Part shown: piece by piece, positions 1-64,000 of the stretch
How the letters are laid out: every line of letters begins with the position of its first letter
How positions within the stretch are numbered: the first letter of the stretch is position 1
Origin: a virus
Strand: one strand, 5' to 3'
IMG/VR virus record: IMGVR_UViG_3300032242_001235
Span: 1 to 64,000 of that record
Length of the DNA: 64,000 nucleotides
Translations under genes and position numbers: made by a program
The notes under the pieces: model-generated
Database searches by the model: none
What the model was told of the DNA's origin: nothing
The model's input: only the letters and a program-made list of their open reading frames with translations

Positions 1-348
1 ACAGAAGGTACTTTCGAAGCTCCTACAAACACTAAGTTTGTTGGTACATTGAACGGTGCTATGAAGATTTATGTTGACGCTTATCTAAGCGACACTGGTG
101 CTGATGGCAACCAAGTTCTAGTCGGATACAAAGGTGCTAGCGAAGCAGATGCTGCTGCGTTCTATTGCCCATACATTCCGTTGATGAGTTCTGGTGTTGT
201 CCTTGACCCAGCAACATTCGAGCCAGTAGTTGGCTTCTTGACACGCTACGGCTATGTTGAGTTGTCTAACACAGCTAGCTCTTTAGGCAATGCTGCTGAC
301 TACCTAGGTAGAGTTCAAATCAACTCCGCTACTGTTAGCTTCCAATAA
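1..348 (+). CDS. 23: Major capsid protein gp23, 3' end only (T4-like)
   Basis: The reading frame is open from the first base and stops at 346-348, so only the last 115 residues are present. They match the C-terminus of T4 gp23, the protein that forms the capsid hexamers. Visible gp23-like stretches are the GxMKxYVDxY segment, VGYKGASEADAAAFYCPYIP, and the GFLTRYGYVE segment that corresponds to the T4 MGFKTRYG region. A strong terminator follows 20 bases after the stop, as expected for the end of a highly expressed unit. The prohead genes that normally precede gp23 (portal, protease, scaffold) would lie upstream of the window. The identification is confident; nothing can be said of the N-terminus or its cleavage site. 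Confidence 0.93.
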   Translation, partial: TEGTFEAPTNTKFVGTLNGAMKIYVDAYLSDTGADGNQVLVGYKGASEADAAAFYCPYIPLMSSGVVLDPATFEPVVGFLTRYGYVELSNTASSLGNAADYLGRVQINSATVSFQ

Positions 349-368
349 TCCACGGATTATTACAAATC

Positions 369-393
369 AAAAACGCCCTTCGGGGCGTTTTTT
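369..393 (+). terminator. Intrinsic terminator after gp23
   Basis: AAACGCCC (371-378) pairs perfectly with GGGCGTTT (383-390) around a TTCG tetraloop, with extra A-T pairs at the base and a T run. The UUCG loop makes this the most stable hairpin seen in the window. Confidence 0.93.
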
Positions 394-415
394 ATTGACT
401 TTAATTTTTATTAAA

Positions 416-423
416 GGTAAATA
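416..423 (+). promoter_or_regulatory. Late promoter-like GGTAAATA
   Basis: The octamer ends in TAAATA and matches the core of the T4 late promoter TATAAATA. T4 geometry predicts a start near 429, giving a leader of about 77 bases for the gene at 506. A TTGACT lies 17 bases upstream (395-400), which is probably incidental since late promoters have no -35 element. Confidence 0.6.
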
Positions 424-449
424 TACTGTTCGCTCTTGTAAAGGAGTTT

Positions 450-485
450 ATGCGGAACCCTACCGCGTATAGCATAGAACGCTAA
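450..485 (+). CDS. Possible 11-residue leader ORF
   Basis: The ATG at 450 follows a strong Shine-Dalgarno (AAAGGAG, 440-446) and opens an 11-codon frame, MRNPTAYSIER, that ends in TAA at 483-485, 20 bases before the next gene. Its first codons lie in a small inverted repeat (GCGG...CCGC, 452-466). The spacing of the ribosome-binding site is good, so it is probably translated if transcribed. It could be a leader peptide for the gene at 506 or simply chance. No homology is recognised. Confidence 0.3.
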   Translation: MRNPTAYSIER

Positions 486-505
486 TTTCAAAAGGAGAAA
501 TAAAA

Positions 506-1585
506 ATGGGAAGACCTCTTAACAAGAGATTGTTCAAGGACAATGCCAAGAACAATATCAAAGTACAATTCCACAATGGATTGAATTCCGTTCGTGGCTA
601 CATTGTAGAACAAATGGGCACAAAGAAATTTAAATGTCGCGATGAAAATGGTGTCACTGCTGTTTGTCGTGTCGTTATGAAAGATAGTGCTGCTTTACTA
701 CCAGGCGAAATGTCTATTACTGTAAAGTATGATGACGGTACAGTTCGTCATGTTTATAAAATTGCAGCACATAGAATTTCTGTTAACCCAGCCACTAATG
801 CAAATACCAAAGTTGGTATGGCTACTGCTGGATGGAGTTTTTCTACAAGCACAACAGACTTGAAATGGCAAATTGAAGAAGCTGGTACTAATACTAGTAT
901 GGCTAGTGCAATTGACTTAGAAGGCGATGATGATCCTAATGCAGATTATCCAGTTCCAGGTTCTGGCACATACTTATCTACAAGCACTGCATTCAATGGA
1001 ATGAGTTATGCTACTATCGGTACTACTGCAACAGTAACTGGTGGTATTACAACAGTTCCAAATGGCGCACCTGGTTTAATGAGAACCAAGTATGCAGGAC
1101 ATTATGTTGCATCTTCTGGCGGCAGTACAAGTACATGGAATATGAACTTCTTCAGTACTAGTACAGTTGTTAGACGAATTGCTGATACACATGTAAGCTG
1201 GGGTAATCAAGTTGATACACCATCACAACAAAACTTTGCAATGGAATTCAAAGGCTATGTTAAAGTTCCAACAACACAAAACTATAATTTCTATGCTCAG
1301 GTAGATGATGATTGTGCAATGTGGCTTGGATCTAGTGCGTTAGATGCAAATATTAAGGCATCAAACACTTTAATGTATGGTGCGAATAAGACTATGCCAA
1401 ATAGTACTATTGTAAACATAAACAGTCAAAGAATGACTGCAAACACATGGTATCCTGTCAGAATTTGGATGACAGAATTTACCGGTGCAAGTAAATTGCA
1501 AATTTTTGCAATTGGTGCTGATGGCACAACATACAACGGTGAGACTTTAAACTGGTCTTATAACACATCAACTTTAGGATATTAA
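506..1585 (+). CDS. Virion protein with C-terminal PA14/GLEYA-like domain
   Basis: Encodes 359 residues after a clear AAAGGAG site. The N-terminus (MGRPLNKRLF...) and a following module, about residues 30-95 (GYIVEQMGTKKFKC ... HRISV), recur in the next gene, so the two are paralogous at that end. From about residue 235 the sequence has a PA14/GLEYA-like pattern: a KGYVKVPTTQNYNFYAQVDDD segment, a WLGSSA turn, and a later WYPVRIWMTE strand. PA14 domains bind carbohydrates in many adhesins and glycosidases. Its place directly after gp23 suggests a capsid or tail decoration protein that may bind sugars. That role is inferred; I do not recognise a named T4 counterpart. Confidence 0.7.
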   Translation: MGRPLNKRLFKDNAKNNIKVQFHNGLNSVRGYIVEQMGTKKFKCRDENGVTAVCRVVMKDSAALLPGEMSITVKYDDGTVRHVYKIAAHRISVNPATNANTKVGMATAGWSFSTSTTDLKWQIEEAGTNTSMASAIDLEGDDDPNADYPVPGSGTYLSTSTAFNGMSYATIGTTATVTGGITTVPNGAPGLMRTKYAGHYVASSGGSTSTWNMNFFSTSTVVRRIADTHVSWGNQVDTPSQQNFAMEFKGYVKVPTTQNYNFYAQVDDDCAMWLGSSALDANIKASNTLMYGANKTMPNSTIVNINSQRMTANTWYPVRIWMTEFTGASKLQIFAIGADGTTYNGETLNWSYNTSTLGY

Positions 1586-1589
1586 AATC

Positions 1590-2303
1590 ATGGGACGCCC
1601 AATAAAAGCAAAATATTTTGGTAATAGAAATTTACCGTCATACGGGTCAGAGCAATTAGGTAGTGGGGTTGGTGGTGAAGGTTTTGCATCTATCATTGTA
1701 ACTAATCCAACTGCAAACACTTTGTACACTACTGCAACTACCGTAACTTGGTTAGCATCTGCTCCACAAATTGCTGGTGGTGCAAAAGCTTCTGGTACTG
1801 CGACAGTTACTGCTCAAGGTAAAGTTACTGCATTGAATGTAGTTGCTCCTGGTAGTGGTTATTCATCTACAGGCAGTGTTACTGTTACTTTGAGTCCAGC
1901 TACAACTGGTACTGCTGCAACTTATGCAATTACTTTAACAAGCAATCGTCAAGATGCAATTAGTATTATTTCATACTTAACTACTGGCAGTTCTGCTATT
2001 AGTGGTGGTGATATTATTAAACAAGAAGCTAGTCGTAGATATCTTGTACAAAATGCACAAGGTAAAGGAATCTGCAAATTAAGCACAGGCACATTGTCTG
2101 CTGGTCAAATGCACATCATTGGTTCAGACTTTGGCGGCGCAACATATTGGATTACTAAACTAACTGCTCACAAAGCAAGAGTTTATCCAAGAACCAATAC
2201 AAGTACTGCATATTTGAGCGCTGGCTCTGTTGCTAGATGGACACTAAGTGCCGCAACTGGCACAGGTGCAAGCACTATAATTTCTTTGAATCATACTAAT
2301 TGA
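1590..2303 (+). CDS. Virion-type protein, paralogue of the upstream gene
   Basis: Encodes 237 residues. It begins MGRPIKAKYFGNRN, an opening I associate with structural proteins of T4-like cyanophages. About residues 30-120 are Thr/Gly/Ala-rich beta-type sequence. From about residue 137 a module (GGDIIKQEASRRYLVQNAQG ... ITKLTAHKARVYPRT) matches the N-terminal module of the preceding gene (GYIVEQMGTKKFKC ... IAAHRISV). The start lies four bases after the preceding stop, so the two are co-transcribed, and a terminator follows. It is probably a small head or tail surface protein. The function is unknown. Confidence 0.65.
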   Translation: MGRPIKAKYFGNRNLPSYGSEQLGSGVGGEGFASIIVTNPTANTLYTTATTVTWLASAPQIAGGAKASGTATVTAQGKVTALNVVAPGSGYSSTGSVTVTLSPATTGTAATYAITLTSNRQDAISIISYLTTGSSAISGGDIIKQEASRRYLVQNAQGKGICKLSTGTLSAGQMHIIGSDFGGATYWITKLTAHKARVYPRTNTSTAYLSAGSVARWTLSAATGTGASTIISLNHTN

Positions 2304-2321
2304 TTTTAAGTTATCGAGTGT

Positions 2322-2346
2322 AAAGGGGCTCTTAGGAGCCCTTTTT
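2322..2346 (+). terminator. Intrinsic terminator
   Basis: GGGCTC (2326-2331) pairs with GAGCCC (2336-2341), followed by TTTTT and preceded by AAAG. It closes the unit 506-2303. Confidence 0.85.
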
Positions 2347-2372
2347 CATTATATGTATATGTATTGTAATCA

Positions 2373-2380
2373 GGTAAATA
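2373..2380 (+). promoter_or_regulatory. Late promoter-like GGTAAATA, four bases before ATG
   Basis: TAAATA at 2375-2380 is followed by CTGG and then the ATG at 2385. T4 late geometry puts the start within one base of the initiation codon. It is separated from the previous unit by a terminator. Confidence 0.6.
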
Positions 2381-2384
2381 CTGG

Positions 2385-2915
2385 ATGACCACTCCAACCA
2401 ATATATCTCAGTACGCTGAAGTTGATGAGCACATTGCTTGGCATGATGATTTTTCTCCGTTAACCGCAATAAATGGCAACAACGGGGTATACACAGTTAA
2501 ACCATTATATCATATTAGTCGTAGTCCAAAATACGATTTGACAAATAAAACATGGTACATACAAGCAACTGGATTTACTTTTGAAAATCTTCCTGAAACT
2601 ATTTCTGGAATTACAGCCAGTATTAAAATAGAGCGTGGCGGAAGAATTACTGATGACACTGTACAAATTTGTTATCAAGGTCAACTAATAAGCGAAAATA
2701 AAGCCGCAAGTATAATGGATCCTAGAAGTCATAGAACTTTATTAGATACTGTTACTGTATATGGCGGTGCAACAGACACATGGAAAATTGAAAATTTATC
2801 GTTAGCAATGGTGCAAGATTCGAGCTTTGGTATTGTAATTAGATATCAAAGTCATCCTCATTGGCCACACAAAACATCGCCCATTATTAGGGCTGTTGAA
2901 CTTGCAATTAGCTAA
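2385..2915 (+). CDS. Small virion-type protein of unknown function
   Basis: Encodes 176 residues. The composition is that of a single beta-sandwich: alternating hydrophobic strands, few charges, no signal peptide and no membrane segment. Visible features include WYIQATGFTFENLPETISGI and a histidine-rich SHPHWPHKTSP stretch near the C-terminus. I do not recognise the family. It stands alone between a terminator with its own late promoter and the promoter of the 2566-residue protein. That placement suggests a late structural component, perhaps a small partner of the adjacent giant fibre. Confidence 0.6.
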   Translation: MTTPTNISQYAEVDEHIAWHDDFSPLTAINGNNGVYTVKPLYHISRSPKYDLTNKTWYIQATGFTFENLPETISGITASIKIERGGRITDDTVQICYQGQLISENKAASIMDPRSHRTLLDTVTVYGGATDTWKIENLSLAMVQDSSFGIVIRYQSHPHWPHKTSPIIRAVELAIS

Positions 2916-2918
2916 TTT

Positions 2919-2926
2919 AATAAATA
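2919..2926 (+). promoter_or_regulatory. Late promoter-like AATAAATA
   Basis: The motif is followed by CTCTAAAGGAATAGACTAATG. The predicted start is near 2932, so the AAAGGA ribosome-binding site (2931-2936) would sit at the very 5' end of a leader of about 13 bases. Confidence 0.65.
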
Positions 2927-2944
2927 CTCTAAAGGAATAGACTA

Positions 2945-5900
2945 ATGGCATCAAGGGTATCAGGATCAAATACAACACAACCCCAAAGTGGGCAGATAAG
3001 TCCTCCTTCTGCTCCTCCCGTATCTGGAATAGCGATAAATGTTGGTGGTTCCGTCATCAGCCAAAATGGAAGTGATGGCAGTGTTAAGATTTATACAACA
3101 TCCAGTATTGGATTGTTTGCGAGTACCGTTACGGTTACTTCAAATAAAATTATCATGTCCAGTGCTGCCAATGTGGGCAACGAGATTAATAACCCTGGTG
3201 GTTTAGGATACGACCCTGGTTCTGGATTAAATGCAGCAAACGGTTTTTATCTTGATGGATTTAATGGAACTACATTATATAGTACAAAAGCAGAACGCCA
3301 ATTAGCAGGCACTTACTTTACTGGTGGTGTTGGTATTGAACAAGATTTATCAGTTGGCGGTTTCATCTACGGTCGTATTTCAAAAGCCAGTACTGCAACA
3401 ACAAGTACCTTTATTACTGTTTCAACAACTAATAACACATCAACTTATTATCCTCTATTCACTGATGCAGCAGGTTTTGTTTCACCTGGTGCGACTTTGT
3501 ATGGTGATCTGATTGGTAATAAAGGCGGACTAACATATGTTCCAAGTTCTGGATTATTAGTATCTGATCGTGGTAGCATTGCAGCAAGTGATAATTCAAC
3601 TGGTAGCACAACTGGTGCATTTACAGTAACTGGTGGTGTGGGCATTGCTAAAGATGTTTGGATTGGCGGGGATGTTCAACCTGATGTTAATAATAAACAG
3701 AATATTGGTAGTGACGGACACGCCTGGGCAAATGCATACTTAGAAAAAGTTTACAGTAAATTTGTTGGAAATACTAACAGTAATATTACTATTAGTCCTA
3801 ATAACGGAATTACAAATCCACTTCGCGGCACTGGCGGTGTTATGGATGTCTATGGTGACATTCGTGTTCGCGGTGATAATCCAGTTGGAACTGCTCCTGT
3901 AGTTACTAACATTTTATATGTTACAACAGATGGTGATGATACAAATGATGGTCGTGCAATGGACGCAAGTCGTGCATGCCGTACTATCAGCGGTGCTATT
4001 AATAGTCCTTACTATCAGTCAGGTACACAAATTCGTGTAGCACCTGGTCTATACTTAGAAAATAATCCAATTCAATTGAAACCATATACAAGTATTATGG
4101 GTTCAGATTTGAGAACAACTAGTATTGAACCAATCAATAAAACACAAGATTTGTTCCATATGAATTCAGGATGCTACTTGGCATTCATGCAATTCTTAAA
4201 TGGACGAAGTGGTTTGCTGCCAGGTACATATGCAAACGGATACAATCGCGGAGCATATGCTACAGCATTTCCTCCGTTACCAGTTGGAGAACAAATCGAC
4301 TTGTTCCATTCGCCATACATTCAAAACTGTACTAACTTGACAGGTCCTTGGTTGAATGATGGTAAAATGTTTGTACCAGCTGAAGTTGTTCAAGTTCCAA
4401 TCATTACTGGTATGGGATCATGGGAAGCAAATACTACCACTATTGTAATTAATGTATTAAATGAACCAGTTAATGGATTCATCAATGCTGGTAAACCTAA
4501 TTCAAATGACACACAGTACACTGGTAATTTACAGAGTACTCTAAATATTATCACCACACAAACTGTAAAAACATCTAGTGCATTGAACACAATCACTAAT
4601 TTGACTTTACTAAATGCATACCAAATGCAAGATACTGGCGACCTGTGGGTGTACACTGGTGCTGATACTATAACATTAGGTATGAGCATAGATACCGGAC
4701 ATCAAAATTCAGGATTCTTTGACGCTCGTACTTTGATGCTAGCCAATCAGGCATTCCTACAATGGCAGGTCGTATCCTTTATTGATCAAACATTCAACCC
4801 AGGCACATTTACTTACAACACGGCAACTTGCTATAGAGATGTTGGACTAATTGTTGATGCAATTAGTATGGACATGTTATATGACAGCACAAGTGACAGT
4901 ACATTTGCTGGATTGCAATACTGGAGTCAAACTGCTAACGGATATACTGGAAATATTCCTGGAGAAATTACCGCAACAATTGCAGCTATTACTTTCTTAA
5001 AAGGCATAGCACAAGGGGTTGTCAGTACAGGAAATAGGCCAACTGTTAATACTTTGTTTAATACATTAACAAATATTTTATCTGCTGGAAATACTAACGG
5101 TGTTACGAATCTAATTAATTATGGAGGCCTTCCATCTACAAGTCCTACAACAATTTATGACTTCCAACAATTAACAGATCCTGTCAATGTAAAATCTATG
5201 CAGACACAGGTGTTTAATTACATCACAACTAATTATCCTACATTAGCATATACTAGTTCAACTTGTATGCGAGATGTTGGATACATTATTGACAGTGTGG
5301 CGTTTGACTTGTTACACGGTAGTAATGTTCAAACAATCAAGTCAGGAGTTTACTACTACGGTTATACTTCTAATCAAAGTGCAATTGCAAACGAGATACC
5401 ACAAACATCTGCGGCATATAGTTACATTCAAAGTATAATTCCTTACATCATTACTAACCAACCAGTACCAACTGTTTACAGCACTGGTACACAGGTGTTT
5501 AATAATTTACCTGCTACTGATGCAGAAATTAATACATTACAAAATAAGATCGATGTAATTACTAGAATTATTGTTGATGGACCAGCAGTTGCTGATGCAA
5601 AGACTCCTATTAATTTAAAAGAAAATACAACACCATCGGTACTGAATGCTTGGAATTTGTTACATGCAAATAGAACATTTATTCAGAAAGAAGTTGTTGC
5701 ATTTGTCAATAGTCAATTTAGTACATTTACATACAACAAACAATTATCATATAGAGATACTGGCATATTGATACAAAATGTCGCATACGATGCAACATTT
5801 GGTGGTAATAGTCAATCTGTTGAGGCTGGCTTGGCATATTGGAATGGTGTAATCAGTTATATTACAGGACAAATTCCACAATGTGTTGCGGCTGTTGAAT

Positions 5901-8900
5901 ACTTAAACAATTTAGTACAAGCTGTTATCAGAAATATACCATGCCCTGTACTACCACAAGTAGTTGGTATACCAGTAAACTATCAAGTGATTAATACTGT
6001 ATTAACTAACGGAGAAATTGCAAGTCAAAGTATTGATAATTTATTTGGAATTATAAAGAATGTAATGAAGGAAGGACCTAGTGTTGCACCTAGTGTGTAT
6101 TACAGCACTGGTCCAGATGCAGCATTTGTCAGTTCTGAAATATTGATGCATCTTAACAGACCATTTATTCAAGAGAATACTCTTAATTACATCAATTACA
6201 ATTTGTCTTATCCTAAGCCATCATTGCCGTTTAATAAAATTAAATGTGCAAGGGATACGGCAATTATCATTGACTCAATTGCTTCGGACCTATTATTCCC
6301 AACATCAAGTGTTAGTCAAACTACATTTGCAGGTTTACAATATTTTAATCAAGCTGGATACATTGGAAATATTGCAACAGAGATTACAACAACTACTGCT
6401 GCGATGGTGTATTTGAAAGAACTTGCTGCTAAAATTGTATCAAATACAACTTATGTTGACGATGCTCTAGTTGGTATTACTAGATATGCAAGTACAGCAA
6501 CTCAACGAACTCAGGTTACTAACATCAATCCTACAACATCTGATGTAGTATCTAAAATCAATAACGAGTTTGATATCATCATAAGTATTTTGAAAGGCAG
6601 TACTAAAGGTTGGACTGATAAAATTATTCCAAACGGCGGACGCCCAAGTAATTTGAAGAGTGTTCAAGATGCTTATGCATTGTTATTGGCTAACCTATCA
6701 TATATCCAAGCAGAAGTTTATGCATATGTAGTTTCTCCACAAGGATTAAATTATGCATCTACTAATTTTACTACTTCTACTTGTATTAGAGATGTGGGCT
6801 ATATCATTGATTCAGTAGCATTTGATGTATTGCATGGCGGTAATCGTCAAGCAATTCAAAGTGGACTATCTTACTATAGTCAGAATCCTTCTGATACATT
6901 AATACCAAATGAAACTACTGCAACTGCCGCAGCATTTTCTTTCTTAGGTACTTTAATGGGTCAGCTAATTACTGATCCTAACCCAGTTGTTATAACATAT
7001 CAATCTGATGTAAAACAAGTAGTTGGATTACCAGTTGCTACCAGTGCTGAATCAACACAGATTCAAACAGTTATTGTTTCAACATTAACTAACATTTTAA
7101 CATCTGGTCCTGTAGGTTACAATTACACTCCAATAAGTTTAACAACTTCATCTAATGCCAATGTATATCTTGCATATGACATTATTGAAGCTAACAAAGA
7201 ATTCTTAGTAGCAGAAACACTTGCATGGATTGATTATACATACAATACAGTGTCCTCATTCACTTATAATCAAACAAAGTGCTCTAGAGATACTGGACTA
7301 ATTGTTGATGCTATTGGTATGGACTTGTTGTATGGCAGTTCTAGCGATAGTACATTTGCTGGATTGCAATATTGGAATCAAGATATTGGTTACACTGGAA
7401 ATATTCCAGGAGAAATTACTGCTACTATTGCTGCATTTACATACCTAAAAGGTATTGCAGCATCATTTGTAAGTAGTGGTAATACATCTACTGTTACTTC
7501 ATTGTTCAACAATGTCATTAACATTTTGAACAATAGTCCAGTTGGTGTTACTGATACTATTGTATTTGGTGGATTGCCAAATAGCGGCAAAGTAGCTGAC
7601 TATAATGCATTGCAGGCAAATAAATTGTCAATGGAAAATAGTGTCATTGCATATTTGACAACTAACTTCCCATCATTGGCTTATGATCCTACAACTTGTA
7701 GACGAGATGTCGGGTATGTTATTGATGCAGTTAGCTTTGACTTATATCATGGTGGTAATATACAGTCCATTAAATCAGGCGTGTACTATTATGGATACGA
7801 CGGCAATTCTACAGCAATCAATAATGAAATTCCTGCTACTACAGCGGCATATAATTATATATCATCAATATTGCCATATATTGTAACAGGTCAGCCTGTC
7901 CTTAACCCATATCAATTAGGGGTACCACAATCAACTTCTGGAACTCCAGGAACTGCGGCTGAAGTTGATTTCTTAAAAAATAAGATTGATGTTATTACAA
8001 ATATTATCTTGAATGGTCCTGCTGCTGCTGAGTCAAAATCTCCACAGAGACTAATACCAAACAACGATCCATATGCAATTAATGCATGGACTTTGCTAAA
8101 TGCTAACCGTGCGTTTATACAAGCAGAAGTTATTGCGTATATTAATTCAACATCAATAAAACCTGCATTTGCTTATAACCAAGAAAAATGCTTCCGTGAT
8201 GTTGGTTTAATGGTTGATGCAGTAAGCCAAGATATTCTACTAGGTGGAAATCAACGCAGTATTGAGGCAGGACTAAGCTATTGGACTCAAGGATATAATT
8301 ATATTGCTAACCAAGTAAGCACTACTACTGCTGCTATAAAATATATTAGTGATATTTGTTTACAAATTATTGCAAATAAACCAGTTGATGTTGTAACTGG
8401 AACTGTTGCGAAACAAGTCATTAATCCTTTCTTCCAATACGGTGATGACTACATGCCTCAACAAGCTGTAGCCAGAAACTTTAATATAATTTCTGAAATC
8501 ATTAATCGTGGTCCACAAGCTGCTCCGCCATTATATGCTGGTGGAGGAATAATTGCATTGACTGGTCTTAACGGAGCTGATGTAAAATTAGCACCTACAG
8601 TAACATACATTTCTACAATATCAACAGGTACATACTTGATTGGTTTAAGTACTGCCACTGTTGGATTTGGTAATAACGCTACATTGTATTTTGGTGATGT
8701 GGAAGTATTCCCATTACAAGATGCTGAAGTTGAAACTATTGCATTAAGACAAACAGGCAGTTCATCCTCATGGGATCAAAGAAAAGTTGACGCCATTGGT
8801 GGTATGGGCGGAAGTTTAGTCGATGGTGCTGTTGTTAGTGCTAGAAGTCCAATTCAATCATTTGCTTATGATGCGTTCACACAATTAACACAGGGCGGTG

Positions 8901-10645
8901 TTGGTGTTAAAGTTACTAACAACGGATATGCACAGTTGGTATCGGTATTCACGATCTTCTGTTCAATCGCTGTTGAAGTTGACAATGGAGGTATTGCTTC
9001 TATTACTAACTCCAACTGTAACTTTGGTACATTAGGATTGGTAGCAAAGGGATACGGAAAACGAGCATTCTCTGGAACAATTTTTAATCCAAAGAATAGA
9101 GCATACCCATTTAGTCCAGATGTTCCAGGTTCACAAGGATTAGATCCTTACTATCCAGCAGGATATTTCCCTAGTAGTACTGGTGGAGTTGAAGTATTTG
9201 TTCCTGATTTAAACAACAGACCACACATTTCATTGGTAATGGAAATTGTCCCACCAGTAACATATTCTAACCCATTAAATTCTCCTGCATACGCTGCAAT
9301 TGGATTGACTTTACAAGGGTTCTTAGTTGCTAAACCTAGTATAGCTACATTGTCTGTTGGGGCAATTACAATTGAAAATATTGATAATACTGATGTTGCA
9401 ATTGGCCACACATTATATATTATTGATCAATTTGGATATCCATACGATAATTTCCAATACTTGCACGATGAATTTGGTAACTATGTTGACTCAAATAACA
9501 GAATAACCACTAACCCTGCAGATTATATAGTGAATCCAAATTATAAGATTTGGTATGCTGGTACTGGTACACAGGTTGTTGATATTGGATTTAATTCTGT
9601 TACTATCAACCAATCATTAGGCGCTGGCGGTGGATTTGCTGATGATCCAAACTACTTTAATTTGTATTTCTGTGGTAATTCTTACTACACAGTACAAACC
9701 AGTAGCATAGCAAACCAACCATATCAAACTGGTACTAATATATTATCTGCAAATACTAATCCATACTTCCAAGGACCAACACAAAGTCAAATTACACAAC
9801 ATGTGGACTCTATAAGTTACTTGGGATATATGGTAGATCAAATTATTAATAATCAAACATATATTGGACAATATTCCAGCCTATCAGCTGTAACAGTTCC
9901 TAATATTACTAGTGCAGTTGGATCTAAGGCATTTATTGATTTAAGATTTGGATATCTAACTTCTATTATTGGTTCTAGTAATATTAACATTGCTGAGTCA
10001 GTAGTACCTGCTAAGAAGATAACAACTTCAGGTACTGTTCCATCTGGAGCAGGTAGTGCGATTACATTAATAAGAGCTAACATTGAATTCCTATCATCTG
10101 AAATATATGCTTATGTACAATCAGCATATCCAACATTGTTAGACACTAGTTCTAAAACTGGCCAAGAAGCAAAATGTCGTCGAGATGTTGGATTAATTTT
10201 ACAGCAATTAATCTATGATTTAGAAACTGGCGGAAACTATAATATGGTACACGCTGGATTGAGCTATTGGAGTCGTCCAGGTTCATATCATATTGTTCAA
10301 TTGGGCGAAGCAGTTACTGATCCGTCAATATTCCCAGACGGTGCAATTGTTAACTTCTATCAAAGAAGTTATATTAGTGCATCTGGTTATTTGTTTGAAT
10401 ATGTTGGAGCAGGTGCAAACTATGGTGCATTACCACAATATGGTAAAGCAGATCCGCAGCAACAATATGAAGCAATACAATTGAACTATGGTAAAGTATT
10501 TTATACTAGTACTGACCAAAACGGAGACTTTAGAATTGGTCCTGGATTGGTAATTAGTCAGGCAACTGGCGTTATTGCAGGAAGAACATTTACACAATCA
10601 TTGTTTGCTAACATGACCCCATTCATCTTGGCAATCCAACTATAA
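2945..10645 (+). CDS. Giant virion protein, beta-helix plus nine CxRDxG repeats
   Basis: Encodes 2566 residues. Residues 1-270 resemble fibre sequence, including a TGAFTVTGGVGIAKDVWIGG unit. About 325-480 (YVTTDGDDTNDGRAMDASRA ... IRVAPGLYLENNPIQL) resembles a right-handed beta-helix of the pectate-lyase or DUF1565 type. From about 629 to 2410 a signature, roughly CxRDxGxIxDxxxxDxxxGG followed by an AGLxYW motif, recurs nine times. The first eight are spaced about 140-180 residues apart, and each lies in an alpha-helical module. I recall similar repeats in large cyanophage structural proteins. The C-terminus carries VFYTSTDQNGDFRIGPGL, common at the ends of such proteins. It is the longest but one gene in the window and heads the fibre block. 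Likely a long fibre or baseplate-associated adhesin; the exact role is unknown. Confidence 0.8.
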   Translation: MASRVSGSNTTQPQSGQISPPSAPPVSGIAINVGGSVISQNGSDGSVKIYTTSSIGLFASTVTVTSNKIIMSSAANVGNEINNPGGLGYDPGSGLNAANGFYLDGFNGTTLYSTKAERQLAGTYFTGGVGIEQDLSVGGFIYGRISKASTATTSTFITVSTTNNTSTYYPLFTDAAGFVSPGATLYGDLIGNKGGLTYVPSSGLLVSDRGSIAASDNSTGSTTGAFTVTGGVGIAKDVWIGGDVQPDVNNKQNIGSDGHAWANAYLEKVYSKFVGNTNSNITISPNNGITNPLRGTGGVMDVYGDIRVRGDNPVGTAPVVTNILYVTTDGDDTNDGRAMDASRACRTISGAINSPYYQSGTQIRVAPGLYLENNPIQLKPYTSIMGSDLRTTSIEPINKTQDLFHMNSGCYLAFMQFLNGRSGLLPGTYANGYNRGAYATAFPPLPVGEQIDLFHSPYIQNCTNLTGPWLNDGKMFVPAEVVQVPIITGMGSWEANTTTIVINVLNEPVNGFINAGKPNSNDTQYTGNLQSTLNIITTQTVKTSSALNTITNLTLLNAYQMQDTGDLWVYTGADTITLGMSIDTGHQNSGFFDARTLMLANQAFLQWQVVSFIDQTFNPGTFTYNTATCYRDVGLIVDAISMDMLYDSTSDSTFAGLQYWSQTANGYTGNIPGEITATIAAITFLKGIAQGVVSTGNRPTVNTLFNTLTNILSAGNTNGVTNLINYGGLPSTSPTTIYDFQQLTDPVNVKSMQTQVFNYITTNYPTLAYTSSTCMRDVGYIIDSVAFDLLHGSNVQTIKSGVYYYGYTSNQSAIANEIPQTSAAYSYIQSIIPYIITNQPVPTVYSTGTQVFNNLPATDAEINTLQNKIDVITRIIVDGPAVADAKTPINLKENTTPSVLNAWNLLHANRTFIQKEVVAFVNSQFSTFTYNKQLSYRDTGILIQNVAYDATFGGNSQSVEAGLAYWNGVISYITGQIPQCVAAVEYLNNLVQAVIRNIPCPVLPQVVGIPVNYQVINTVLTNGEIASQSIDNLFGIIKNVMKEGPSVAPSVYYSTGPDAAFVSSEILMHLNRPFIQENTLNYINYNLSYPKPSLPFNKIKCARDTAIIIDSIASDLLFPTSSVSQTTFAGLQYFNQAGYIGNIATEITTTTAAMVYLKELAAKIVSNTTYVDDALVGITRYASTATQRTQVTNINPTTSDVVSKINNEFDIIISILKGSTKGWTDKIIPNGGRPSNLKSVQDAYALLLANLSYIQAEVYAYVVSPQGLNYASTNFTTSTCIRDVGYIIDSVAFDVLHGGNRQAIQSGLSYYSQNPSDTLIPNETTATAAAFSFLGTLMGQLITDPNPVVITYQSDVKQVVGLPVATSAESTQIQTVIVSTLTNILTSGPVGYNYTPISLTTSSNANVYLAYDIIEANKEFLVAETLAWIDYTYNTVSSFTYNQTKCSRDTGLIVDAIGMDLLYGSSSDSTFAGLQYWNQDIGYTGNIPGEITATIAAFTYLKGIAASFVSSGNTSTVTSLFNNVINILNNSPVGVTDTIVFGGLPNSGKVADYNALQANKLSMENSVIAYLTTNFPSLAYDPTTCRRDVGYVIDAVSFDLYHGGNIQSIKSGVYYYGYDGNSTAINNEIPATTAAYNYISSILPYIVTGQPVLNPYQLGVPQSTSGTPGTAAEVDFLKNKIDVITNIILNGPAAAESKSPQRLIPNNDPYAINAWTLLNANRAFIQAEVIAYINSTSIKPAFAYNQEKCFRDVGLMVDAVSQDILLGGNQRSIEAGLSYWTQGYNYIANQVSTTTAAIKYISDICLQIIANKPVDVVTGTVAKQVINPFFQYGDDYMPQQAVARNFNIISEIINRGPQAAPPLYAGGGIIALTGLNGADVKLAPTVTYISTISTGTYLIGLSTATVGFGNNATLYFGDVEVFPLQDAEVETIALRQTGSSSSWDQRKVDAIGGMGGSLVDGAVVSARSPIQSFAYDAFTQLTQGGVGVKVTNNGYAQLVSVFTIFCSIAVEVDNGGIASITNSNCNFGTLGLVAKGYGKRAFSGTIFNPKNRAYPFSPDVPGSQGLDPYYPAGYFPSSTGGVEVFVPDLNNRPHISLVMEIVPPVTYSNPLNSPAYAAIGLTLQGFLVAKPSIATLSVGAITIENIDNTDVAIGHTLYIIDQFGYPYDNFQYLHDEFGNYVDSNNRITTNPADYIVNPNYKIWYAGTGTQVVDIGFNSVTINQSLGAGGGFADDPNYFNLYFCGNSYYTVQTSSIANQPYQTGTNILSANTNPYFQGPTQSQITQHVDSISYLGYMVDQIINNQTYIGQYSSLSAVTVPNITSAVGSKAFIDLRFGYLTSIIGSSNINIAESVVPAKKITTSGTVPSGAGSAITLIRANIEFLSSEIYAYVQSAYPTLLDTSSKTGQEAKCRRDVGLILQQLIYDLETGGNYNMVHAGLSYWSRPGSYHIVQLGEAVTDPSIFPDGAIVNFYQRSYISASGYLFEYVGAGANYGALPQYGKADPQQQYEAIQLNYGKVFYTSTDQNGDFRIGPGLVISQATGVIAGRTFTQSLFANMTPFILAIQL

Positions 10646-10657
10646 TAAGGATATAAT

Positions 10658-11041
10658 ATGGCACAGTTACCATTAAATACATTTAAAACAAAAACAGCAT
10701 TGTTGGGATCCAATACTTCAACTGTTTACACAGCACCCATTGGGACTACTGCTATTATCTTGATGGCACAAGTTGCCAACACAGATTCTACGAATCCCCA
10801 CTATGTAACATTTTCTCATTATAGAAATAGACCAATATTGGCAGATGCTCAAGGTAATGGATATCAAGCTGGACAGACATCGAGCCCATTAGTTGTAAAG
10901 TACGCTATCCCTCCTAATGATGCTGCTACACCACTAAGTGGCAAAATGATTGTTGAACAACTAGATAGAATTCAAGCATTTGCAGATACTACCGGCACTT
11001 TACAATTAGTATTGAGTATTTTGGAAACAGCTAACGCATAA
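10658..11041 (+). CDS. Small virion-type protein
   Basis: Encodes 127 residues with an AAGGA site eight bases upstream and 12 bases after the preceding stop. The sequence starts MAQLPLNTFKTKTALL and predicts one compact beta domain (VYTAPIGTTAIILMAQVANT, VTFSHYRNRP). This layout, with a short threonine-rich lead and a TAPxGTTAIIL strand, is typical of small phage surface or fibre-accessory proteins. It lies between two giant fibre-type genes with no promoter of its own, so it is co-transcribed with them. No specific function can be given. Confidence 0.6.
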   Translation: MAQLPLNTFKTKTALLGSNTSTVYTAPIGTTAIILMAQVANTDSTNPHYVTFSHYRNRPILADAQGNGYQAGQTSSPLVVKYAIPPNDAATPLSGKMIVEQLDRIQAFADTTGTLQLVLSILETANA

Positions 11042-11053
11042 TAGGATAGAATA

Positions 11054-13042
11054 ATGCCATCATTACTAAGCGGATCGTCACAAAATGCTAGCTCGCCTTC
11101 TGGCTATGCAGCACCTGGGCAACTACAGTTTGCTCTAGGTCCCACACCTACGACAAGTACAGGTTATACATTAGTTTCAACTACTGGGTCAATTCTTCAT
11201 TATACAAGTAGTTTAGGAAATTTAAATTTCAACTTTGGTGTAATTACAAGCAATATTGCCAATCAAAACATTCAATTGATTGGTACTGGCTCTAACTCTG
11301 TAATAGTTTCTGGCGGAACTGCAAATGTAAGTACCACTACTGGTGCTTTAATTGTACAAGGTGGCATAGGCGTTCAAGGAAGCATTTGGACTGGACAAGA
11401 TATTAATGTCAACGGCATTACTTTTGGTCAAGGATACCGAGGCAAAAACAATATTAAAATTTCTGGTGTTGAAGAACTTGGCGGAAATCCGACAAACAGC
11501 TTTAACAGTATTGCCATTGGAAATAGTGCATTAACTGGATTGGCAACAGCACAGCGTACAATTGCAGTTGGTACACATGCATTAAGTTCAGGAACAGATC
11601 TAGTAAACAACATTGCTATTGGTGACTATAGTTTACCACTTATTGGATATAAGAAAATAGCATTTGTTGGTACAATGACCAATGCTACAAAAACAAAGCC
11701 AGTACAAATTGTAATTCCTAACCATAATCAAACTACAGGAACACAGATTTTTATTACTGATGTTAACGGAATGATTGAATTAGATAGCAACTACTATTAT
11801 GTAGATGTTATTAGTTCTAGTACATTGGCACTTTACAGTGACTTAAACTTAAACTTCCCTGTAAACGGTATACTATATTCCACATATATAAGCAGCGGTA
11901 CAGTAGTTCGTCCATTAGCCAGTGCTAATAATATTGCATTAGGTACCGGTGCAGCACAAGCATTTATGGACGGTAAAGAGAATTTCTTTATTGGTCATAA
12001 TATTGCCACTAGTTTCAATACAGGCAGTTATAATTTCTTTATTGGTCACGATGTAGCAAACAACATGACTAATGGTAATAGAAATATTTCCATTGGCGGT
12101 AATCAATTACAAGACGGCTACGACGATCAAATTAATATTGGTAATGTATTTTATTACAATGGTGGGGGATATCTAACATTAAATGCCGATGTAGGTGTTG
12201 GTATAGGAACTGATTCATCAAGTGTTGATACTGGTGCATTTAATGTATTTGGTGGTGCTGGCATAAGTGGAAACTTATTTGTAGGTGACAAATTAAATGT
12301 TACTGGTAACGGTGATGTCACTTTAAGTCCACAAGGTGCAAGTGTTATTATCCAACCATCTCTAGGCGGTTCAGTAACACTGTTCCCACAACAACCTGCT
12401 CCTGGAAATATGGACAATATGTATATTGGCCAAACACTTTCTCGTGATGCTAATTTTCAAATTGTCAAAGTAAAGGCAACAAATGCTGCAACTAGTGACC
12501 TAACCGGTGCATTACAAGTTGCTGGTGGTGTAGGTATTGTTGGCGACTTATGGGTTGGTGGAGTTATTCACGGATCTGTTGCTGGTGGCGGTGGTGGCGC
12601 TGGTACTGGCGGCGCAGCATTAACTACAGAAGAAATTCAGATCAATTCTACAATGAGTAATACACTGTATTACTTGACAATGTCTTCTGCGACTTATAGC
12701 TATTCTACATTGGAAGTAACAACTAATCTTGTATATGATACAACAGGTGGAATGTTGTCATTGCAACAAATGACATTAGTAGGAACAAGTCCAAGTGTTA
12801 GCACACAAACAGGTGCATTAACTGTTGCAGGTGGTGTGGGTGTACAAGGTAGCATTTATAGTGCAGACGGTAATGCAGATCAAGGATATCTATTGTATAC
12901 ACCTAGAACTACACTGTCTGTAGGAATCCCACCAGCAAATCCGAGATTTGGTGATTTCTGGGTCGACCCTAGTTTAGGTGCAAGTTTCCAATATATAAAA
13001 GATGGTACTAGTACTATTTGGCTGCAATTTACATCAGTATAA
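11054..13042 (+). CDS. Fibre-type protein with YadA-head-like repeats
   Basis: Encodes 662 residues. Four TGALxVxGGxGxxGxxxxG units occur (about residues 97, 396, 480 and 577). About residues 145-370 hold left-handed-helix-like repeats of the trimeric autotransporter head type: IAIGNSAL, IAVGTHALSS, IAIGDYSL, IALGTGAAQA, FFIGHNIATS, FFIGHDVANN, ISIGGNQLQD, INIGNVFYY. In YadA-type adhesins such repeats form a trimeric beta-roll that binds surfaces. The C-terminus contains GDFWVDPSLG ... IWLQF, a short tryptophan module also seen in the sheath and neck proteins. Probably a trimeric tail fibre. The start follows an AGGA site 13 bases after the preceding gene. Confidence 0.72.
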   Translation: MPSLLSGSSQNASSPSGYAAPGQLQFALGPTPTTSTGYTLVSTTGSILHYTSSLGNLNFNFGVITSNIANQNIQLIGTGSNSVIVSGGTANVSTTTGALIVQGGIGVQGSIWTGQDINVNGITFGQGYRGKNNIKISGVEELGGNPTNSFNSIAIGNSALTGLATAQRTIAVGTHALSSGTDLVNNIAIGDYSLPLIGYKKIAFVGTMTNATKTKPVQIVIPNHNQTTGTQIFITDVNGMIELDSNYYYVDVISSSTLALYSDLNLNFPVNGILYSTYISSGTVVRPLASANNIALGTGAAQAFMDGKENFFIGHNIATSFNTGSYNFFIGHDVANNMTNGNRNISIGGNQLQDGYDDQINIGNVFYYNGGGYLTLNADVGVGIGTDSSSVDTGAFNVFGGAGISGNLFVGDKLNVTGNGDVTLSPQGASVIIQPSLGGSVTLFPQQPAPGNMDNMYIGQTLSRDANFQIVKVKATNAATSDLTGALQVAGGVGIVGDLWVGGVIHGSVAGGGGGAGTGGAALTTEEIQINSTMSNTLYYLTMSSATYSYSTLEVTTNLVYDTTGGMLSLQQMTLVGTSPSVSTQTGALTVAGGVGVQGSIYSADGNADQGYLLYTPRTTLSVGIPPANPRFGDFWVDPSLGASFQYIKDGTSTIWLQFTSV

Positions 13043-13051
13043 GAGAATAAT

Positions 13052-13954
13052 ATGGCTACAACTTTTCCAATTAACCCACAGGTAAATGACCAATACACTG
13101 TCGGATCAACAATTTATCGATGGACTGGCTATGCATGGGTAAAGGTCCCATCCAGTAGTACAGCAATTTACGATTTGACAGTGAATACACTATCTGCAGG
13201 ATCGGGCACTGTTTACATATCAACAGGAAGTATTACTGTTAATGGAAATTCTGTATTAACTGCTGCTACATTAGGTAATAATGTAGTTACAACTTTAAAT
13301 GCAGGCACTGGCACTCGAATATCAACTAGCACCGGTGTAATTACTATTTGGAGTGAAGCTACTCTAGCATCTGTTACAAAAGTAGGAAATACTACTACAA
13401 GTACTATCATTATATTGAATACCACCACTAGTAATTCAACAAATACTGGGGCACTAACTGTTTCTGGCGGAGTTGGTATTGGCGGCAACTTATATGTTGG
13501 TGGAACCGTTAATATTACAAATACTACCGATGCTACTAGTACAACTACTGGGGCATTAACCGTAGTGGGCGGTATTGGTATTGGTGGTAGAATGTATTCT
13601 GAAAGTGTTCAAATTATGGACACAGTAATTGATTCTACAGCAACTCCTATAAATAACACAACAACTACTGTTATTGACATGTATCCAGCTAGTCAATACA
13701 GAGCTGCAAAATATCTAATACAGATAGATAGCGGTTCTGGATTGTCAGCAAAGTTTCAAGCAGTTGAGCTTATGGTATTAGTTGATAACGGTGGTAATGT
13801 ATATGCTACAGAATATGGTAGTGTTACAACAAACGGGGATTTGGGCAATTTTTCAGCAGATGTGCAGGGCGATAATAATGTTAGACTATATTATACCGCG
13901 TTTGCAGCTACTAATAAAATTGTGAAGGTATTTAGAACAGCGATGACACTTTAA
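13052..13954 (+). CDS. Short fibre-type protein
   Basis: Encodes 300 residues. The N-terminus carries a tryptophan module (DQYTVGSTIYRWTGYAWVKV). Two GGVGIGG-type units follow (about residues 131-175). The last 100 residues (VIDMYPASQYRAAKYLIQID ... KIVKVFRTAMTL) form a beta domain that recurs at the C-terminus of the next gene (YVVQIVDG ... MIIKTVRTTITM). The architecture of anchor module, repeat shaft and shared tip suggests a small fibre related to its neighbour. It is translated from an AAGAGA site ten bases after the preceding stop. Confidence 0.68.
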   Translation: MATTFPINPQVNDQYTVGSTIYRWTGYAWVKVPSSSTAIYDLTVNTLSAGSGTVYISTGSITVNGNSVLTAATLGNNVVTTLNAGTGTRISTSTGVITIWSEATLASVTKVGNTTTSTIIILNTTTSNSTNTGALTVSGGVGIGGNLYVGGTVNITNTTDATSTTTGALTVVGGIGIGGRMYSESVQIMDTVIDSTATPINNTTTTVIDMYPASQYRAAKYLIQIDSGSGLSAKFQAVELMVLVDNGGNVYATEYGSVTTNGDLGNFSADVQGDNNVRLYYTAFAATNKIVKVFRTAMTL

Positions 13955-13966
13955 GGACGCACTACA

Positions 13967-16954
13967 ATGGCATTTAATCAAACAGATTTCGTAATCTCAA
14001 ACGGTCTCCAGGTAGACGGCACGGCAACTTATATTACGACCTCCACTGGAATATCTGGAGGGGCACAGTTTAATGTAGGTGTGGCTATACAAAAGAGCAT
14101 TATTGTTGGCGCAACAGCAACAATATATGGGCCAACTACATTACTTGGGCCACTTACTGGGTACGGTCCGGCTACTATAAACAATACATTAAATGTAACG
14201 CAACAAAGTACATTAGCTGCACTATCAGCTACAGTGACTACAGTTACAAATTTAAATGTAACTGGTCCTGCAACAATTTCTGGTGTTACTGCTGTAACTA
14301 ATGCCACAAGTGCAACTACTGGTGGTGCTGGCGCATTACAAGTTACCGGTGGTGGTTATATTGGTAACAATTTAGTTATTGCTGGTTCACAATCTAGTAC
14401 AAGTACAACAGTAGATAATGCTTTACAAGTTACTGGTGGTGCATATATTGGTAAAAATCTTACTGTTAACGGTCCTGCTTTATTCAAGGATACAGTAACA
14501 TTTAGTGGTACTGCAACATATGTATTCAGTACAAACACCTTCTATACAGATAATATTATAGAAGTACATACACCACCGAGCGGTGTTAACGGTACTTGGA
14601 CACTTGACGATGGCAAAGACATTGGATTTAGATTCCACTATTACAATGGCGGAGATCAAAATGCTGCTCTTGTACTGGCAGATGATAGTAAATCTTTGGA
14701 ATGGTATGGTACTGGTGCTGAATCTAATACTGGAACATTTGGTGCTAGTGCTACTTACGGTACATTCAAAACTGGTGTAATTAAACTAGTTGGTGGTAAT
14801 GCTGCCTACAGCACTTCAACTGGTGACCTACAAGTCCGTGGTGGAGTAGGTGTAAACGGTAACATTTTTGTTGGTGGTGTAGTAACTGCTTCTAACCACT
14901 ACGGTTTTATTGGTGGTCCAGCACAAGCCCCGCAATTATATGGTGGTGTAACTGGTAGTTTGGTATATCAAACGGCTCCAAACACTACTGGATTCCTTGC
15001 TCCAGATACTACTGGATATATTTTACAGACAAACGGTGCTGGCAATGCACCATCTTGGGTACCTTTGGCTGGCACAACATCTGGAAATGCAACTACAGCA
15101 ACTAACCTTGCTGGTGGCTTACAAGGTGAGATTCCATTCCAAAGTTCTCCAGGTGTAACTACTTTCTCAACAGAGTTAGAATATCTTTCTCAAACATTAC
15201 ATGCTCCTAAATTAAAAGCAGATGCTATTGTTGATTCAGCTGATACTGGAACAGGATCGTTAGTAGTTGCCGGTGGTGCAGGTATTGGCGGTAGTTTATA
15301 TGCTACGCGAGTATTTTCAGGCGGTTACCTAGTATCAACTGGAACATTTGATGGCGGTAATGTATTAAAATCCGTTCACATCACTTCTTCAACTCAATCT
15401 AATTCAACAACTACTGGCGCATTAGTAGTTGATGGTGGTTTAGGAGTTGGCGGCAATATATTTGCTGGTGGTATTGTAGAAGTTTTAGGCAATACACAAG
15501 CAACTAGTACATCTACTGGATCATTGGTTGTTACTGGTGGTGTTGGTATTGGTGGAAATGCATATATTGGACAAAACTTATATGTTGGCGGATCGCTAGT
15601 ACTTACAACATCATCCATTGGTAGCTCAGTTGCTAGCAGTACAGGTACAACAAGTACATTTGTAATCCAAAATACTACACAGGCCACAAGTACTAATAGT
15701 GGTGCATTACAAGTATACGGCGGCGCTGGTATTGGCGGTAATGTATATATTGGTGGCAATTTATATGATGTTAATGGCGTACTATACGGTTCTAGTACAG
15801 GTACTACAAGTACATTTGTAATTAAAAATACCACGATATCAACAACTACTGCTACGGGTGCATTACAAGTGTATGGCGGTGCAGGTATTGGCGGCAACTT
15901 AAATGTTGGTTACAATGTAAAAGTTGGTAGTCTTGATGGTTCAGATTCAACTACTACTGGTGCATTGACTGTTGTTGGTGGTGTTGGCGTTGGACTAGGA
16001 TTAACCGTTGGAGGAACAGCCAATATTGGTGGTGGTGCTTCAATTACTGGAGCATTGACTGCTACTGGAATTACTTCAATTACAAGTACTGCTGTTGCTT
16101 CAAATACTACTACTGGTGCATTAAGAGTCGTAGGTGGTGCTGGAATTGGCGGCGCACTATATGTTGGCGATGCTTTATCAGTCAAAGGTGTAGTCTCTGT
16201 CACAAATACAACAGTTGCATCCTCAACATCTAGTGCTGCATTTACTGTAGCAGGTGGTGCTGGTGTTGGTGGAGATCTATATGTTGGTCAAAACTTATAT
16301 GTAGCTGGCAATTTAGTAGTTACAACATCCTCAGTTGGCACAATTGTAGCTGGTAGTGGTGGTACAACCAGTACATTCGTAATATCAAATACTACGCAAG
16401 CTACAAGTACAACAACTGGTGCATTGCAAGTATATGGTGGAGCTGGAATTGGCGGCAATATTTGGGCTGGCGGGGTAGTTAATCTTATCAATGCTACTGA
16501 CAGTAATGCAACGAATGTTGGGGCATTGATAGTTTCTGGTGGTGTTGGTATTACTAAATCAGTAAACATTGGTGGGACAATAACAGTTGGCTCAAGTGGA
16601 CCAAATACAACTATTGGATCTATCTTCAGCAACAACATGTTGCAGGCTACTTTTACTAGTAACTCAATTTCCACAAATACTTCACAAAACTTAGATACAT
16701 TTAGTGCATCTGTATATAGAACAGCAGAATATGTTGTTCAAATAGTTGATGGTGCTGCTGTACAAGTTCAAAAGATATTGTTAATGCAGGATGGTACTAA
16801 TGTGTATGCTACCGAATATGCGGTAATTGTAAACACTGGGTTCTTAGGAACATTCAGTGCAACATTGACTGGTGGTGTAGTAACATTGACATTCACTCCA
16901 AACAATGCTACTAACATGATAATTAAGACAGTGAGAACTACAATTACAATGTAA
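13967..16954 (+). CDS. Repetitive fibre-type protein, about 13 GGxGxGG units
   Basis: Encodes 995 residues with an AAGGA site. By hand I count about 13 copies of the TGALxVxGGxGIGGNxYVGG unit, commonly joined by linkers like TTSTFVIxNTTxATSTTT. About residues 185-278 form a non-repetitive domain with DDGKDIGFRFHYYNGG and SLEWYGTGAE, which recurs in the gene at 24806 and which I associate with aquatic myovirus structural proteins. The last 100 residues match the C-terminal domain of the preceding gene. Probably a long fibre with a repeat shaft. It ends its unit: a perfect 11-bp terminator stem follows. Confidence 0.75.
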   Translation: MAFNQTDFVISNGLQVDGTATYITTSTGISGGAQFNVGVAIQKSIIVGATATIYGPTTLLGPLTGYGPATINNTLNVTQQSTLAALSATVTTVTNLNVTGPATISGVTAVTNATSATTGGAGALQVTGGGYIGNNLVIAGSQSSTSTTVDNALQVTGGAYIGKNLTVNGPALFKDTVTFSGTATYVFSTNTFYTDNIIEVHTPPSGVNGTWTLDDGKDIGFRFHYYNGGDQNAALVLADDSKSLEWYGTGAESNTGTFGASATYGTFKTGVIKLVGGNAAYSTSTGDLQVRGGVGVNGNIFVGGVVTASNHYGFIGGPAQAPQLYGGVTGSLVYQTAPNTTGFLAPDTTGYILQTNGAGNAPSWVPLAGTTSGNATTATNLAGGLQGEIPFQSSPGVTTFSTELEYLSQTLHAPKLKADAIVDSADTGTGSLVVAGGAGIGGSLYATRVFSGGYLVSTGTFDGGNVLKSVHITSSTQSNSTTTGALVVDGGLGVGGNIFAGGIVEVLGNTQATSTSTGSLVVTGGVGIGGNAYIGQNLYVGGSLVLTTSSIGSSVASSTGTTSTFVIQNTTQATSTNSGALQVYGGAGIGGNVYIGGNLYDVNGVLYGSSTGTTSTFVIKNTTISTTTATGALQVYGGAGIGGNLNVGYNVKVGSLDGSDSTTTGALTVVGGVGVGLGLTVGGTANIGGGASITGALTATGITSITSTAVASNTTTGALRVVGGAGIGGALYVGDALSVKGVVSVTNTTVASSTSSAAFTVAGGAGVGGDLYVGQNLYVAGNLVVTTSSVGTIVAGSGGTTSTFVISNTTQATSTTTGALQVYGGAGIGGNIWAGGVVNLINATDSNATNVGALIVSGGVGITKSVNIGGTITVGSSGPNTTIGSIFSNNMLQATFTSNSISTNTSQNLDTFSASVYRTAEYVVQIVDGAAVQVQKILLMQDGTNVYATEYAVIVNTGFLGTFSATLTGGVVTLTFTPNNATNMIIKTVRTTITM

Positions 16955-16972
16955 TTGCTGGTGTTTTACAAT

Positions 16973-17000
16973 AAGAAAGGGCCTTAATTGGCCCTTTCTT
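16973..17000 (+). terminator. Intrinsic terminator
   Basis: AAGAAAGGGCC (16973-16983) pairs perfectly with GGCCCTTTCTT (16990-17000) around TTAATT. The T run after the stem is short. Confidence 0.85.
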
Positions 17001-17027
17001 GTCATCATTTCATTATATTTGATTTAA

Positions 17028-17035
17028 CATAAATA
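17028..17035 (+). promoter_or_regulatory. Late promoter-like CATAAATA
   Basis: ATAAATA lies 39 bases before the ATG at 17074. The predicted start is near 17041, leaving a leader that includes the GAAAGGG ribosome-binding site. Confidence 0.65.
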
Positions 17036-17073
17036 GTTGTTAAGTAACTGCCGTTGCGTGGAAAGGGAAACTA

Positions 17074-19896
17074 ATGGCTATCGAAATTATAAGAGACTTT
17101 TTGGTCAAAAATGGCCTAATTGTCAGTACAACCGCTACCGTACAATCAACTCAAGCGTCAATCAGTACATTGACTGGTGCATTAATTGTCACTGGTGGTG
17201 CAGGTATTGGTGGCGGCATAAACGCAGGCGGCACAATTGCTGGTGCAAACTTTTCCACTCCTGGCGCAATTAGCGGCGGTTCATTAAACATTGTAAACAA
17301 CGCAGTTATTACTGGTACATTAACTGCAACTTCTATCGTAGTATCAGGTACAACAGCGGCAACTTCTACCAATTCTGGTGCCCTACAGATTGTTGGCGGT
17401 GTTGGTATTGGCGGGGCATTATACATTGGACAGACTAGCTTTGTTGCTGGTTCACAAATTCTCACAACATCTACAATTGGTTCTTATGTAGCCAGCAGCA
17501 CTGGTACTACTAGCACATTTGTAATTCAAAATACTACACAAGCCACAAGTACTACAACTGGTGCGCTGCGAGTTTATGGTGGTGTTGGCATTGGCGGCGA
17601 TGTTTATAGCGGCGGAAACTATTACCTTGGTAGTAATACTCGTGCAGTACCAACAATTTATTATAGTAATTCAACAGCATCACAGTATTCGGCACTGTTG
17701 GTACAACGAGCGGGTGTTGAACTTTGGTTGGCTGGTGCGAATCCTAGTGAAAACTATGTGATCAGAAATAATGCATCACTGGATGCAGTTGTTGTGGCCA
17801 ATACTACAGGCAATGTGTCGTTAAATTCAACTGTAGCAAGCTCAAATACAACAACAGGAGCATTGGTAGTTAAAGGCGGTGTGGGCATTGGCGGATCTGT
17901 ATATATTGGAACAAGTTCTTATATTGCAGGTTCCCTAATTGTAACAACTTCTACACTTGGTAGTTATTTGACTACTTTCACTGCTGGAACTGATACTGCA
18001 ATAGCAACTGTTGGTAATAACATAACAATTTGGAATACCAGCACACTACAAAGTATTACCAATCGTGGTGCTACAACTAATAATGCCATTAGAATTGATA
18101 ACACACTTACTAGTACATCATCATTCTCTAGTAATGCATTGTATGTAGCAGGTGGTATTGGCGGTAACAGCGGATTCAATATTAATGGTGACGGTTATCT
18201 TCGTGGTAATTTGAATGTTACTGGATATATCACTGGCACTAACATCACATTAAATGTGTTGTCAGCTAACAGCGCAACATTCTATGGTGATGCAACAGGT
18301 AACGGTGCTTTGTATGCAGGTGTTCTTGGATTTACCCCGTTCCCGCAGACTATGGCACAGTTCTCAGGTAATAACAATACCTACATGGAAGTTAATGTCC
18401 AGAACATTAATGCAGGTGCCAAGGCCAGTACAGACATTGTAGCATCGGCAGATAATGTCACTAACAGTAATGGCTTCATTGACATGGGTATTACTGGCAG
18501 TGGCTGGGATGGAACACAACCTGATAGTTTTGCAAACAACTTAGGCCCCAATGATGGTTACTTACTAGTTGGAGCAAATACTACGCCTGGGTTAGGTGAT
18601 TTGGCAATTGGTACACTGGGATCAGGTACACAAATTAGAATTGTTGTAGCAGGTACTAATTCAAACTATCTATCTGCAATTTTTAATCCTAGAAATACAA
18701 CCGCAACATCCACAGCATCTGGTACATTGATTGTTTATGGTGGCGCTGGATTTGGCGGTTCAGTATACATGGGACAAACCAGTTATGTTGCTGGTGCTCA
18801 AATTATTACAACTGCCACAATTGGCAATTATGCATCAGCAGGCGGTGCCAGCTCCACTGGTACTACTAGTACATTTGTTATTAATAATGCAACACAGGCA
18901 TCGAGTACTATCACTGGTGCTTTACAAGTTGTTCAAGGTGGTGCTGGCATTGGTGGTAACGTCTATGTTGGTGGTACAGTTAATGCAACAGCCGTTGTAA
19001 TTCCTGGAGCCTCAGTAGATTCTACAGGTACTACTACTGGTGCGTTAACTATTACTGGCGGCGTTGGTATTGGCGGCGCATTGTATGTTGGTAGAACAAG
19101 TTATATTGCCGGTGCACAGATTATTACAACTGCTACAATTGGTGCTTATGCATCTGTTGCAGTTGGTGCAAGTACTGGATCTACAAGTACATTTGTAATA
19201 ACAAGTAATGCACAAACAAACAGCACTAACAGTGGTGCATTACAGGTAGTTGGTGGCGTTGGTATTGGTGGCGGATTATTTGTAGGCGGCACTACTACAG
19301 TTACAAATGAAATTGTAGTTGGTACTGCACCGACAAACAGCACTAACTCTGGAGCTTTACAAGTTATTGGTGGGGTTGGCATTAACGGCGGATTGTATGT
19401 TGGTGGTACTACTACAGTTACAAATGAAATTGTAGTTGGTACAGCTAGTTCAACAAGTACCAATACTGGTGCGTTACAAGTTTATGGTGGCGTTGGTGTC
19501 GGTGGAAACATTAATGCAGGTGGTGCAATAAACGCAGGAACAGGATTCCTATCCATTGGAACATATACTTCAGCGTACTCATCTGGTATTGTTGTTGACT
19601 ACGCAACTGGTAACGGAAGGATCAGTGTTGGTCCCGCAGCTAACTTATCATTCTACACAGGCGGAATAGCAACAACATCAACATTGGTGTTAAGTTCAAC
19701 TGGTACAGTATCAGTACCAAGTGCATTAACTGCGACAAATACTACAACTGGTGCATTAAAAGTAGTAGGTGGTGTTGGTGTTGGGGACAGTATCTATGTT
19801 GGTAATAGGGTAGGATTTGTTAATACAAGCAACGTCAGTGTAGTCTATCAATTCTACAATGCTGCAACAGGCAGTTTAGACACGGTGTTTGGCTAA
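17074..19896 (+). CDS. Repetitive fibre-type protein, about 12 GGxGxGG units
   Basis: Encodes 940 residues after a GAAAGGG site. I count about 12 GGxGxGG repeat units with serine/threonine-rich linkers. About residues 390-540 are non-repetitive (AGVLGFTPFPQTMAQFSGNN ... DLAIGTLGSGTQIRIVVAG); the GFIDMGITGSGWDG and YLLVGANTTPGLGDLAIGTL stretches suggest a distinct beta domain. The C-terminus is short (VSVVYQFYNAATGSLDTVFG), with no shared tip domain. The next gene starts two bases after the stop, so the LamG protein is translated from the same message and may sit on this shaft. That pairing is an inference. Confidence 0.73.
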   Translation: MAIEIIRDFLVKNGLIVSTTATVQSTQASISTLTGALIVTGGAGIGGGINAGGTIAGANFSTPGAISGGSLNIVNNAVITGTLTATSIVVSGTTAATSTNSGALQIVGGVGIGGALYIGQTSFVAGSQILTTSTIGSYVASSTGTTSTFVIQNTTQATSTTTGALRVYGGVGIGGDVYSGGNYYLGSNTRAVPTIYYSNSTASQYSALLVQRAGVELWLAGANPSENYVIRNNASLDAVVVANTTGNVSLNSTVASSNTTTGALVVKGGVGIGGSVYIGTSSYIAGSLIVTTSTLGSYLTTFTAGTDTAIATVGNNITIWNTSTLQSITNRGATTNNAIRIDNTLTSTSSFSSNALYVAGGIGGNSGFNINGDGYLRGNLNVTGYITGTNITLNVLSANSATFYGDATGNGALYAGVLGFTPFPQTMAQFSGNNNTYMEVNVQNINAGAKASTDIVASADNVTNSNGFIDMGITGSGWDGTQPDSFANNLGPNDGYLLVGANTTPGLGDLAIGTLGSGTQIRIVVAGTNSNYLSAIFNPRNTTATSTASGTLIVYGGAGFGGSVYMGQTSYVAGAQIITTATIGNYASAGGASSTGTTSTFVINNATQASSTITGALQVVQGGAGIGGNVYVGGTVNATAVVIPGASVDSTGTTTGALTITGGVGIGGALYVGRTSYIAGAQIITTATIGAYASVAVGASTGSTSTFVITSNAQTNSTNSGALQVVGGVGIGGGLFVGGTTTVTNEIVVGTAPTNSTNSGALQVIGGVGINGGLYVGGTTTVTNEIVVGTASSTSTNTGALQVYGGVGVGGNINAGGAINAGTGFLSIGTYTSAYSSGIVVDYATGNGRISVGPAANLSFYTGGIATTSTLVLSSTGTVSVPSALTATNTTTGALKVVGGVGVGDSIYVGNRVGFVNTSNVSVVYQFYNAATGSLDTVFG

Positions 19897-19897
19897 A

Positions 19898-22800
19898 ATG
19901 GCAACAACAATAACTAAACTGTTTCCTACAGGTGTACTACAATCAACTGTAGTGCTTGACGAAATTACCTATAGTTCCATTAAAATAAATCTTAATGGAA
20001 TCTATGCTGCACAGTTTGACGAAGTTAGTCTAGCTGCTGGCACTGCTGAACGCAAAACTAGTACTGGTACATATCTAGTTAGTGGATATTTTGATGAATA
20101 CACTCTAGTACCTATCATTACAATACCATATGATCCATATATAAAGTTTGTAGTATTATTGTTGCAAGGCGATGTGCCAGTAACACCGTCAGTATCTGAT
20201 GCTTCAACAAATACTTTTGTTATGTCAATTGCAGGCGATGTGAAACCTAATAACTTTAACCCTTATCAGAATGGATATTACAGTAATTACTTTAACGGTA
20301 GTAATTATATTGCATTGGGCACAGCAGCTAGTACAGCAGTAAATGCATTGTCCTCAAAGCCATTAGTTACTATGGAGTTTTGGGTTAATACTCAAGCCAT
20401 TCAGGCCGTAACTGCCTACATTACTACAATATTTGGTCAATTACCCGCAGCAGCACAAAATAGTAGGTATTTAATTGAGTTAGTTGGATCAAGTACTACT
20501 AGTCCTCAAACTGTGAGTTTTACATGGACTACGGGTACTGGCAGTACTGATGCTGTAGTAACAACTGGAACCATAATTCAAAAAACTTGGAATCATATTG
20601 CAATTACATTGGATATGACAACACCATCATCCACTACTATTAAGATCTATATTAATGGTGTAGGTGAAACATTTACAGGAAAAAATCTATCTACACATTC
20701 GGCTGATAACGGAAATGCCACTTATCTTGGGGCCGGCAACGGAGGTAACCAAGGCTTAACTGGATATATATCTAACTTTAGATTTAGTAAAGCACTGATG
20801 TATACTGCCAACTTTACACCAAGCACTACTCCACTAACAGCCAATACAACTACCGTATTGTTAACATGCCAGTCGCCTAACTTTGTAGATGCCAGTCTAA
20901 ATGTATATACAATAACTCCAACTAGTGGCCCAACTATACAGTCATATGTTCCATTTGTAACACCATCTGCGGTAAATATACCTACTCTATACAGTACACG
21001 GTTTCCTGGAACAACAAATTCTTTGACCACACCAACTAGTACTGCATTTAATATAGGTGCAGGTGATTTTACTATTGAAGGATGGTGGAATTTTTCTGTA
21101 TTGCCTTCTGGTGGTGTGAATTGCAACTTGTTTGGATTCTACGGCGGAACAAACTATAATCCATACTTGTATATTTGGGGAGACGGCACATATATGTTGC
21201 GTGCCGCTCAAGTTTCAGGAGACATTGCAACTGGTGCCCACGGTATGGTTGCTGGTACATGGTATCACATAGCAGTTACTCGTAGTGGAAATACCTATAC
21301 AATATATAAAAACGGTGCTGTCCTAGGAACAGGCACTAGTGCTTCAATTGTAAATGAAAACAAATACATAATTTTTGGAGATGGCGGATCTTATCTTAAT
21401 GGCTTGATGTCTAACTTACGAGTTGTAAAAGGCCTAGCAGTCTATACAGGTGCTTTTACTCCGCCGACGAGTCCGCTGACATTGACACAACCGTCTGGAA
21501 CAAACATAGCAGCAATTACTAATCAAACTTCACTATTAATTGCTCAAACATCAAATATTGTCGATGCCAGTACAAACAACTTTGCAATAACAGTGACTGG
21601 TGCAGTTCAGCCAGTTGCAGTGACACCATTCACACAAACTTATTCAAGCCAAGCAGTAACAACATTAGGTTCATCATACTTTGATGGAACTGGTGATTAT
21701 TTGACTGTGCCAAGTAGTTCTGCGTTTGCGTTTGGTACTGGTGATTTTACTATTGAAGGATGGTTTAATTTTACTGGAACAATCTCAACATATCAAAGAC
21801 CATGGTGGTTTGGAGACGATAATGAGAACCTTGAGATTAATTCTAGTGTAATTAGATTTGGAGGCGCATCGTTAACAGTTATTACCGGCCCAACTGCGGT
21901 TGCCAACACATGGTATCATATTGCATATTCTAGACAAAGTGGAAGTGGCCGATTATTTGTAAATGGAGTTCAGGCAGGATCAACAACTTCTAATACCTAT
22001 AATTCTTCTGCAAGGACTTTTACATTAATGGCAACATCTGGCGGTGTTAATCCATCTACTGGGTATGTTGCTGATGTTCGTATTATAAAAGGCACCGCAT
22101 TATACACCGCAAACTTTGCACCGCCTACTGCACCACTAACAGCAGTTACTAATACTCAACTATTGACATTGCAATATAACGGCGCATCAAATAATAATGG
22201 ATTCGTTGATAGCAGCGCAAATAATTTTATTCTTACCCGTGTAGGAACTCCCACACAAGGTTCTTTTGCACCGTTTGGCAACAATTGGAGTACTTATTTC
22301 AACGGTACTAGTGGTTTCCAAACACCTGCAAGTTCATTAACTAGCATTATAGGAAATAGTACATTAATCACATCTACATTTACTATAGAAGCCTGGATAT
22401 ATCATACTGTTAGATCAGGTTCAACTGACGGTGCATTAGTAGGAGATATGATGCCAGCAGGCGGGACTAATAACTGGTCATGGGGCCCGCGTAATGATGG
22501 AAAACTAAACTTTAATTGGTATACAGGCGCAACCAATAATTGTACAGGCAGTTCAACAATACCATTGAACACTTGGACTCATATTGCATTAGTGATTATT
22601 ACAACATCAATTAAAATGTTTGTTAATGGAAGTCTTGAAACTTTATCAGGAACTACCACTTTAACTGCACCTAGTTCAAACTTGGGATATTTAGGCGTAG
22701 GCATGTGGAATAGTGGTGCTAGTGGAAATACAAACTTTACTGGATATGTAAGTAATATGCTTATTACAAAATCTGCACTATACTCTACATCATTTACTCC

Positions 22801-24739
22801 AAACACAACTCCTCTAACTGCTACTACTAATACAGGATTATTGGTTTGCCAAAGTCCGTCGTTAATTGATAATAGTCCGTATGCTTTTGCCCCAACAATT
22901 TCAGGGACACCGCAAGTCTATCGATTCAGCCCGTTCAGTAGTTATTCTATAACACCAACGAGCTATGCAACAAAGTTTAATGGCGGCACTAATCAATTAA
23001 GTATACCGTATAATTCCGCGTTAAGTGTTTCTGGCACTTCTTGGACAATTGAAGCATTTATATATGTTACGGCCACAACTGCTGCATATACACAATGGAT
23101 AATTGGAAACAGAAATCAGGCCAGTGGCTATAACTTTTCATGGGCATTTGGTTTAAATGGAACTACTCCATATCTAAATTTTATTGATTCTGGCGGCACT
23201 AATTACATTTCATCAACAACTGCATGTCCATTAAATCAATGGGTCCATGTAGCAGCTACATACAATGGAACTAGCCTTTCAATGTATCAAAACGGATCAA
23301 GAGTATATGGCCCAACTGCTATGTCGTTTACGGATTATACTTACCCATTGACAATTGGTAATTATCCTGTAGATACTCCATATTTTCAAGGGTATATTAG
23401 TAATTTAAGAATGGTTAAAGGTAGTCCAATATATACCGGCACTACATATACAGTACCAACTTCCGTATTAACTGCTGTTGCAGGCACAAGTTTATTGACT
23501 TGCCAAGATTCTACATTTAAAGATAACAGTACTAGTACATTTGCTATAACTTCTGTTAGCACGCCCGCACCAAAACAATTTAACCCGTTTGGATTCAGTA
23601 CAAGTAATACCCAAACTTATAGTACATCGGTATTGGGTGGAAGTATGTACTTTAACGGTAGCACTGATTCAGTTAACCCACCAACAACTACAAATGTGAA
23701 TCCTGGTTCAGGAAACTTTACAATTGAATTGTGGGCATACCATACCAATGCTGGTGCATATGCAGGATACTATTGGGGTGGAAATGCAGGGTTAGTAATT
23801 AGACGGACTTCATCTAATACATTAGAACTTTCGCATGATGGTGTTACTAGTATTGTTGTATCAACAGTTACTATTACAGCAAATCAATGGGTACATATTG
23901 CTGCAACAAGAAGTGGAACAGCCGTACAAATATTCATTAATGGGGTAAGTGTTGGATCTACTACTTATGCAACTGCAATTAATGGCACTACTAGTCCAAC
24001 TATAGGTTCAATATCTACAGTAGGGGGTTATTATATGGCTGGATATATATCCAATTTTAGATTAATCATTGGCACAGCCTTGTATACATCCAACTTTTTA
24101 CCGCCAACTACTCCAGTAACTGCTATAACAAATACACAATTGTTAGTTAACGGAACAAATTCTGGTATATATGATGGCAGTACAAATTCAACAATTCAAA
24201 CTGTTGGAAATACAATGGTCAGTAATTCACAAGTAAAATACGGCAACGGATCAATGTACTTTGATGGTAGCACAGGTTATTTGACTTCACTAACAAGTCC
24301 TGCATTTACATTTGGTACCGGCGATTTTACTATTGAATGTTGGATATATACAACTACAGTATCACCGGCTCAACAAGGCATAATTGATTTTAGAACAAGT
24401 AACAACGGAAAACTTGCACTAATTTTGTTAACATCTACCCTATATTTTCAATTAACTACAGGAAATATTACTACGGCCGCAAGTACTATTACAATCAACA
24501 CTTGGACGCATATTGCTGTTGTAAAATTAGGAACAACTGTAACAGTTTATGTAAACGGTGTATCTAAAGGGTCTGCTACTGATACAGGAAGTTATGCAGC
24601 AGCAGATAGAGTAACTGTTGGAAATACTCAAGATAATTATTATTTTAATGGTTACATTGATGACCTCCGTATAACCAAAGGTTATGCAAGATATACTACA
24701 GCATTTACCCCACCAACGGCACTGTTGCCTGCACAATGA
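19898..24739 (+). CDS. Giant adhesin with seven LamG-like domains
   Basis: Encodes 1613 residues from ATG 19898 (TAAAATG junction with the previous gene); an in-frame TTG nine bases earlier is less likely. After an N-terminal module of about 110 residues, a LamG/concanavalin-like jellyroll unit repeats seven times. Each contains a YFNGS..YL.-type strand, FTIEGW or FTIEFW, TWxHIAxTRSGxT, an INGVxxGTxT strand, and closes with YISNxRxVKGTALYTANFTPPTTPLTA-type sequence and a CQS/D..LVD linker. LamG_3 domains bind glycans or protein surfaces. It is predicted to be a multivalent receptor-binding or decoration protein of the tail. Its last codons overlap a possible micro-ORF. Confidence 0.85.
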   Translation: MATTITKLFPTGVLQSTVVLDEITYSSIKINLNGIYAAQFDEVSLAAGTAERKTSTGTYLVSGYFDEYTLVPIITIPYDPYIKFVVLLLQGDVPVTPSVSDASTNTFVMSIAGDVKPNNFNPYQNGYYSNYFNGSNYIALGTAASTAVNALSSKPLVTMEFWVNTQAIQAVTAYITTIFGQLPAAAQNSRYLIELVGSSTTSPQTVSFTWTTGTGSTDAVVTTGTIIQKTWNHIAITLDMTTPSSTTIKIYINGVGETFTGKNLSTHSADNGNATYLGAGNGGNQGLTGYISNFRFSKALMYTANFTPSTTPLTANTTTVLLTCQSPNFVDASLNVYTITPTSGPTIQSYVPFVTPSAVNIPTLYSTRFPGTTNSLTTPTSTAFNIGAGDFTIEGWWNFSVLPSGGVNCNLFGFYGGTNYNPYLYIWGDGTYMLRAAQVSGDIATGAHGMVAGTWYHIAVTRSGNTYTIYKNGAVLGTGTSASIVNENKYIIFGDGGSYLNGLMSNLRVVKGLAVYTGAFTPPTSPLTLTQPSGTNIAAITNQTSLLIAQTSNIVDASTNNFAITVTGAVQPVAVTPFTQTYSSQAVTTLGSSYFDGTGDYLTVPSSSAFAFGTGDFTIEGWFNFTGTISTYQRPWWFGDDNENLEINSSVIRFGGASLTVITGPTAVANTWYHIAYSRQSGSGRLFVNGVQAGSTTSNTYNSSARTFTLMATSGGVNPSTGYVADVRIIKGTALYTANFAPPTAPLTAVTNTQLLTLQYNGASNNNGFVDSSANNFILTRVGTPTQGSFAPFGNNWSTYFNGTSGFQTPASSLTSIIGNSTLITSTFTIEAWIYHTVRSGSTDGALVGDMMPAGGTNNWSWGPRNDGKLNFNWYTGATNNCTGSSTIPLNTWTHIALVIITTSIKMFVNGSLETLSGTTTLTAPSSNLGYLGVGMWNSGASGNTNFTGYVSNMLITKSALYSTSFTPNTTPLTATTNTGLLVCQSPSLIDNSPYAFAPTISGTPQVYRFSPFSSYSITPTSYATKFNGGTNQLSIPYNSALSVSGTSWTIEAFIYVTATTAAYTQWIIGNRNQASGYNFSWAFGLNGTTPYLNFIDSGGTNYISSTTACPLNQWVHVAATYNGTSLSMYQNGSRVYGPTAMSFTDYTYPLTIGNYPVDTPYFQGYISNLRMVKGSPIYTGTTYTVPTSVLTAVAGTSLLTCQDSTFKDNSTSTFAITSVSTPAPKQFNPFGFSTSNTQTYSTSVLGGSMYFNGSTDSVNPPTTTNVNPGSGNFTIELWAYHTNAGAYAGYYWGGNAGLVIRRTSSNTLELSHDGVTSIVVSTVTITANQWVHIAATRSGTAVQIFINGVSVGSTTYATAINGTTSPTIGSISTVGGYYMAGYISNFRLIIGTALYTSNFLPPTTPVTAITNTQLLVNGTNSGIYDGSTNSTIQTVGNTMVSNSQVKYGNGSMYFDGSTGYLTSLTSPAFTFGTGDFTIECWIYTTTVSPAQQGIIDFRTSNNGKLALILLTSTLYFQLTTGNITTAASTITINTWTHIAVVKLGTTVTVYVNGVSKGSATDTGSYAAADRVTVGNTQDNYYFNGYIDDLRITKGYARYTTAFTPPTALLPAQ

Positions 24740-24795
24740 TGAAAGATGAATGTAAATTTTGTGTCCACGATGACACCGTTTTAAAAACTGAATAA
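24736..24795 (+). CDS. Possible 19-residue micro-ORF with CxxC
   Basis: ATGATGA overlaps the stop of the LamG gene, and the frame reads MMKDECKFCVHDDTVLKTE before TAA at 24793-24795. It fills the intergenic gap completely, and its stop lies inside the next TAAATA motif. The CKFCVH cluster could hold a metal. The overlap would allow translational coupling. There is no Shine-Dalgarno of its own, and I recognise no family, so it may be chance. Confidence 0.28.
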   Translation: MMKDECKFCVHDDTVLKTE

Positions 24796-24798
24796 ATA
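24791..24798 (+). promoter_or_regulatory. Late promoter-like AATAAATA near ATG
   Basis: TAAATA at 24793-24798 is followed by seven bases and the ATG at 24806. The predicted start is near 24804, leaving a leader of about two bases. No Shine-Dalgarno is present. Confidence 0.6.
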
Positions 24799-24805
24799 GA
24801 ATACT

Positions 24806-27166
24806 ATGGCTAAACTCTTATCTGGAACAAGAATATACGGTACCGCAACCGTTGACACTCAACTATTCGTTAGCGGAACCAATGCGGCATCATCGACTAA
24901 TACCGGTGCATTACAGGTAGTAGGTGGCGTTGGTGTTGGCGGAAACTTATATGTTGGTGGAACAATAAGTGGAACATTTGGCGGCTCAATTGCAAACGCA
25001 ACTAATGCCAGTAATGTGCTTACTGGTGCATTGGTATCCACTGCAACATTCTACCCAGTATTTGTAAGCGCAAACAATACGACTGCCACTTACATGGCAG
25101 AATATACTACCAGTTCGTTTAGCATTATTCCGGCAACTGGCCAAGTAACAATGGGCGGCGCATTGAGTGTTGGTGGCGTGGCAACATTCAACGGACCTGT
25201 GGTATTCAACGGTACAACAACCAGCGTATTAAGTAGCAATACTTATTACACAGATAACTTAATCGAATTGCATGTACCACCAGGTGGCGTTAATGCCCTA
25301 TGGCCTAGTGATGATGGTAAAGATGTTGGATTTAGATTCCACTACTATAACAGATCTCTAAGTACTGACTCCAATGCTGCATTGGTATTGGCTAGTGATA
25401 CACAGAATTTAGAATGGTACAACACTGGTGCTGAAGTTTCTACTGGAACATTTAGTAGCGCAACATACGGAACATTTAGAACTGGTAACATTATACTTGT
25501 TGGTACATCTGCTACGATATCAACTCAAACTGGAGCATTGCAAGTTTACGGTGGCGTTGGTGTAGGTGGTAACTTATATCAAGGCGGTATTCATGTAATA
25601 CAAAATACTACACTTGCAAACGCAACCAATACTGGTGCATTGCAAGTTTTCGGCGGTGCTGGTATTGGCGGCGCACTGTATATTGGTAGTACATTATCAG
25701 TTGCTGGCGCAGCATCTATTATAAACACTACGGCTGCAAACACTACTAACAGTGGTGCATTACAGGTAGTCGGCGGTGTTGGCGTAGGCGGTAACTTAGT
25801 AGTTGGTGGCGTTAGTACAATTACAAACACAACCGCAGCATTGTCAACAACAACTGGCGCATTACAAGTTTATGGCGGTGTTGGCGTAGGCGGCAACTTA
25901 TATGTTGCTGGTATTACTACAATTACAAATACAATAAATGCAACTTCAACATCTACCGGTGCATTAACTATTGCTGGTGGTTTGGCTGTAGCAAAAGACA
26001 TTTACTTTGGCGGTAACTTATATCAAAATGGTTCGTTGTTTACTGGTGGCGGCGGCGGTGGTACTGCATCTGGAACAGGTACTACAACTACATTTGTAAT
26101 ATCCAACATTACTCCTACTACATCTACTAACACAGGTGCGTTAGTGGTTGCTGGTGGTATTGGTGTTGGTGGAGGCATTTTTGCTGGCGGTACTGTTACT
26201 GCTACAAACTTTGCAGGTAGTGGAGCGAACGGTGTATTATCTGGATTATACTTATTAAGTACCTATAACATATTGGCCACTGGTACAACTACCGCAACTA
26301 ACCTTGTTGTGAGTGGTACAGCCACAGCAAGTTCAACTAACACTGGCGCATTGACAGTAGCAGGTGGATTGGGAGTTGGCGGTAACATTTACTTTGGCGG
26401 CAACTTATATCAAAACGGTGTATTGTTTACTGGCTCTGGCGGTTCCTCTACTAGTGCTAGCACTGGTACAACCAGTACATTTGTAATTTCCAACACTACT
26501 GTATCAACAGGCACTAACACTGGTGCTTTACAAGTTTATGGTGGTGCTGGTATTGGTGGTGCATTATATGTTGGTGGTGGGATATACACTGGTGGTCAAC
26601 AGATATTGCCCACAACATTACAGACATTTACAGCAATTGCTGGACAAACTGCATTTACTATTTCTGGTGGATACTCGGTTGGACAGATACAGGTATTTGT
26701 CAACGGTATTTTGTTTAGTAGCAGCGATTATACTGCATCAAACGGTACCAGTGTTGTATTGAATATTCCTCGAAATGTTGGTGATACTGTGCAAGTTGTG
26801 GCAAACGCAACGACTACTGTAAGTATGCAGCAGGCTTATATTTTCAACCAATATACGGCTGGTGGAACTACAAGTACAATTTCTACAAACTACAATACTG
26901 CTACTGTACAAGTATTCCAAAACGGTGTATTACAGTACCCAACAACATATACTGCATCGAATGGTACAAGTATTACATTTGCAGCAATTCCAAGTACTGG
27001 TACTGTAATTGGTGTTGTCAGCTTTAATTCAGTCAGCATCAGTAATGCGATAAGTAGTAGTGGTGGAACAATTAACGGAACATTGAATGTTGTGGGTAGC
27101 TTACAACAAAACGGCGTAGATGTTGGCACTCAAATGATGGCAATGTCAATTGCTATGGGCGTATAA
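24806..27166 (+). CDS. Repetitive fibre-type protein, about nine GGxGxGG units
   Basis: Encodes 786 residues. About nine GGxGxGG units form the shaft. About residues 138-235 hold the DDGKDVGFRFHYYNRS ... LEWYNTGAE domain shared with the gene at 13967. The C-terminal region has two copies of a strand-rich motif (GQIQVFVNGILFSSSDYTAS and VQVFQNGVLQYPTTYTAS), a pattern common in phage fibre knobs. The last residues (NGVDVGTQMMAMSIAMGV) are hydrophobic and may trimerise. It is expressed from a nearly leaderless late promoter and is followed 26 bases later by the next structural gene. Confidence 0.74.
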   Translation: MAKLLSGTRIYGTATVDTQLFVSGTNAASSTNTGALQVVGGVGVGGNLYVGGTISGTFGGSIANATNASNVLTGALVSTATFYPVFVSANNTTATYMAEYTTSSFSIIPATGQVTMGGALSVGGVATFNGPVVFNGTTTSVLSSNTYYTDNLIELHVPPGGVNALWPSDDGKDVGFRFHYYNRSLSTDSNAALVLASDTQNLEWYNTGAEVSTGTFSSATYGTFRTGNIILVGTSATISTQTGALQVYGGVGVGGNLYQGGIHVIQNTTLANATNTGALQVFGGAGIGGALYIGSTLSVAGAASIINTTAANTTNSGALQVVGGVGVGGNLVVGGVSTITNTTAALSTTTGALQVYGGVGVGGNLYVAGITTITNTINATSTSTGALTIAGGLAVAKDIYFGGNLYQNGSLFTGGGGGGTASGTGTTTTFVISNITPTTSTNTGALVVAGGIGVGGGIFAGGTVTATNFAGSGANGVLSGLYLLSTYNILATGTTTATNLVVSGTATASSTNTGALTVAGGLGVGGNIYFGGNLYQNGVLFTGSGGSSTSASTGTTSTFVISNTTVSTGTNTGALQVYGGAGIGGALYVGGGIYTGGQQILPTTLQTFTAIAGQTAFTISGGYSVGQIQVFVNGILFSSSDYTASNGTSVVLNIPRNVGDTVQVVANATTTVSMQQAYIFNQYTAGGTTSTISTNYNTATVQVFQNGVLQYPTTYTASNGTSITFAAIPSTGTVIGVVSFNSVSISNAISSSGGTINGTLNVVGSLQQNGVDVGTQMMAMSIAMGV

Positions 27167-27192
27167 AGAAAGATTCAAAGGATAAGATTACA

Positions 27193-30100
27193 ATGGCTAA
27201 GCAACTATTAAGAAGTTATATTTTTACCCCTGGAGCTGCTGGTGCTGGCACCATCGCTGTCCAAGGTAACTGGAAAATGGACCAGTTATTGGTTATCACG
27301 AATGTAACAAAAAACACAGTATTGTATAACTTTGCCAGTACAACATATACTGGAACAAGTGTATCATTCAGCCGTGCAAACACCGCAGCATTTCCTACAG
27401 AAATAATGAAATCAGATGGTGTGACAACTATCACATTGGGCTTTGCTACTACTGGTATGAGCAGCACTGATGTGCTACAGATTTTTGTTGAAAGAGCAGA
27501 TGGCGCAGTTATTACTCGTCCATGGGCAATGGGTACTGATGCGTTTGAAAGAACTCGTGTTGCTGCTGCACAGTCCATGATTGACGCTGACTTTGAATAC
27601 GGAATGCAGCCAACTAAGTGGCAGACATTGAGTCAGATTAGAGGCTATCCTGGAATTTATGAAGTACCAGGTACTGATTTGGTAGTAAACTCCATCATTA
27701 CAGATGCCAGTTACAGTAACCAAAAACCTGATGTTAACAGTTTGATTACAGTTAATGCAGGATATCCACACGGTCTTACTACAGGATCTGCAATTACAGT
27801 TAATGCTATTTCGCAAACTGTTTCTAGTTATGATCGTGCAGCAGGATCATTTGTGGTTGACAGTGTAACTAGTGCTACACAATTTACATATTATGCTAAG
27901 GGATTGGTTGGCGTTACCTCTGGTACTAACATTGCACAACAGGCAACTGTAGTTCGCAAAGGCGGATTCTATACTGGATCAAGTTTAACTAACGTGACCT
28001 TTGTAGTATCTGGTTCTGGCGCCGCAACAACTGGTACAGTGACAGTTACTTCATCGGACCCTCATGGATTTATGCCAGGTGCTGCAATTGTAGCTTTCAT
28101 TACAAACAACACTGGTGGTAGTAATTTGAATTATTGCCAAGGCCCATTCTATGTATTGACTGTACCAAGTTCAACTACATTCACTTATATAGCAAGGAAT
28201 GTGGGAACAATTACAGGTACTCCTACAGGATATATCTATGCTCGAAGTGATAGTTATTACTATCATAGACCATTTGATGGCGGCGTGCAATTAGGTACTG
28301 GTGGTCCAAGCCACGGTATGGATGCTATTCGTCAAAGTAAAAAGTATTTGAGATACCAGTCTGGTAAAGCTGTTAACTATAACACTGGTGCTTTGTTTGC
28401 TCCAAACTATTATATTAGAACTTTGACAGCAAGTGGTACCAGCGTTGGATCAACAATTACTGTTGTAATGGACGATAACGATCACGGAGCACAAATTGGT
28501 GCAGTAATTAACTTGCAAAACGTGGTCACTTCAGGATATAACGGAACTTATACAGTTAACGGCGTTCCTGACGAGCGTACATTGACATTTTTAGCCACTG
28601 CAACATTGGGTTCCACTACACCTACATTAGGTAATCCATGTTTATTAGGAGTTCAAAACTGGTATGGTGCAACTGTCCGTGCCGGTACATATGATGACCA
28701 AAACGGAATGTACTGGCAATATGACGGTATTCAAATGTCCATTGGTCAAAGAACTAGTACTATTAACATAGCTGGATTAAGTACAGCCACGGTTGGTAGC
28801 CATATAATTACTGGTGGTAACAGTAGATTTACACAACAAGTAATTGCTGGTGATCGTATTGTAATTAAAGGTATGACGCATGTTGTTACCGGCGTACAAA
28901 GTGATACACAACTTACTGTTAACCCACAATTCCGTGGTGCAAGTAATCAAAACGGTGTAAAACTTGTTAAAATTGTTGATAAACTTGTCCCACAAAGTCA
29001 GTGGAACATGGACCGTTGCGATGGCACAAACGGTATCTACAACCCAAGTGGATATAATTTAAATGTAAACAGAATGCAGATGATTGGTTTGCAGTGGACA
29101 TGGTACGGTGCTGGATTTATTGATTGGATGCTACGCGGACCAGAAGGTAATTACATTACTGTACACCGTATGAAGAACAGTAACGTCAACTACGAAGCAT
29201 ATATGAGAACAGGTAACATGCCTGTTCGTTATCAAGTTATTAACGAAGGTGCTCGTAGCACAATGACCAGTGCCATTAGTACTGTTGATACTGTAATGAC
29301 AGTAACTGATGTTACATATTTCCCAGTTTCTGGATACTTGTCAGTTGATCAAGAAATTATTCAATATTCATCTATCACCACTGCTACAAACACATTTAAC
29401 GGGTTGACTCGTGCAACTGGTTATACACAATTTGTTTCAGGATCTAACAAAACATTCTCTGGTAGTACAGCAGCAAACCATAGTGCTGGAACTGGAGTTA
29501 TCCTAGTTGGTCAAACAGCGAGCCCACAGTTAAGCCACTGGGGTAGTGCATACATGGCGGACGGTGGATTTGATGATGATCGTGGTTACATTTTCAACTA
29601 TGTAGCCAGTAACATTTTAATTAGTACTACCCCAACAACTACATTTGCCATTAGATTGGCACCTAGTGTAAGTAATGCTATTCCTGGAGACTTAGGAGTT
29701 CGTGACTTACTAAACCGCGCTCAAATGAGATTGCAATCTCTAGAAGTTACTGCTGGTGGATCATCTAACTTAAACAGTGCGATGGTTGTTCAAGGTATTT
29801 TGAATCCTCAAAATTATCCAACAAACTTTAGCAATATTAACTGGCAAACATTAAACCTTGGTGGACTACAAACTGGACAGCCAAGTTTTGCACAAATTGC
29901 ACAGGGTCAAAGTATTATTTTTGATAATACTGCAACTAACAGTACACAGGTTACTGGCAATACTAGTTCTGGTACCAATGTATTGACAGTAAACTCTATA
30001 ACTGGTATTTTCCCAGGTGATGTTGTATATGCTCTTAACGGTGCTTCACAAACTTATTCAATTACTGGCGGAACGGTTGTGACTAGTATTGATCCAGCCA

Positions 30101-30396
30101 CGAACAAAGTAACATTAAGTAACTATACTGTTGGACCTATTACAACTGGTAATACTGTGTATTTTACAAGAACTGGATTTGCCATCCCAGGTGAAACTGT
30201 ATTTTCATTCGTTAGTAGCCCTGCTGAACGAGATGTACTTGATTTAACTTTACTAAAAGAAATGACCAATACACCAATTGGTGGACGAAACTGTTATCCT
30301 AACGGACCCGACGTCTTGTTCATTAATGTGTATTTGACAACTGGTGCACCAATTTACGCTAACTTGACCCTACGCTGGGGCGAACCACAGGCTTAA
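27193..30396 (+). CDS. Large virion structural protein (aquatic T4-like family)
   Basis: Encodes 1067 residues from an AAAGGA site. It differs from its neighbours: no GGxGxGG units and more aromatic and charged residues. Visible stretches are YYYHRPFDGGVQLGTGGPSH and RQSKKYLRYQSGK (about 350-390) and WYGAGFIDWMLRGPEGNYIT (about 635). I recall comparable RPFDGG/RYQSGK sequences in structural proteins of T4-like cyanophages. Hybrid beta-type repeats (DPHGFMPGAAI, GYPHGLTTGSAI) suggest stacked small domains. It is likely a conserved baseplate or fibre-attachment protein, the probable anchor within the fibre block. The assignment is by resemblance only. Confidence 0.7.
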   Translation: MAKQLLRSYIFTPGAAGAGTIAVQGNWKMDQLLVITNVTKNTVLYNFASTTYTGTSVSFSRANTAAFPTEIMKSDGVTTITLGFATTGMSSTDVLQIFVERADGAVITRPWAMGTDAFERTRVAAAQSMIDADFEYGMQPTKWQTLSQIRGYPGIYEVPGTDLVVNSIITDASYSNQKPDVNSLITVNAGYPHGLTTGSAITVNAISQTVSSYDRAAGSFVVDSVTSATQFTYYAKGLVGVTSGTNIAQQATVVRKGGFYTGSSLTNVTFVVSGSGAATTGTVTVTSSDPHGFMPGAAIVAFITNNTGGSNLNYCQGPFYVLTVPSSTTFTYIARNVGTITGTPTGYIYARSDSYYYHRPFDGGVQLGTGGPSHGMDAIRQSKKYLRYQSGKAVNYNTGALFAPNYYIRTLTASGTSVGSTITVVMDDNDHGAQIGAVINLQNVVTSGYNGTYTVNGVPDERTLTFLATATLGSTTPTLGNPCLLGVQNWYGATVRAGTYDDQNGMYWQYDGIQMSIGQRTSTINIAGLSTATVGSHIITGGNSRFTQQVIAGDRIVIKGMTHVVTGVQSDTQLTVNPQFRGASNQNGVKLVKIVDKLVPQSQWNMDRCDGTNGIYNPSGYNLNVNRMQMIGLQWTWYGAGFIDWMLRGPEGNYITVHRMKNSNVNYEAYMRTGNMPVRYQVINEGARSTMTSAISTVDTVMTVTDVTYFPVSGYLSVDQEIIQYSSITTATNTFNGLTRATGYTQFVSGSNKTFSGSTAANHSAGTGVILVGQTASPQLSHWGSAYMADGGFDDDRGYIFNYVASNILISTTPTTTFAIRLAPSVSNAIPGDLGVRDLLNRAQMRLQSLEVTAGGSSNLNSAMVVQGILNPQNYPTNFSNINWQTLNLGGLQTGQPSFAQIAQGQSIIFDNTATNSTQVTGNTSSGTNVLTVNSITGIFPGDVVYALNGASQTYSITGGTVVTSIDPATNKVTLSNYTVGPITTGNTVYFTRTGFAIPGETVFSFVSSPAERDVLDLTLLKEMTNTPIGGRNCYPNGPDVLFINVYLTTGAPIYANLTLRWGEPQA

Positions 30397-30401
30397 AAAT
30401 A

Positions 30402-33400
30402 ATGAGTATTCAATTTTCCGGCGGCTTCCAACTTACAGGTGGCTTCACTATTACGACAGAAAACGCTGATAGCAACTACAATTCTACAGTGGTAATGTTA
30501 AATGGTGAAACTGCATCAAAACTTCATACTGCTGATGCTAGTGGCAATAATCTTGCACTTACCCAAGTAGGTGCAGTTGCTACCAGTAAGTTTAATCCAT
30601 TTTTAGGCACAGGTAACTACGGACTTTCTATTGGAGCATCTGACACGCTAGTTACTCCCAACAATGCTGATGCATTTACATTTGGTACTGGTGATTTTTC
30701 TTTTGAAGTTTGGATCTTTTCAAGCGTATTCTCCACAGCATCATATTCTGCACCATTATGGACAAACTATGTATCAGGTGGTGCTGGCCTCAGTTTATAT
30801 TTAGAAGTACATGCTGGTCAACTTAGACTTCTTGATTTTAATGGATCTGGAAGCACCTTTGTCATTATTGGTGGAACAATAAGAGATAACTCTTGGCATC
30901 ATTTAGTAATGACTCGCCAGTCGGGGACAATCCGCGGCTTCATTAACGGTGTTCTAGTTACATCTGCTACTGGAATAACAACCAATTATACTGGCGTATT
31001 TTTAGCCAGTATTGGTCCTGGTCTTGCCGGTAATTATTTTAATGCTAGGATCATTAGGGGTGGTGTTCCAAGCCAATATTCTACATCAACTCTTACTACA
31101 AACGCAGTAGTATTCACTCCACCAACTGTACCGTTTACTGGTTCAGAATCGTTAACTACCAGCACCGCATCTGTAGTATTTTTGGCCGCCCAAGATGCAA
31201 GTTTCATTGATCAAAGTCCAAGATCAGCGCCGCTAACTCCATCAAGCACAGTTAAAGTAGTCACTAATACTCCGTTGGCAAGTCAATTTACTAGAACATT
31301 TTCTAACTATGGTTCAACATGGTTCAATGGATCAACAAGTTATATTCAATCACCAATAGGCAGCTACGCAGATTTTGGCAGTGGTGCATTTACTATTGAA
31401 ACTTGGATCTTTCCTACAGTACCTACAACACAACAGGTAATAGCATTCCATGGTTGGTCTGGCTCTGGCGCATTTAACTATGGTTGGAATGCTCAGATTA
31501 ATACCAGCAATCAGCTGGCATTTTATGCCAACGGTACATTAACAGCGTTTACAGATCTAGTTGTGACTATGAACGCATGGAATCACATTGCCTTTGTTGG
31601 CATTGGTGGTGTGTTAACTGCATTTAAGAATGGTGTTAAGAGCGCAACTACATATACCTATACCGCCATAGTAGCTCGTCCAACAGCTACTACTGTAATT
31701 GGTGGGTGGAACAACAACACAGAAAATATTGCTGAACGCTTGTTCTATAATGGTGCTATTAGTAACTTCCACATTGTTAACGGCACTGCTTTATATACCT
31801 CATCCTTTACAGTATCAACTACACCAATAAGTGCTATTGGTACTAGTGTACTACTAACTTGTCAAAATGCTACAGGCACGATTACAGATGCCAGTACAGT
31901 ATCAAATGCATTGACAGTTGTAGGTGGAACTCGTATTATATCAGCAACCCCATTTACAACAACATATACTAGTGCTGATAGATCAGATGCATCTACATTT
32001 TATGGATCTGGATATTTTAGTGGATCTCCAAATTATATAAGTATCCCTGCTTCTGCCGCATTAGTACTCCCTGCCGATTTTACAATTGAATGTTGGGTCA
32101 ATGCATCGACTTTAAGCGGTAATCAGGGTATAATTGCATCTTCTGGTCAACGGTTTGGATTAATTAGACTTACAAATTATTTTTATTGGCTTGGTTCCAC
32201 TGATCTTTCTGGTAGTTCGATTACCATTTCTGCCAATACTTGGTACCACTTGGCGGCTTCTCGTGTTGGTACTACATTAAGATTATTTGTAAATGGTGTG
32301 CAAGCCAATAGTGGAACTTATTCTGAAGCATCCACTTCAAACATTTGGTATATTGGCAACGATCAAAGTAACGAAATTTTTAACGGATATATCTCCAATA
32401 TACGAGTAGTAAAGGGCACCGGACTTTATACCACTAATTTTGTTCCACCAACTACACAATTGCCTACTGTTTCAGGGACTAGTCTGTTAACACTACAAGG
32501 TAGAACAACTAGCACAAATGTTATTTCTATCTATGATGAAAGTGCCAACAGCCTGGCAGTTACCGCATACGGTTCTCCAACACAGGGCTCGTTCTCACCA
32601 TTTAACCAAGGTGGATATAGTTACTATTTTAACGGTGCAGGTGATTACTTAACTATTCCAGCAAGCACAAACAACGCATTAGGTAGTGATTTTACAATAG
32701 AAGTATGGGTCTATACAACTATTGCAAATCAAACATATGGTTCTGGCATTGCTGGTACATACGATGGCGGTAGTAACGGCGGGTGGAGTTTAATCATTAA
32801 CCGAAGCACTGGCGGACCAATTGGCATTGGATTTATCCATGCAAATGCAATACAACAGTCTTACACAACGGCTTATTTGGCAATTAATACATGGCATCAT
32901 ATTGCAATTACCAGAAGTGGAACTACACTAAAAACATACCTAAATGGCACACAGGTTGCCACAGGAACTTATGCTACAGCAGACACGGTTTCTGCTATCA
33001 ATTACATTGGATCTCAGGGTGTTGGTTCATACCATAACGGTTATATTTCCAATCTTCGTGTAATTAAAGGTACAGCGATTTACACTGCTAACTTCGCACC
33101 ATCATATACTCCATTAACTGCTGTCGATAATACGGTTTTATTAACTGCACAGGCTAATTCGTTTAGTGATGCATCTACATTAACTAACACAATAACAAGA
33201 GTGGGTGCAGCAAGTGTTCGACCATTTACACCATTCCCACAATTTAGAGCATACAATGCATTTGTGGATGGCAGTAGCATTTACATGAACGGTACCAGTG
33301 ACTATATAGCAACACCTGCTAATGCTGCAATGACATTTGGTAACAATGATCATACTGTAGAATTTTGGTACTATTTGCCAAATACTGCCCATGCGGCCGG

Positions 33401-36400
33401 TTATTCTACACAATGGAAATACAGTAGCGGCAGTACACAACAAGGCACTAACGATTATTATTTCCAAACTGGTACTGCAGGAGGTGGCAGTGGCGGCCTT
33501 GCATTAGGTACTGGTGGTGGTTGGGCATTGTCTGCAATCTCAATCTCTGCTACACAGTTCAACGCATTAGCTGGGCAGTGGACACATATTGCTTGGACTA
33601 GAGCAAGCAACGTATTTAGATTATTCTTCAACGGCGTGCTAATGGGCAGTGCAACATACACTGGTAGTATTGCTGCACAGGGCGGTGCTATGCTACTGGG
33701 ACAGGATAGCAGCAATAATTATGGAGGCGGATACTATAGTGGATATCGTGTTATCAACGGATATGCATTGTATACTGGCGGATTCACTCCACCAACCAGT
33801 CCATTGACCGCAGTTCCATATACACAATTATTGACAGCAAACACTGCTACTTTTGTTGACAGCAGTTATAACAACTTCTCTATCACCAGAACTGGCACTA
33901 CATCCACACGCTTTAGCCCAAATACACCAACAGTGTTATCTAATGGTAACAGTGTATATTTTGATGGTAGCACAAGTGCTATTACATTGCCAACAGCATT
34001 TGCATCCACAATTGCTGGTTTGGCAGGTTCCATAACCACAATGGAAGCATTTATTTTCCCAACAAATACTACATCAAGAGATGAAACTATTATTGGTGGG
34101 ATTCCAGCAGTTGGTACAAATGGTAGATGGTCTTTTGTAATTACTACTGGCGCAACAACATTCACTATTAAATTCATATGGACAACTGATACTTCAACGG
34201 CTGTATCAGTAGCAACCACGGTAGTCACTGGTAGAACAAATACTTGGAATCATGTTGCTGTGGTGATTGATGCTTCTATTGCTGCAACTACCAATGTCAC
34301 ATTGTTTATAAATGGAACCGCACAAGGATTCCCATATCAAGTATTCACTTCACAAACATTCACTTATGATTATGTGAAGATTGGATTTGATACTGGTTAT
34401 ACTAACCGATTCACTGGATATATGTCTAACCTAAGAGTAATCAAAGGCACCATTCCCTATATATACAAAATTACTCCACCTGTAATTAATTTAAACACTA
34501 GTACATTCACTCGATTGTTAACTGCACAAACAGTAAACATGAATGATACAAGTGTTAATAGTTTGGTAGCAACTAGGGGCGGAACTACAATGCCTCAAAG
34601 ATTTAGTCCATTTGGAAATACTACTGCTGATTTGGGATATAGTGGGTATTTTAACGGCACTACAGATTATGTACAGGTTCCTGCAGGCCCAGCATTTGCA
34701 CCTGGAACAGCAGACTTTACTGTTGAGGGTTGGTTTTATCCAACCAACACAATGGCCACGCAAGGGGCTATTTGGACGCAATCAATATCAGGTACTAATT
34801 ACTTTGTCATTTTTGCAACTAATAATGTTATTCAATTTTATGGAACATTGAGTGGCGGTGGAACCGCTATTTCCAGTGGATCCAATAATTGGTCAGTCAA
34901 CTCATGGAATCATTTTGCAGTTGTTAGAACTAGCGGATCCGTAAAAGTATACCTTAACGGCATTGCAGGTACTGCTACAGCAGATATTAATAACTATTCC
35001 AATATATCATATGTACCTACTATTGGTAGATATACCCATGTGGCCACTAACTTCTTCTATGGATACATTTCCAATCTAAGATATTTAAATAGGATAGCAC
35101 TATATACTGGTAACTTTACAGTACCTGCCTCACCGTTGGCTGTTACACAAAGTTCTAGTACAAACATTGCTGCACTTACTACTATACCAACTAACGGTAG
35201 TAGTGTGTTTTTTAATGGTAGTACAGATTATTTGACTGCCCCTTCAAATCCTGCGTTTCAATTTGGTACAGGTGCATTTACCATGGAAGCCTGGATTAAT
35301 CCAACTGTGACTGCTCCAACAGTTACGCAGTGGATTATTAGTAATATAGATTCAGCAAGTGGTAATACACAATGTGGTTTATCGATACTTGCTACTTCAA
35401 ATAAATTACAGTTTCAAACTTGGAATGCTGCTATATTAACAAGTACAGCCGCAATTTCTCTTAATGTTTGGACACATGTAGCAATATCATTTGACGGGAC
35501 AACTTATAAATTATTCATTAATGGAGTTTTGGATACCAGCGGAATAACTCTTTATAATTTTAGTTCAGCAGGAACAGCCAAAATTGGATATGCTCTTTCA
35601 GGCAATTCATACTTTACTGGGCTTATGTCTAATGCCCGTATAGTAAAAGGTACAGCAGTATATACTACAGCATTTACACCAAGTACATCACCACTAACTG
35701 CAATAACAAACACAAGTTTATTGACTTGCCAATCAACTACTATAATTGATAATTCAATTAATAATTATACTATCACTTCTTTTGGAACCCCATCGGCTAT
35801 TAAAACACTTAGTCCGTTCGGTAACACCCCGCAGTTGTTGACATTCCAATCAACTACCTTTGTTGATAATAGTACAAACGCATTTACTTTAACAACAGGC
35901 GGAACGGCTGGCCCAGCTTCACTTAGCCCATTTGTAGATTCAACCAATATAACTTCAACAGCATACAGTGTATATTTTAACGGTACTACTGACAATTTGA
36001 CATTACCAGTTAGTACAGCAACAACTCAATTAGGATCATCTGATTTTACTATTGAAGGTTGGATGTTCTTTACTGAAGTTACAAATGATCATACTTTAGT
36101 ATATTGGAATGGTGCTTCGAGCGGATATGCAGCAGTTCATGTAAGACAAATAGCAGGTAAGTGGGCATTGTGGATATCTGCAACTGGCTCAGCTTGGGCA
36201 GTTCAACAAAATACTTTAGGTTCAACAATTACTTCAAATACATGGTATCATGTTGCAGTGGTTCGTAGTGGTACAAATTTTAAATTATATATTAACGGAT
36301 CTGATGTAACCTCTGGTGGTTATACTGTATCAGGATCGTTAATGACAACTTATACAACAAATAACATAGGGTTGTATAATAGTTCAAATTATTACATGAG

Positions 36401-38414
36401 CGGGTATATCTCCAATTTTCGAATGGTAATTAGCACCGCCTTGTACACCGCATCATTTGCACCAACTAATACTCCATTGTCTGCGATTACCAATACAGCA
36501 CTATTGACTTGTCAATCAAGTACTATTAAAGATAACAGTGCTAATGCTGCTACTATCACTACAGTAGGTAGTGCTGCGGTATCCGCATACAATCCATTTA
36601 ATACTAGATATAGTTTTGCATTTAACGGTACTTCAGATTACATAGAATACGCACACAATACAAATCAATGGATTCCAGCATCAACTAGTTTTGCAGTTGA
36701 ATGTTGGTTTATGATGACTAAAACTGGTGCTGAACAAGTTATTTTTACAAAAGGTTATCAAGGTTCACCAACATATGCTGAATTTGCAATGATTGTTACT
36801 AGTGGAAATATGTTAACATTCTTAATGTCTGCTGATGGCGGAAATTGGATTGTTAATATTGCAGATACTGTGGCTATTGCTGTGAACACTTGGTATCATG
36901 TTGCAGGAGTTCGTACTGGTGAAAATATTGTCAAATTATACAAGAACGGTGTAAGTGTAGGAACCCCGGTGTTGACTTCAGTAGCTATGTATAACCACAC
37001 CGCAGGTATTCGCCTTGGTGCTCACATGTCTAGCAGCTATCTACAAGGATTTATATCCAACGCAAGATTTACTGTTGGTGGTGATGCAATATATAGTACT
37101 AACTTCATTCCCACAACATCACCATTGACTACAAGTACTGGTAATACATTATTATTGGCATGCCAGTCTAGTACACTTGTTGATAATAGTGTTAATAACT
37201 TTGCATTAACTGCGGTTGGATCTCCAACAGTAAAAGTAACCAATCCGTTTACTACTAATTACAGTTATTACTTTAATGGTACTAGCAGTGATTATTTGAC
37301 AATACCTGCCTCTGGGGCATTAGATTTTGGAACATCGAATTTTACAATTGAAATATGGGCATATCCCACAGCATCTGGTGCAAACCGTAGATTTTATTCT
37401 AATTGGGGTAGTTCTGGATCAGTACAGATAGGTTTTAGGCAAGAAAGTAATAATACGCTTCGCTTTTTCACAACGACTTCGGGAATTGACTTCTCATCAT
37501 CTACCCTATTGACATTGAATGCATGGAATCATTGTGCAATAGTGAGAAACGGATCTGTATTTACAATGTTCTTAAATGGTATAATTGTTGGTACAGTGAC
37601 TTCTTCATCAGCCATGCCATCCACTGCATCAATACCTACTTACATTAGTACATATGATGGAACAAATGAACCGTGGAGCGGATTCCTTGCCGATCTTCGT
37701 GTTGTGAAAGGTGTAGCAGTATATACTGGTGGATTTACGCCAATAGCTCCACCGTTACCAATATCAAATACCACGGCTACATCAACTGCTACAACTAGCT
37801 TGATAGTTTTGGGTAATAACGGTAGCATTGTGGATCAAACTGGTAAGAGTAATGTCATAGTAGTTGGTGCAACAGCAGTGGATCCATCTGTATACAAATT
37901 TGGTAGTGGGTCAATTAAATTTAACGGAACTACTGATTATCTAAACATAGTTAATACAGGTACTGTAGTGACTGGTAACTTTACTGTTGAGGCTTGGATT
38001 TATCCAACTTCAGTGACTGGATCTACTCGTACATTCTGGACTTTAGGAACAGAAGTTGCCAACAGATACACAACTGGTATTGTTAGTACTTCTTCAATAT
38101 ATACAAACCTTTATGGTGCTGGATCTGTTAACTACGCCAATACTACAATTGTGGCCAATACTTGGACCCATGTGGCAATGGTTCGAAGTGGATCTACAAT
38201 TAAATGGTACATTAACGGAGTTGCATCTGCAACAACTGATACACAATCTGGAACTTTGGGCAACAATTCTACGCTAAAAATTGGCGCAGATTCAGGCGGT
38301 GCAGCACTGTTTGTTGGTTACATGGATGATTTTAGATTCAGTCTAATTGCAAGATATACAAGTAACTTCATTCCACCAACAGCTAGCCTGCCAACTTATA
38401 TGCCATTTGTGTAA
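30402..38414 (+). CDS. Giant adhesin with twelve LamG-like domains
   Basis: Encodes 2670 residues, the longest gene in the window, starting five bases after the preceding stop. Counting the closing motif (YISNLRVIKGTAIYTANFAP and variants), I find about 12 LamG-like jellyrolls in tandem, each about 210 residues. Each contains a YFNGxxDYL strand, FTIExW, a NTWYHxAxxRSG segment, and an FINGVxxG strand. The sixth and seventh closers are most diverged (IKGTIPYIYKITPP, LNRIALYTGNFTVP). It is a paralogue of the seven-domain protein at 19898. The domains are well diverged at protein level, so the array is old or under diversifying selection. Likely role: multivalent glycan binding at the tail. Confidence 0.85.
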   Translation: MSIQFSGGFQLTGGFTITTENADSNYNSTVVMLNGETASKLHTADASGNNLALTQVGAVATSKFNPFLGTGNYGLSIGASDTLVTPNNADAFTFGTGDFSFEVWIFSSVFSTASYSAPLWTNYVSGGAGLSLYLEVHAGQLRLLDFNGSGSTFVIIGGTIRDNSWHHLVMTRQSGTIRGFINGVLVTSATGITTNYTGVFLASIGPGLAGNYFNARIIRGGVPSQYSTSTLTTNAVVFTPPTVPFTGSESLTTSTASVVFLAAQDASFIDQSPRSAPLTPSSTVKVVTNTPLASQFTRTFSNYGSTWFNGSTSYIQSPIGSYADFGSGAFTIETWIFPTVPTTQQVIAFHGWSGSGAFNYGWNAQINTSNQLAFYANGTLTAFTDLVVTMNAWNHIAFVGIGGVLTAFKNGVKSATTYTYTAIVARPTATTVIGGWNNNTENIAERLFYNGAISNFHIVNGTALYTSSFTVSTTPISAIGTSVLLTCQNATGTITDASTVSNALTVVGGTRIISATPFTTTYTSADRSDASTFYGSGYFSGSPNYISIPASAALVLPADFTIECWVNASTLSGNQGIIASSGQRFGLIRLTNYFYWLGSTDLSGSSITISANTWYHLAASRVGTTLRLFVNGVQANSGTYSEASTSNIWYIGNDQSNEIFNGYISNIRVVKGTGLYTTNFVPPTTQLPTVSGTSLLTLQGRTTSTNVISIYDESANSLAVTAYGSPTQGSFSPFNQGGYSYYFNGAGDYLTIPASTNNALGSDFTIEVWVYTTIANQTYGSGIAGTYDGGSNGGWSLIINRSTGGPIGIGFIHANAIQQSYTTAYLAINTWHHIAITRSGTTLKTYLNGTQVATGTYATADTVSAINYIGSQGVGSYHNGYISNLRVIKGTAIYTANFAPSYTPLTAVDNTVLLTAQANSFSDASTLTNTITRVGAASVRPFTPFPQFRAYNAFVDGSSIYMNGTSDYIATPANAAMTFGNNDHTVEFWYYLPNTAHAAGYSTQWKYSSGSTQQGTNDYYFQTGTAGGGSGGLALGTGGGWALSAISISATQFNALAGQWTHIAWTRASNVFRLFFNGVLMGSATYTGSIAAQGGAMLLGQDSSNNYGGGYYSGYRVINGYALYTGGFTPPTSPLTAVPYTQLLTANTATFVDSSYNNFSITRTGTTSTRFSPNTPTVLSNGNSVYFDGSTSAITLPTAFASTIAGLAGSITTMEAFIFPTNTTSRDETIIGGIPAVGTNGRWSFVITTGATTFTIKFIWTTDTSTAVSVATTVVTGRTNTWNHVAVVIDASIAATTNVTLFINGTAQGFPYQVFTSQTFTYDYVKIGFDTGYTNRFTGYMSNLRVIKGTIPYIYKITPPVINLNTSTFTRLLTAQTVNMNDTSVNSLVATRGGTTMPQRFSPFGNTTADLGYSGYFNGTTDYVQVPAGPAFAPGTADFTVEGWFYPTNTMATQGAIWTQSISGTNYFVIFATNNVIQFYGTLSGGGTAISSGSNNWSVNSWNHFAVVRTSGSVKVYLNGIAGTATADINNYSNISYVPTIGRYTHVATNFFYGYISNLRYLNRIALYTGNFTVPASPLAVTQSSSTNIAALTTIPTNGSSVFFNGSTDYLTAPSNPAFQFGTGAFTMEAWINPTVTAPTVTQWIISNIDSASGNTQCGLSILATSNKLQFQTWNAAILTSTAAISLNVWTHVAISFDGTTYKLFINGVLDTSGITLYNFSSAGTAKIGYALSGNSYFTGLMSNARIVKGTAVYTTAFTPSTSPLTAITNTSLLTCQSTTIIDNSINNYTITSFGTPSAIKTLSPFGNTPQLLTFQSTTFVDNSTNAFTLTTGGTAGPASLSPFVDSTNITSTAYSVYFNGTTDNLTLPVSTATTQLGSSDFTIEGWMFFTEVTNDHTLVYWNGASSGYAAVHVRQIAGKWALWISATGSAWAVQQNTLGSTITSNTWYHVAVVRSGTNFKLYINGSDVTSGGYTVSGSLMTTYTTNNIGLYNSSNYYMSGYISNFRMVISTALYTASFAPTNTPLSAITNTALLTCQSSTIKDNSANAATITTVGSAAVSAYNPFNTRYSFAFNGTSDYIEYAHNTNQWIPASTSFAVECWFMMTKTGAEQVIFTKGYQGSPTYAEFAMIVTSGNMLTFLMSADGGNWIVNIADTVAIAVNTWYHVAGVRTGENIVKLYKNGVSVGTPVLTSVAMYNHTAGIRLGAHMSSSYLQGFISNARFTVGGDAIYSTNFIPTTSPLTTSTGNTLLLACQSSTLVDNSVNNFALTAVGSPTVKVTNPFTTNYSYYFNGTSSDYLTIPASGALDFGTSNFTIEIWAYPTASGANRRFYSNWGSSGSVQIGFRQESNNTLRFFTTTSGIDFSSSTLLTLNAWNHCAIVRNGSVFTMFLNGIIVGTVTSSSAMPSTASIPTYISTYDGTNEPWSGFLADLRVVKGVAVYTGGFTPIAPPLPISNTTATSTATTSLIVLGNNGSIVDQTGKSNVIVVGATAVDPSVYKFGSGSIKFNGTTDYLNIVNTGTVVTGNFTVEAWIYPTSVTGSTRTFWTLGTEVANRYTTGIVSTSSIYTNLYGAGSVNYANTTIVANTWTHVAMVRSGSTIKWYINGVASATTDTQSGTLGNNSTLKIGADSGGAALFVGYMDDFRFSLIARYTSNFIPPTASLPTYMPFV

Positions 38415-38438
38415 TGGATCAAACTACCAGTATTTGCT

Positions 38439-38446
38439 TATAAATA
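38439..38446 (+). promoter_or_regulatory. Late promoter, perfect TATAAATA
   Basis: This is the only exact match to the T4 late consensus among the promoters listed here. The predicted start is near 38452. The short leader carries TTAGGAT before the ATG at 38468. Confidence 0.75.
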
Positions 38447-38467
38447 TAGAAACATTAGGATATCACA

Positions 38468-41206
38468 ATGACCATAGCTAGTAATTTATCGTTTTTAGAA
38501 AACGCCGCAGGTGCGATCACTACCGGTACGATAAATGCCCAATATGCGCCCATTACTTTCAGTATTAACAGTTCAGAAGCTGGGCGCTTTGATCTCAACA
38601 ATTATTTGTTGTTGGGCTATACTACAAGTCAAGGCGCATACAGGTTACAAGTAAACGGTAACATGTTGATTAATGGTACTTTATCAGTTACCACTGCATC
38701 CTTTACTAACGTCGTTGGTGTCATCACAACTGCATCTAATATTGCAGGTGGTGCTGCTGGACAAATTGTGTATCAATCAGCCCCTGGACTAACTGCATTC
38801 AGTAGTAGTTTAACATTTTCTGCAGGATCTGGATTGAGTGTTGGCGGCAACATCAACTTTACCGGTAACTTATATCAAAACGGCTCATTGTTTAGTGGTG
38901 GTGGTGGCGGTACTGCATCTGGTACAGGTACTACAACTACATTCGTAATATCTAACATTACCCCTACAAATAGCACAATAACAGGTGCTTTACAAGTTTA
39001 TGGTGGTATGGGTATTGGCGGCGGCATTTATTCAGGTGGTACTGTTACTGCTACTAACCTAGTAACGGCTGGTGTTGGCGGTGGTATTAGTGGTGCAAGT
39101 TATGTTAACTCGTTTAACATGTGGGCAACTGGTACATTAACTGCGACAAACCTTATAGTAGGCGGAAATGCATTTGTTAACGGTATTGCACTTGGATCAT
39201 CAACTGGTACAACCAGCACATATATTATTCAAAATACAACCCCATCAAACAGCACTAACTCAGGTGCATTGCAAGTATGGGGTGGTGCTGGTATTGGATT
39301 AGGGTTAGTTGTTGGCGGTGTCGTCACAGCTACATCTATTGCTACAACTGGTTTAGGCGGTGGTATTAGTGGTGCAAGTTATGTTAATTCGTTTAACATG
39401 CAAGCAACTGGTACAATTACTGCAACAAGCATTGTAGTTACTGGTACTGCTACTAGTACAAGTACATTAACTGGCGCAGTAGTTATTACTGGCGGGGTTG
39501 GTATTGGCGGCAACTTATATGTTGGCGGTAGTATTTTTAGTAGTGGTGGTAGTGTCGGCGCTGGTGGATCCGCTGGTGGAACAACATATACTAACGTCAT
39601 AGCAAACGGATTTGTACAAAGTCCGTATCCTTATATTGCACCTAAGGGTAGATTAAATCACGGCCCTGGAACAGTGGCATTTATTAACACATCAACAACT
39701 GGTAGTAGCCCATGGGGTATTACTACAGATGCATTTGGTAACTTTGCATATGTAGCAAACTACACTGCTGGTACAATTACACAATATGTAATTAATACAT
39801 ATACAGGATTCTTAACAACATCAACATTTGATATTGCTACGGGTACTAACCCTTATGGTATTACTAGTGAGCCAACAGGTAGATTTGTTTATGCAGCCAA
39901 CTATGGTGCATCTACTGTTGGCCAATTCTTTATCAACACATTCACTGGCACCTTAACACAGATTACTACAGCAATTGCTTCTGGTACTAACCCATATGGT
40001 ATTACCAGTGAACCAACTGGCAAATATGTGTATGTAGCAAACTATGGTGCAGCAACAATCAGTCAATATGCTATTAACACCACAACTGGTGCATTGATAT
40101 CAATTGGTACCCCAATTTCTGCTGGTACTAACCCAGTATATCTAGCTGCTGATCCAACAGGTAGATTCTTGTATGCAGCAAACTATGGTTCTGCCAACAT
40201 ATCACAATATGCTATTAGCACAGGTACTGGTATCCTAATATCGTTAGGTACAGCTATTGCAGCCGGTACTAACCCGTTCAGCATTGGAGTTGATCCATCT
40301 GGTAGATTTGTATACGCAGCAAACTATGGTTCTGCTAACATTTCACAATACAGTATTAACCAATTCTCTGGAACATTGACACAGATTACGACAGCAGTGA
40401 GTGTTGGTGCTAACCCAGGTTCTGGAAGTTTGGCAATTGATCCATACGGAAAATATGTATATGTTGGTAACTCTACTATATTATATCAATACAGCATTAA
40501 CCAATACAACGGTGCATTGACACAGGTAGCATCAATTGCAGCGGGTCCAGGTCAGACTGGTATGACTATTGACCCTACTGGTAAATATCTATTCTCTGTC
40601 AACAACACAAACGCAACTGTTGCCCAATACGGATTAAGTAACTTTTCTGTAGGTGGATTAGTAGTTGGATCTGCTCAAGCTTCTACATCAACAACCACAG
40701 GTGCGGTAATTGTACAGGGTGGTATTGGTGTTGGTGGTGCAGTATGGACATCAGCCCTTGGTATTTTTACACCACCCGGAACAGCTAATGCTACAATTGG
40801 CGGTATAAACAACTTGTTCATGTTATTTGGAACAATCAGCGGCGTATACCAAATAACAAGTGGTATTGTATCTACAACTAACATGATAGTTACAGGCTAC
40901 GAAGTAGCAAGTCCATTATATATTGGTGTTGGCGGTACTGCAAGTTATAGTTTAAGTACTACATCTACAAACAATGTATTGTTAGTGGGTTCTACTGGTT
41001 ATACTGCAACATTATTGTTCCCTACATCAAGTTTACAAGATGGTCAAATTGTTAGAGTTGCAGTAAGTGGTAATGCAGTAGCAATTACCGTTAGTAATGT
41101 AACTTTATTGCCAGCATTAAGTGCAACATCAATTGCTGCTGGATCAGCATTTGCATATTCATATCGATTGGCAAACAATACTTGGTACAGGATACAGTTT
41201 GGTTAA
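38468..41206 (+). CDS. Fibre protein with a seven-bladed YVTN-type beta-propeller
   Basis: Encodes 912 residues. The N-terminal part has fibre sequence with about three GGxGxGG units and a duplicated GGGISGASYVNSFNM segment. About residues 413-722 are seven tandem blades of about 43 residues with the pattern NPYGITxxPTGRFVYAANYG followed by a QYxINTxTGxL strand, the signature of YVTN/lactonase-like propellers. A fourth GGxGxGG unit follows, then a C-terminal beta domain of about 110 residues ending TWYRIQFG. Seven blades is the usual closed number. Such propellers normally bind ligands or proteins; enzyme activity cannot be inferred. Likely a receptor-binding fibre. It ends the giant block. 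Confidence 0.85.
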   Translation: MTIASNLSFLENAAGAITTGTINAQYAPITFSINSSEAGRFDLNNYLLLGYTTSQGAYRLQVNGNMLINGTLSVTTASFTNVVGVITTASNIAGGAAGQIVYQSAPGLTAFSSSLTFSAGSGLSVGGNINFTGNLYQNGSLFSGGGGGTASGTGTTTTFVISNITPTNSTITGALQVYGGMGIGGGIYSGGTVTATNLVTAGVGGGISGASYVNSFNMWATGTLTATNLIVGGNAFVNGIALGSSTGTTSTYIIQNTTPSNSTNSGALQVWGGAGIGLGLVVGGVVTATSIATTGLGGGISGASYVNSFNMQATGTITATSIVVTGTATSTSTLTGAVVITGGVGIGGNLYVGGSIFSSGGSVGAGGSAGGTTYTNVIANGFVQSPYPYIAPKGRLNHGPGTVAFINTSTTGSSPWGITTDAFGNFAYVANYTAGTITQYVINTYTGFLTTSTFDIATGTNPYGITSEPTGRFVYAANYGASTVGQFFINTFTGTLTQITTAIASGTNPYGITSEPTGKYVYVANYGAATISQYAINTTTGALISIGTPISAGTNPVYLAADPTGRFLYAANYGSANISQYAISTGTGILISLGTAIAAGTNPFSIGVDPSGRFVYAANYGSANISQYSINQFSGTLTQITTAVSVGANPGSGSLAIDPYGKYVYVGNSTILYQYSINQYNGALTQVASIAAGPGQTGMTIDPTGKYLFSVNNTNATVAQYGLSNFSVGGLVVGSAQASTSTTTGAVIVQGGIGVGGAVWTSALGIFTPPGTANATIGGINNLFMLFGTISGVYQITSGIVSTTNMIVTGYEVASPLYIGVGGTASYSLSTTSTNNVLLVGSTGYTATLLFPTSSLQDGQIVRVAVSGNAVAITVSNVTLLPALSATSIAAGSAFAYSYRLANNTWYRIQFG
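39706..40637 (+). repeat. Seven tandem propeller-blade repeats
   Basis: Seven in-frame repeats of about 130 bases, each encoding a blade with GITxxPTGRFVYAANYG-like sequence. Blades 2 to 5 are most alike, while blades 6 and 7 lose part of the ANYG loop (YVGNST, SVNNTN). Confidence 0.85.
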
Positions 41207-41234
41207 TTTTTTTAACTGGTGGCTCATTGCCTTT

Positions 41235-41242
41235 ATTAAATA
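41235..41242 (+). promoter_or_regulatory. Late promoter-like ATTAAATA, five bases before ATG
   Basis: TAAATA at 41237-41242 is followed by TGGGT and the ATG at 41248. T4 geometry puts the start on the A of this ATG. It decides the start of the oxygenase gene. Confidence 0.6.
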
Positions 41243-41247
41243 TGGGT

Positions 41248-41859
41248 ATGAAACAACTTTTAGATCAACCGATAGTCCTGCACAATGTTATTAGTGCCGA
41301 ATACCAATCACACATACGACATAATTTTATGGGCGAGGGCATATGTCCGTGGTATTACACTACAGAAAGTACCCAAGAGGGTGATGTATTTGAAACAACC
41401 AGTGTGTTATTTCACTTAATGTTTTTCTCCCTACAAGGCGGACAAAAAAGTAACTTTTTTGATTTAGTTAGGCCCCTGATGTGGGAGGCAATTGAAAAGG
41501 CTGGATTACCATTTCATGAATTTTTACAAGTTCGAGCAATAAGTCAATTTCCGTTTAATACTGCTCGAACTCATAATAAAGTTCATACTGATTTGCCCAT
41601 GCTTCAAGAGCCATATGCTACCGCAGTGTATTACATTAACGGGGATGATCAAGGAATTGACGGCGATACAGTAATTTTTAATGAAACTGCCTTAGATATA
41701 CCAGAAGATCAAGTAGTTTCTAAATATAAATCATTTACGGAAAAGATGAGAGTGTCCCCTAAACAAGGATCAGTAGTGATATTTCCGGGACATCAATATC
41801 ATTCAAGTACATTGCCAACTAAAACGGCACGGGCAGTGTTAAATTTCTCTTGGAGATAA
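41248..41859 (+). CDS. 2OG-Fe(II) oxygenase (prolyl 4-hydroxylase-like)
   Basis: Encodes 203 residues from ATG 41248. The frame is open further upstream into the previous gene, but the TAAATA-N5-ATG arrangement marks this start. The catalytic set is visible: H113-x-D115 in KVHTDLPM, distal H185 in GHQYHSSTLP, and R195 ten residues later for 2-oxoglutarate, within VVIFPGHQYH ... RAVLNFSW. The enzyme is predicted to hydroxylate a protein or small-molecule substrate using Fe(II), O2 and 2-oxoglutarate. A second oxygenase and a cupin lie within 3 kb. The substrate is unknown; modification of fibre proteins encoded next to it is a guess. Confidence 0.82.
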   Translation: MKQLLDQPIVLHNVISAEYQSHIRHNFMGEGICPWYYTTESTQEGDVFETTSVLFHLMFFSLQGGQKSNFFDLVRPLMWEAIEKAGLPFHEFLQVRAISQFPFNTARTHNKVHTDLPMLQEPYATAVYYINGDDQGIDGDTVIFNETALDIPEDQVVSKYKSFTEKMRVSPKQGSVVIFPGHQYHSSTLPTKTARAVLNFSWR

Positions 41860-41872
41860 CGATATCGTTGCC

Positions 41873-41880
41873 AATAAATA
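41873..41880 (+). promoter_or_regulatory. Late promoter-like AATAAATA
   Basis: Predicted start near 41886. The leader carries AAGGA (41895-41899) before the ATG at 41906. Confidence 0.65.
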
Positions 41881-41905
41881 TACAAACAATTAACAAGGAT
41901 TTTTT

Positions 41906-42874
<969 letters not shown>

Positions 42875-42875
42875 T

Positions 42876-43457
42876 ATGAATTATAAAGTTGAAAGTTGGT
42901 TTCCAAGACCTATATACTATGCAGATGATATTTGCCAAGAGCATTTGGGTGATTTTGAGATTGCTGTAAAAGACGCAATTAAAGATGAAGGCACAAAAAG
43001 AAATCCATTTCTAGGTGTGAATAGTTCACATAAGACTGTGTCTGAACTTCATAAACTACCTGCACTGGCTCCTTTAGCTTCTAGTATATTGGACCATGCT
43101 ATGAATTTCTGTTTAATAATAGGGTATGATCCAGAGACCGCATTTTCATTCAACATAATAAACATGTGGGTTAATATTAGTGATCAACACGATTACAATT
43201 TCCCACATACCCACCCTGGATCTGTAATTTCAGGTGCGTTTTATATTAAGGCAACACCTGAAAATATAATTACTTTTTATGATAAATATGAAACACTAAC
43301 ATTACCTCTTGGCCAAGATACAATGTATTCGATGTCGCACACATCATATGATTGTTTACCTGGTCGGCTGTTATTGTTTAAAAGTGATTTTGTTCACGGG
43401 AATGTTCCGCAAAAACTTCCTGGAGAAAAAATAGTAATAAGTTTTAATATAGGTTAA
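42876..43457 (+). CDS. 2OG-Fe(II) oxygenase, TIGR02466-like
   Basis: Encodes 193 residues, starting two bases after the preceding stop. The pattern NFPHTHPGSVISGAFYIK (H111, H113) and LLLFKSDFVHGNVPQKLPGE (H174), followed by KIVISFN, matches the putative 2OG-Fe(II) oxygenase family often found in aquatic phages next to tail genes. K185 occupies the place where many members have arginine for 2-oxoglutarate. The N-terminal WFPRPIYYADD is also typical. The family's substrate is not known to me. Translation is probably coupled to the glycine-rich adhesin gene, which hints at a role in fibre modification or tail assembly. Confidence 0.75.
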   Translation: MNYKVESWFPRPIYYADDICQEHLGDFEIAVKDAIKDEGTKRNPFLGVNSSHKTVSELHKLPALAPLASSILDHAMNFCLIIGYDPETAFSFNIINMWVNISDQHDYNFPHTHPGSVISGAFYIKATPENIITFYDKYETLTLPLGQDTMYSMSHTSYDCLPGRLLLFKSDFVHGNVPQKLPGEKIVISFNIG

Positions 43458-43462
43458 TTATC

Positions 43463-43990
43463 ATGACACATTTTGCTCAAATTGATGAAAACAATGTAGT
43501 ACTTCAAGTCATTGTTGCTGATCAAGAATTTATAGATTCTGGTTCAGTGGGCGATCCATCAAAATGGTTACAATGCTCTCCTGATGGATCTATTAGAGGA
43601 TATATGCCTGGACCAACATGGGTATATCATCCAGAAGTGGATCAATTTAGATCACCAAAACCAGCACATCTGCCTAGTTGGGTATGGAATAATTTGAAAT
43701 GGCCTTACGGTAATTGGGAACCACCAATTCAACATCCTGCATTCCGAGGAATTGGAGTACCACCTGTATTCGGTGAAGAATATAATTGGGATGAAGAAAA
43801 TGTACAGTGGGTCAAAATAGTACGCCCAAAACCATATCCTACTGATGGTGCATGTTATGAGTGGGTTGAATCTGAACAAGATTGGGTCAAGCATGGTGAT
43901 CCTCGTCCTGAACATCCAATGGATGGTAAGATTTATAAGTTTAATAACGAAACACAGGAATGGGTATTTTTTGCCGATCCAAATCCTTAA
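43463..43990 (+). CDS. Fibre-accessory type protein with WxW repeats
   Basis: Encodes 175 residues. It begins MTHFAQIDENNVVLQVIVAD, an opening I recall from small proteins beside tail-fibre genes in many aquatic phages. The C-terminal half has three imperfect repeats of about 25 residues, each of the form YxWDEENxQWV (YNWDEENVQWV, YEWVESEQDWV, YKFNNETQEWV), separated by proline-rich PKPYPTDG/PRPEHPMDG linkers. It lies six bases after the oxygenase stop, in the same unit. It may be a fibre-assembly or virion component. Evidence for the function is weak; evidence that the gene is real is good. Confidence 0.65.
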   Translation: MTHFAQIDENNVVLQVIVADQEFIDSGSVGDPSKWLQCSPDGSIRGYMPGPTWVYHPEVDQFRSPKPAHLPSWVWNNLKWPYGNWEPPIQHPAFRGIGVPPVFGEEYNWDEENVQWVKIVRPKPYPTDGACYEWVESEQDWVKHGDPRPEHPMDGKIYKFNNETQEWVFFADPNP

Positions 43991-44008
43991 TAGTGACAAC
44001 TAACCTGC

Positions 44009-44016
44009 AATAAATA
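44009..44016 (+). promoter_or_regulatory. Late promoter-like AATAAATA, five bases before ATG
   Basis: TAAATA at 44011-44016 is followed by TATGC and the ATG at 44022. The predicted start coincides with the A of the ATG. No Shine-Dalgarno is visible. Confidence 0.65.
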
Positions 44017-44021
44017 TATGC

Positions 44022-44219
44022 ATGTTAAACAAGGCTGAAGTTATTATTAATGATGATAAGGTATTTGTCTCACAATACAATATCGAATTGATGGAACCAG
44101 ATGGGACTAGTCAAATAGTCCCAGCCACATTGAGCTGGGTTTCAAAAACTCCATCATTTGACGAAAATGTATTTCGTAAGCAACAGTTTAACAGAATACC
44201 GGTAACTGTTTTCAAATGA
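44022..44219 (+). CDS. Small hypothetical protein
   Basis: Encodes 65 residues (MLNKAEVIINDDKVFV ... IPVTVFK). No family is recognised. The sequence alternates short predicted strands and is soluble. The late promoter five bases upstream and the ATGA overlap with the next gene support it as real. It leads a three-gene unit with the cupin and the 254-residue protein. Confidence 0.6.
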   Translation: MLNKAEVIINDDKVFVSQYNIELMEPDGTSQIVPATLSWVSKTPSFDENVFRKQQFNRIPVTVFK

Positions 44220-44569
44220 AAGAACCTGAAATCCAAATTGGTTGTGTTAGCAACATTTATATCCGCATGATGAACTTTAAAAATGCAGGCGATGTTGAAC
44301 ACGGGCACACGCATGAATTTGATCACACTAGTTTTTTAACTAGAGGCAGTGTTCGACTTACTGTCGATGGTATTGTCAAAGAATTCACCGCGCCACATAT
44401 GATTCTAATTGCAAAAAATAAAGAACATGAAGTGGTTGCACTAGAAGATGACACAATTGTATGCTGTATTCATGGCTTACGAGATAATGATAGTGGCGAT
44501 ATTTTAGACCCTGATCAAATACCTTACGACGAGAATCCTAAACTGCTTAATCATCGGTTAGATTTGTAA
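44216..44569 (+). CDS. Cupin-fold protein
   Basis: Encodes 117 residues with an ATGA overlap on the previous gene. Cupin motif 1 is visible as EHGHTHEFDHTSFLTRG (H31, H33, with E34 or H37 as third ligand). Motif 2 is reduced to PHMILIAKNKEHEVVAL with H71. This is a single-domain metal-binding beta-barrel. It could be an isomerase, dioxygenase or sugar-modifying enzyme; the sequence does not decide. Its company, two 2OG oxygenases of the same double-stranded beta-helix superfold, suggests a small-molecule or glycan modification set. The next start codon overlaps its stop (TAATG). Confidence 0.72.
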   Translation: MKEPEIQIGCVSNIYIRMMNFKNAGDVEHGHTHEFDHTSFLTRGSVRLTVDGIVKEFTAPHMILIAKNKEHEVVALEDDTIVCCIHGLRDNDSGDILDPDQIPYDENPKLLNHRLDL

Positions 44570-45333
44570 TGTTTTTCTTTTTTAAACCAACAACTATTGT
44601 AGTTGATGCGTTTACATCCAATGATGCAGCCCACGACTATTACCCAATAGCAAAGTCAAATCGACATGTTCCTAACTGGTGGAAAGCACTGCCTGCAACA
44701 CTCGACGACCCTGTACATAGATTAGTCAAACGCGGTACTGTTAAACGGTGTCAAGGATTTGTTGATTTATATTCTAACAGTTTCTCTATACCTTTATGGT
44801 CTGATATATCCATAGAAATGGAACTGATAGCAGATCAAAAGATTTGGAGATATAAATTTGCAGATAAAAAAAGTTGGCTAGACTCACATGATCAACAACA
44901 ATACAATGGCATTGTAGATTATTCTAAGTATCAACAATTAAAGTTTAATCCACCTTGGTTCTTAGAAGAAAAATCTGGTGTAAAATTTATGATGAGCCAG
45001 CATACATGGAATATTGTTGAAGAATCAAGTAACTTCACAGTACTACCTGGTATTATAGATTTTAAATATCAATCATCAGTCAACATAAGTACCATGGTAA
45101 GATACCCTGAGGTAGGCTTGCTATCAATGATGTTTGAAGCAGGTACTCCGCTAGTACACTTGACTCCGCTAACTGACAAGCGGGTTGAAATTAAAACTCA
45201 TTTAATTAGTGCTACAGAGTTTGAAAGAAAACATCCTATGACTAAGTTTGTGGACAATTATAAAGAACGCAAAACTAGGATAGATGAACAAGAATCTAAA
45301 TGCCCGTTTACAAAATGGCGCAATAGTTTATAA
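44569..45333 (+). CDS. Conserved phage protein of unknown function
   Basis: Encodes 254 residues. Visible features are VPNWWKALPATLDDP near residue 35, RCQGFVDLYSNSFSIPLWSD near 60-80, and FNPPWFLEEKSGVKFMMSQH around 125-145. I recall a family with this WWKxLP ... CxGFxDYxxxxxxxPxWSD layout in T4-like cyanophages and pelagiphages, usually near tail fibre and oxygenase genes, without known function. The start overlaps the cupin stop by one base. Its stop overlaps the convergent Nudix gene by six bases, with no terminator between them. Confidence 0.65.
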   Translation: MFFFFKPTTIVVDAFTSNDAAHDYYPIAKSNRHVPNWWKALPATLDDPVHRLVKRGTVKRCQGFVDLYSNSFSIPLWSDISIEMELIADQKIWRYKFADKKSWLDSHDQQQYNGIVDYSKYQQLKFNPPWFLEEKSGVKFMMSQHTWNIVEESSNFTVLPGIIDFKYQSSVNISTMVRYPEVGLLSMMFEAGTPLVHLTPLTDKRVEIKTHLISATEFERKHPMTKFVDNYKERKTRIDEQESKCPFTKWRNSL

Positions 45334-45768
45334 TAAGTCTATCAACAATTCTAGTTTGGCTCTGACTGCCTTATTACCAAAACTGTTCTTAACACCTTGA
45401 TGTAATGGCTTTGGCCAAGCGTCAAATGCACACCATGCATAACCAGAATGTTCGTTGTTTAGAGTAGGGATAAATTCTTTATCAACTAACAATACATATG
45501 TGTTGTATTGAAAGTTTTGGTCATTACTGGTGAATAATTCTAAAGGAATTATCTTTTTAATTGGCGGACACTTGCCAACTTCTTCTGAAATTTCTCTATG
45601 TAATGCATCAACTACAGTTAAGTCAGTAGGTTCTTTTTTCCCACCAACCAGTCCCCAAGTTCCAGCAGTCTTGCCCTGTGTCCTATGAAGTAATAAAAAT
45701 CTTCTAGTATCTTTAGATAAGAATATTCCGCCACTACAGACGATTTGATTTAAAGTACTAGTCTCCAT
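45328..45768 (-). CDS. Nudix hydrolase
   Basis: Encodes 146 residues. The Nudix core is visible as GGKKEPTDLTVVDALHREIS followed by EEVG (R58, E59, E62, E63, G65). The catalytic REIxEEVG part is intact, but the first glutamate of the classical GX5E is absent and one residue is inserted. Nudix enzymes hydrolyse nucleoside diphosphates linked to other groups, including nucleotide-sugars, mutagenic NTPs and RNA 5' ends. Phage members include T4 NudE. It is last in the gp14-gp15-Nudix unit and overlaps gp15 by 19 bases, so it should be expressed late. The substrate cannot be told. Confidence 0.82.
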   Translation of the reverse strand: METSTLNQIVCSGGIFLSKDTRRFLLLHRTQGKTAGTWGLVGGKKEPTDLTVVDALHREISEEVGKCPPIKKIIPLELFTSNDQNFQYNTYVLLVDKEFIPTLNNEHSGYAWCAFDAWPKPLHQGVKNSFGNKAVRAKLELLIDLL

Positions 45769-47132
45769 AATTCAGGTATGTAAATTCCTTCGAAGCTCTT
45801 GCTCCAAGATCCGGATTCCCATTTGTATTGTATTCCGGTGTATGAATTAGTTATGTAAATGATGTCATTGGAGATAGTACTATTGAATATTACATGCCAT
45901 TCGGTACCATTCCATTCAATTATATCATTAGCATTGGCTTGGAAATCAGAGTTGTCACTGTTCTGCCAAGCAACTGGACCAACAAACCCTTCTTGACCAA
46001 ACTCAGCTGTATCATTAATGCCTTCTAATATCAAGTATCTTGTACCTGCCGCAACATTACTAGGTGAATATGTTTCAGGATTTATAATTGCATCAACAGT
46101 ACCACGCCCATTCACATTATAAGAACTTGTAATAATAGTATTACTAGGAACAGTATCCCTATCAAAGTTCAACAACATTTTAGTATCATCATTAGGGTCT
46201 AATGATATATAGGCAATAATTTCATTCCCATCAGAAGTGGTTAAAAATATCTTAGTCAACCCTGCACGGAATTGTCCTGGATATAAATCTAATAAACTAA
46301 ACCAACTTGCTGTACCACTAGGTATTGTGGTATCATCAATGCCAGATGCTGAATGATTTTTTAATAAACTTGCAACATTGTCTAACACCATTAATTCAAA
46401 ATTACCAGGTGTAACAACAGTTTTAAACAACGGTTGATCATATCCTAAATCAATTGAGTCTGTAGGATTAACAAATGCACTTGCTATAATTTTAGTAATA
46501 ATACCCAATCGTTTAACCTTAGCGGGTGGGGTGATCCATATAGGTGTAGAAAATGTTAAGTTACCAATGTCAATATTCTGTTCAGCACCTTGTGGAATCT
46601 GTCGATTGGTCCAATTAATATCATCTAATTGCAATACAGTCAAACTGGTCCAGTCTAGATAGTTGTCAGTTGTTTGTAATTCCAAACTAGGATTAAACAA
46701 ATACGCCAACTGTTCTATAATTTGTAACTTTTGATCAGAATTGGTAGTCCAGATATCAGCCGAGAATGTTAATTTATACGGCGCTGGCATAATGCGTTCT
46801 ACCGTGTAACCTTGCCCCTGGGCGTATGTGTATTGTTGAGTATCTTCGTTGTACTCGCGCTCGCGTATTTGCACCTTGCTAACAAAAGTAGGATCCTGTA
46901 ATCTTGTCTGCTCGTACTTTAGACCTTTAATGTAACACGCAATAAATGGTGCTGATGGTACAGTGTTCTCTGAGTTTTTCTTTAGTACGCTAGCTGCCTG
47001 TCTACTAGGATCACCGTACATCACTGGTATCTGAATAATTTTTCCAGTACCATCTTTGTAACTAAAGTTACTCATAACTCGCATGTATTGTGTCAAATAT
47101 CTGCGTATTTGACCATCGTAGAACCAATCCAT
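45750..47132 (-). CDS. 15: Tail sheath terminator and completion protein gp15
   Basis: Encodes 460 residues. The first 215 match the T4 gp15 outline: FYDGQIRRYLTQYMRVMSNF corresponds to the T4 FYNSSFRRYATLMGDLFSNI region, followed by IQIPVMYGDPSR, MPAPYKLTFSADIWTTNSDQ with KLQIIEQLAYLFNPSLEL, and a TFSTPIWITPP segment. T4 gp15 (about 272 residues) caps the tail tube and sheath and binds the neck. Here a C-terminal extension of about 190 residues ends in tryptophan modules (IIEWNGTEWHVIFN, YKWESGSWSKSF) like those in the sheath and gp14. It starts just after gp14 in the same minus-strand unit. Confidence 0.85.
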   Translation of the reverse strand: MDWFYDGQIRRYLTQYMRVMSNFSYKDGTGKIIQIPVMYGDPSRQAASVLKKNSENTVPSAPFIACYIKGLKYEQTRLQDPTFVSKVQIREREYNEDTQQYTYAQGQGYTVERIMPAPYKLTFSADIWTTNSDQKLQIIEQLAYLFNPSLELQTTDNYLDWTSLTVLQLDDINWTNRQIPQGAEQNIDIGNLTFSTPIWITPPAKVKRLGIITKIIASAFVNPTDSIDLGYDQPLFKTVVTPGNFELMVLDNVASLLKNHSASGIDDTTIPSGTASWFSLLDLYPGQFRAGLTKIFLTTSDGNEIIAYISLDPNDDTKMLLNFDRDTVPSNTIITSSYNVNGRGTVDAIINPETYSPSNVAAGTRYLILEGINDTAEFGQEGFVGPVAWQNSDNSDFQANANDIIEWNGTEWHVIFNSTISNDIIYITNSYTGIQYKWESGSWSKSFEGIYIPELWRLVL

Positions 47133-47133
47133 T

Positions 47134-48345
47134 TTAATTATCCGCCTTTGGTTTGAGTGCCTTACTTAGTGCTTGTCGTTCCGCAACTACTTTTCCATTA
47201 ATCGTAGCAGTAGTTGTATTATTAATAAATCCAGCTTTTTGTGTTTGTCTAACATCGGCATTTTTAAATACGCCATTAGCAGTATCTTGAGCACCAAATT
47301 CATTCATGGTCATACGCACATTCTTTTCAAACATGGTCCAATGACGACCATCAAATCGGTATAACACATTAGGGAAGAAATCTGTTCTTAAGTAAAACGA
47401 GCCGACTGCTTGATGTAGTGGAAATGCTACTCCTGAATCAAACGGAGCACCATTTGGAGGAACCCCGTCACCAGTTAAATAGCCCACATACAAATTCTTT
47501 GATGGTGTATGTAATACCATACTGGCATCTAATACTGCTTGATCTATACTGGCATCATCTATTGTATCGCTTGCATCGGCGACATCAACAAGTCCTGACT
47601 CCTTTGTAGGAATAACATAAAAACTTTTTGTATTATATCCACTCTTTGGAGCATCTAATGTTGCTTGTTCAATAATTTGATTGTTAATTTCAATGCTCTT
47701 ATTGTAAGTGCTCAATAAATCTCGTAATGTAGTTCCGTCATCTGCCCCACTATCTGCATCAAAGATTTGTTTAAATTCTTGACTATCAACTAACGGTACA
47801 CATTTTGCTCTAACTAAATGCGGGTACCAAGTTACGCTAAATCCAGCAACTGGGCGAGTAACATCTTGTACCACATAGAATCTTTTCAAAGCCACATAAT
47901 TGTTATCCAACGCATATTCATCCTTCAAATGTGGCAGCTCGATTACATCTCCTGGCATGATTTTACGGGATAATGCCTCTACACTTGAGCTTAAATGGAA
48001 GTGAATCATTATGGTATCATTCTGTAGAAACAATCCAAACTGACTTAAATTGAGATCCAAGTCCTGCATTGTGTAGATTCCACGAATAACATACACATCG
48101 GGTTCGTAGTTTCTATCCCTGTTTTCCATGAATAGCACATCCTGTATCCCCAGTTCAGGAATAGGATTACTATTGTTTGGCAGAGTAGGTGATGATTCGG
48201 CCCCTACTGAATCTGGGCTAACTGGGCCAAGGTATTTGTGAATAAACACATCAACCCCGCCCACTTGAAAGCGTTCGTTAACTACGCGATCGATGAATTT
48301 GAAATCATTGCCTTTTTCAGGCCTGTAAAGTGACAATCTTGGCAT
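47134..48345 (-). CDS. 14: Neck protein gp14
   Basis: Encodes 403 residues. VGGVDVFIHKYLGPVSPDS and QNDTIMIHFHLSSSVEALSR with KIMPGDVIELPHL follow the order of T4 gp14 (RGVECYYVPREYVSPD; VQDEVTLSINPNLF; GDLIYFP). gp14 forms part of the neck that joins head and tail and gates DNA. The C-terminal region has a module GSFYLRTDFFPNVLYRFDGR followed by HWTMFE, which I recall from cyanophage gp14, then a QTQKAGFINNTTT tail. It is longer than T4 gp14 (256 residues). It is first in a minus-strand unit, with its late promoter five bases before the ATG, divergent from gp13. Confidence 0.85.
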   Translation of the reverse strand: MPRLSLYRPEKGNDFKFIDRVVNERFQVGGVDVFIHKYLGPVSPDSVGAESSPTLPNNSNPIPELGIQDVLFMENRDRNYEPDVYVIRGIYTMQDLDLNLSQFGLFLQNDTIMIHFHLSSSVEALSRKIMPGDVIELPHLKDEYALDNNYVALKRFYVVQDVTRPVAGFSVTWYPHLVRAKCVPLVDSQEFKQIFDADSGADDGTTLRDLLSTYNKSIEINNQIIEQATLDAPKSGYNTKSFYVIPTKESGLVDVADASDTIDDASIDQAVLDASMVLHTPSKNLYVGYLTGDGVPPNGAPFDSGVAFPLHQAVGSFYLRTDFFPNVLYRFDGRHWTMFEKNVRMTMNEFGAQDTANGVFKNADVRQTQKAGFINNTTTATINGKVVAERQALSKALKPKADN

Positions 48346-48350
48346 GTGTA

Positions 48351-48358
48351 TATTTATG
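48351..48358 (-). promoter_or_regulatory. Late promoter-like CATAAATA (minus), five bases before gp14 ATG
   Basis: On the minus strand, TAAATA is followed by TACAC and the ATG at 48345. The predicted start is the A of the ATG. It abuts the gp13 promoter back to back. Confidence 0.68.
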
Positions 48359-48366
48359 GCTAAATA
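48359..48366 (+). promoter_or_regulatory. Late promoter-like GCTAAATA, five bases before gp13 ATG
   Basis: TAAATA at 48361-48366 is followed by TTCAT and the ATG at 48372. The predicted start is the A of the ATG. No Shine-Dalgarno is visible. Confidence 0.68.
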
Positions 48367-48371
48367 TTCAT

Positions 48372-49130
48372 ATGGACGAAACTACCCAATCCCGTGAACA
48401 AGTTATTACATATATCAAAGCCATGTTAGGCGATGGTATGATCGATGTGTATCTTGATCCAATACATTATAATACATCTATCGATCGTGCCTTGGCAAAA
48501 TACCGTCAACGCAGCAGTAATGCCGTTGAAGAAAGCATGGGTTTTCTAAATTTAACAGTTGATACTAACGATTACATTCTTCCTAAAGAAGTAATGGCAG
48601 TTAGACAATTGTTTAGACGCAGCATTGGCTCTAGATCTGGTGGCGGAAACGGGGGAACATTGTTTGAACCGTTCAACTTAGCATATTCTAACACCTACTT
48701 GTTGGCTTCTACTAACATGGGCGGGTTGGCAACATACTACGCATTTGCCAGCTATCAAAAGCAAGTGGGCAAAATGTTTGGTACTGATATTAATTTTACA
48801 TTTAACGCATCTACCAAGCTATTATCTGTACAACAAAGACCACATGCTGATGAAGAAATATTAGTTTGGATGTATAATTATCGTCCAGATTTTAACCTAT
48901 TCAGTGATCCATATGCAGGACAGTGGTTAAAGGATTATTCATTGGCCAATGCCAAGATCATCCTAGGTCAAGCCTATGAAAAATTCCCACAAATTGCTGG
49001 GCCACAAGGGGCCTCCAGTTTGAATGGTACTGCACTTAAAGCAGAAGGTAAAGCTGAAATGGATATGTTAGAGTTGGATCTAATAAATTACAAAGATGGT
49101 GGACAACCATTAACTTGGGTAACTGGTTAA
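48372..49130 (+). CDS. 13: Neck / head completion protein gp13
   Basis: Encodes 252 residues from ATG 48372. An in-frame GTG 42 bases earlier would overlap gp14 and is rejected because of the late promoter placement. The helical start (SREQVITYIKAMLGDGMIDV ... ALAKYRQRSSNAVEE), the YILPKEVMAVRQLFRR segment, and the end (QWLKDYSLANAKIILGQAYE, LKAEGKAEMDMLELDLINY) have the outline of T4-like gp13 and related connector proteins, in which the last part is a helical, alanine-rich segment. gp13 sits with gp14 below the portal. The adjacent divergent gp14-gp15 unit supports the call. T4 gp13 is longer (309). Confidence 0.75.
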   Translation: MDETTQSREQVITYIKAMLGDGMIDVYLDPIHYNTSIDRALAKYRQRSSNAVEESMGFLNLTVDTNDYILPKEVMAVRQLFRRSIGSRSGGGNGGTLFEPFNLAYSNTYLLASTNMGGLATYYAFASYQKQVGKMFGTDINFTFNASTKLLSVQQRPHADEEILVWMYNYRPDFNLFSDPYAGQWLKDYSLANAKIILGQAYEKFPQIAGPQGASSLNGTALKAEGKAEMDMLELDLINYKDGGQPLTWVTG

Positions 49131-49138
49131 AATAATTA

Positions 49139-49167
49139 TTGACAATGTAATACAACTGCAATAAAAT
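49139..49167 (+). promoter_or_regulatory. Sigma70-type promoter for dNMP kinase
   Basis: TTGACA (49139-49144, perfect -35) is separated by 17 bases from TAAAAT (49162-49167, 5 of 6). The predicted start is near 49174, with GGAG at 49180-49183 before the ATG at 49190. There is no TAAATA motif here, so this gene should be read by unmodified host polymerase early in infection. Confidence 0.75.
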
Positions 49168-49189
49168 ATAATATCGCTTGGAGTATTGT

Positions 49190-49867
49190 ATGATTATAGG
49201 GTTTGTAGGTTTTATTGGTTCAGGTAAAGACACTGCCGCAGATTATTTGGTTAATTTTCACGGGTTTAGGCGAGATAGTTTCGCCAATACACTCAAAGAT
49301 GCAGTGTCCCATGTATTTGGCTGGGACCGAACGCTGCTAGAAGGCCGCACAAAAGAAGCTCGTGAATGGCGAGAACAAGTTGACGAATGGTGGGCAGAAC
49401 GCTTAAACCTGCCACATTTAACTCCACGCTGGGTTCTACAATATTGGGGTACTGAAGTTTGCCGCAAAGGCTTTAACGATGATATCTGGATTGCTAGTTT
49501 AGAGAATAAAATGCGTAAAACTACTGATAACATTGTTATTAGTGATGTTAGATTTCCAAACGAAATTGCTGCGATTCATAATGCTGGCGGAATGGTAGTC
49601 CGTGTAAAACGAGGAGCGGATCCTGAGTGGTATGGTGCTGCGGAAAGTTTCAACAAAGGACCTAATGGCAACGCTACTTGGTCACTAAGTAAAAACAAAT
49701 TAGATCAACTTAAGATTCATTCAAGTGAAACAAGTTGGGTTGGTGGGAACATTGATGTTACTATAACTAATGACACCACTATTGATGATCTATTTGCACA
49801 ACTAAAGGATCTATTGCCGGCAACTGATCTAACACTTGCTGAACGACTTGCATTAGATTTGCTTTAA
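49190..49867 (+). CDS. 1: Deoxynucleoside monophosphate kinase (T4 gp1-like)
   Basis: Encodes 225 residues. ATG 49190 is chosen over an in-frame TTG at 49178 because GGAG lies seven bases before it. The Walker A loop is G7-FIGS-G12-K13-D14 in GFVGFIGSGKDTAADYL, typical of phage dNMP kinases. WVLQYWGTEVCRKGFNDDIW and VISDVRFPNEIAAIHNAGG are further family signatures; the second forms the DVRFPNE segment. The enzyme phosphorylates dNMPs to dNDPs for DNA synthesis. It is the only nucleotide-metabolism gene in a block of late virion genes and has a sigma70-type promoter. It overlaps the convergent HNH-like gene by four bases. Confidence 0.85.
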   Translation: MIIGFVGFIGSGKDTAADYLVNFHGFRRDSFANTLKDAVSHVFGWDRTLLEGRTKEAREWREQVDEWWAERLNLPHLTPRWVLQYWGTEVCRKGFNDDIWIASLENKMRKTTDNIVISDVRFPNEIAAIHNAGGMVVRVKRGADPEWYGAAESFNKGPNGNATWSLSKNKLDQLKIHSSETSWVGGNIDVTITNDTTIDDLFAQLKDLLPATDLTLAERLALDLL

Positions 49868-50199
49868 AAGTCGGGTTTCAAGTCTCCCTGCCGCCATTTG
49901 ATTCCCTCACGATGTAGGAATCTTTGACAGTTAGCACATACTGTCTTAAGATTTGTGAACCTACAATTTGTAAGATCTCCATCTACATGAAACACATCAA
50001 ATACTTCAGGGAAAGTGGATTTAAACCCGCATTTGTCACATACGGCTTTTTTCGTATAGCCAGCTAACCCCCACAATGCCTTTCCATCCTTGCGGCCCTT
50101 GCTACAGTGGTCGCATCTGGATCTATAAAACGGCTTGCCTTCTTTATAATAGTTAATGGCCACCGGTCTTTGCCGACATTCTTTACATAGATTTCTCAT
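49864..50199 (-). CDS. HNH-endonuclease-like zinc protein
   Basis: Encodes 111 residues from ATG 50199. A GTG 27 bases upstream is also in frame, but the MRNLCKEC start is preceded by purine-rich AAAAGGGCGGG and fits the family as I remember it. Four CxxC pairs are seen: C5/C8, C29/C32, C54/C57 and C88/C91. The HVDGDLTNCRFTNLKTVCAN segment (H71, N83) is HNH-like, but the residue after the last cysteine is Q instead of the usual H. Similar small proteins occur in T4-like cyanophages. It may be a homing-type or repair nuclease, or a catalytically reduced relative. It has a minus-strand late motif upstream. Confidence 0.68.
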   Translation of the reverse strand: MRNLCKECRQRPVAINYYKEGKPFYRSRCDHCSKGRKDGKALWGLAGYTKKAVCDKCGFKSTFPEVFDVFHVDGDLTNCRFTNLKTVCANCQRFLHREGIKWRQGDLKPDF

Positions 50200-50229
50200 A
50201 CCCGCCCTTTTAGTGCCCTTTTCCACCAG

Positions 50230-50237
50230 TATTTAAC
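50230..50237 (-). promoter_or_regulatory. Late promoter-like GTTAAATA (minus)
   Basis: The minus-strand TAAATA lies 30 bases before the ATG of the HNH-like gene and three bases before the alternative GTG. The predicted start is near 50224. Confidence 0.5.
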
Positions 50238-50258
50238 CCGAAGTTTTTTAGATTACTA

Positions 50259-50266
50259 GCTAAATA
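50259..50266 (+). promoter_or_regulatory. Late promoter-like GCTAAATA for the sheath gene
   Basis: The predicted start is near 50272. The leader contains a strong AAGGAG (50284-50289) nine bases before the ATG at 50299, as suits a very highly expressed gene. Confidence 0.68.
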
Positions 50267-50298
50267 AAACAAAGTAATCCACTAAGGAGTTTTTTAAG

Positions 50299-53292
50299 AT
50301 GGCAACGACATTACAATCCCCAGGCGTATCAGTTTCAGTAATTGATCAAAGTTTCTACACACCCGCTGCTCCTGGAACAGTTCCAATGATTTTTGTGACC
50401 AGCAAGCAAAATAAAAGCAACGCTAGCGGCACAAGCACTGCTCAAGGTACTACAAAAAAGAATGCAGGCGTGATATGGACAATTACTAGCCAACGCGACC
50501 TAACTGAGACTTTTGGTACTCCGTATTTTGAAACAGATACGAATGGCAATGCTATTAACGGTAGCGAACGAAATGAATATGGTTTGCAAACAGCATATAA
50601 CCTTTTAGGTATCTCGTCTAAAGTATATGTAGTTCGTTCAGACCTTGACTTAGATATGCTGTACCCAAGCACCAGTATCCCAGTAGGTATGCCAGTAGCT
50701 GGAACATATTGGGTTGATACACACGCCAGTAGATTTGGTGTTAATGTTTGGAGCACAACTGCTAACAACGGCGCAGGCGGATTTACCGCAGTAACTCCTA
50801 AAATTATTGACAATAGCACTACAGCAACATCAGCAACATTTGATGGAACAGTATACACTCCGAAGGCTACATTTGGTGCAGTTGGTGATTATGCAATGGT
50901 TGTTACTAGCCAAAATACTAACCAACTATATTTTAAAACAGCAGGTTCTGGTTGGACTGTTGTTAGAAATACTTTCGACGGTGGCAAAAATGTTGAAGTT
51001 AGTGCAAACTTTGATTATCCAAATTATACTTCAACTGGCACTACTAACGGTAGTGTATGGGTACAAACAAACGCAGTTGGTACTGGTGCAAACTGGGTAG
51101 TTAAATATTGGAATGGCAATTCAGAGTCTTGGACTACTGTAAGTACTCCAATTTTTGCTAGCACTGTAAAAGCTAACTTGGCTTTAGACCCTACAGGCGG
51201 CGGTTCTAAGATCCCTGTTGGTTCACTATTCATTGATGCAGATTATAATAACGGTGTAACAACTAATGCAACTGCTGCATCCTTTAAACTATATAGAAGA
51301 AGTAGTTCTGCTGCAACAACAGTTACAGTAGCATCTAATACAACTGGTTCTGGTGGCACATTTACTCTACGCGAATCACTAGTTAATGGTACTTGGGGAA
51401 CTCCAGTAACATTAACAGTAGCTACTGGTGTTGTTGGTGAGCAAATTGCTCAAGCAATCAATACTAACGGTGGCCTTGTTAATACCAGCGCAGTTTGGGA
51501 CAGTGCTATCAATAGATTGTATATCAAACACAAATTAAGTGGTGAAATTGAATTGACAGATTCTGGTAGTTTATTATCTGGCATTGGTTTAGTTGGTGAC
51601 GGTACTGTAGCAAATCTATATGCTGCTCCTACTGGCGACAGTGCTACCCTATTAGTAAGTAACTGGTCTCCATTGATGTATGAAGCATTGGCATATGAGC
51701 CAGCAACATTACCTGCAAATGGATCCTTGTGGTTTGATAGCAACATTGATGTTGTTGACATTATGTACAACACTGGTGCAGCATGGGAAGGTTATTTAAA
51801 TGCATTTCCAACATCTGACCCAATGGGACCGTTGGTTATGGCAAGTGCCCCAACAACACAATCTGATGGTATCTCAGCATTAGTTAGAGGTGACATTTGG
51901 GTTGATAGCTCTCGCCCAGAAACTTACGGTAAAGTGATATATGTATATGACGGTAACACATGGGTACTACAAGATCCTACAGATCACATTACTCCAAACG
52001 GTTGGGTTTATGCCGATGCTCGTTGGAGCGACAACGGTGTTGATAACACAGAATATGTTACTCCAATTGCAGACATGCTAGTCAGCAACTATGTTGATCC
52101 TGATGCTCCAGATCCACGCTTGTATCCAAGAGGCACTCGTCTATGGAACTTACGCAAGAGCGGAAATAATGTCAAACAATATGTTTCTGGTTATATCAAT
52201 CTACACGCAAACGGCGGATACAATCAAAGAACAGGCGAGTCAATGACTGATTATACAACTGACCGTTGGGTATCTGTTAGCCCTAATGATGAAAATCATG
52301 TAGGTCAATTTGGCCGCCATGCACAACGCAGTGTTGTAGTTAAGTCACTAAAAGCATTGGTAACTGCTAATCAAAGTATCCGTGATACAGATACATTGAA
52401 CTTTAACATTATCGCAGCTCCTGGATATCCAGAGTTGATTACTGATATGGTTAATTTCAATGCTGACATTGGACAAGTTGCACTAGTTGTTGGAGATACT
52501 CCAATGAGACTAACTTCAAATGCTACTACATTGGCAAACTATGGAAACAACGCTGCTCATGCTGTAGAAAATAATGATGTTGCAGCAGTTAGCTATGACA
52601 ACCATTTGGCAATGTACTATCCAAGCGGATTTACAAATGACAACATTGGCAATAACATTGTTGTTCCGCCAAGCTACATGGCTATTCGTACAATTATTGA
52701 AAGCGATGCAGTTAGCTATCAGTGGTTCGCTCCAGCTGGTACACGCCGTGGTATTGTACATAATGCAAGTTCAGTAGGTTATATTGATTCTACTACTGGC
52801 GAATTTGTAACTACTAGTTTATATCAAGGTCTTCGTGATACATTAGCATCCGTTAAGATTAATCCAATTGCTACATTGCCAGGAGTTGGTTTAGCTGTTA
52901 TGGGTCAATATACTCGTGCTTCTGCTTCAAGCAGTTTAGACAGAATTAATGTTGCTCGTTTAGTATCATTCTTGAGAGTTCAATTAGGAAGATTGGCCAA
53001 ACCATTCTTGTTCGAACCAAACGATAGTCAAACACGCAACGAAATTAAGACTGCTGTAGAAAGTTTGCTAATTGAATTAGTAAGCCAAAGAGCACTATAT
53101 GACTTCGTAGTAGTTTGCGATAGTTCAAATAACACTCCTACAAGAATTGACAGAAGTGAATTGTATGTAGACATTGCTATTGAACCAGTTAAGGCTGTAG
53201 AATTCATCTACATTCCATTAAGACTATTGAATACAGGTGCAATTGCATCGGGCAATTTTGGATCACAAAAAACTGGGTCTAAGACCAATTAA
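50299..53292 (+). CDS. 18: Contractile tail sheath protein gp18
   Basis: Encodes 997 residues. The start (MATTLQSPGVSVSVIDQSFY) and the region EYGLQTAYNLLGISSKVYVV match the N-terminal sheath domain. The C-terminal part (GVGLAVMGQYTRASASSSLD, RLVSFLRVQLGRLAKPFLFE, then YVDIAIEPVKAVEFIYIPLR) is the conserved sheath core. T4 gp18 has 659 residues; the extra length lies mainly at about residues 130-590, which contains several short tryptophan modules (GTYWVDT, NGSVWVQT, NGSLWFDS, GDIWVDSS), some followed by a YxGxxW strand. The inserted part probably projects from the tail surface. It has a strong ribosome-binding site and late promoter and is followed by the tube gene. Confidence 0.93.
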   Translation: MATTLQSPGVSVSVIDQSFYTPAAPGTVPMIFVTSKQNKSNASGTSTAQGTTKKNAGVIWTITSQRDLTETFGTPYFETDTNGNAINGSERNEYGLQTAYNLLGISSKVYVVRSDLDLDMLYPSTSIPVGMPVAGTYWVDTHASRFGVNVWSTTANNGAGGFTAVTPKIIDNSTTATSATFDGTVYTPKATFGAVGDYAMVVTSQNTNQLYFKTAGSGWTVVRNTFDGGKNVEVSANFDYPNYTSTGTTNGSVWVQTNAVGTGANWVVKYWNGNSESWTTVSTPIFASTVKANLALDPTGGGSKIPVGSLFIDADYNNGVTTNATAASFKLYRRSSSAATTVTVASNTTGSGGTFTLRESLVNGTWGTPVTLTVATGVVGEQIAQAINTNGGLVNTSAVWDSAINRLYIKHKLSGEIELTDSGSLLSGIGLVGDGTVANLYAAPTGDSATLLVSNWSPLMYEALAYEPATLPANGSLWFDSNIDVVDIMYNTGAAWEGYLNAFPTSDPMGPLVMASAPTTQSDGISALVRGDIWVDSSRPETYGKVIYVYDGNTWVLQDPTDHITPNGWVYADARWSDNGVDNTEYVTPIADMLVSNYVDPDAPDPRLYPRGTRLWNLRKSGNNVKQYVSGYINLHANGGYNQRTGESMTDYTTDRWVSVSPNDENHVGQFGRHAQRSVVVKSLKALVTANQSIRDTDTLNFNIIAAPGYPELITDMVNFNADIGQVALVVGDTPMRLTSNATTLANYGNNAAHAVENNDVAAVSYDNHLAMYYPSGFTNDNIGNNIVVPPSYMAIRTIIESDAVSYQWFAPAGTRRGIVHNASSVGYIDSTTGEFVTTSLYQGLRDTLASVKINPIATLPGVGLAVMGQYTRASASSSLDRINVARLVSFLRVQLGRLAKPFLFEPNDSQTRNEIKTAVESLLIELVSQRALYDFVVVCDSSNNTPTRIDRSELYVDIAIEPVKAVEFIYIPLRLLNTGAIASGNFGSQKTGSKTN

Positions 53293-53310
53293 AAGGATAA
53301 GGAGCATACA

Positions 53311-53943
53311 ATGCCAATTTCAAGTTTATCAAGATTTACCGTACCAGTTTCGACTGATGCCAGTTCTCCAACACAGGGTCTGTTGATGCCAAAGTTACAG
53401 TATCGCTTTAGAGTGACACTGTTTGATTTTGGAGTAGGCGGAGCCCCGTTAACTGAGTTAACTAAGCAAGTTATGACAGTGGATCGTCCACATCCAGAGT
53501 TTGACGAAATTCCATTACATGTTTATAACAGCACTGTAAAGTTGGCTGGTAAGCACAAGTTTAGTAACCTTAAACTAAAACTTCGTGACGATATGACCAA
53601 CGCAGTTACTAACATTGTTGGCGCACAATTGCAAAAGCAGTTTGACTTTTATGAACAATCCAGTGCAGTTAGCGGATTAGATTACAAGTTCACTATGATT
53701 ATTGAAATCTTAGATGGCGGCAACGGCCAATTTGTCCCAGTTACACTTGAAGCATTTGAAGTTCAAGGTTGCTGGATTAAGACTGCAACTTATGGCAGCG
53801 TTGACTATAGCAAGAGTGAAGCAATGGAAATTGAATTAGAGATCTGTTTCGATAATGCAGTTCAAACTAATGCAGTTGGCCAACTACAAGGTCTTGGCGC
53901 AACAGTTCAGCGTACATTCGGTACAACATCTATTGGTGGTTAA
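53311..53943 (+). CDS. 19: Tail tube protein gp19
   Basis: Encodes 210 residues after AAGGAG. The gene directly follows the sheath gene, as in T4. The sequence has the tube outline: LQYRFRVTLFDFG at the N-terminus, KQVMTVDRPHPEFDEIPLHV, then KLAGKHKFSNLKLKLRDDMT, and near the end FEVQGCWIKTATYGSVDYSK with EAMEIELEICFDNA. gp19 hexamers stack to form the inner tube through which DNA passes. It is somewhat longer than T4 gp19 (163), mainly through an N-terminal lead and a Gly/Gln-rich C-terminal tail. A strong terminator follows. Confidence 0.85.
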   Translation: MPISSLSRFTVPVSTDASSPTQGLLMPKLQYRFRVTLFDFGVGGAPLTELTKQVMTVDRPHPEFDEIPLHVYNSTVKLAGKHKFSNLKLKLRDDMTNAVTNIVGAQLQKQFDFYEQSSAVSGLDYKFTMIIEILDGGNGQFVPVTLEAFEVQGCWIKTATYGSVDYSKSEAMEIELEICFDNAVQTNAVGQLQGLGATVQRTFGTTSIGG

Positions 53944-53958
53944 TATTACCATAGCATA

Positions 53959-53985
53959 CAAAAAGCCCCTGATGGGGCTTTTTTT
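53959..53985 (+). terminator. Intrinsic terminator after gp19
   Basis: AAAAAGCCCC pairs with GGGGCTTTTT around TGAT (loop 53970-53973) with a T run. It ends the sheath-tube unit just before the next late promoter. Confidence 0.92.
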
Positions 53986-53989
53986 ATCG

Positions 53990-53997
53990 GATAAATA
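53990..53997 (+). promoter_or_regulatory. Late promoter-like GATAAATA, five bases before ATG
   Basis: TAAATA (53992-53997) is followed by TTTGC and the ATG at 54003. It lies immediately after the gp19 terminator, so transcription should restart here, on the A of the ATG. Confidence 0.7.
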
Positions 53998-54002
53998 TTT
54001 GC

Positions 54003-55064
54003 ATGACACCTAACATAATCAGCCCCAATGGTAGCTTAAATACCGTCTTTAAGAGTTTTGAACACGCTACAAAGTTTTATACCAATAACTATCATAGCCG
54101 TGCTCCGAAGGTAGGCTTTTTATATTTTGTGCAATTTAATTTTAATCAAGATGCAGTACTTGATCCAAGTTGGGATTCTAAATCCATTGGGCTATTTGCT
54201 AAACAGGCTGATATGCCCAAGTTTAAAATAGCAACTGATGTAATAAATCAATATAATAGAAAAACTAATATACAAACTAAGTTAACTTATGAACCTGTCA
54301 ACATAGAATTGCATGATGACAACGGGGATACAACTAATAAGTTTTGGAAAAATTATTATCAATTTTATTATAACGACAGTAGATATACAGCAGATTCCGT
54401 CAAACAATCATATGCTGACACAAAATTTGGATCAACAAGTTACCATTATGGATATGATGCAAAAACTTCTAAATTTATTGATAGTATCGACTTGTATATA
54501 ATGCATCAAGGTCAATATACAAAAATGACATTGATTAATCCTATAATTTCCTCTTGGGATCATGATACATTATCACAATCTGAAGGAAATAAAGTATTAA
54601 GAAATAAAATGTCAGTTGTGTATGAAACAGTTTTATATGATTCTGGATCGTTTACTGCTAACCCAGATGCAGCTAACTTTGCATCTGTATATAATGATTA
54701 TGATGTTACTCCTAGTCCAAATCAAGTTGGTGATATTTTTGCATATAAACAAGATTATGCCATTACTACTGCCGCTGCAAAACAATGGCAAACAACAAAT
54801 TTTAATGGATTGAAACAAGGCGAGAATTATGTAAAACCACCAAGTCAAGGGCAGTTAACAAAAGTTGCCTTGCAGGTCAGTAGTGCATATCGAGCATTGA
54901 ATCAAATTAATCAATTAATAAATCAACCTAGAGCAGCGTGGAATGTCTACGGTATAAACATACATAATGAAGTGATCTCAGCAGTTGCAGGAACAGTCAA
55001 TGCAGCCGCAGTTAGTTTAACTAATACAGCAGCTTTCACACCACCCAAACTGCCAACTAATTAA
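54003..55064 (+). CDS. Second tail-tube-fold protein (gp54-like or gp19 paralogue)
   Basis: Encodes 353 residues. Residues about 35-215 follow the tube-protein plan: VGFLYFVQFNFN, then GLFAKQADMPKFKIATDVIN, KLTYEPVNIELHDDNGDTTN followed by FWKNYYQFY, and LINPIISSWDHDTLSQSEGN followed by KMSVVYETVLY. This ordering (RPxxF-type strand, target-strand pair, D-rich turn with W.NY, final V.Y strand) is shared by gp19 and the baseplate tube initiator gp54. The C-terminal 140 residues are Gln/Asn/Ala-rich. T4 gp54 has 320 residues, so gp54 is the better match by length, but sequence alone does not decide. Confidence 0.65.
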   Translation: MTPNIISPNGSLNTVFKSFEHATKFYTNNYHSRAPKVGFLYFVQFNFNQDAVLDPSWDSKSIGLFAKQADMPKFKIATDVINQYNRKTNIQTKLTYEPVNIELHDDNGDTTNKFWKNYYQFYYNDSRYTADSVKQSYADTKFGSTSYHYGYDAKTSKFIDSIDLYIMHQGQYTKMTLINPIISSWDHDTLSQSEGNKVLRNKMSVVYETVLYDSGSFTANPDAANFASVYNDYDVTPSPNQVGDIFAYKQDYAITTAAAKQWQTTNFNGLKQGENYVKPPSQGQLTKVALQVSSAYRALNQINQLINQPRAAWNVYGINIHNEVISAVAGTVNAAAVSLTNTAAFTPPKLPTN

Positions 55065-55078
55065 CACAGGATATTAAA

Positions 55079-55549
55079 ATGGCTATTTTCAGTAATCTTC
55101 CAGCTTCGTTGCAGCTGAATCCATCAAGTAGTGACGGTGCATCAAAAGCTATCAGCAATTACTACACCAACCCAATTCAATTGGATTCAAGCACATTAAT
55201 GGCAATGAGTGCGTTTTTTGAAAGTCGAGGATTTGACCCAAGCACTTCAAAAACTATTAGTTCCATTATTATGAATCAAGCCAAACTTGATGATTATAAT
55301 CCAATGACAGTATTGGATAATTTACATGGATTAGACAAACTGGCAATTAGTACATTGGCTACTGAAATTTTAAATTTTAATCGATATAAATCCAGTTTTT
55401 TAGGATACGCAACTGTTCAACAACCACATCCAGAAATTTCTAGGAATATTGAATCCGTGAGCTGGAATTCACAATACGCAGATGTGTTAGTTTTTTCAGA
55501 TGGCTATCCGTTGACTGACGAAAACAATAAACCTCTAGAAGGAATATAA
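55079..55549 (+). CDS. Small virion-type protein of unknown function
   Basis: Encodes 156 residues after an AGGA site, 14 bases downstream of the tube-fold gene. The sequence is mainly helical: [20 protein letters not shown], then [20 protein letters not shown], and [19 protein letters not shown] vaguely recall similar small proteins with an EILNxNRxKSSxLG ending in T4-like aquatic phages near tail genes, without a function. Its place between a tube-fold protein and a collagen-like fibre suggests a baseplate or tail-completion component. It does not resemble T4 gp53. Confidence 0.6.
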
Positions 55550-55550
55550 T

Positions 55551-57137
55551 ATGCCAACAATTACTCAATTACCAATCGCAACTACTATTACAGACAATGG
55601 TGTATTTGTTATAGTAGATCAAGGACAGGCTCGACAATTATCTTGGCATGCACTAGCTAATACCGGATTACAGGGTTCTACTGGAGCACAAGGCATAGCA
55701 GGAGCTACTGGTGCAACTGGAATCAAAGGTGCTACAGGAACAATAGGATCTACGGGTGCTACTGGAGCACCAAGTACAGTGGCTGGGCCAACAGGTGCTA
55801 CAGGAATTCAAGGTGCTACAGGAATTCAAGGTGCTACAGGACTTACAGGCCCGCGGGGTGCGGACGGCATCGCATCAAATTCATCTGGAATTAACATATC
55901 TACTAACGGAGGCGCCAATTTTATAATAACGGCTACTGCTATTATTTTTGGCGGTGACCTACAAGTACAAGTAAGTGAAATTAGCAGAACAACTGCTACA
56001 ATTTATTATACTCAACCAACAGCTTCAACTAGTACATTGGGCGGAGTTAAAATTGGATCAGGTATTAACATATCAAATGGAACAATAAGTGTAAGTAACA
56101 CCAGTAGTTCATATGTATTGCCAACAGCTTCAACTAGTACATTGGGCGGAGTTAAAATTGGATCGGGTATTAACATATCAAATGGAACAATAAGTGTAAG
56201 TAACACCAGTAGTTCATATGTATTGCCAACAGCCTCAACTAGCACATTGGGCGGAGTTAAAGTAGATGGAACTAGTATCACAATTAATGGTGGAGTTATT
56301 AGTGCAAGTGGAGGTTTGTCTATATCTAATGGAGTTGATGTATATGACGAAGATATTTTAGTAGGTACATTTAATGCTCTTAATTTTGTAGGCGGATCAG
56401 TAGTTGCAGCAACTCAATCAACAAGCAACGGCGGAATTGCATCAGTTACTATTAGTGGCGGCACTGGCACTGGATCTTCATATGTATTACCAACAGCTTC
56501 AACTAGCACATTAGGTGGAGTTAAAATTGGATCAGGTATCAACATATCAAATGGCGTAATTAGTGTTACTAGTAGTTCCAGTAGTTCATATGTATTAACA
56601 ACAGCCACATATAATACATTAGGTGGAGTTAAAATTGGTTCTACTTCTTTTAAAGCATCGAGCGACGGCACCATAGATATTGCTAATACATTAACAAATA
56701 TAGATCTTAGCGGAACAATAACTGTCGGCGCAAGGATGTCTAATGTAGTTCTTAATATTACTAGCGCAACTGGATATATTGACTCAACTGGCACTCGAGT
56801 AATCCAACATGACAGCAGGTGGGGAACAACATGGTATCATACTGGTCTAACTGCATCCTTCACCCCTAACTTTACTAATGATTGGTGGGGTGATGGCCGA
56901 GCATATACAAGTGATAGATTAACTACATTAACTATAATTATTGCTCAGGGAACAACTCCTTATAATATATCAAATAATGTCAAAATCAACGCAGTTACCG
57001 TTAGTACAAAATGGTTGGGTGGAATTGCTCCTGTAGCAACTGCAAATAAAACAGAGTTTTATACTTATCAACTATTACGAACAATTAGCACTACCACACC
57101 ATGGATTGTAACAGGTAAGATGGAAAGTTACGGATAA
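55551..57137 (+). CDS. Collagen-like tail fibre
   Basis: Encodes 528 residues, starting one base after the preceding stop. About residues 41-104 are a Gly-X-Y collagen-like stretch rich in GAT triplets ([20 protein letters not shown] and on to [10 protein letters not shown]). About 155-360 hold four to five repeats of [20 protein letters not shown] type, three of them exactly 35 residues apart. The C-terminal 130 residues ([15 protein letters not shown] ... [20 protein letters not shown]) match the fibre-tip beta domain (KWxGGxAPxxTxNKTxxYxxxLxRT) common in aquatic phages. Likely a trimeric fibre. Few prolines occur in the collagen part, so stability would rely on Thr. Confidence 0.82.
56016..56330 (+). 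repeat. 105-bp tandem repeats
   Basis: Copies begin at 56016, 56121 and 56226 (period exactly 105 bp, 35 codons). The first two are nearly identical in DNA, and the third diverges after its first half. Further partial copies start at 56490 and about 56599. They encode the [20 protein letters not shown] shaft units. Confidence 0.9.
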
Positions 57138-57142
57138 AAATT

Positions 57143-57586
57143 ATGAGTTTAAAATTCGCACAGAGTTTCTATAAAATAAGAAATCCAGAAAAATATATAG
57201 GTAGTAAAGATCCCTATTATAGAAGTGGCTGGGAATTTACATTTATGCAATTTTGTGATAATAATCCATCAATTGAATCTTGGGCCAGCGAACCTGTAAA
57301 GATTCCATACCGTGACCCACTTACTGGCAAGCAAACAGTCTATGTACCTGATTTCCTAATCAAATATGTTGACAGGAATCAAAAGAACCATGTAGAAATG
57401 ATTGAGATCAAACCTGCTAATCAAACACTTGCGGAAAAAGTCGGAAAAAGTACCTACAATCAAGCGCAATATGTCAAAAATATGGCCAAGTGGGAAGCTG
57501 CTAGTGTATGGTGTAGAAATCAAGGTATAAAGTTTCGTGTGATAAATGAGTCTGATATTTTTTCCAATACCAGTAGAAAGAAATAA
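57143..57586 (+). CDS. 4: Head completion protein gp4 (PD-(D/E)xK nuclease-like)
   Basis: Encodes 147 residues, close to T4 gp4 (150). RNPEKYIGSKDPYYRSGWEF, DNNPSIESWASEPVKIPYRD and TGKQTVYVPDFLIKY correspond to the T4 gp4 segments HPEKYKGD, YRSSWEAKYMRYLDANP, WASEELVIPYKSP and YFPDFVVK. A PD ... ExK arrangement is visible (P69-D70, then E88-I89-K90 in MIEIKP), which places it in the PD-(D/E)xK nuclease fold. gp4 completes filled heads before tail joining. It starts five bases after the fibre stop and precedes gp16, a usual packaging-gene neighbourhood. Confidence 0.88.
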   Translation: MSLKFAQSFYKIRNPEKYIGSKDPYYRSGWEFTFMQFCDNNPSIESWASEPVKIPYRDPLTGKQTVYVPDFLIKYVDRNQKNHVEMIEIKPANQTLAEKVGKSTYNQAQYVKNMAKWEAASVWCRNQGIKFRVINESDIFSNTSRKK

Positions 57587-57594
57587 GTACAATT

Positions 57595-58086
57595 ATGACA
57601 AAGAAATTAGAAGAAGTGTTTGATCTGCCTCCAAGCAAAGAGGAATATATCACACCCCCGCCTGCTGAAACCGCAGTTACTCCTGAAGTGTTTACACTCG
57701 AGGATCGATTAGAGGAATTTGACAAAATCTCCGCCGCATTACCTAGAGTAAAAGGATTGGGAGATATTAGCGATGCTGAATTTGATTCCCTTGCTGCTAA
57801 AGCTGAACAAGCATATGACGATTTGATGGATTTGGGCATGAATGTAGAAGCGCGACATAGTACTAAAATGTTCGAAGTTGCTGCACAAATGATGAATGCC
57901 GCAATTACAGCTAAGACAAACAAGATTGATAAAAAGCTAAAGATGGTTGATCTACAACTTAAAAAATTAGCAATTGATCGTAAAAATGCCCCTGAAGGCG
58001 GAGAGACAAATGCTATTGAAGGGCAGGGATTTATACTCACTGACCGCAATAGCATCCTTGAAAAACTTAAGAATCTGAATAAATAA
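57595..58086 (+). CDS. 16: Small terminase subunit gp16
   Basis: Encodes 163 residues, the length of T4 gp16 (164). The central ARHSTKMFEVAAQMMNAAIT segment corresponds to the T4 [20 protein letters not shown] region, followed by a long lysine-rich coiled-coil helix (NKIDKKLKMVDLQLKKLAID). The C-terminal part (GFILTDRNSILEKLKNL) fits the stretch that contacts the large subunit. gp16 recognises the DNA and stimulates the gp17 ATPase during packaging. The N-terminal third is acidic and proline-rich. Its stop codon lies inside the next late-promoter motif. gp17 is two genes downstream rather than adjacent. Confidence 0.82.
   Translation: MTKKLEEVFDLPPSKEEYITPPPAETAVTPEVFTLEDRLEEFDKISAALPRVKGLGDISDAEFDSLAAKAEQAYDDLMDLGMNVEARHSTKMFEVAAQMMNAAITAKTNKIDKKLKMVDLQLKKLAIDRKNAPEGGETNAIEGQGFILTDRNSILEKLKNLNK
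58078..58085 (+). promoter_or_regulatory. Late promoter-like AATAAATA over the gp16 stop
   Basis: TAAATA (58080-58085) overlaps the stop codon of gp16 and ends seven bases before the ATG at 58093. The predicted start is near 58091, leaving a leader of about two bases. Confidence 0.55.
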
Positions 58087-58092
58087 AACACT

Positions 58093-58695
58093 ATGACTAA
58101 GAACTTTAAAGACTATCTATCTGAAAGTGTTGCTGCCAAGAAACGCGATTTCCGTGTTAAAGTGGCTGGCGAGTTTACTTCTGAACAAGAAGATAAATTA
58201 AAATCAATGCTTGAGAGATTTCAAGTTGACACTTTTAAAAAAATAAAAGTTACTCCAGTACAATCTTTACCATTGGATTTCCCACAAGTTAGAAACTGTG
58301 AAGTTCATATTTTTGAAGTTGTCGTGGATTATCCAACTACTCCACAAGAGTTAACAGAATACCTTGCACAAGGGTTAAATGTTAGCAAACAAAATTTAGT
58401 GGTCCGTAAACCAAACGAACCATATGAAGAATACCAAGAACCAGTAGAGCCACGCACAGGTGCTCTATTAGATGATCCTGATTATAAAGAAGCAGGTAGC
58501 CCACAATTTGAAGATTATTACGGCGACAAATACAATAGCGGATTTGTTAAAGAACTAAACGACATTTTGAAGTTACAACGCAAGGCTCGTGGCGAAGAAA
58601 TTCCTGCTACACCAGCGGCAACTTTTAATACTGATACTCCATCTAACAATACAAGTCCACTACAACCATCGGACTATAACCCCTTAAGGAAATAA
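58093..58695 (+). CDS. Probable internal or prohead protein with capsid-targeting-like N-terminus
   Basis: Encodes 200 residues. The N-terminus MTKNFKDYLSES closely resembles the capsid targeting sequences of T4 internal proteins (MKTYQEFIAE/A), which the gp21 protease removes after glutamate; here the site would be LSE/S after residue 11. The body has a ferredoxin-like outline (DFRVKVAGEFTSEQEDKLKS, then RNCEVHIFEVVVDYPTTPQE with LTEYLAQGL), and the C-terminus is disordered and Pro/Asn-rich. I infer that it enters the prohead and is processed. The family is otherwise unrecognised. It sits between gp16 and an acidic protein with a similar site. Confidence 0.6.
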   Translation: MTKNFKDYLSESVAAKKRDFRVKVAGEFTSEQEDKLKSMLERFQVDTFKKIKVTPVQSLPLDFPQVRNCEVHIFEVVVDYPTTPQELTEYLAQGLNVSKQNLVVRKPNEPYEEYQEPVEPRTGALLDDPDYKEAGSPQFEDYYGDKYNSGFVKELNDILKLQRKARGEEIPATPAATFNTDTPSNNTSPLQPSDYNPLRK

Positions 58696-58697
58696 TT

Positions 58698-59276
58698 ATG
58701 CAAATGATTAACATGTTAAAGCGTTTGGCCGAACTCGACGCTGCTAAATCCAGTTTTATTACTGAAAGCGAATCGGTAGCTGAATGCGGACCAATGGGAA
58801 TGATGGACGGTATGGCTTCTGCCCCAAGTACTCCTGCAAGCATTAACATGTCAGCTGGTAGCGGTGACGAACTTGCTAACATGCTTGCCACTATTATGCA
58901 ATTGGCAGGTGTAAAACAAGTTGGTGCTGATGACCTAGGTGTTGTGCAAGAACCATCGATTATGACTGCTGTTCCATCCTTGGGCGGCGAGCATCAACCA
59001 TCGGCTGGCGAAGATATGCGTGCCGTTTTAGATAAAATGAATGATGCTGGCGGCGAAGAAGATGGCGAAGAAGACGACGAGGAAGAAACAGATGAGGGCG
59101 AGTATGATAACAGCCCTGCAGATGCTGAACCTACAGAACCGTTTAACGCAAACCAATTTGCTAATCAAGAAAACCAACCAGGTGTTGGCAATAGAATGGA
59201 CGGCAATATGCCAAAAGGTAGAGCTACAATGGAAGAAACATTGATGGCTGCTTACAAACAGTTTGTTAACGAGTAA
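58698..59276 (+). CDS. Acidic protein, possible prohead core component
   Basis: Encodes 192 residues after AAGGA. The N-terminal LAELDAAKSSFITESESVAE slightly resembles the start of T4 prohead core protein gp67 (DLVAAKKSFASVMES). FITE/S at residue 23 could be a gp21-type cleavage site. A very acidic block (GGEEDGEEDDEEETDEGEYD) lies near residue 120, and the end is EETLMAAYKQFVNE. Strong acidity, Met/Gln-rich helices and proteolysis-like sites are features of prohead core proteins that are degraded during maturation. That role is inferred; the call is tentative. A terminator follows. Confidence 0.5.
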   Translation: MQMINMLKRLAELDAAKSSFITESESVAECGPMGMMDGMASAPSTPASINMSAGSGDELANMLATIMQLAGVKQVGADDLGVVQEPSIMTAVPSLGGEHQPSAGEDMRAVLDKMNDAGGEEDGEEDDEEETDEGEYDNSPADAEPTEPFNANQFANQENQPGVGNRMDGNMPKGRATMEETLMAAYKQFVNE

Positions 59277-59294
59277 TAATAACTGACTAATATC

Positions 59295-59322
59295 AAATAG
59301 CCTCTTCAGAGGCTATTTTTTT
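59295..59322 (+). terminator. Intrinsic terminator before gp17
   Basis: ATAGCCTC (59297-59304) pairs perfectly with GAGGCTAT (59309-59316) around TTCA, followed by a T run. Confidence 0.92.
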
Positions 59323-59323
59323 C

Positions 59324-59331
59324 AGTAAATA
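59324..59331 (+). promoter_or_regulatory. Late promoter-like AGTAAATA, five bases before gp17 ATG
   Basis: TAAATA (59326-59331) is followed by ATAAT and the ATG at 59337. It lies just after the terminator, with no Shine-Dalgarno. The predicted start is the A of the ATG. Confidence 0.7.
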
Positions 59332-59336
59332 ATAAT

Positions 59337-60923
59337 ATGGCAAAAAGTTTAGACGGCAATTTAGTAAAAAAGGCACACGCTACTCAACGGTGGAGTGACG
59401 ATGACCTTCAACATATGGCCGCTTGCATGGACATGATTGATGGACCAAAGTATTTCTTAGATAATTTCTTTTTTATTCAACATCCTACTAAAGGTAAGAT
59501 ACAATATAAAGCGTTTGACTATCAAGAAAGATTATTAGACAGCTATCACGGACATCGATTTAGTGTAAACATGTTAGGTCGTCAGATGGGTAAGACTACC
59601 ACTGCTGTAGGATACTTGCTATGGTATGGCATGTTCGTGCCTAATAGTACTATCTTAATATCTGCTCACAAGTTTACTGGTGCCCAAGAAATTATGCAAC
59701 GCTTGCGATATGCATACGAAACTTGCCCTGATTTTATTCGTGCAGGTGTTACAAGTTACAATAAACAAAGTATTGAATTTGATAACGGTAGTCGTATTGT
59801 TGCACAAACAACAACTGAAACAACAGGTCGTGGTATGTCTGTATCTTTATTATACTGCGACGAGTTTGCCTATGTTGAACCAAACATTGCTGTAGAGTTT
59901 TGGACATCCATTTCGCCTACACTAGCAACTGGTGGTAAAGCAATTATTACTTCTACACCAAACAGTGACGAAGATCAATTTGCGCAAATTTGGAATGAAG
60001 CCAACAAGAGATTTGACGAATCTGGCAATTCAACTGAATTGGGTAAAAACGGATTTTTCCCATGTATTGCTATTTGGAGTGAACATCCTGACCGTGATGA
60101 AAAATGGAAAAGCGAAGAAGTATCTCGAGTAGGATACGAAAGATTCCAACGAGAACACGAGTGTGAATTCTTGATCTTTGACGAGACATTAATTAATAGC
60201 ATTTGTTTGTCTGGAATGTCAGGGATAGAACCTCTTATGAAAATGGGTGAAGCCCGTTGGTATAAAAAGATTAAACCACAAAATACATATATTGCAAGTT
60301 TGGACCCTAGTTTAGGCACTGGGGGAGACTTTGCTGCTATTGAAATTTTAGAATTACCTAGTATGGATCAAGTGTGTGAATGGCGAAGTAATATGACTCC
60401 TATTCAAAGTCAAGTTAGGATCTTACGGGACTTATTAAATCACATTGAAGAAAAATGTCAAAAAACTGGAATTAAATCCAGCATTTACTACACTGTAGAA
60501 AATAACACACTAGGTGAAAGTGCCCTAATGGCTATTGAAGCATTGGGTGAAGAATCATTCCCTGGATTGTTTTTGAGTGAACCAGTTAAACGCGGGCATG
60601 TGCGTAGATTTCGTCGTGGATTTAATACAACACACGGCTCTAAAATTGCATCGTGTGCCAAGTTCAAACAGTTATTGGAAACTAGTAAATTGAATGTTTT
60701 TAGTAAAATATTAATTAGTGAACTAAAAACATTCGTGGCCAGCGGCACAACATTTAAAGCTAAAGGCGGGCAACATGATGATTTGGTTAGCGCAATGTTG
60801 CTGTGTGTTCGTATGATTTTAACTTTACAAGAGTGGGATCCGTTAATTTATGACAAAATGCGAGATCAGGACGGGTTAGCAGAGTACGATTTGCCCATGC
60901 CAATCTATATCAGTCAATATTGA
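59337..60923 (+). CDS. 17: Large terminase subunit gp17
   Basis: Encodes 528 residues (T4 gp17 610). The ATPase domain shows a Walker A-type loop G81-RQMGKTT88, Walker B LLYCDEFA with D175-E176, and the coupling motif TSTP near 205. The nuclease domain shows D323 in ASLDPSLGTGGDF, E388 in YYTVENNTLGE, and the H480-D481-D482 motif in GGQHDDLVSAMLL, the RNase H-like triad of gp17. It drives DNA translocation into the prohead and cuts the concatemer at headful. It is likely leaderless. The T4 N-terminal extension is shorter here. Identification is secure. Confidence 0.95.
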   Translation: MAKSLDGNLVKKAHATQRWSDDDLQHMAACMDMIDGPKYFLDNFFFIQHPTKGKIQYKAFDYQERLLDSYHGHRFSVNMLGRQMGKTTTAVGYLLWYGMFVPNSTILISAHKFTGAQEIMQRLRYAYETCPDFIRAGVTSYNKQSIEFDNGSRIVAQTTTETTGRGMSVSLLYCDEFAYVEPNIAVEFWTSISPTLATGGKAIITSTPNSDEDQFAQIWNEANKRFDESGNSTELGKNGFFPCIAIWSEHPDRDEKWKSEEVSRVGYERFQREHECEFLIFDETLINSICLSGMSGIEPLMKMGEARWYKKIKPQNTYIASLDPSLGTGGDFAAIEILELPSMDQVCEWRSNMTPIQSQVRILRDLLNHIEEKCQKTGIKSSIYYTVENNTLGESALMAIEALGEESFPGLFLSEPVKRGHVRRFRRGFNTTHGSKIASCAKFKQLLETSKLNVFSKILISELKTFVASGTTFKAKGGQHDDLVSAMLLCVRMILTLQEWDPLIYDKMRDQDGLAEYDLPMPIYISQY

Positions 60924-60931
60924 GCTAAATA
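60924..60931 (+). promoter_or_regulatory. Late promoter-like GCTAAATA, five bases before ATG
   Basis: TAAATA (60926-60931) is followed by TTATA and the ATG at 60937, just after the gp17 stop. The predicted start is the A of the ATG. Confidence 0.68.
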
Positions 60932-60936
60932 TTATA

Positions 60937-63027
60937 ATGAAAGCTATATCCATAATCAGTCAGGATCTATTTGACAAGGTCCGCAGCCGTTTTAGTAACC
61001 TAGAGATGGGTGATGAAACAGGCGCAGTTACCATTGATCCTTTAGAAGCAAGATTTTTTGATTTTGACTTTGTTCACGAATCTCAAAATTTGGGAAGAGT
61101 CAGCATCAGTTTAAATGATCTGGGCAGTTTAAAAGTATATTACAGTCAAGGTATTACAGAAAATCAAGATGACCCAGTTAAGCATGAGTGGTTTCGTTTT
61201 TTAAAAGAAATGCGATTCTTTGCCATGAGAAGATTGTTGAGATTTGATACACGCGATATTGCTAAAACAAATTTAGATAAAAAAGATTTTCAACACCTGG
61301 CCACTACACAAGGCCCAAAGGAAGAACCCGAAATGAATACAATGAACGAATCCCGTTGGAACGAAAAGAGCAGCAAAAAAACTAGCCGCGCAATTCAAGG
61401 TAAGACAGAAGTTATTGTTCGTCATGCTAGACCAGTAGATGAAGAATACGCAGGTTCAAGAAGCCAACGCAAAAATATTAAGGCAATTTTTATTCAAAAC
61501 GCAGACGGTGAACGCTTCAAATATCCATTTGTACATCCAGCAGGTGCGTTTGCAATGGCACAACATGTGGACCACGGTGGTATTCCACACGATCCAGCAG
61601 GCAAAGCAATTATTAGAATGAGCGAGGAAATCGCCAAGTTACAAGAATTCCAGAGAAAAATTAACAAAGCTACTTTGCACGATGACGCAACAGGTATTAC
61701 AGAACGCGCCATAGGCCGTCTACAAGAACTAAAAGCAACAGTAGATTCTTTAGGTAAAAGACACCACTACGAAAATTGGATGGCAGGTTTCCAAGAAGAT
61801 CCTATGATGGATGACGGTCTAGAAATGGACGAAGTTACCATGGAAGAATACAAACAAAAATTTACACAGACCAGTTTCCAAGAAGAATTGAGCGCTTACT
61901 TCCCATTGCTACACCGCATCATGGGCGAAGCAAATAAAATTGATCTTGAGTCATATGTTGAGGAGAATGTGTCTGAAGTATTTGATATTGGTATGGGAAA
62001 AGCTAGTCATGGCCGCACAGGTCCAGAAAATGAGTTTGAAGACTGGGCCAACGCCACTGAACAGAACAAACTAACTGACGACCAGGTAGCAGAATTGAAA
62101 TCTGCATTGGGCGACTATGCAACTGGTAATGCAGACTTACAATTAGGTCCAGATGGACAAACAGCCGCAGAATTCTTCAGTCACTTTGGTCTTGACGATA
62201 ATGATTTGAAAGACAAATTGGCCTCTGCTGCTGATTTAGATCCAGAATCTGATCCAATTGAAGCATTGAAATCATGGGCAAAAGAAAGTTATCCTGAACT
62301 ACTAGTAGCATTGGGATTGAGTGACACTAATGCTCCTGCAGAGCCTGCTCCAGAACAACCAGTAGCAGAATCTGTGGAAGATAGAACAAGTTATCAAGTT
62401 GCTAAAATATTAGCAGACAAGGGTATTGAGTATGATCCAGAAAGCGAAGGCGAATTAGTCAAAGCAATCGGCATGGTACTTGTTAAAGAATTAAACATGA
62501 GTCCAGCACAGGCAAGATCTATAATCAACAGTGAAGACTTCCTAAGTGATACTATGGGAGAACTAAGATACATGGGTCAACAAGGAATGGAAGAAAACGA
62601 AGAAGCTGGTGGCATGCCTAACACATCTATGCCAACTCGTGAAGCAATTGTTAAAGAAGTTGCCAAACTAGTTAAGAGTCGTTTCAATGGTGACAATCCA
62701 GAAGTAGGCCCATTCAATGGCGTTCCAAACATTGCTCTAGATGTTAAGAAAAAATGCGCAGAAATGTTTGGTGAAGAAGTTGGTGACCAAGCCGAAGGTT
62801 TAGCATTACAGTTTATGGAAAAGCTAAGTCAAAAATGGGAAGCTGAACATGGTCAAATCGGTGATGACGGCCTTGCTCGTTTGAAAGAACTATTAGGAAA
62901 TGTTAAATCCAAAGTAGAAGGTATCGGCGATGTTACCCAAAATGGTCATGCTCCAGGCAACAACATCATGTCATCAGAGGAAACAGCTTTTGAATCGTTG
63001 ATGAGAATGATTAACTTCAAAAAATAA
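60937..63027 (+). CDS. Large acidic protein of unknown function
   Basis: Encodes 696 residues. The N-terminal 115 form a compact beta-type domain (FFDFDFVHESQNLGRVSISL, then LKVYYSQGITENQDD) followed by a basic helix (FLKEMRFFAMRRLLRFDTRD). About 130-300 include RHARPVDEEYAGSRSQRKNI, KYPFVHPAGAFAMAQHVDHG and helical stretches. The remainder is acidic and helical, with alternating DELK-type segments and a conserved-looking VAKILADKGIEYDPESEGEL. I do not recognise it, nor any T4 gene of this size between gp17 and gp32. It may be a virion-internal or DNA-processing protein. It has its own probable leaderless late promoter, so it is expressed with the packaging genes. Confidence 0.6.
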   Translation: MKAISIISQDLFDKVRSRFSNLEMGDETGAVTIDPLEARFFDFDFVHESQNLGRVSISLNDLGSLKVYYSQGITENQDDPVKHEWFRFLKEMRFFAMRRLLRFDTRDIAKTNLDKKDFQHLATTQGPKEEPEMNTMNESRWNEKSSKKTSRAIQGKTEVIVRHARPVDEEYAGSRSQRKNIKAIFIQNADGERFKYPFVHPAGAFAMAQHVDHGGIPHDPAGKAIIRMSEEIAKLQEFQRKINKATLHDDATGITERAIGRLQELKATVDSLGKRHHYENWMAGFQEDPMMDDGLEMDEVTMEEYKQKFTQTSFQEELSAYFPLLHRIMGEANKIDLESYVEENVSEVFDIGMGKASHGRTGPENEFEDWANATEQNKLTDDQVAELKSALGDYATGNADLQLGPDGQTAAEFFSHFGLDDNDLKDKLASAADLDPESDPIEALKSWAKESYPELLVALGLSDTNAPAEPAPEQPVAESVEDRTSYQVAKILADKGIEYDPESEGELVKAIGMVLVKELNMSPAQARSIINSEDFLSDTMGELRYMGQQGMEENEEAGGMPNTSMPTREAIVKEVAKLVKSRFNGDNPEVGPFNGVPNIALDVKKKCAEMFGEEVGDQAEGLALQFMEKLSQKWEAEHGQIGDDGLARLKELLGNVKSKVEGIGDVTQNGHAPGNNIMSSEETAFESLMRMINFKK

Positions 63028-63049
63028 TTGGTAAAAAAATACCAATTTT
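63026..63049 (+). terminator. Weak terminator-like hairpin
   Basis: AATTGGTA (63026-63033) pairs with TACCAATT (63040-63047) around six A, followed by TT. The stem is AT-rich and overlaps the preceding stop codon. Confidence 0.45.
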
Positions 63050-63063
63050 AACAACCGTATAGG

Positions 63064-63092
63064 TTGCGAAGATAAATAAAAGTACATATACT
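63064..63092 (+). promoter_or_regulatory. Possible sigma70-type promoter for gp32
   Basis: TTGCGA (63064-63069, 4 of 6) is separated by 17 bases from TATACT (63087-63092, 5 of 6). It overlaps the late motif at 63071-63078. The predicted start is near 63099. Confidence 0.45.
63071..63078 (+). promoter_or_regulatory. Late promoter-like GATAAATA upstream of gp32
   Basis: The predicted start is near 63084, inside the following hairpin, leaving a leader of about 90 bases to the gp32 ATG. Confidence 0.6.
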
Positions 63093-63109
63093 AGTTGTAT
63101 GTACTTTTT
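63078..63109 (+). terminator. Terminator-like hairpin overlapping the gp32 promoters
   Basis: AAAAGTACATA (63078-63088) pairs with TATGTACTTTT (63098-63108), followed by a T-rich run. Full-length read-through RNA would form the whole stem. Transcripts starting at 63084 or 63099 would lack part or all of its left arm. Confidence 0.65.
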
Positions 63110-63152
63110 CTTTTGTAGGCAGTGTTTTACAGAAGAATGGCATAACATTTAA
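63099..63152 (+). CDS. Possible 17-residue ORF in the gp32 leader
   Basis: ATG at 63099 reads MYFFFCRQCFTEEWHNI and stops at 63150-63152, 21 bases before gp32. It has CxxC and a histidine but no Shine-Dalgarno. Its ATG coincides with the start predicted for the sigma70-type promoter. It may be chance. Confidence 0.22.
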   Translation: MYFFFCRQCFTEEWHNI

Positions 63153-63173
63153 CATTATTAAGGAAAAATCATT

Positions 63174-64000
63174 ATGGCAACTTTAGCAGAAATCCGCGCG
63201 AAGCTTCAAGCTTCTTCACAACAAAACAGCAATAGCCAAGGCGGTGGCGACAATGCAATCTATGCGCATTGGAATATTGCAGAAGGTCAAACAGCAACAG
63301 TTCGTTTCCTTCCTGACGCTGATCCCAACAACACTTTTTTCTGGATTGAACGAGCAATGATCAAATTGCCTTTCGCCGGTGTCAAAGGTGATACAAATTC
63401 TAAACCAGTTACTGTACAAGTCCCTTGTATGGAAATGTGGGGTGAACAATGCCCAGTATTGACAGAAGTTCGTCCATGGTTTAAAGATAAAAACTTGGAA
63501 GAAATGGGTCGTAAGTACTGGAAGAAGAAATCTTACTTGTTCCAAGGTATTGTAGTTGATAGCAAACTACAAGAAGACAAGGTTCCTGAGAATCCAATTC
63601 GCCGCTTTATCATGAGCAGCCAAATTTTTAACATTGTTAAGAATGCTTTGATGGACAGTGAGATTGAAGAATTGCCAACAGACTATGTTCGTGGCTTGGA
63701 TTTCAAGATTGCTAAAACTAGCAAAGGTGGCTATGCTGATTACACAACTTCTAACTGGAGTCGTCGTGAACGAGCATTGAGCGAAGCTGAAAATGCAGCT
63801 ATTCAGCAATATGGTTTGTTTGATTTGAAATCATTCTTGCCTAAGAAGCCAACTGATGTTGAACTCAAAGTTATCAAAGAAATGTTTGAAGCATCTGTTG
63901 ATGGTGAAGCATTTGACATGGATCGTTGGGGTCAATATTACAAGCCAGATGGTATGCGTGGTAACTACAACGCCGGTGGTAACACTGCTCCAGCAGCAGC
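63174..64000 (+). CDS. 32: Single-stranded DNA-binding protein gp32, 5' part
   Basis: The first 275 residues are present; the gene runs off the window. The start follows AAGGA. The N-terminal region (MATLAEIRAKLQA) is the cooperative-binding segment in T4. ATVRFLPDADPNN matches the T4 VIRFLPS strand, and KKKSYLFQGIVVDSKLQEDK with IRRFIMSSQIFNIVKNAL matches the T4 RKTSYWANILVV ... YRFGKKIWDKINAM region. Of the four T4 zinc ligands only two have counterparts (C85 and C93 in VPCMEMWGEQCPV); the third cysteine is L and the histidine is missing. gp32 coats ssDNA in replication and recombination. Leader elements suggest complex control. Confidence 0.9.
   Translation, partial: MATLAEIRAKLQASSQQNSNSQGGGDNAIYAHWNIAEGQTATVRFLPDADPNNTFFWIERAMIKLPFAGVKGDTNSKPVTVQVPCMEMWGEQCPVLTEVRPWFKDKNLEEMGRKYWKKKSYLFQGIVVDSKLQEDKVPENPIRRFIMSSQIFNIVKNALMDSEIEELPTDYVRGLDFKIAKTSKGGYADYTTSNWSRRERALSEAENAAIQQYGLFDLKSFLPKKPTDVELKVIKEMFEASVDGEAFDMDRWGQYYKPDGMRGNYNAGGNTAPAA

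Follow-up and report, generated by a model that had tools for sequence, protein, structure and literature searches.

Light-harvesting phycobiliproteins form alpha-beta heterodimers in trimeric discs, and their N-terminal X-Y helical hairpin serves disc assembly. In phycocyanin, Asp and Arg hold the pyrrole nitrogens and a propionate of the chromophore. The bilin-binding globin family also comprises the bilin biosynthesis-associated globins (BBAGs), which are cellular, encoded beside bilin genes and termed self-assembling biliproteins (Rockwell 2023, PMC10151467). The chromophore motif CXRD is found in many family members. BBAG-1 and BBAG-3 have it according to the same source.

Cyanophages carry genes for making and attaching bilins even when they infect Prochlorococcus, which is without phycobilisomes (PMC3037559, PMC2984593). 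The benefit of the phage bilin enzymes has been termed a mystery, unresolved or unclear (PMC3037559, PMC11480375, PMC2984593). For phage CpeT, a review assigns the role of raising host phycoerythrin (PMC2984593), and for phage cassettes of heme oxygenase and PcyA/X, binding to a BBAG-type globin is raised as one possibility in a passage that names no phage acceptor (PMC11480375).

The viral locus described here encodes modules that share with phycobiliproteins (phycocyanin, phycoerythrin; PF00502) sequence similarity over helices B-E (to helix G in some beta subunits), the CXRD Cys in register and, as predicted for a single module, a globin-like helical fold. They differ from phycobiliproteins in that they stand in tandem (nine here) inside a fibre protein, that their models are without the X-Y hairpin and that they have additional residues, N, D, GGN and Y, which hardly vary. 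Set by description beside the BBAGs, which are bilin-binding phycobiliprotein relatives outside light harvesting, the modules differ in being virion fibre parts (PMC10151467). The phage proteins CpeT, PebS, PcyX and PcyA are bilin enzymes, while the modules, whose genomes frequently encode such enzymes as well, are candidates for an acceptor.

Results

Nine signature modules in a protein of 2566 residues

The window, i.e. the whole stretch of 64,000 nucleotides that was analysed (positions 1 to 64,000 of IMG/VR record IMGVR_UViG_3300032242_001235), contains the following features.

2945..10645, + strand: tail-fibre-like virion protein with modules, 2566 aa (PHROGs phrog_4527, phrog_5342)
4829..4936, + strand: core of module 1, starting at the motif Cys (Cys629) and reaching past the GLxYW segment
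5264..5371, + strand: module 2 core, Cys774
5747..5854, + strand: module 3 core, Ser935 replacing Cys
6245..6352, + strand: module 4 core, Cys1101
6782..6889, + strand: module 5 core, Cys1280; residues 1258-1310 give the best single match to Pfam Phycobilisome
7280..7387, + strand: module 6 core, Cys1446
7697..7804, + strand: module 7 core, Cys1585
8009..8521, + strand: module 8, full modelled stretch, 171 aa, Cys1749; phycobiliprotein-like fold predicted by AlphaFold2
10175..10282, + strand: module 9 core, Cys2411, incomplete, 662 residues beyond module 8

A first-pass annotation had noticed nine copies of a near-constant signature in this protein, and this count was confirmed: the pattern [C/S]xRDx[G/A] occurs nine times, as compared to a mean of 0.033 and a maximum of 2 in 2000 shuffles of the protein. 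The dipeptide RD, claimed to be invariant, is likewise present nine times and always within a signature copy. With the signature Arg at positions 631, 776, 937, 1103, 1282, 1448, 1587, 1751 and 2413, the distances from Arg to Arg are 145, 161, 166, 179, 166, 139 and 164 residues, followed by 662 residues before the last copy, in agreement with the proposed regular spacing that breaks only at the end. Cys is found in eight of the nine copies (Ser in copy 3), and the oddness of regular cysteines in a virion protein had rightly been flagged. A Gly two positions past the Asp of RD is present in 8/9 copies, with Ala in copy 4. The two remaining elements, GGN and AGLxYW, are each exact in five of the nine copies. 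Alignment of all nine modules, which had been suggested as a check, left six fully invariant columns, i.e. N22, R52, D53, D64, G77 and Y80 in the numbering of copy 8.

Because copies 1/6, 2/7 and 3/8 pair by identity (57%, 58% and 38%, respectively), modules 1-2-3 and 6-7-8 probably represent a duplicated triad, with the pair 4-5 in between. Copy 9 is incomplete in that the region past its F helix aligns poorly with the other copies.

The modules reside in a tail fibre protein

In comparisons with PHROGs, the 2566-residue protein matched the short tail fiber family phrog_4527 (7.5e-85) and the tail fiber family phrog_5342 (1.2e-82), and tail sheath and tail tube families are also present within the window. 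Both the similarity to fibre families and the surrounding tail gene cluster thus assign the protein to the tail or baseplate fibres. The adjoining ORF (11054-13042, 662 aa) shows a weak match to a tail-spike family (phrog_4636, 6.9e-05).

The same modules occur in giant proteins of cyanomyoviruses that are annotated as 'short tail fiber', 'structural protein' or 'gp7 baseplate wedge initiator' (S-PM2p218, PHM2_086, SSZBM1_208). The product names and notes in the annotated cyanomyovirus records examined for these giants do not mention a phycobiliprotein domain. One of the giants, S-SZBM1_208, comprises 6619 aa, is annotated as baseplate wedge initiator and carries six modules. The published table of structural proteins of S-SZBM1 lists it with 71 in what is apparently the peptide column and with 13.5% coverage (PMC9146016). 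Thus, in at least one phage the virion includes a protein with these modules. The earlier description of helical repeats within a virion protein was correct.

The record of S-PM2 (L332, AJ630128.1, 5473-10300) places 16 tRNA annotations within the coding sequence of S-PM2p218. In several relatives of S-PM2 tRNAs lie upstream of the module gene, and the case of S-PM2 is either a coordinate fault or a real oddity.

Sequence kinship with phycobiliproteins

When the whole 2566-residue protein was searched against Pfam, PF00502 (Phycobilisome) was the sole family above its cut-off (7.3e-12, 46 bits, cut-off 22.2), two other families remaining below theirs, and its best stretch surrounds the motif Cys. 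In the window's record, single modules gave PF00502 matches at two places, both below the cut-off (16 and 15.8 bits). In larger sets of modules scanned singly, PF00502 was matched by 16/83 modules and by 18/37 cyanophage modules at E<=0.1, and every other Pfam family by at most one module.

A phmmer search of the PDB with the 2566-residue protein returned 11 sequences, all of them phycocyanin or phycoerythrocyanin chains, with weak scores (best 0.034). A profile built from 83 modules listed 16 PDB sequences, 14 of which are phycocyanin chains (best 0.0017). The profile of the 37 cyanophage modules obtained 158 PDB matches with a best value of 7.3e-8, and among the 60 matches listed 58 are named as phycobiliproteins and two as 'bacterial fluorescent protein'. 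The strongest part of the profile match covers helices B and E, and with some beta subunits the alignment reaches helix G, e.g. profile positions 3-113 align with residues 33-146 of chain 7t7u_B. In these alignments the module Cys coincides with the Cys of C-x-R-D in phycocyanin alpha, and eight of the nine window modules have Cys, Arg and Asp of CXRD in register. As single modules match weakly, the kinship rests on the profiles and on the whole protein. Taking sequences and models together, the nine modules, which stand in tandem, are almost certainly members of the bilin-binding globin family, to which phycobiliproteins and BBAGs belong. The first-pass annotation, which had recognised helical repeats, their cysteines and a shared function, had missed both this family and the position of C, R and D at the bilin site.

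Predicted fold of the modules

AlphaFold2, employed without templates, modelled module 8 with a pLDDT of 87.6 and a pTM of 0.82, and the model has the globin-like A-B-E-F-G-H helical fold. Foldseek gave 343 matches for this model at E<=10, none at 0.001 and the best at 4.5e-3. VIA-align gave a best Z of 16.7 (145 aligned residues, rmsd 3.5) and, for chain 7lj0_B, a Z of 16.2 (134 aligned residues, rmsd 2.3). Among the 50 matches listed in each search (of the 343 in Foldseek), all but one, a 'bacterial fluorescent protein', are entries for phycobiliproteins or phycobilisomes. In a library of viral structures 206 matches were obtained, 21 of them at E<=0.001, and the named ones among these 21 are proteins of uncultured Caudovirales and of Synechococcus phages.

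The model of modules 7 and 8 as a pair has a pTM of 0.59 with low confidence in the arrangement between the modules. Foldseek found 38 matches at E<=10; the best had an E-value of 2.4, and a phycobiliprotein appeared at rank 29. VIA-align headed its list with seven phycobiliprotein rows (Z 5.4-6.0), all of them lying within residues 12-93, and other helical proteins came after them. In the pair, similarity to phycobiliproteins is thus confined to helices B-E-F, the core of module 7 (Z 6.0). A common predicted fold, by which the earlier module assignment was to be judged, thus stood as far as both modules show the same helix series, and fell short in that the phycobiliprotein match of the pair is limited to B-E-F of module 7. 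The reason is either cross-packing of adjacent modules in this model or a poor quality of the model. If helices G and H pack between modules, as is possible, the closed model of the single module may differ from the state within the fibre.

The X-Y hairpin was not seen in either model: the single-module model has no helix of at least 4 residues before residue 21, and the pair model has none at residues 167-184, the stretch that precedes module 8. Therefore, we do not class the modules as light-harvesting phycobiliproteins.

Conservation of the putative attachment site

From 1598 domain hits in 183 ORFs of IMG/VR, 1142 unique modules were collected. In about 1139 of these, Cys is conserved in 96%, Arg in 98% and Asp in 98%. 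The later Asp and a Tyr are present in essentially all modules, and the Asn of helix B in 93%. The motif column holds 1098 of the 1316 Cys residues in the 1142 modules. Among cyanophage modules, Cys is present in 107/111 and Asp in 113/114, while Arg is found in 84/112 and replaced in the other 28, by Asp in 19 cases. All 37 modules of the aligned cyanophage set have Cys and Asp, and 35 read C-x-R-D. The Cys-keeping modules of this set include four from two phages of Prochlorococcus MED4 and two from P-TIM40, a phage of Prochlorococcus NATL2A.

Over about 1250 modules, the usually lone Cys is nearly always retained. Exactly one Cys is present in 939 of the 1142 IMG/VR modules and in 57 of 86 cyanophage modules, with two in a further 25 of the latter. 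A disulfide or a Cys-metal site was rejected as main explanation on the basis of these lone cysteines, while Cys bonds between modules or chains are still conceivable. The equally conserved N, D, GGN and Y lie beyond what a bilin site explains. That the conservation of RD-G and D suggests one shared function per module, as had been put forward from the sequence, is an interpretation with which we agree.

Distribution of the modules and relatives of the window virus

Three module types were compared with 50,697 phage records and matched 136, 138 and 281 records, respectively, which by name all belong to Synechococcus, Prochlorococcus, cyanophages or one marine virus. The RecA/UvsX protein of the window virus, searched against the same records, gave 2179 matches, many from other hosts. 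The best 15 of these 2179 are jumbo phages of Proteobacteria with 58-68% identity. Accordingly, the host of the window virus need not be a cyanobacterium. Hosts from the Proteobacteria are not expected to supply phycobilins. The RecA/UvsX gene is located at L165:184-1239 of the window's record, and the hosts of the best 15 phages are Sinorhizobium, Xanthomonas, Pectobacterium, Vibrio, Cronobacter, Agrobacterium, Erwinia and Salmonella.

In a search of whole records, modules were detected in all 29 cyanophage records, of which 15 had been picked by a module or whole-protein match and are thus uninformative on frequency, and 14 by CpeT. The Sinorhizobium jumbo phage Phosso, which served as control in this search, had no modules (0/1). 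The largest array comprises at least 22 domain hits in one ORF that runs off the end of its locus. Two scans of bacterial and archaeal genomes with type-specific patterns gave 60 and 24 pattern matches, none of which was confirmed as a relative, although other queries may still reveal some. The psbA gene, a sign of a cyanobacterial host, was present in none of 47 module-bearing contigs.

Bilin genes in the vicinity of the modules

CpeT is a T-type bilin lyase. In 12 of 14 CpeT-centred cyanophage regions, modules follow downstream on the same strand, the first one 0.5-4.2 kb after CpeT. The two others, from S-SCSM2R and P-HM1, have no modules in this region and carry them elsewhere in the record. 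The same order of CpeT and modules is found in S-PM2, S-RIM32, S-CAM1, S-RSM4, S-WAM2, S-H9-1 and Sf-FR1, all seven picked through module or whole-protein matches, and is absent from P-HM2 and MED4-213 among the matches listed. As these phages are akin to each other, the synteny with CpeT reflects retention rather than 12 independent events.

In Sf-CH3 the gene order is CpeT, 2OG-Fe(II) oxygenase, PcyA, module protein, with the last two 37 bases apart and the bilin reductase PcyA scoring 168.9 bits. Bilin reductase was detected in 6 of the 30 phage records searched. In several cyanophages a 2OG-Fe(II) oxygenase gene sits between CpeT and the module gene. A 2OG-Fe(II) oxygenase (phrog_81, 3.6e-29) is also encoded at 42876-43457 of the window.

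Among metagenomic contigs with modules, which may be fragments, bilin reductase was found in 6/50, and the same six, out of 47, have heme oxygenase and bilin reductase adjacent to each other. Conversely, contigs chosen for bilin reductase carry modules in 7/29 cases (10/32 counting three known carriers initially left out), as compared to 3/7 control contigs chosen by RecA. These numbers do not show an association of bilin reductase and modules in metagenomic contigs. CpeT was not matched in any of 47 module-bearing contigs, which may be fragments, nor CpeS in any of 48 including the window's record. In the window's own record, possibly a fragment at 89,959 bases, neither CpeT nor CpeS nor a bilin reductase was matched.

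In the neighbourhoods L159, L160, L162, L163 and L164 ORFs for heme oxygenase and bilin reductase recur together with Hsp20-like and ClpS-like ORFs, the latter two assigned by eye, and a DnaK-like ORF (by eye) is present in two of them. Soon after the heme oxygenase-bilin reductase pair of two virus contigs with modules, ORFs resembling a CsgG-like lipoprotein and curlin repeats were noticed by eye at L163:7212-8883 and L164:6246-8087.

Discussion

A proposed bilin acceptor in phage fibres

We propose that the fibre modules, as members of the bilin-binding globin family, bind bilin covalently in at least some of these phages, a reading whose chromophore part is inferred and for which we consider the chances even. 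In this model, eight of the nine window modules would bind an open-chain tetrapyrrole via a thioether to the motif Cys, with Asp and Arg contacting the chromophore in the manner outlined above for phycocyanin. The pigment would be supplied by a bilin-making host or, in some phages, by a phage heme oxygenase together with a bilin reductase. In many cyanophages attachment may be aided by phage CpeT, acting as fibre lyase, and the finished virion would bear rows of bilins along its fibres. The use of the pigment is the least certain step: our guess, the simplest one, is that it serves adsorption as a light-dependent switch or quencher, since several marine cyanomyoviruses adsorb in a light-dependent manner according to a review citing a thesis (PMC2984593).

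The alternative that survives best is that the modules descend from a phycobiliprotein-like ancestor and now serve as colourless fibre bricks or receptor-binding spacers, in which packing or assembly accounts for the retention of C, R and D. This is quite possible, if short of probable. It agrees with the lack of bilin genes in most module-bearing contigs, with the apparent relatedness of the window virus to phages of Proteobacteria, with the conserved N, D, GGN and Y, which imply constraints beyond a bilin site, and with the cyanophage modules that persist while their Arg changes. However, a lone Cys without function should drift to Ala, Ser or Val, yet it is kept in 1098/1142 modules and in 107/111 cyanophage modules. 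In addition, the confinement to cyanophage-type records among the 50,697 and the synteny with a bilin lyase would be reduced to coincidences of inheritance. Overall, a colourless structural role of the fold comes close to bilin binding in likelihood, above all for the window virus, as its host may not make phycobilins.

It appears improbable that the same site serves another ligand or partner in a recognition role, be it a non-covalently held tetrapyrrole such as biliverdin or heme or, by mimicking contacts within phycobilisomes, the phycobiliproteins of the host. The near-invariant Cys fits poorly with non-covalent binding, and phycobilisomes are intracellular and hence are not surface receptors. 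What speaks for this explanation is that family members differ in their bilin, BBAG-2 binding biliverdin without CXRD (PMC10151467), and that modules with Cys are kept in phages of Prochlorococcus, a host lacking phycobilisomes (PMC2984593). Finally, convergence, i.e. an unrelated helical repeat that shares CxRD by chance, is very improbable: single-module Foldseek E-values that miss 0.001, a sequence match peaking at helices B and E and a two-module model that matches B-E-F only would agree with it, but the whole-PDB profile search puts phycobiliproteins first (7.3e-8), the alignment runs through helix G for some beta subunits (7t7u_B) and the structural match attains a Z of 16.7 over 145 residues.

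Implications for cyanophage biology

Among the titles and openings of abstracts found in an open-access library, none concerned phycobiliprotein-like domains in phage fibres. Even if the modules are colourless, they would represent a fold of the photosynthetic antenna that has been reused as a repeated viral fibre brick, for which no earlier description was found in this library. The modules provide a phage-encoded candidate for the bilin acceptor, with a conserved attachment Cys and, in many cyanophages, a lyase gene nearby. They are also a molecular candidate for the light-dependent adsorption of cyanomyoviruses, as described in the review cited above (PMC2984593). Both the acceptor and the adsorption question are open to testing with cultured S-PM2 and Synechococcus WH7803.

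More tentatively, the virions themselves could be chromoproteins, with phage heme oxygenase, PebS/PcyX/PcyA and CpeT serving in part to pigment the particle and with adsorption or host recognition responding to light. It is possible, though doubtful, that the bilin genes of phages thereby serve the particle at least partly, rather than the antenna of the host. Some virus particles may thus carry a bile pigment.

Follow-up and report, generated by a model that had tools for sequence, protein, structure and literature searches.

A predicted seven-bladed YVTN/Lactonase-type propeller in the tail fibre of a T4-like phage: a probable recognition head with a variable face

Most fibre tips whose details are known belong to cultured phages of model bacteria, enteric ones among them. 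Outside the T4-type phages, propellers have already been described in host-recognition proteins, namely those of phi11, PhiKZ, and PRD1. Gp45 of phage phi11 is a trimeric receptor-binding protein with a five-bladed propeller platform, in which an N-terminal strand closes the last blade; the cavity of this protein could hold the GlcNAc of wall teichoic acid (PMC4901313). The same paper places a seven-bladed propeller, PhiKZ gp131C (PDB 4GBF), at the baseplate periphery, its function being unconfirmed, and lists P2 of PRD1 among the host-recognition proteins with a propeller (PMC4901313). Nozzle propellers of T7 and SU10 and the propeller of the K1F endosialidase are noted in PMC10607447. A Kelch-type propeller was described in phage CBB (PMC5259590), and fibres of contractile injection systems combine propeller lectins with collagen-like shafts (PMC12923769). 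Highly repetitive beta-propellers amplified from single blades were collected in a data set that includes viruses, and the main text of that study makes no mention of phages or YVTN (PMC9218822). In the open-access literature subset that we searched, no description of a YVTN/lactonase propeller in phage tails was found.

The propeller described here is encoded in record IMGVR_UViG_3300032242_001235, which is ~90 kb long; the window, i.e., the whole stretch of DNA that was analysed, comprises 64,000 nucleotides and corresponds to positions 1 to 64,000 of the record. Judged by its genes for gp23, gp15, a contractile sheath, tube, and terminase, the virus is a T4-like phage of bacteria. The gp23 capsid gene (PF07068, E=3.5e-30) is partial and located at the end of the record, and the tail tube gene was recognised through a PHROG match. 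The other genes that place the virus, together with the neighbour of the propeller gene, are as follows.

30402-38414, plus strand: 2670-aa protein with 12 concanavalin/LamG-type (PF13385) repeats, adjoining the propeller gene upstream (domain matches)
45750-47132, minus strand: T4 gp15-like tail sheath stabiliser (PF16724, 80.6 bits; phrog_11196, phrog_227)
50299-53292, plus strand: tail sheath protein of a contractile tail (phrog_10581, E=2e-197)
59337-60923, plus strand: terminase large subunit (profile matches)

Several large fibre-type genes in a row precede the propeller gene, and the nearest of them encodes the 2670-aa LamG-type protein; PHROGs related to this protein are named baseplate wedge or virion structural proteins. 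Several features of the neighbourhood were recorded separately. The sheath gene is unusually long (997 aa) and matched PHROG 10581, with no match to PF04984. The gp15-like gene and neighbouring structural genes (45328-48345) are on the minus strand, amid structural genes on the plus strand. Just downstream of the propeller gene, the region 41182-43457 has matches to 2OG-Fe(II) oxygenase families; such genes often accompany fibre genes in T4-like phages. A 2566-aa fibre-like protein encoded at 2945-10645 has a Pfam Phycobilisome match at aa 1258-1310 (46 bits, cut-off 22.2), which may be a degenerate repeat match, the sequence around it being helical-looking. The 90-kb record, itself a fragment, has no reverse transcriptase match (PF00078), and the idea of a target diversified by a diversity-generating retroelement was rejected on this ground.

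The open reading frame that holds the propeller is laid out as follows; all features are on the plus strand.

38468-41206, plus strand: gene for the fibre-like protein of 912 aa that holds the propeller, within the fibre-gene run (ORF and translation)
38984-39019, plus strand: fibre repeat motif GALQVYGGMGIG, first upstream copy (motif search)
39263-39298, plus strand: fibre repeat motif GALQVWGGAGIG, second upstream copy (motif search)
39473-39508, plus strand: fibre repeat motif GAVVITGGVGIG, third upstream copy (motif search)
39614-39670, plus strand: conserved N-cap VQSPYPYIAPKGRLNHGPG, consensus SPYPxVAPxxIIxxGxG (alignments; low pLDDT in the monomer model)
39671-39697, plus strand: N-terminal D strand that closes blade 7, the velcro strand (E67-75 of m3bf29f3e643e, E20-28 of mb1fc1a67cf13)
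39698-39838, plus strand: blade 1 (this and blades 2 to 6 from blade alignment, blade HMM, and AlphaFold2 model)
39839-39979, plus strand: blade 2
39980-40120, plus strand: blade 3
40121-40261, plus strand: blade 4
40262-40402, plus strand: blade 5
40403-40540, plus strand: blade 6, irregular, 46 aa
40541-40639, plus strand: blade 7, strands A-C only, its D strand being 39671-39697 (blade alignment, AlphaFold2 models)
40700-40735, plus strand: fibre repeat motif GAVIVQGGIGVG, downstream of the propeller (motif search)
40763-41203, plus strand: C-terminal beta-rich end domain of the fibre-like protein (low-confidence model)

The blades span aa 411-724; five have 47 aa, one has 46, and the last is without a fourth strand. 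The blade anchor motif occurs seven times in the 912-aa protein and never in 2000 shuffles, and at the DNA level TRF reports a 141-bp period at the blade array. The fibre repeat, with the consensus GA[LV]x[VI]xGGxG[IV]G, is present in three copies before the propeller and in one after it. The initial annotation had described exactly seven tandem blades between 39706 and 40637, flanked on both sides by fibre repeats. Blade number and flanks were both borne out, and the blades are in frame. The start of the domain was moved to ~39671, because the velcro strand, which lies outside the annotated interval and aligns with the D strands of the other blades, completes blade 7; the end was adjusted to ~40639. 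In the alignments, most of the related phage fibres have the N-cap ahead of the propeller.

Shaft repeats, the location in a fibre cluster, and a chaperone end domain in relatives identify the 912-aa protein as a phage tail-fibre protein, presumably a trimeric one. No chaperone domain was recognised in the protein encoded in the window itself. When the same kind of fibre was sought without a propeller, its C-terminal 147 aa found no relatives in the viral contigs, and its N-terminal 134 aa returned one partial match (42%).

We modelled the propeller module with AlphaFold2, using an input alignment of 12 related modules. The model has a mean pLDDT of 88.6 (93-98 in the core), a pTM of 0.87, and 28 strands, i.e., seven times four, in the order D-(ABCD)x6-ABC. 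In a second model of 577 aa, which includes the flanks, the 28 strands were recovered, and the confidence had sharp edges at aa 402 and 724, corresponding to 39671-40639. Across the domain, pLDDT was mostly 90-98 in both models. The domain is thus predicted to be a closed seven-bladed beta-propeller whose ring is shut by strand complementation: blade 7 is complete because the N-terminal D strand supplies its fourth strand. An open solenoid or a disordered stretch, which had been named as the outcomes that would speak against a propeller, was seen in neither model. The flanks did not resolve as a monomer, which would fit the sequence of a trimeric fibre. Both the entry of the chain (before D) and its exit (after C) are on the C-D edge of blade 7. 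A Foldseek search against solved structures returned closed seven-bladed propellers with TM scores up to 0.83; the best E-value was to 1l0q, a YVTN propeller of an archaeal S-layer protein, which is also the closest solved relative by sequence. Among viral predictions (BFVD), the top matches were A0A6J5R6I7 and A0A6J5SZJ1, with TM scores of 0.82-0.86 over 329-336 columns. PhiKZ gp131C (4GBF) was absent from the PDB matches of the phmmer and profile searches.

At the sequence level, the domain matches PF10282 (Lactonase) with 127.7 bits and E=7.8e-37, above the curated cut-off of 21.7 bits. The YVTN repeat model TIGR02276 scored 17 bits, below its cut-off of 27.85, and the domain is YVTN-like by its fold and by its best solved match, 1l0q. 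The Pfam match and the predicted fold uphold the proposal of a seven-bladed YVTN/lactonase-type propeller in the fibre of a T4-like phage.

A first scan for the same architecture in viral proteins found one phage contig, encoding a 1576-aa protein with two such propellers. Profile scans then placed the module in ~25 distinct uncultured phage contigs besides the record analysed here, in unrelated fibre-type proteins; additional matches that were secreted-protein-like or stand-alone (such as L025, L026, L030, L067, and L069) were left out of the phage set. All 38 complete modules have seven blades: the blade HMM counted exactly seven in 35, and three were assigned seven by inspection (L038 and L055, with the cap counted, and the middle module of L050, with one diverged blade). 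The number of modules per protein ranges from one to four (three in L042, four in L043 and L046). In L043 (2786-8155) and L046, the four seven-bladed propellers lie in one fibre gene with repeated linkers between them. A fibre in L027 (2393-3523) with an S74 chaperone has just two blades, owing either to a genuine deletion (a short form) or to the collapse of repeats in a short-read assembly. In L022 (1-3900), the fibre gene is preceded by two extra propeller ORFs, which end without fibre repeats and of which one has two modules or more; they are possibly separate adhesins of the same phage. A Peptidase_S74 intramolecular chaperone is encoded downstream of the module in L018 and L027, and the protein of P0003 has a BppL_N domain. 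The contigs are diverse: when 25 records were tested, T4-type gp23 was present in four (the one analysed here included), a PF04984 sheath in six, and neither in many; most of these records are fragments.

A genome scan gave many bacterial secreted relatives, often lipoprotein-like, with one or two propellers. In these relatives, the propeller begins with strand B and ends after D/A. The phage modules start with D and end after C; judged by this strand order, the phage modules are a circular permutation of the bacterial ones, and entry from and exit to the fibre are therefore on one rim. The module was absent from the 50,697 records of isolated phages that were searched; the cultured phages had only stand-alone 6-phosphogluconolactonase-like genes with 21-28% identity, mostly in small unannotated records. 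The statement that no T4-type example had been described thus agrees with our searches of both the literature and cultured phages.

The position of a blade in the ring says little about its relationships. The mean identity between modules was 0.555 for blades of the same index and 0.552 for blades of different index, so that the index is almost uninformative, although the closest module pairs keep the blade order. In most modules, the blades are as similar to blades of other modules as to those within the module. Some blades at different positions have 93-99% DNA identity (blades 2 and 4 of L018, blades 3 and 5 of L010). The blades of the module in the window have 51-72% DNA identity to each other and are old.

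In propeller topology, the D-A and B-C loops lie on one face, and the A-B and C-D loops on the other. We assigned the faces from this standard topology and refer to the face with the D-A and B-C loops as the top. Across 245 phage blades, variability is highest at a set of columns that includes 6, 8, and 9 in the D-A loop, which flank an almost fixed Pro 7, and 24-27 in the B-C loop; strand C has variable columns as well (31, 33, and 30). The blade bodies are otherwise conserved across the phage blades, and so are the turns between A and B (DPTGR) and between C and D (NQSTGAL). In all of the 35 phage modules compared, differences between blades are greater at top-face columns than at strand columns. 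The median ratio of top to strand differences is 2.63 in the phages versus 1.59 in the bacterial relatives, in the same direction; since these non-fibre proteins also vary most on the top face, the fold itself accounts for part of the pattern. Ser, Gly, Asn, Thr, and Tyr are frequent at the variable positions. In the window, Tyr is present in the B-C loop of five of the seven blades, and an aromatic residue occupies column 8 in four; this composition would suit the binding of a glycan or protein.

We estimated dN/dS from parsimony counts on trees of the blades, which are recombining repeats. In the first of three phage lineages, dN/dS was 1.40 for the top, 0.15 for the bottom, and 0.32 for the strands (top p=0.002; P=0.0004 against random eight-column sets). 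The corresponding values were 1.33, 0.17, and 0.44 in the second lineage (top p=0.12) and 3.71, 0.44, and 0.30 in the third (top p=0.0009), with P=0.03 and 0.06, respectively, against random eight-column sets. Under a stricter filter, a value of 1.32 was obtained. Close pairs show the same excess. Between L052 and L056, the top has 12 replacements and no synonymous changes, and the remaining columns have 4 and 10 (p=2e-4). The ratio of replacements to synonymous changes is 34:1 for the top versus 17:20 elsewhere between L011 and L013 (p=7e-7), and 39:6 versus 32:48 between L010 and L037. For the module in the window, with seven blades that are few and highly diverged, dN/dS was 0.79 for the top versus 0.43 and 0.52 for the other two classes, which is below 1 and not significant; the contrast between its faces is weak (P ~0.08 against random columns, P ~0.06 for amino acid differences).

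The variability of one face suggests receptor binding as the best-supported function, and we consider it probable that this closed YVTN/Lactonase-superfamily propeller, spliced into a tail-fibre-like protein, is a non-catalytic recognition head and not a lactonase. The initial annotation had left the choice between a receptor-binding head and an enzymatic tip; the former was retained and the latter was not supported. A lactonase or polysaccharide-degrading tip that acts on the host envelope or capsule would be in line with the Pfam Lactonase match over its cut-off, with the 6-phosphogluconolactonases among the nearest solved structures, and with the K1F endosialidase, a phage propeller enzyme according to PMC10607447. 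However, the 6-phosphogluconolactonase equivalog NF008258 scored 71 bits against a cut-off of 370, and no blade-specific conserved His, Glu, Lys, Arg, or Cys was found in any blade. Among such residues, conservation above 50% was confined to D13 and R17 in the DPTGR turn, which recurs in all seven blades alike and lies on the bottom face, and the module in the window has one His and two Glu in 349 aa. The missed equivalog score and the lack of a conserved blade-specific charged or His residue favour a non-catalytic head; an active site with diversifying loops would also be atypical, and an enzyme is very unlikely.

A role as structural spacer or bumper, be it in setting the distance between fibres, in stabilising the trimer, or in docking the fibre to a chaperone or the virion, would agree with the location in mid-protein between fibre repeats and with up to four copies along one fibre; docking could involve the N-cap and the turns of the bottom face, which are conserved. 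Such a role does not predict dN/dS above 1 on one face alone, nor the replacement excess of 12:0 and 34:1 on the top in close relatives, and we regard it as unlikely. The polar face, rich in Ser, Asn, Gly, and Tyr, could also belong to a general weak adhesin for glycans or particles (mucus, biofilm, algal surfaces); the neighbouring LamG/concanavalin-type protein with its 12 repeats, encoded in the same run of genes, and the relatives in secreted, lipoprotein-like proteins of environmental bacteria point in this direction. The diversification between near-identical phages suggests specific, changing targets instead, which makes weak adhesion a rather improbable explanation. Repeats are hard to assemble, and the two blades of L027 recall this problem, yet a chance repeat or mis-assembly can be set aside almost entirely: seven blades recur in independent contigs, a closed fold is predicted, and the blades in the window differ by 28-49% in DNA and therefore assemble uniquely.

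For the recognition head, the following mechanism can be proposed. The module would have been inserted into the shaft by replacing one hairpin loop; since entry and exit are both at the C-D edge of blade 7, splicing through a single hairpin loop is possible, with the attached edge on the bottom side. The propeller would then hang from the shaft by its bottom rim and present the variable top face to the cell, which we infer to be exposed because both chain ends leave on the side of the C-D loops. This face, rich in N, S, G, and Y, may bind a surface glycan or protein. Blades would duplicate and exchange within and between modules while their loops diverge, and the phage could therefore re-tool recognition with the scaffold undisturbed. 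The recurrence in ~25 contigs and the single variable face suggest an evolvable grip on host cells.

New with respect to the described systems is a fixed-size YVTN/Lactonase propeller, T4-type and wider, that is embedded in a fibre, permuted, and equipped with a diversifying face. Because it is widespread among uncultured phages and was found in none of the records of isolated ones searched, the module may represent a large class of host-recognition head that has gone unstudied. If recognition drives the diversification of one face, the positions that determine specificity can be read off the sequence of this repeat scaffold, which would aid the prediction of virus-host pairs in metagenomes.

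With the PF10282 Lactonase/YVTN propellers (1l0q, YbhE 1ri6, PpgL 6igb), the domain shares the family, the closed seven-bladed fold, and four strands per blade; it differs from them in being embedded in a fibre, permuted (D first) relative to the bacterial secreted relatives, and without an enzyme signature. Like phi11 Gp45, it is a propeller within a phage host-recognition protein with the last blade closed by an N-terminal strand; however, Gp45 has five blades, belongs to a Gram-positive siphophage, and is not repeat-homogenised, and no sequence similarity between the two was found. PhiKZ gp131C is likewise a seven-bladed propeller in a host-facing myophage protein, but its propeller is C-terminal, whereas the one in the window sits between fibre repeats. 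The uncultured Caudovirales proteins A0A6J5R6I7 and A0A6J5SZJ1 are named 'Lactonase, 7-bladed beta propeller' and 'COG3391' by automatic annotation only, and no description of them was found in the literature searched. The recent amplification of near-identical blades is a trait in common with the propellers in PMC9218822.

The mode of evolution is most like that of the Podospora HNWD proteins (HET-D/HET-E), in which WD40 repeats evolve in concert and positive selection acts on four codons of the top face, two in the d-a loop and two in the b-c turn (PMC1805685). In both systems, diversification affects d-a and b-c loop positions on one face, and homogenisation of the repeats may be a second parallel; in the phages, such diversifying selection was detected in three lineages and in close pairs, and as a trend only in the copy in the window. 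HNWD propellers are WD40 domains of fungal NLRs, whereas the phage module is a Lactonase/YVTN propeller in a fibre with its blade number fixed at seven. By this analogy, our best reading is that the module may be a receptor-recognition head that is exchangeable between fibres and evolves as the HNWD WD40 propellers do. More tentatively, it could be a counterpart of the HNWD- or VLR-type repertoires: a mobile seven-blade cassette of fixed size, present in unrelated environmental phages with up to four copies per fibre gene, with a scaffold kept uniform by duplication and conversion and one diversifying face, through which host recognition would change without a diversity-generating retroelement. 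The likeness to HNWD, drawn here as an analogy, is one in mode of evolution, not in ancestry.
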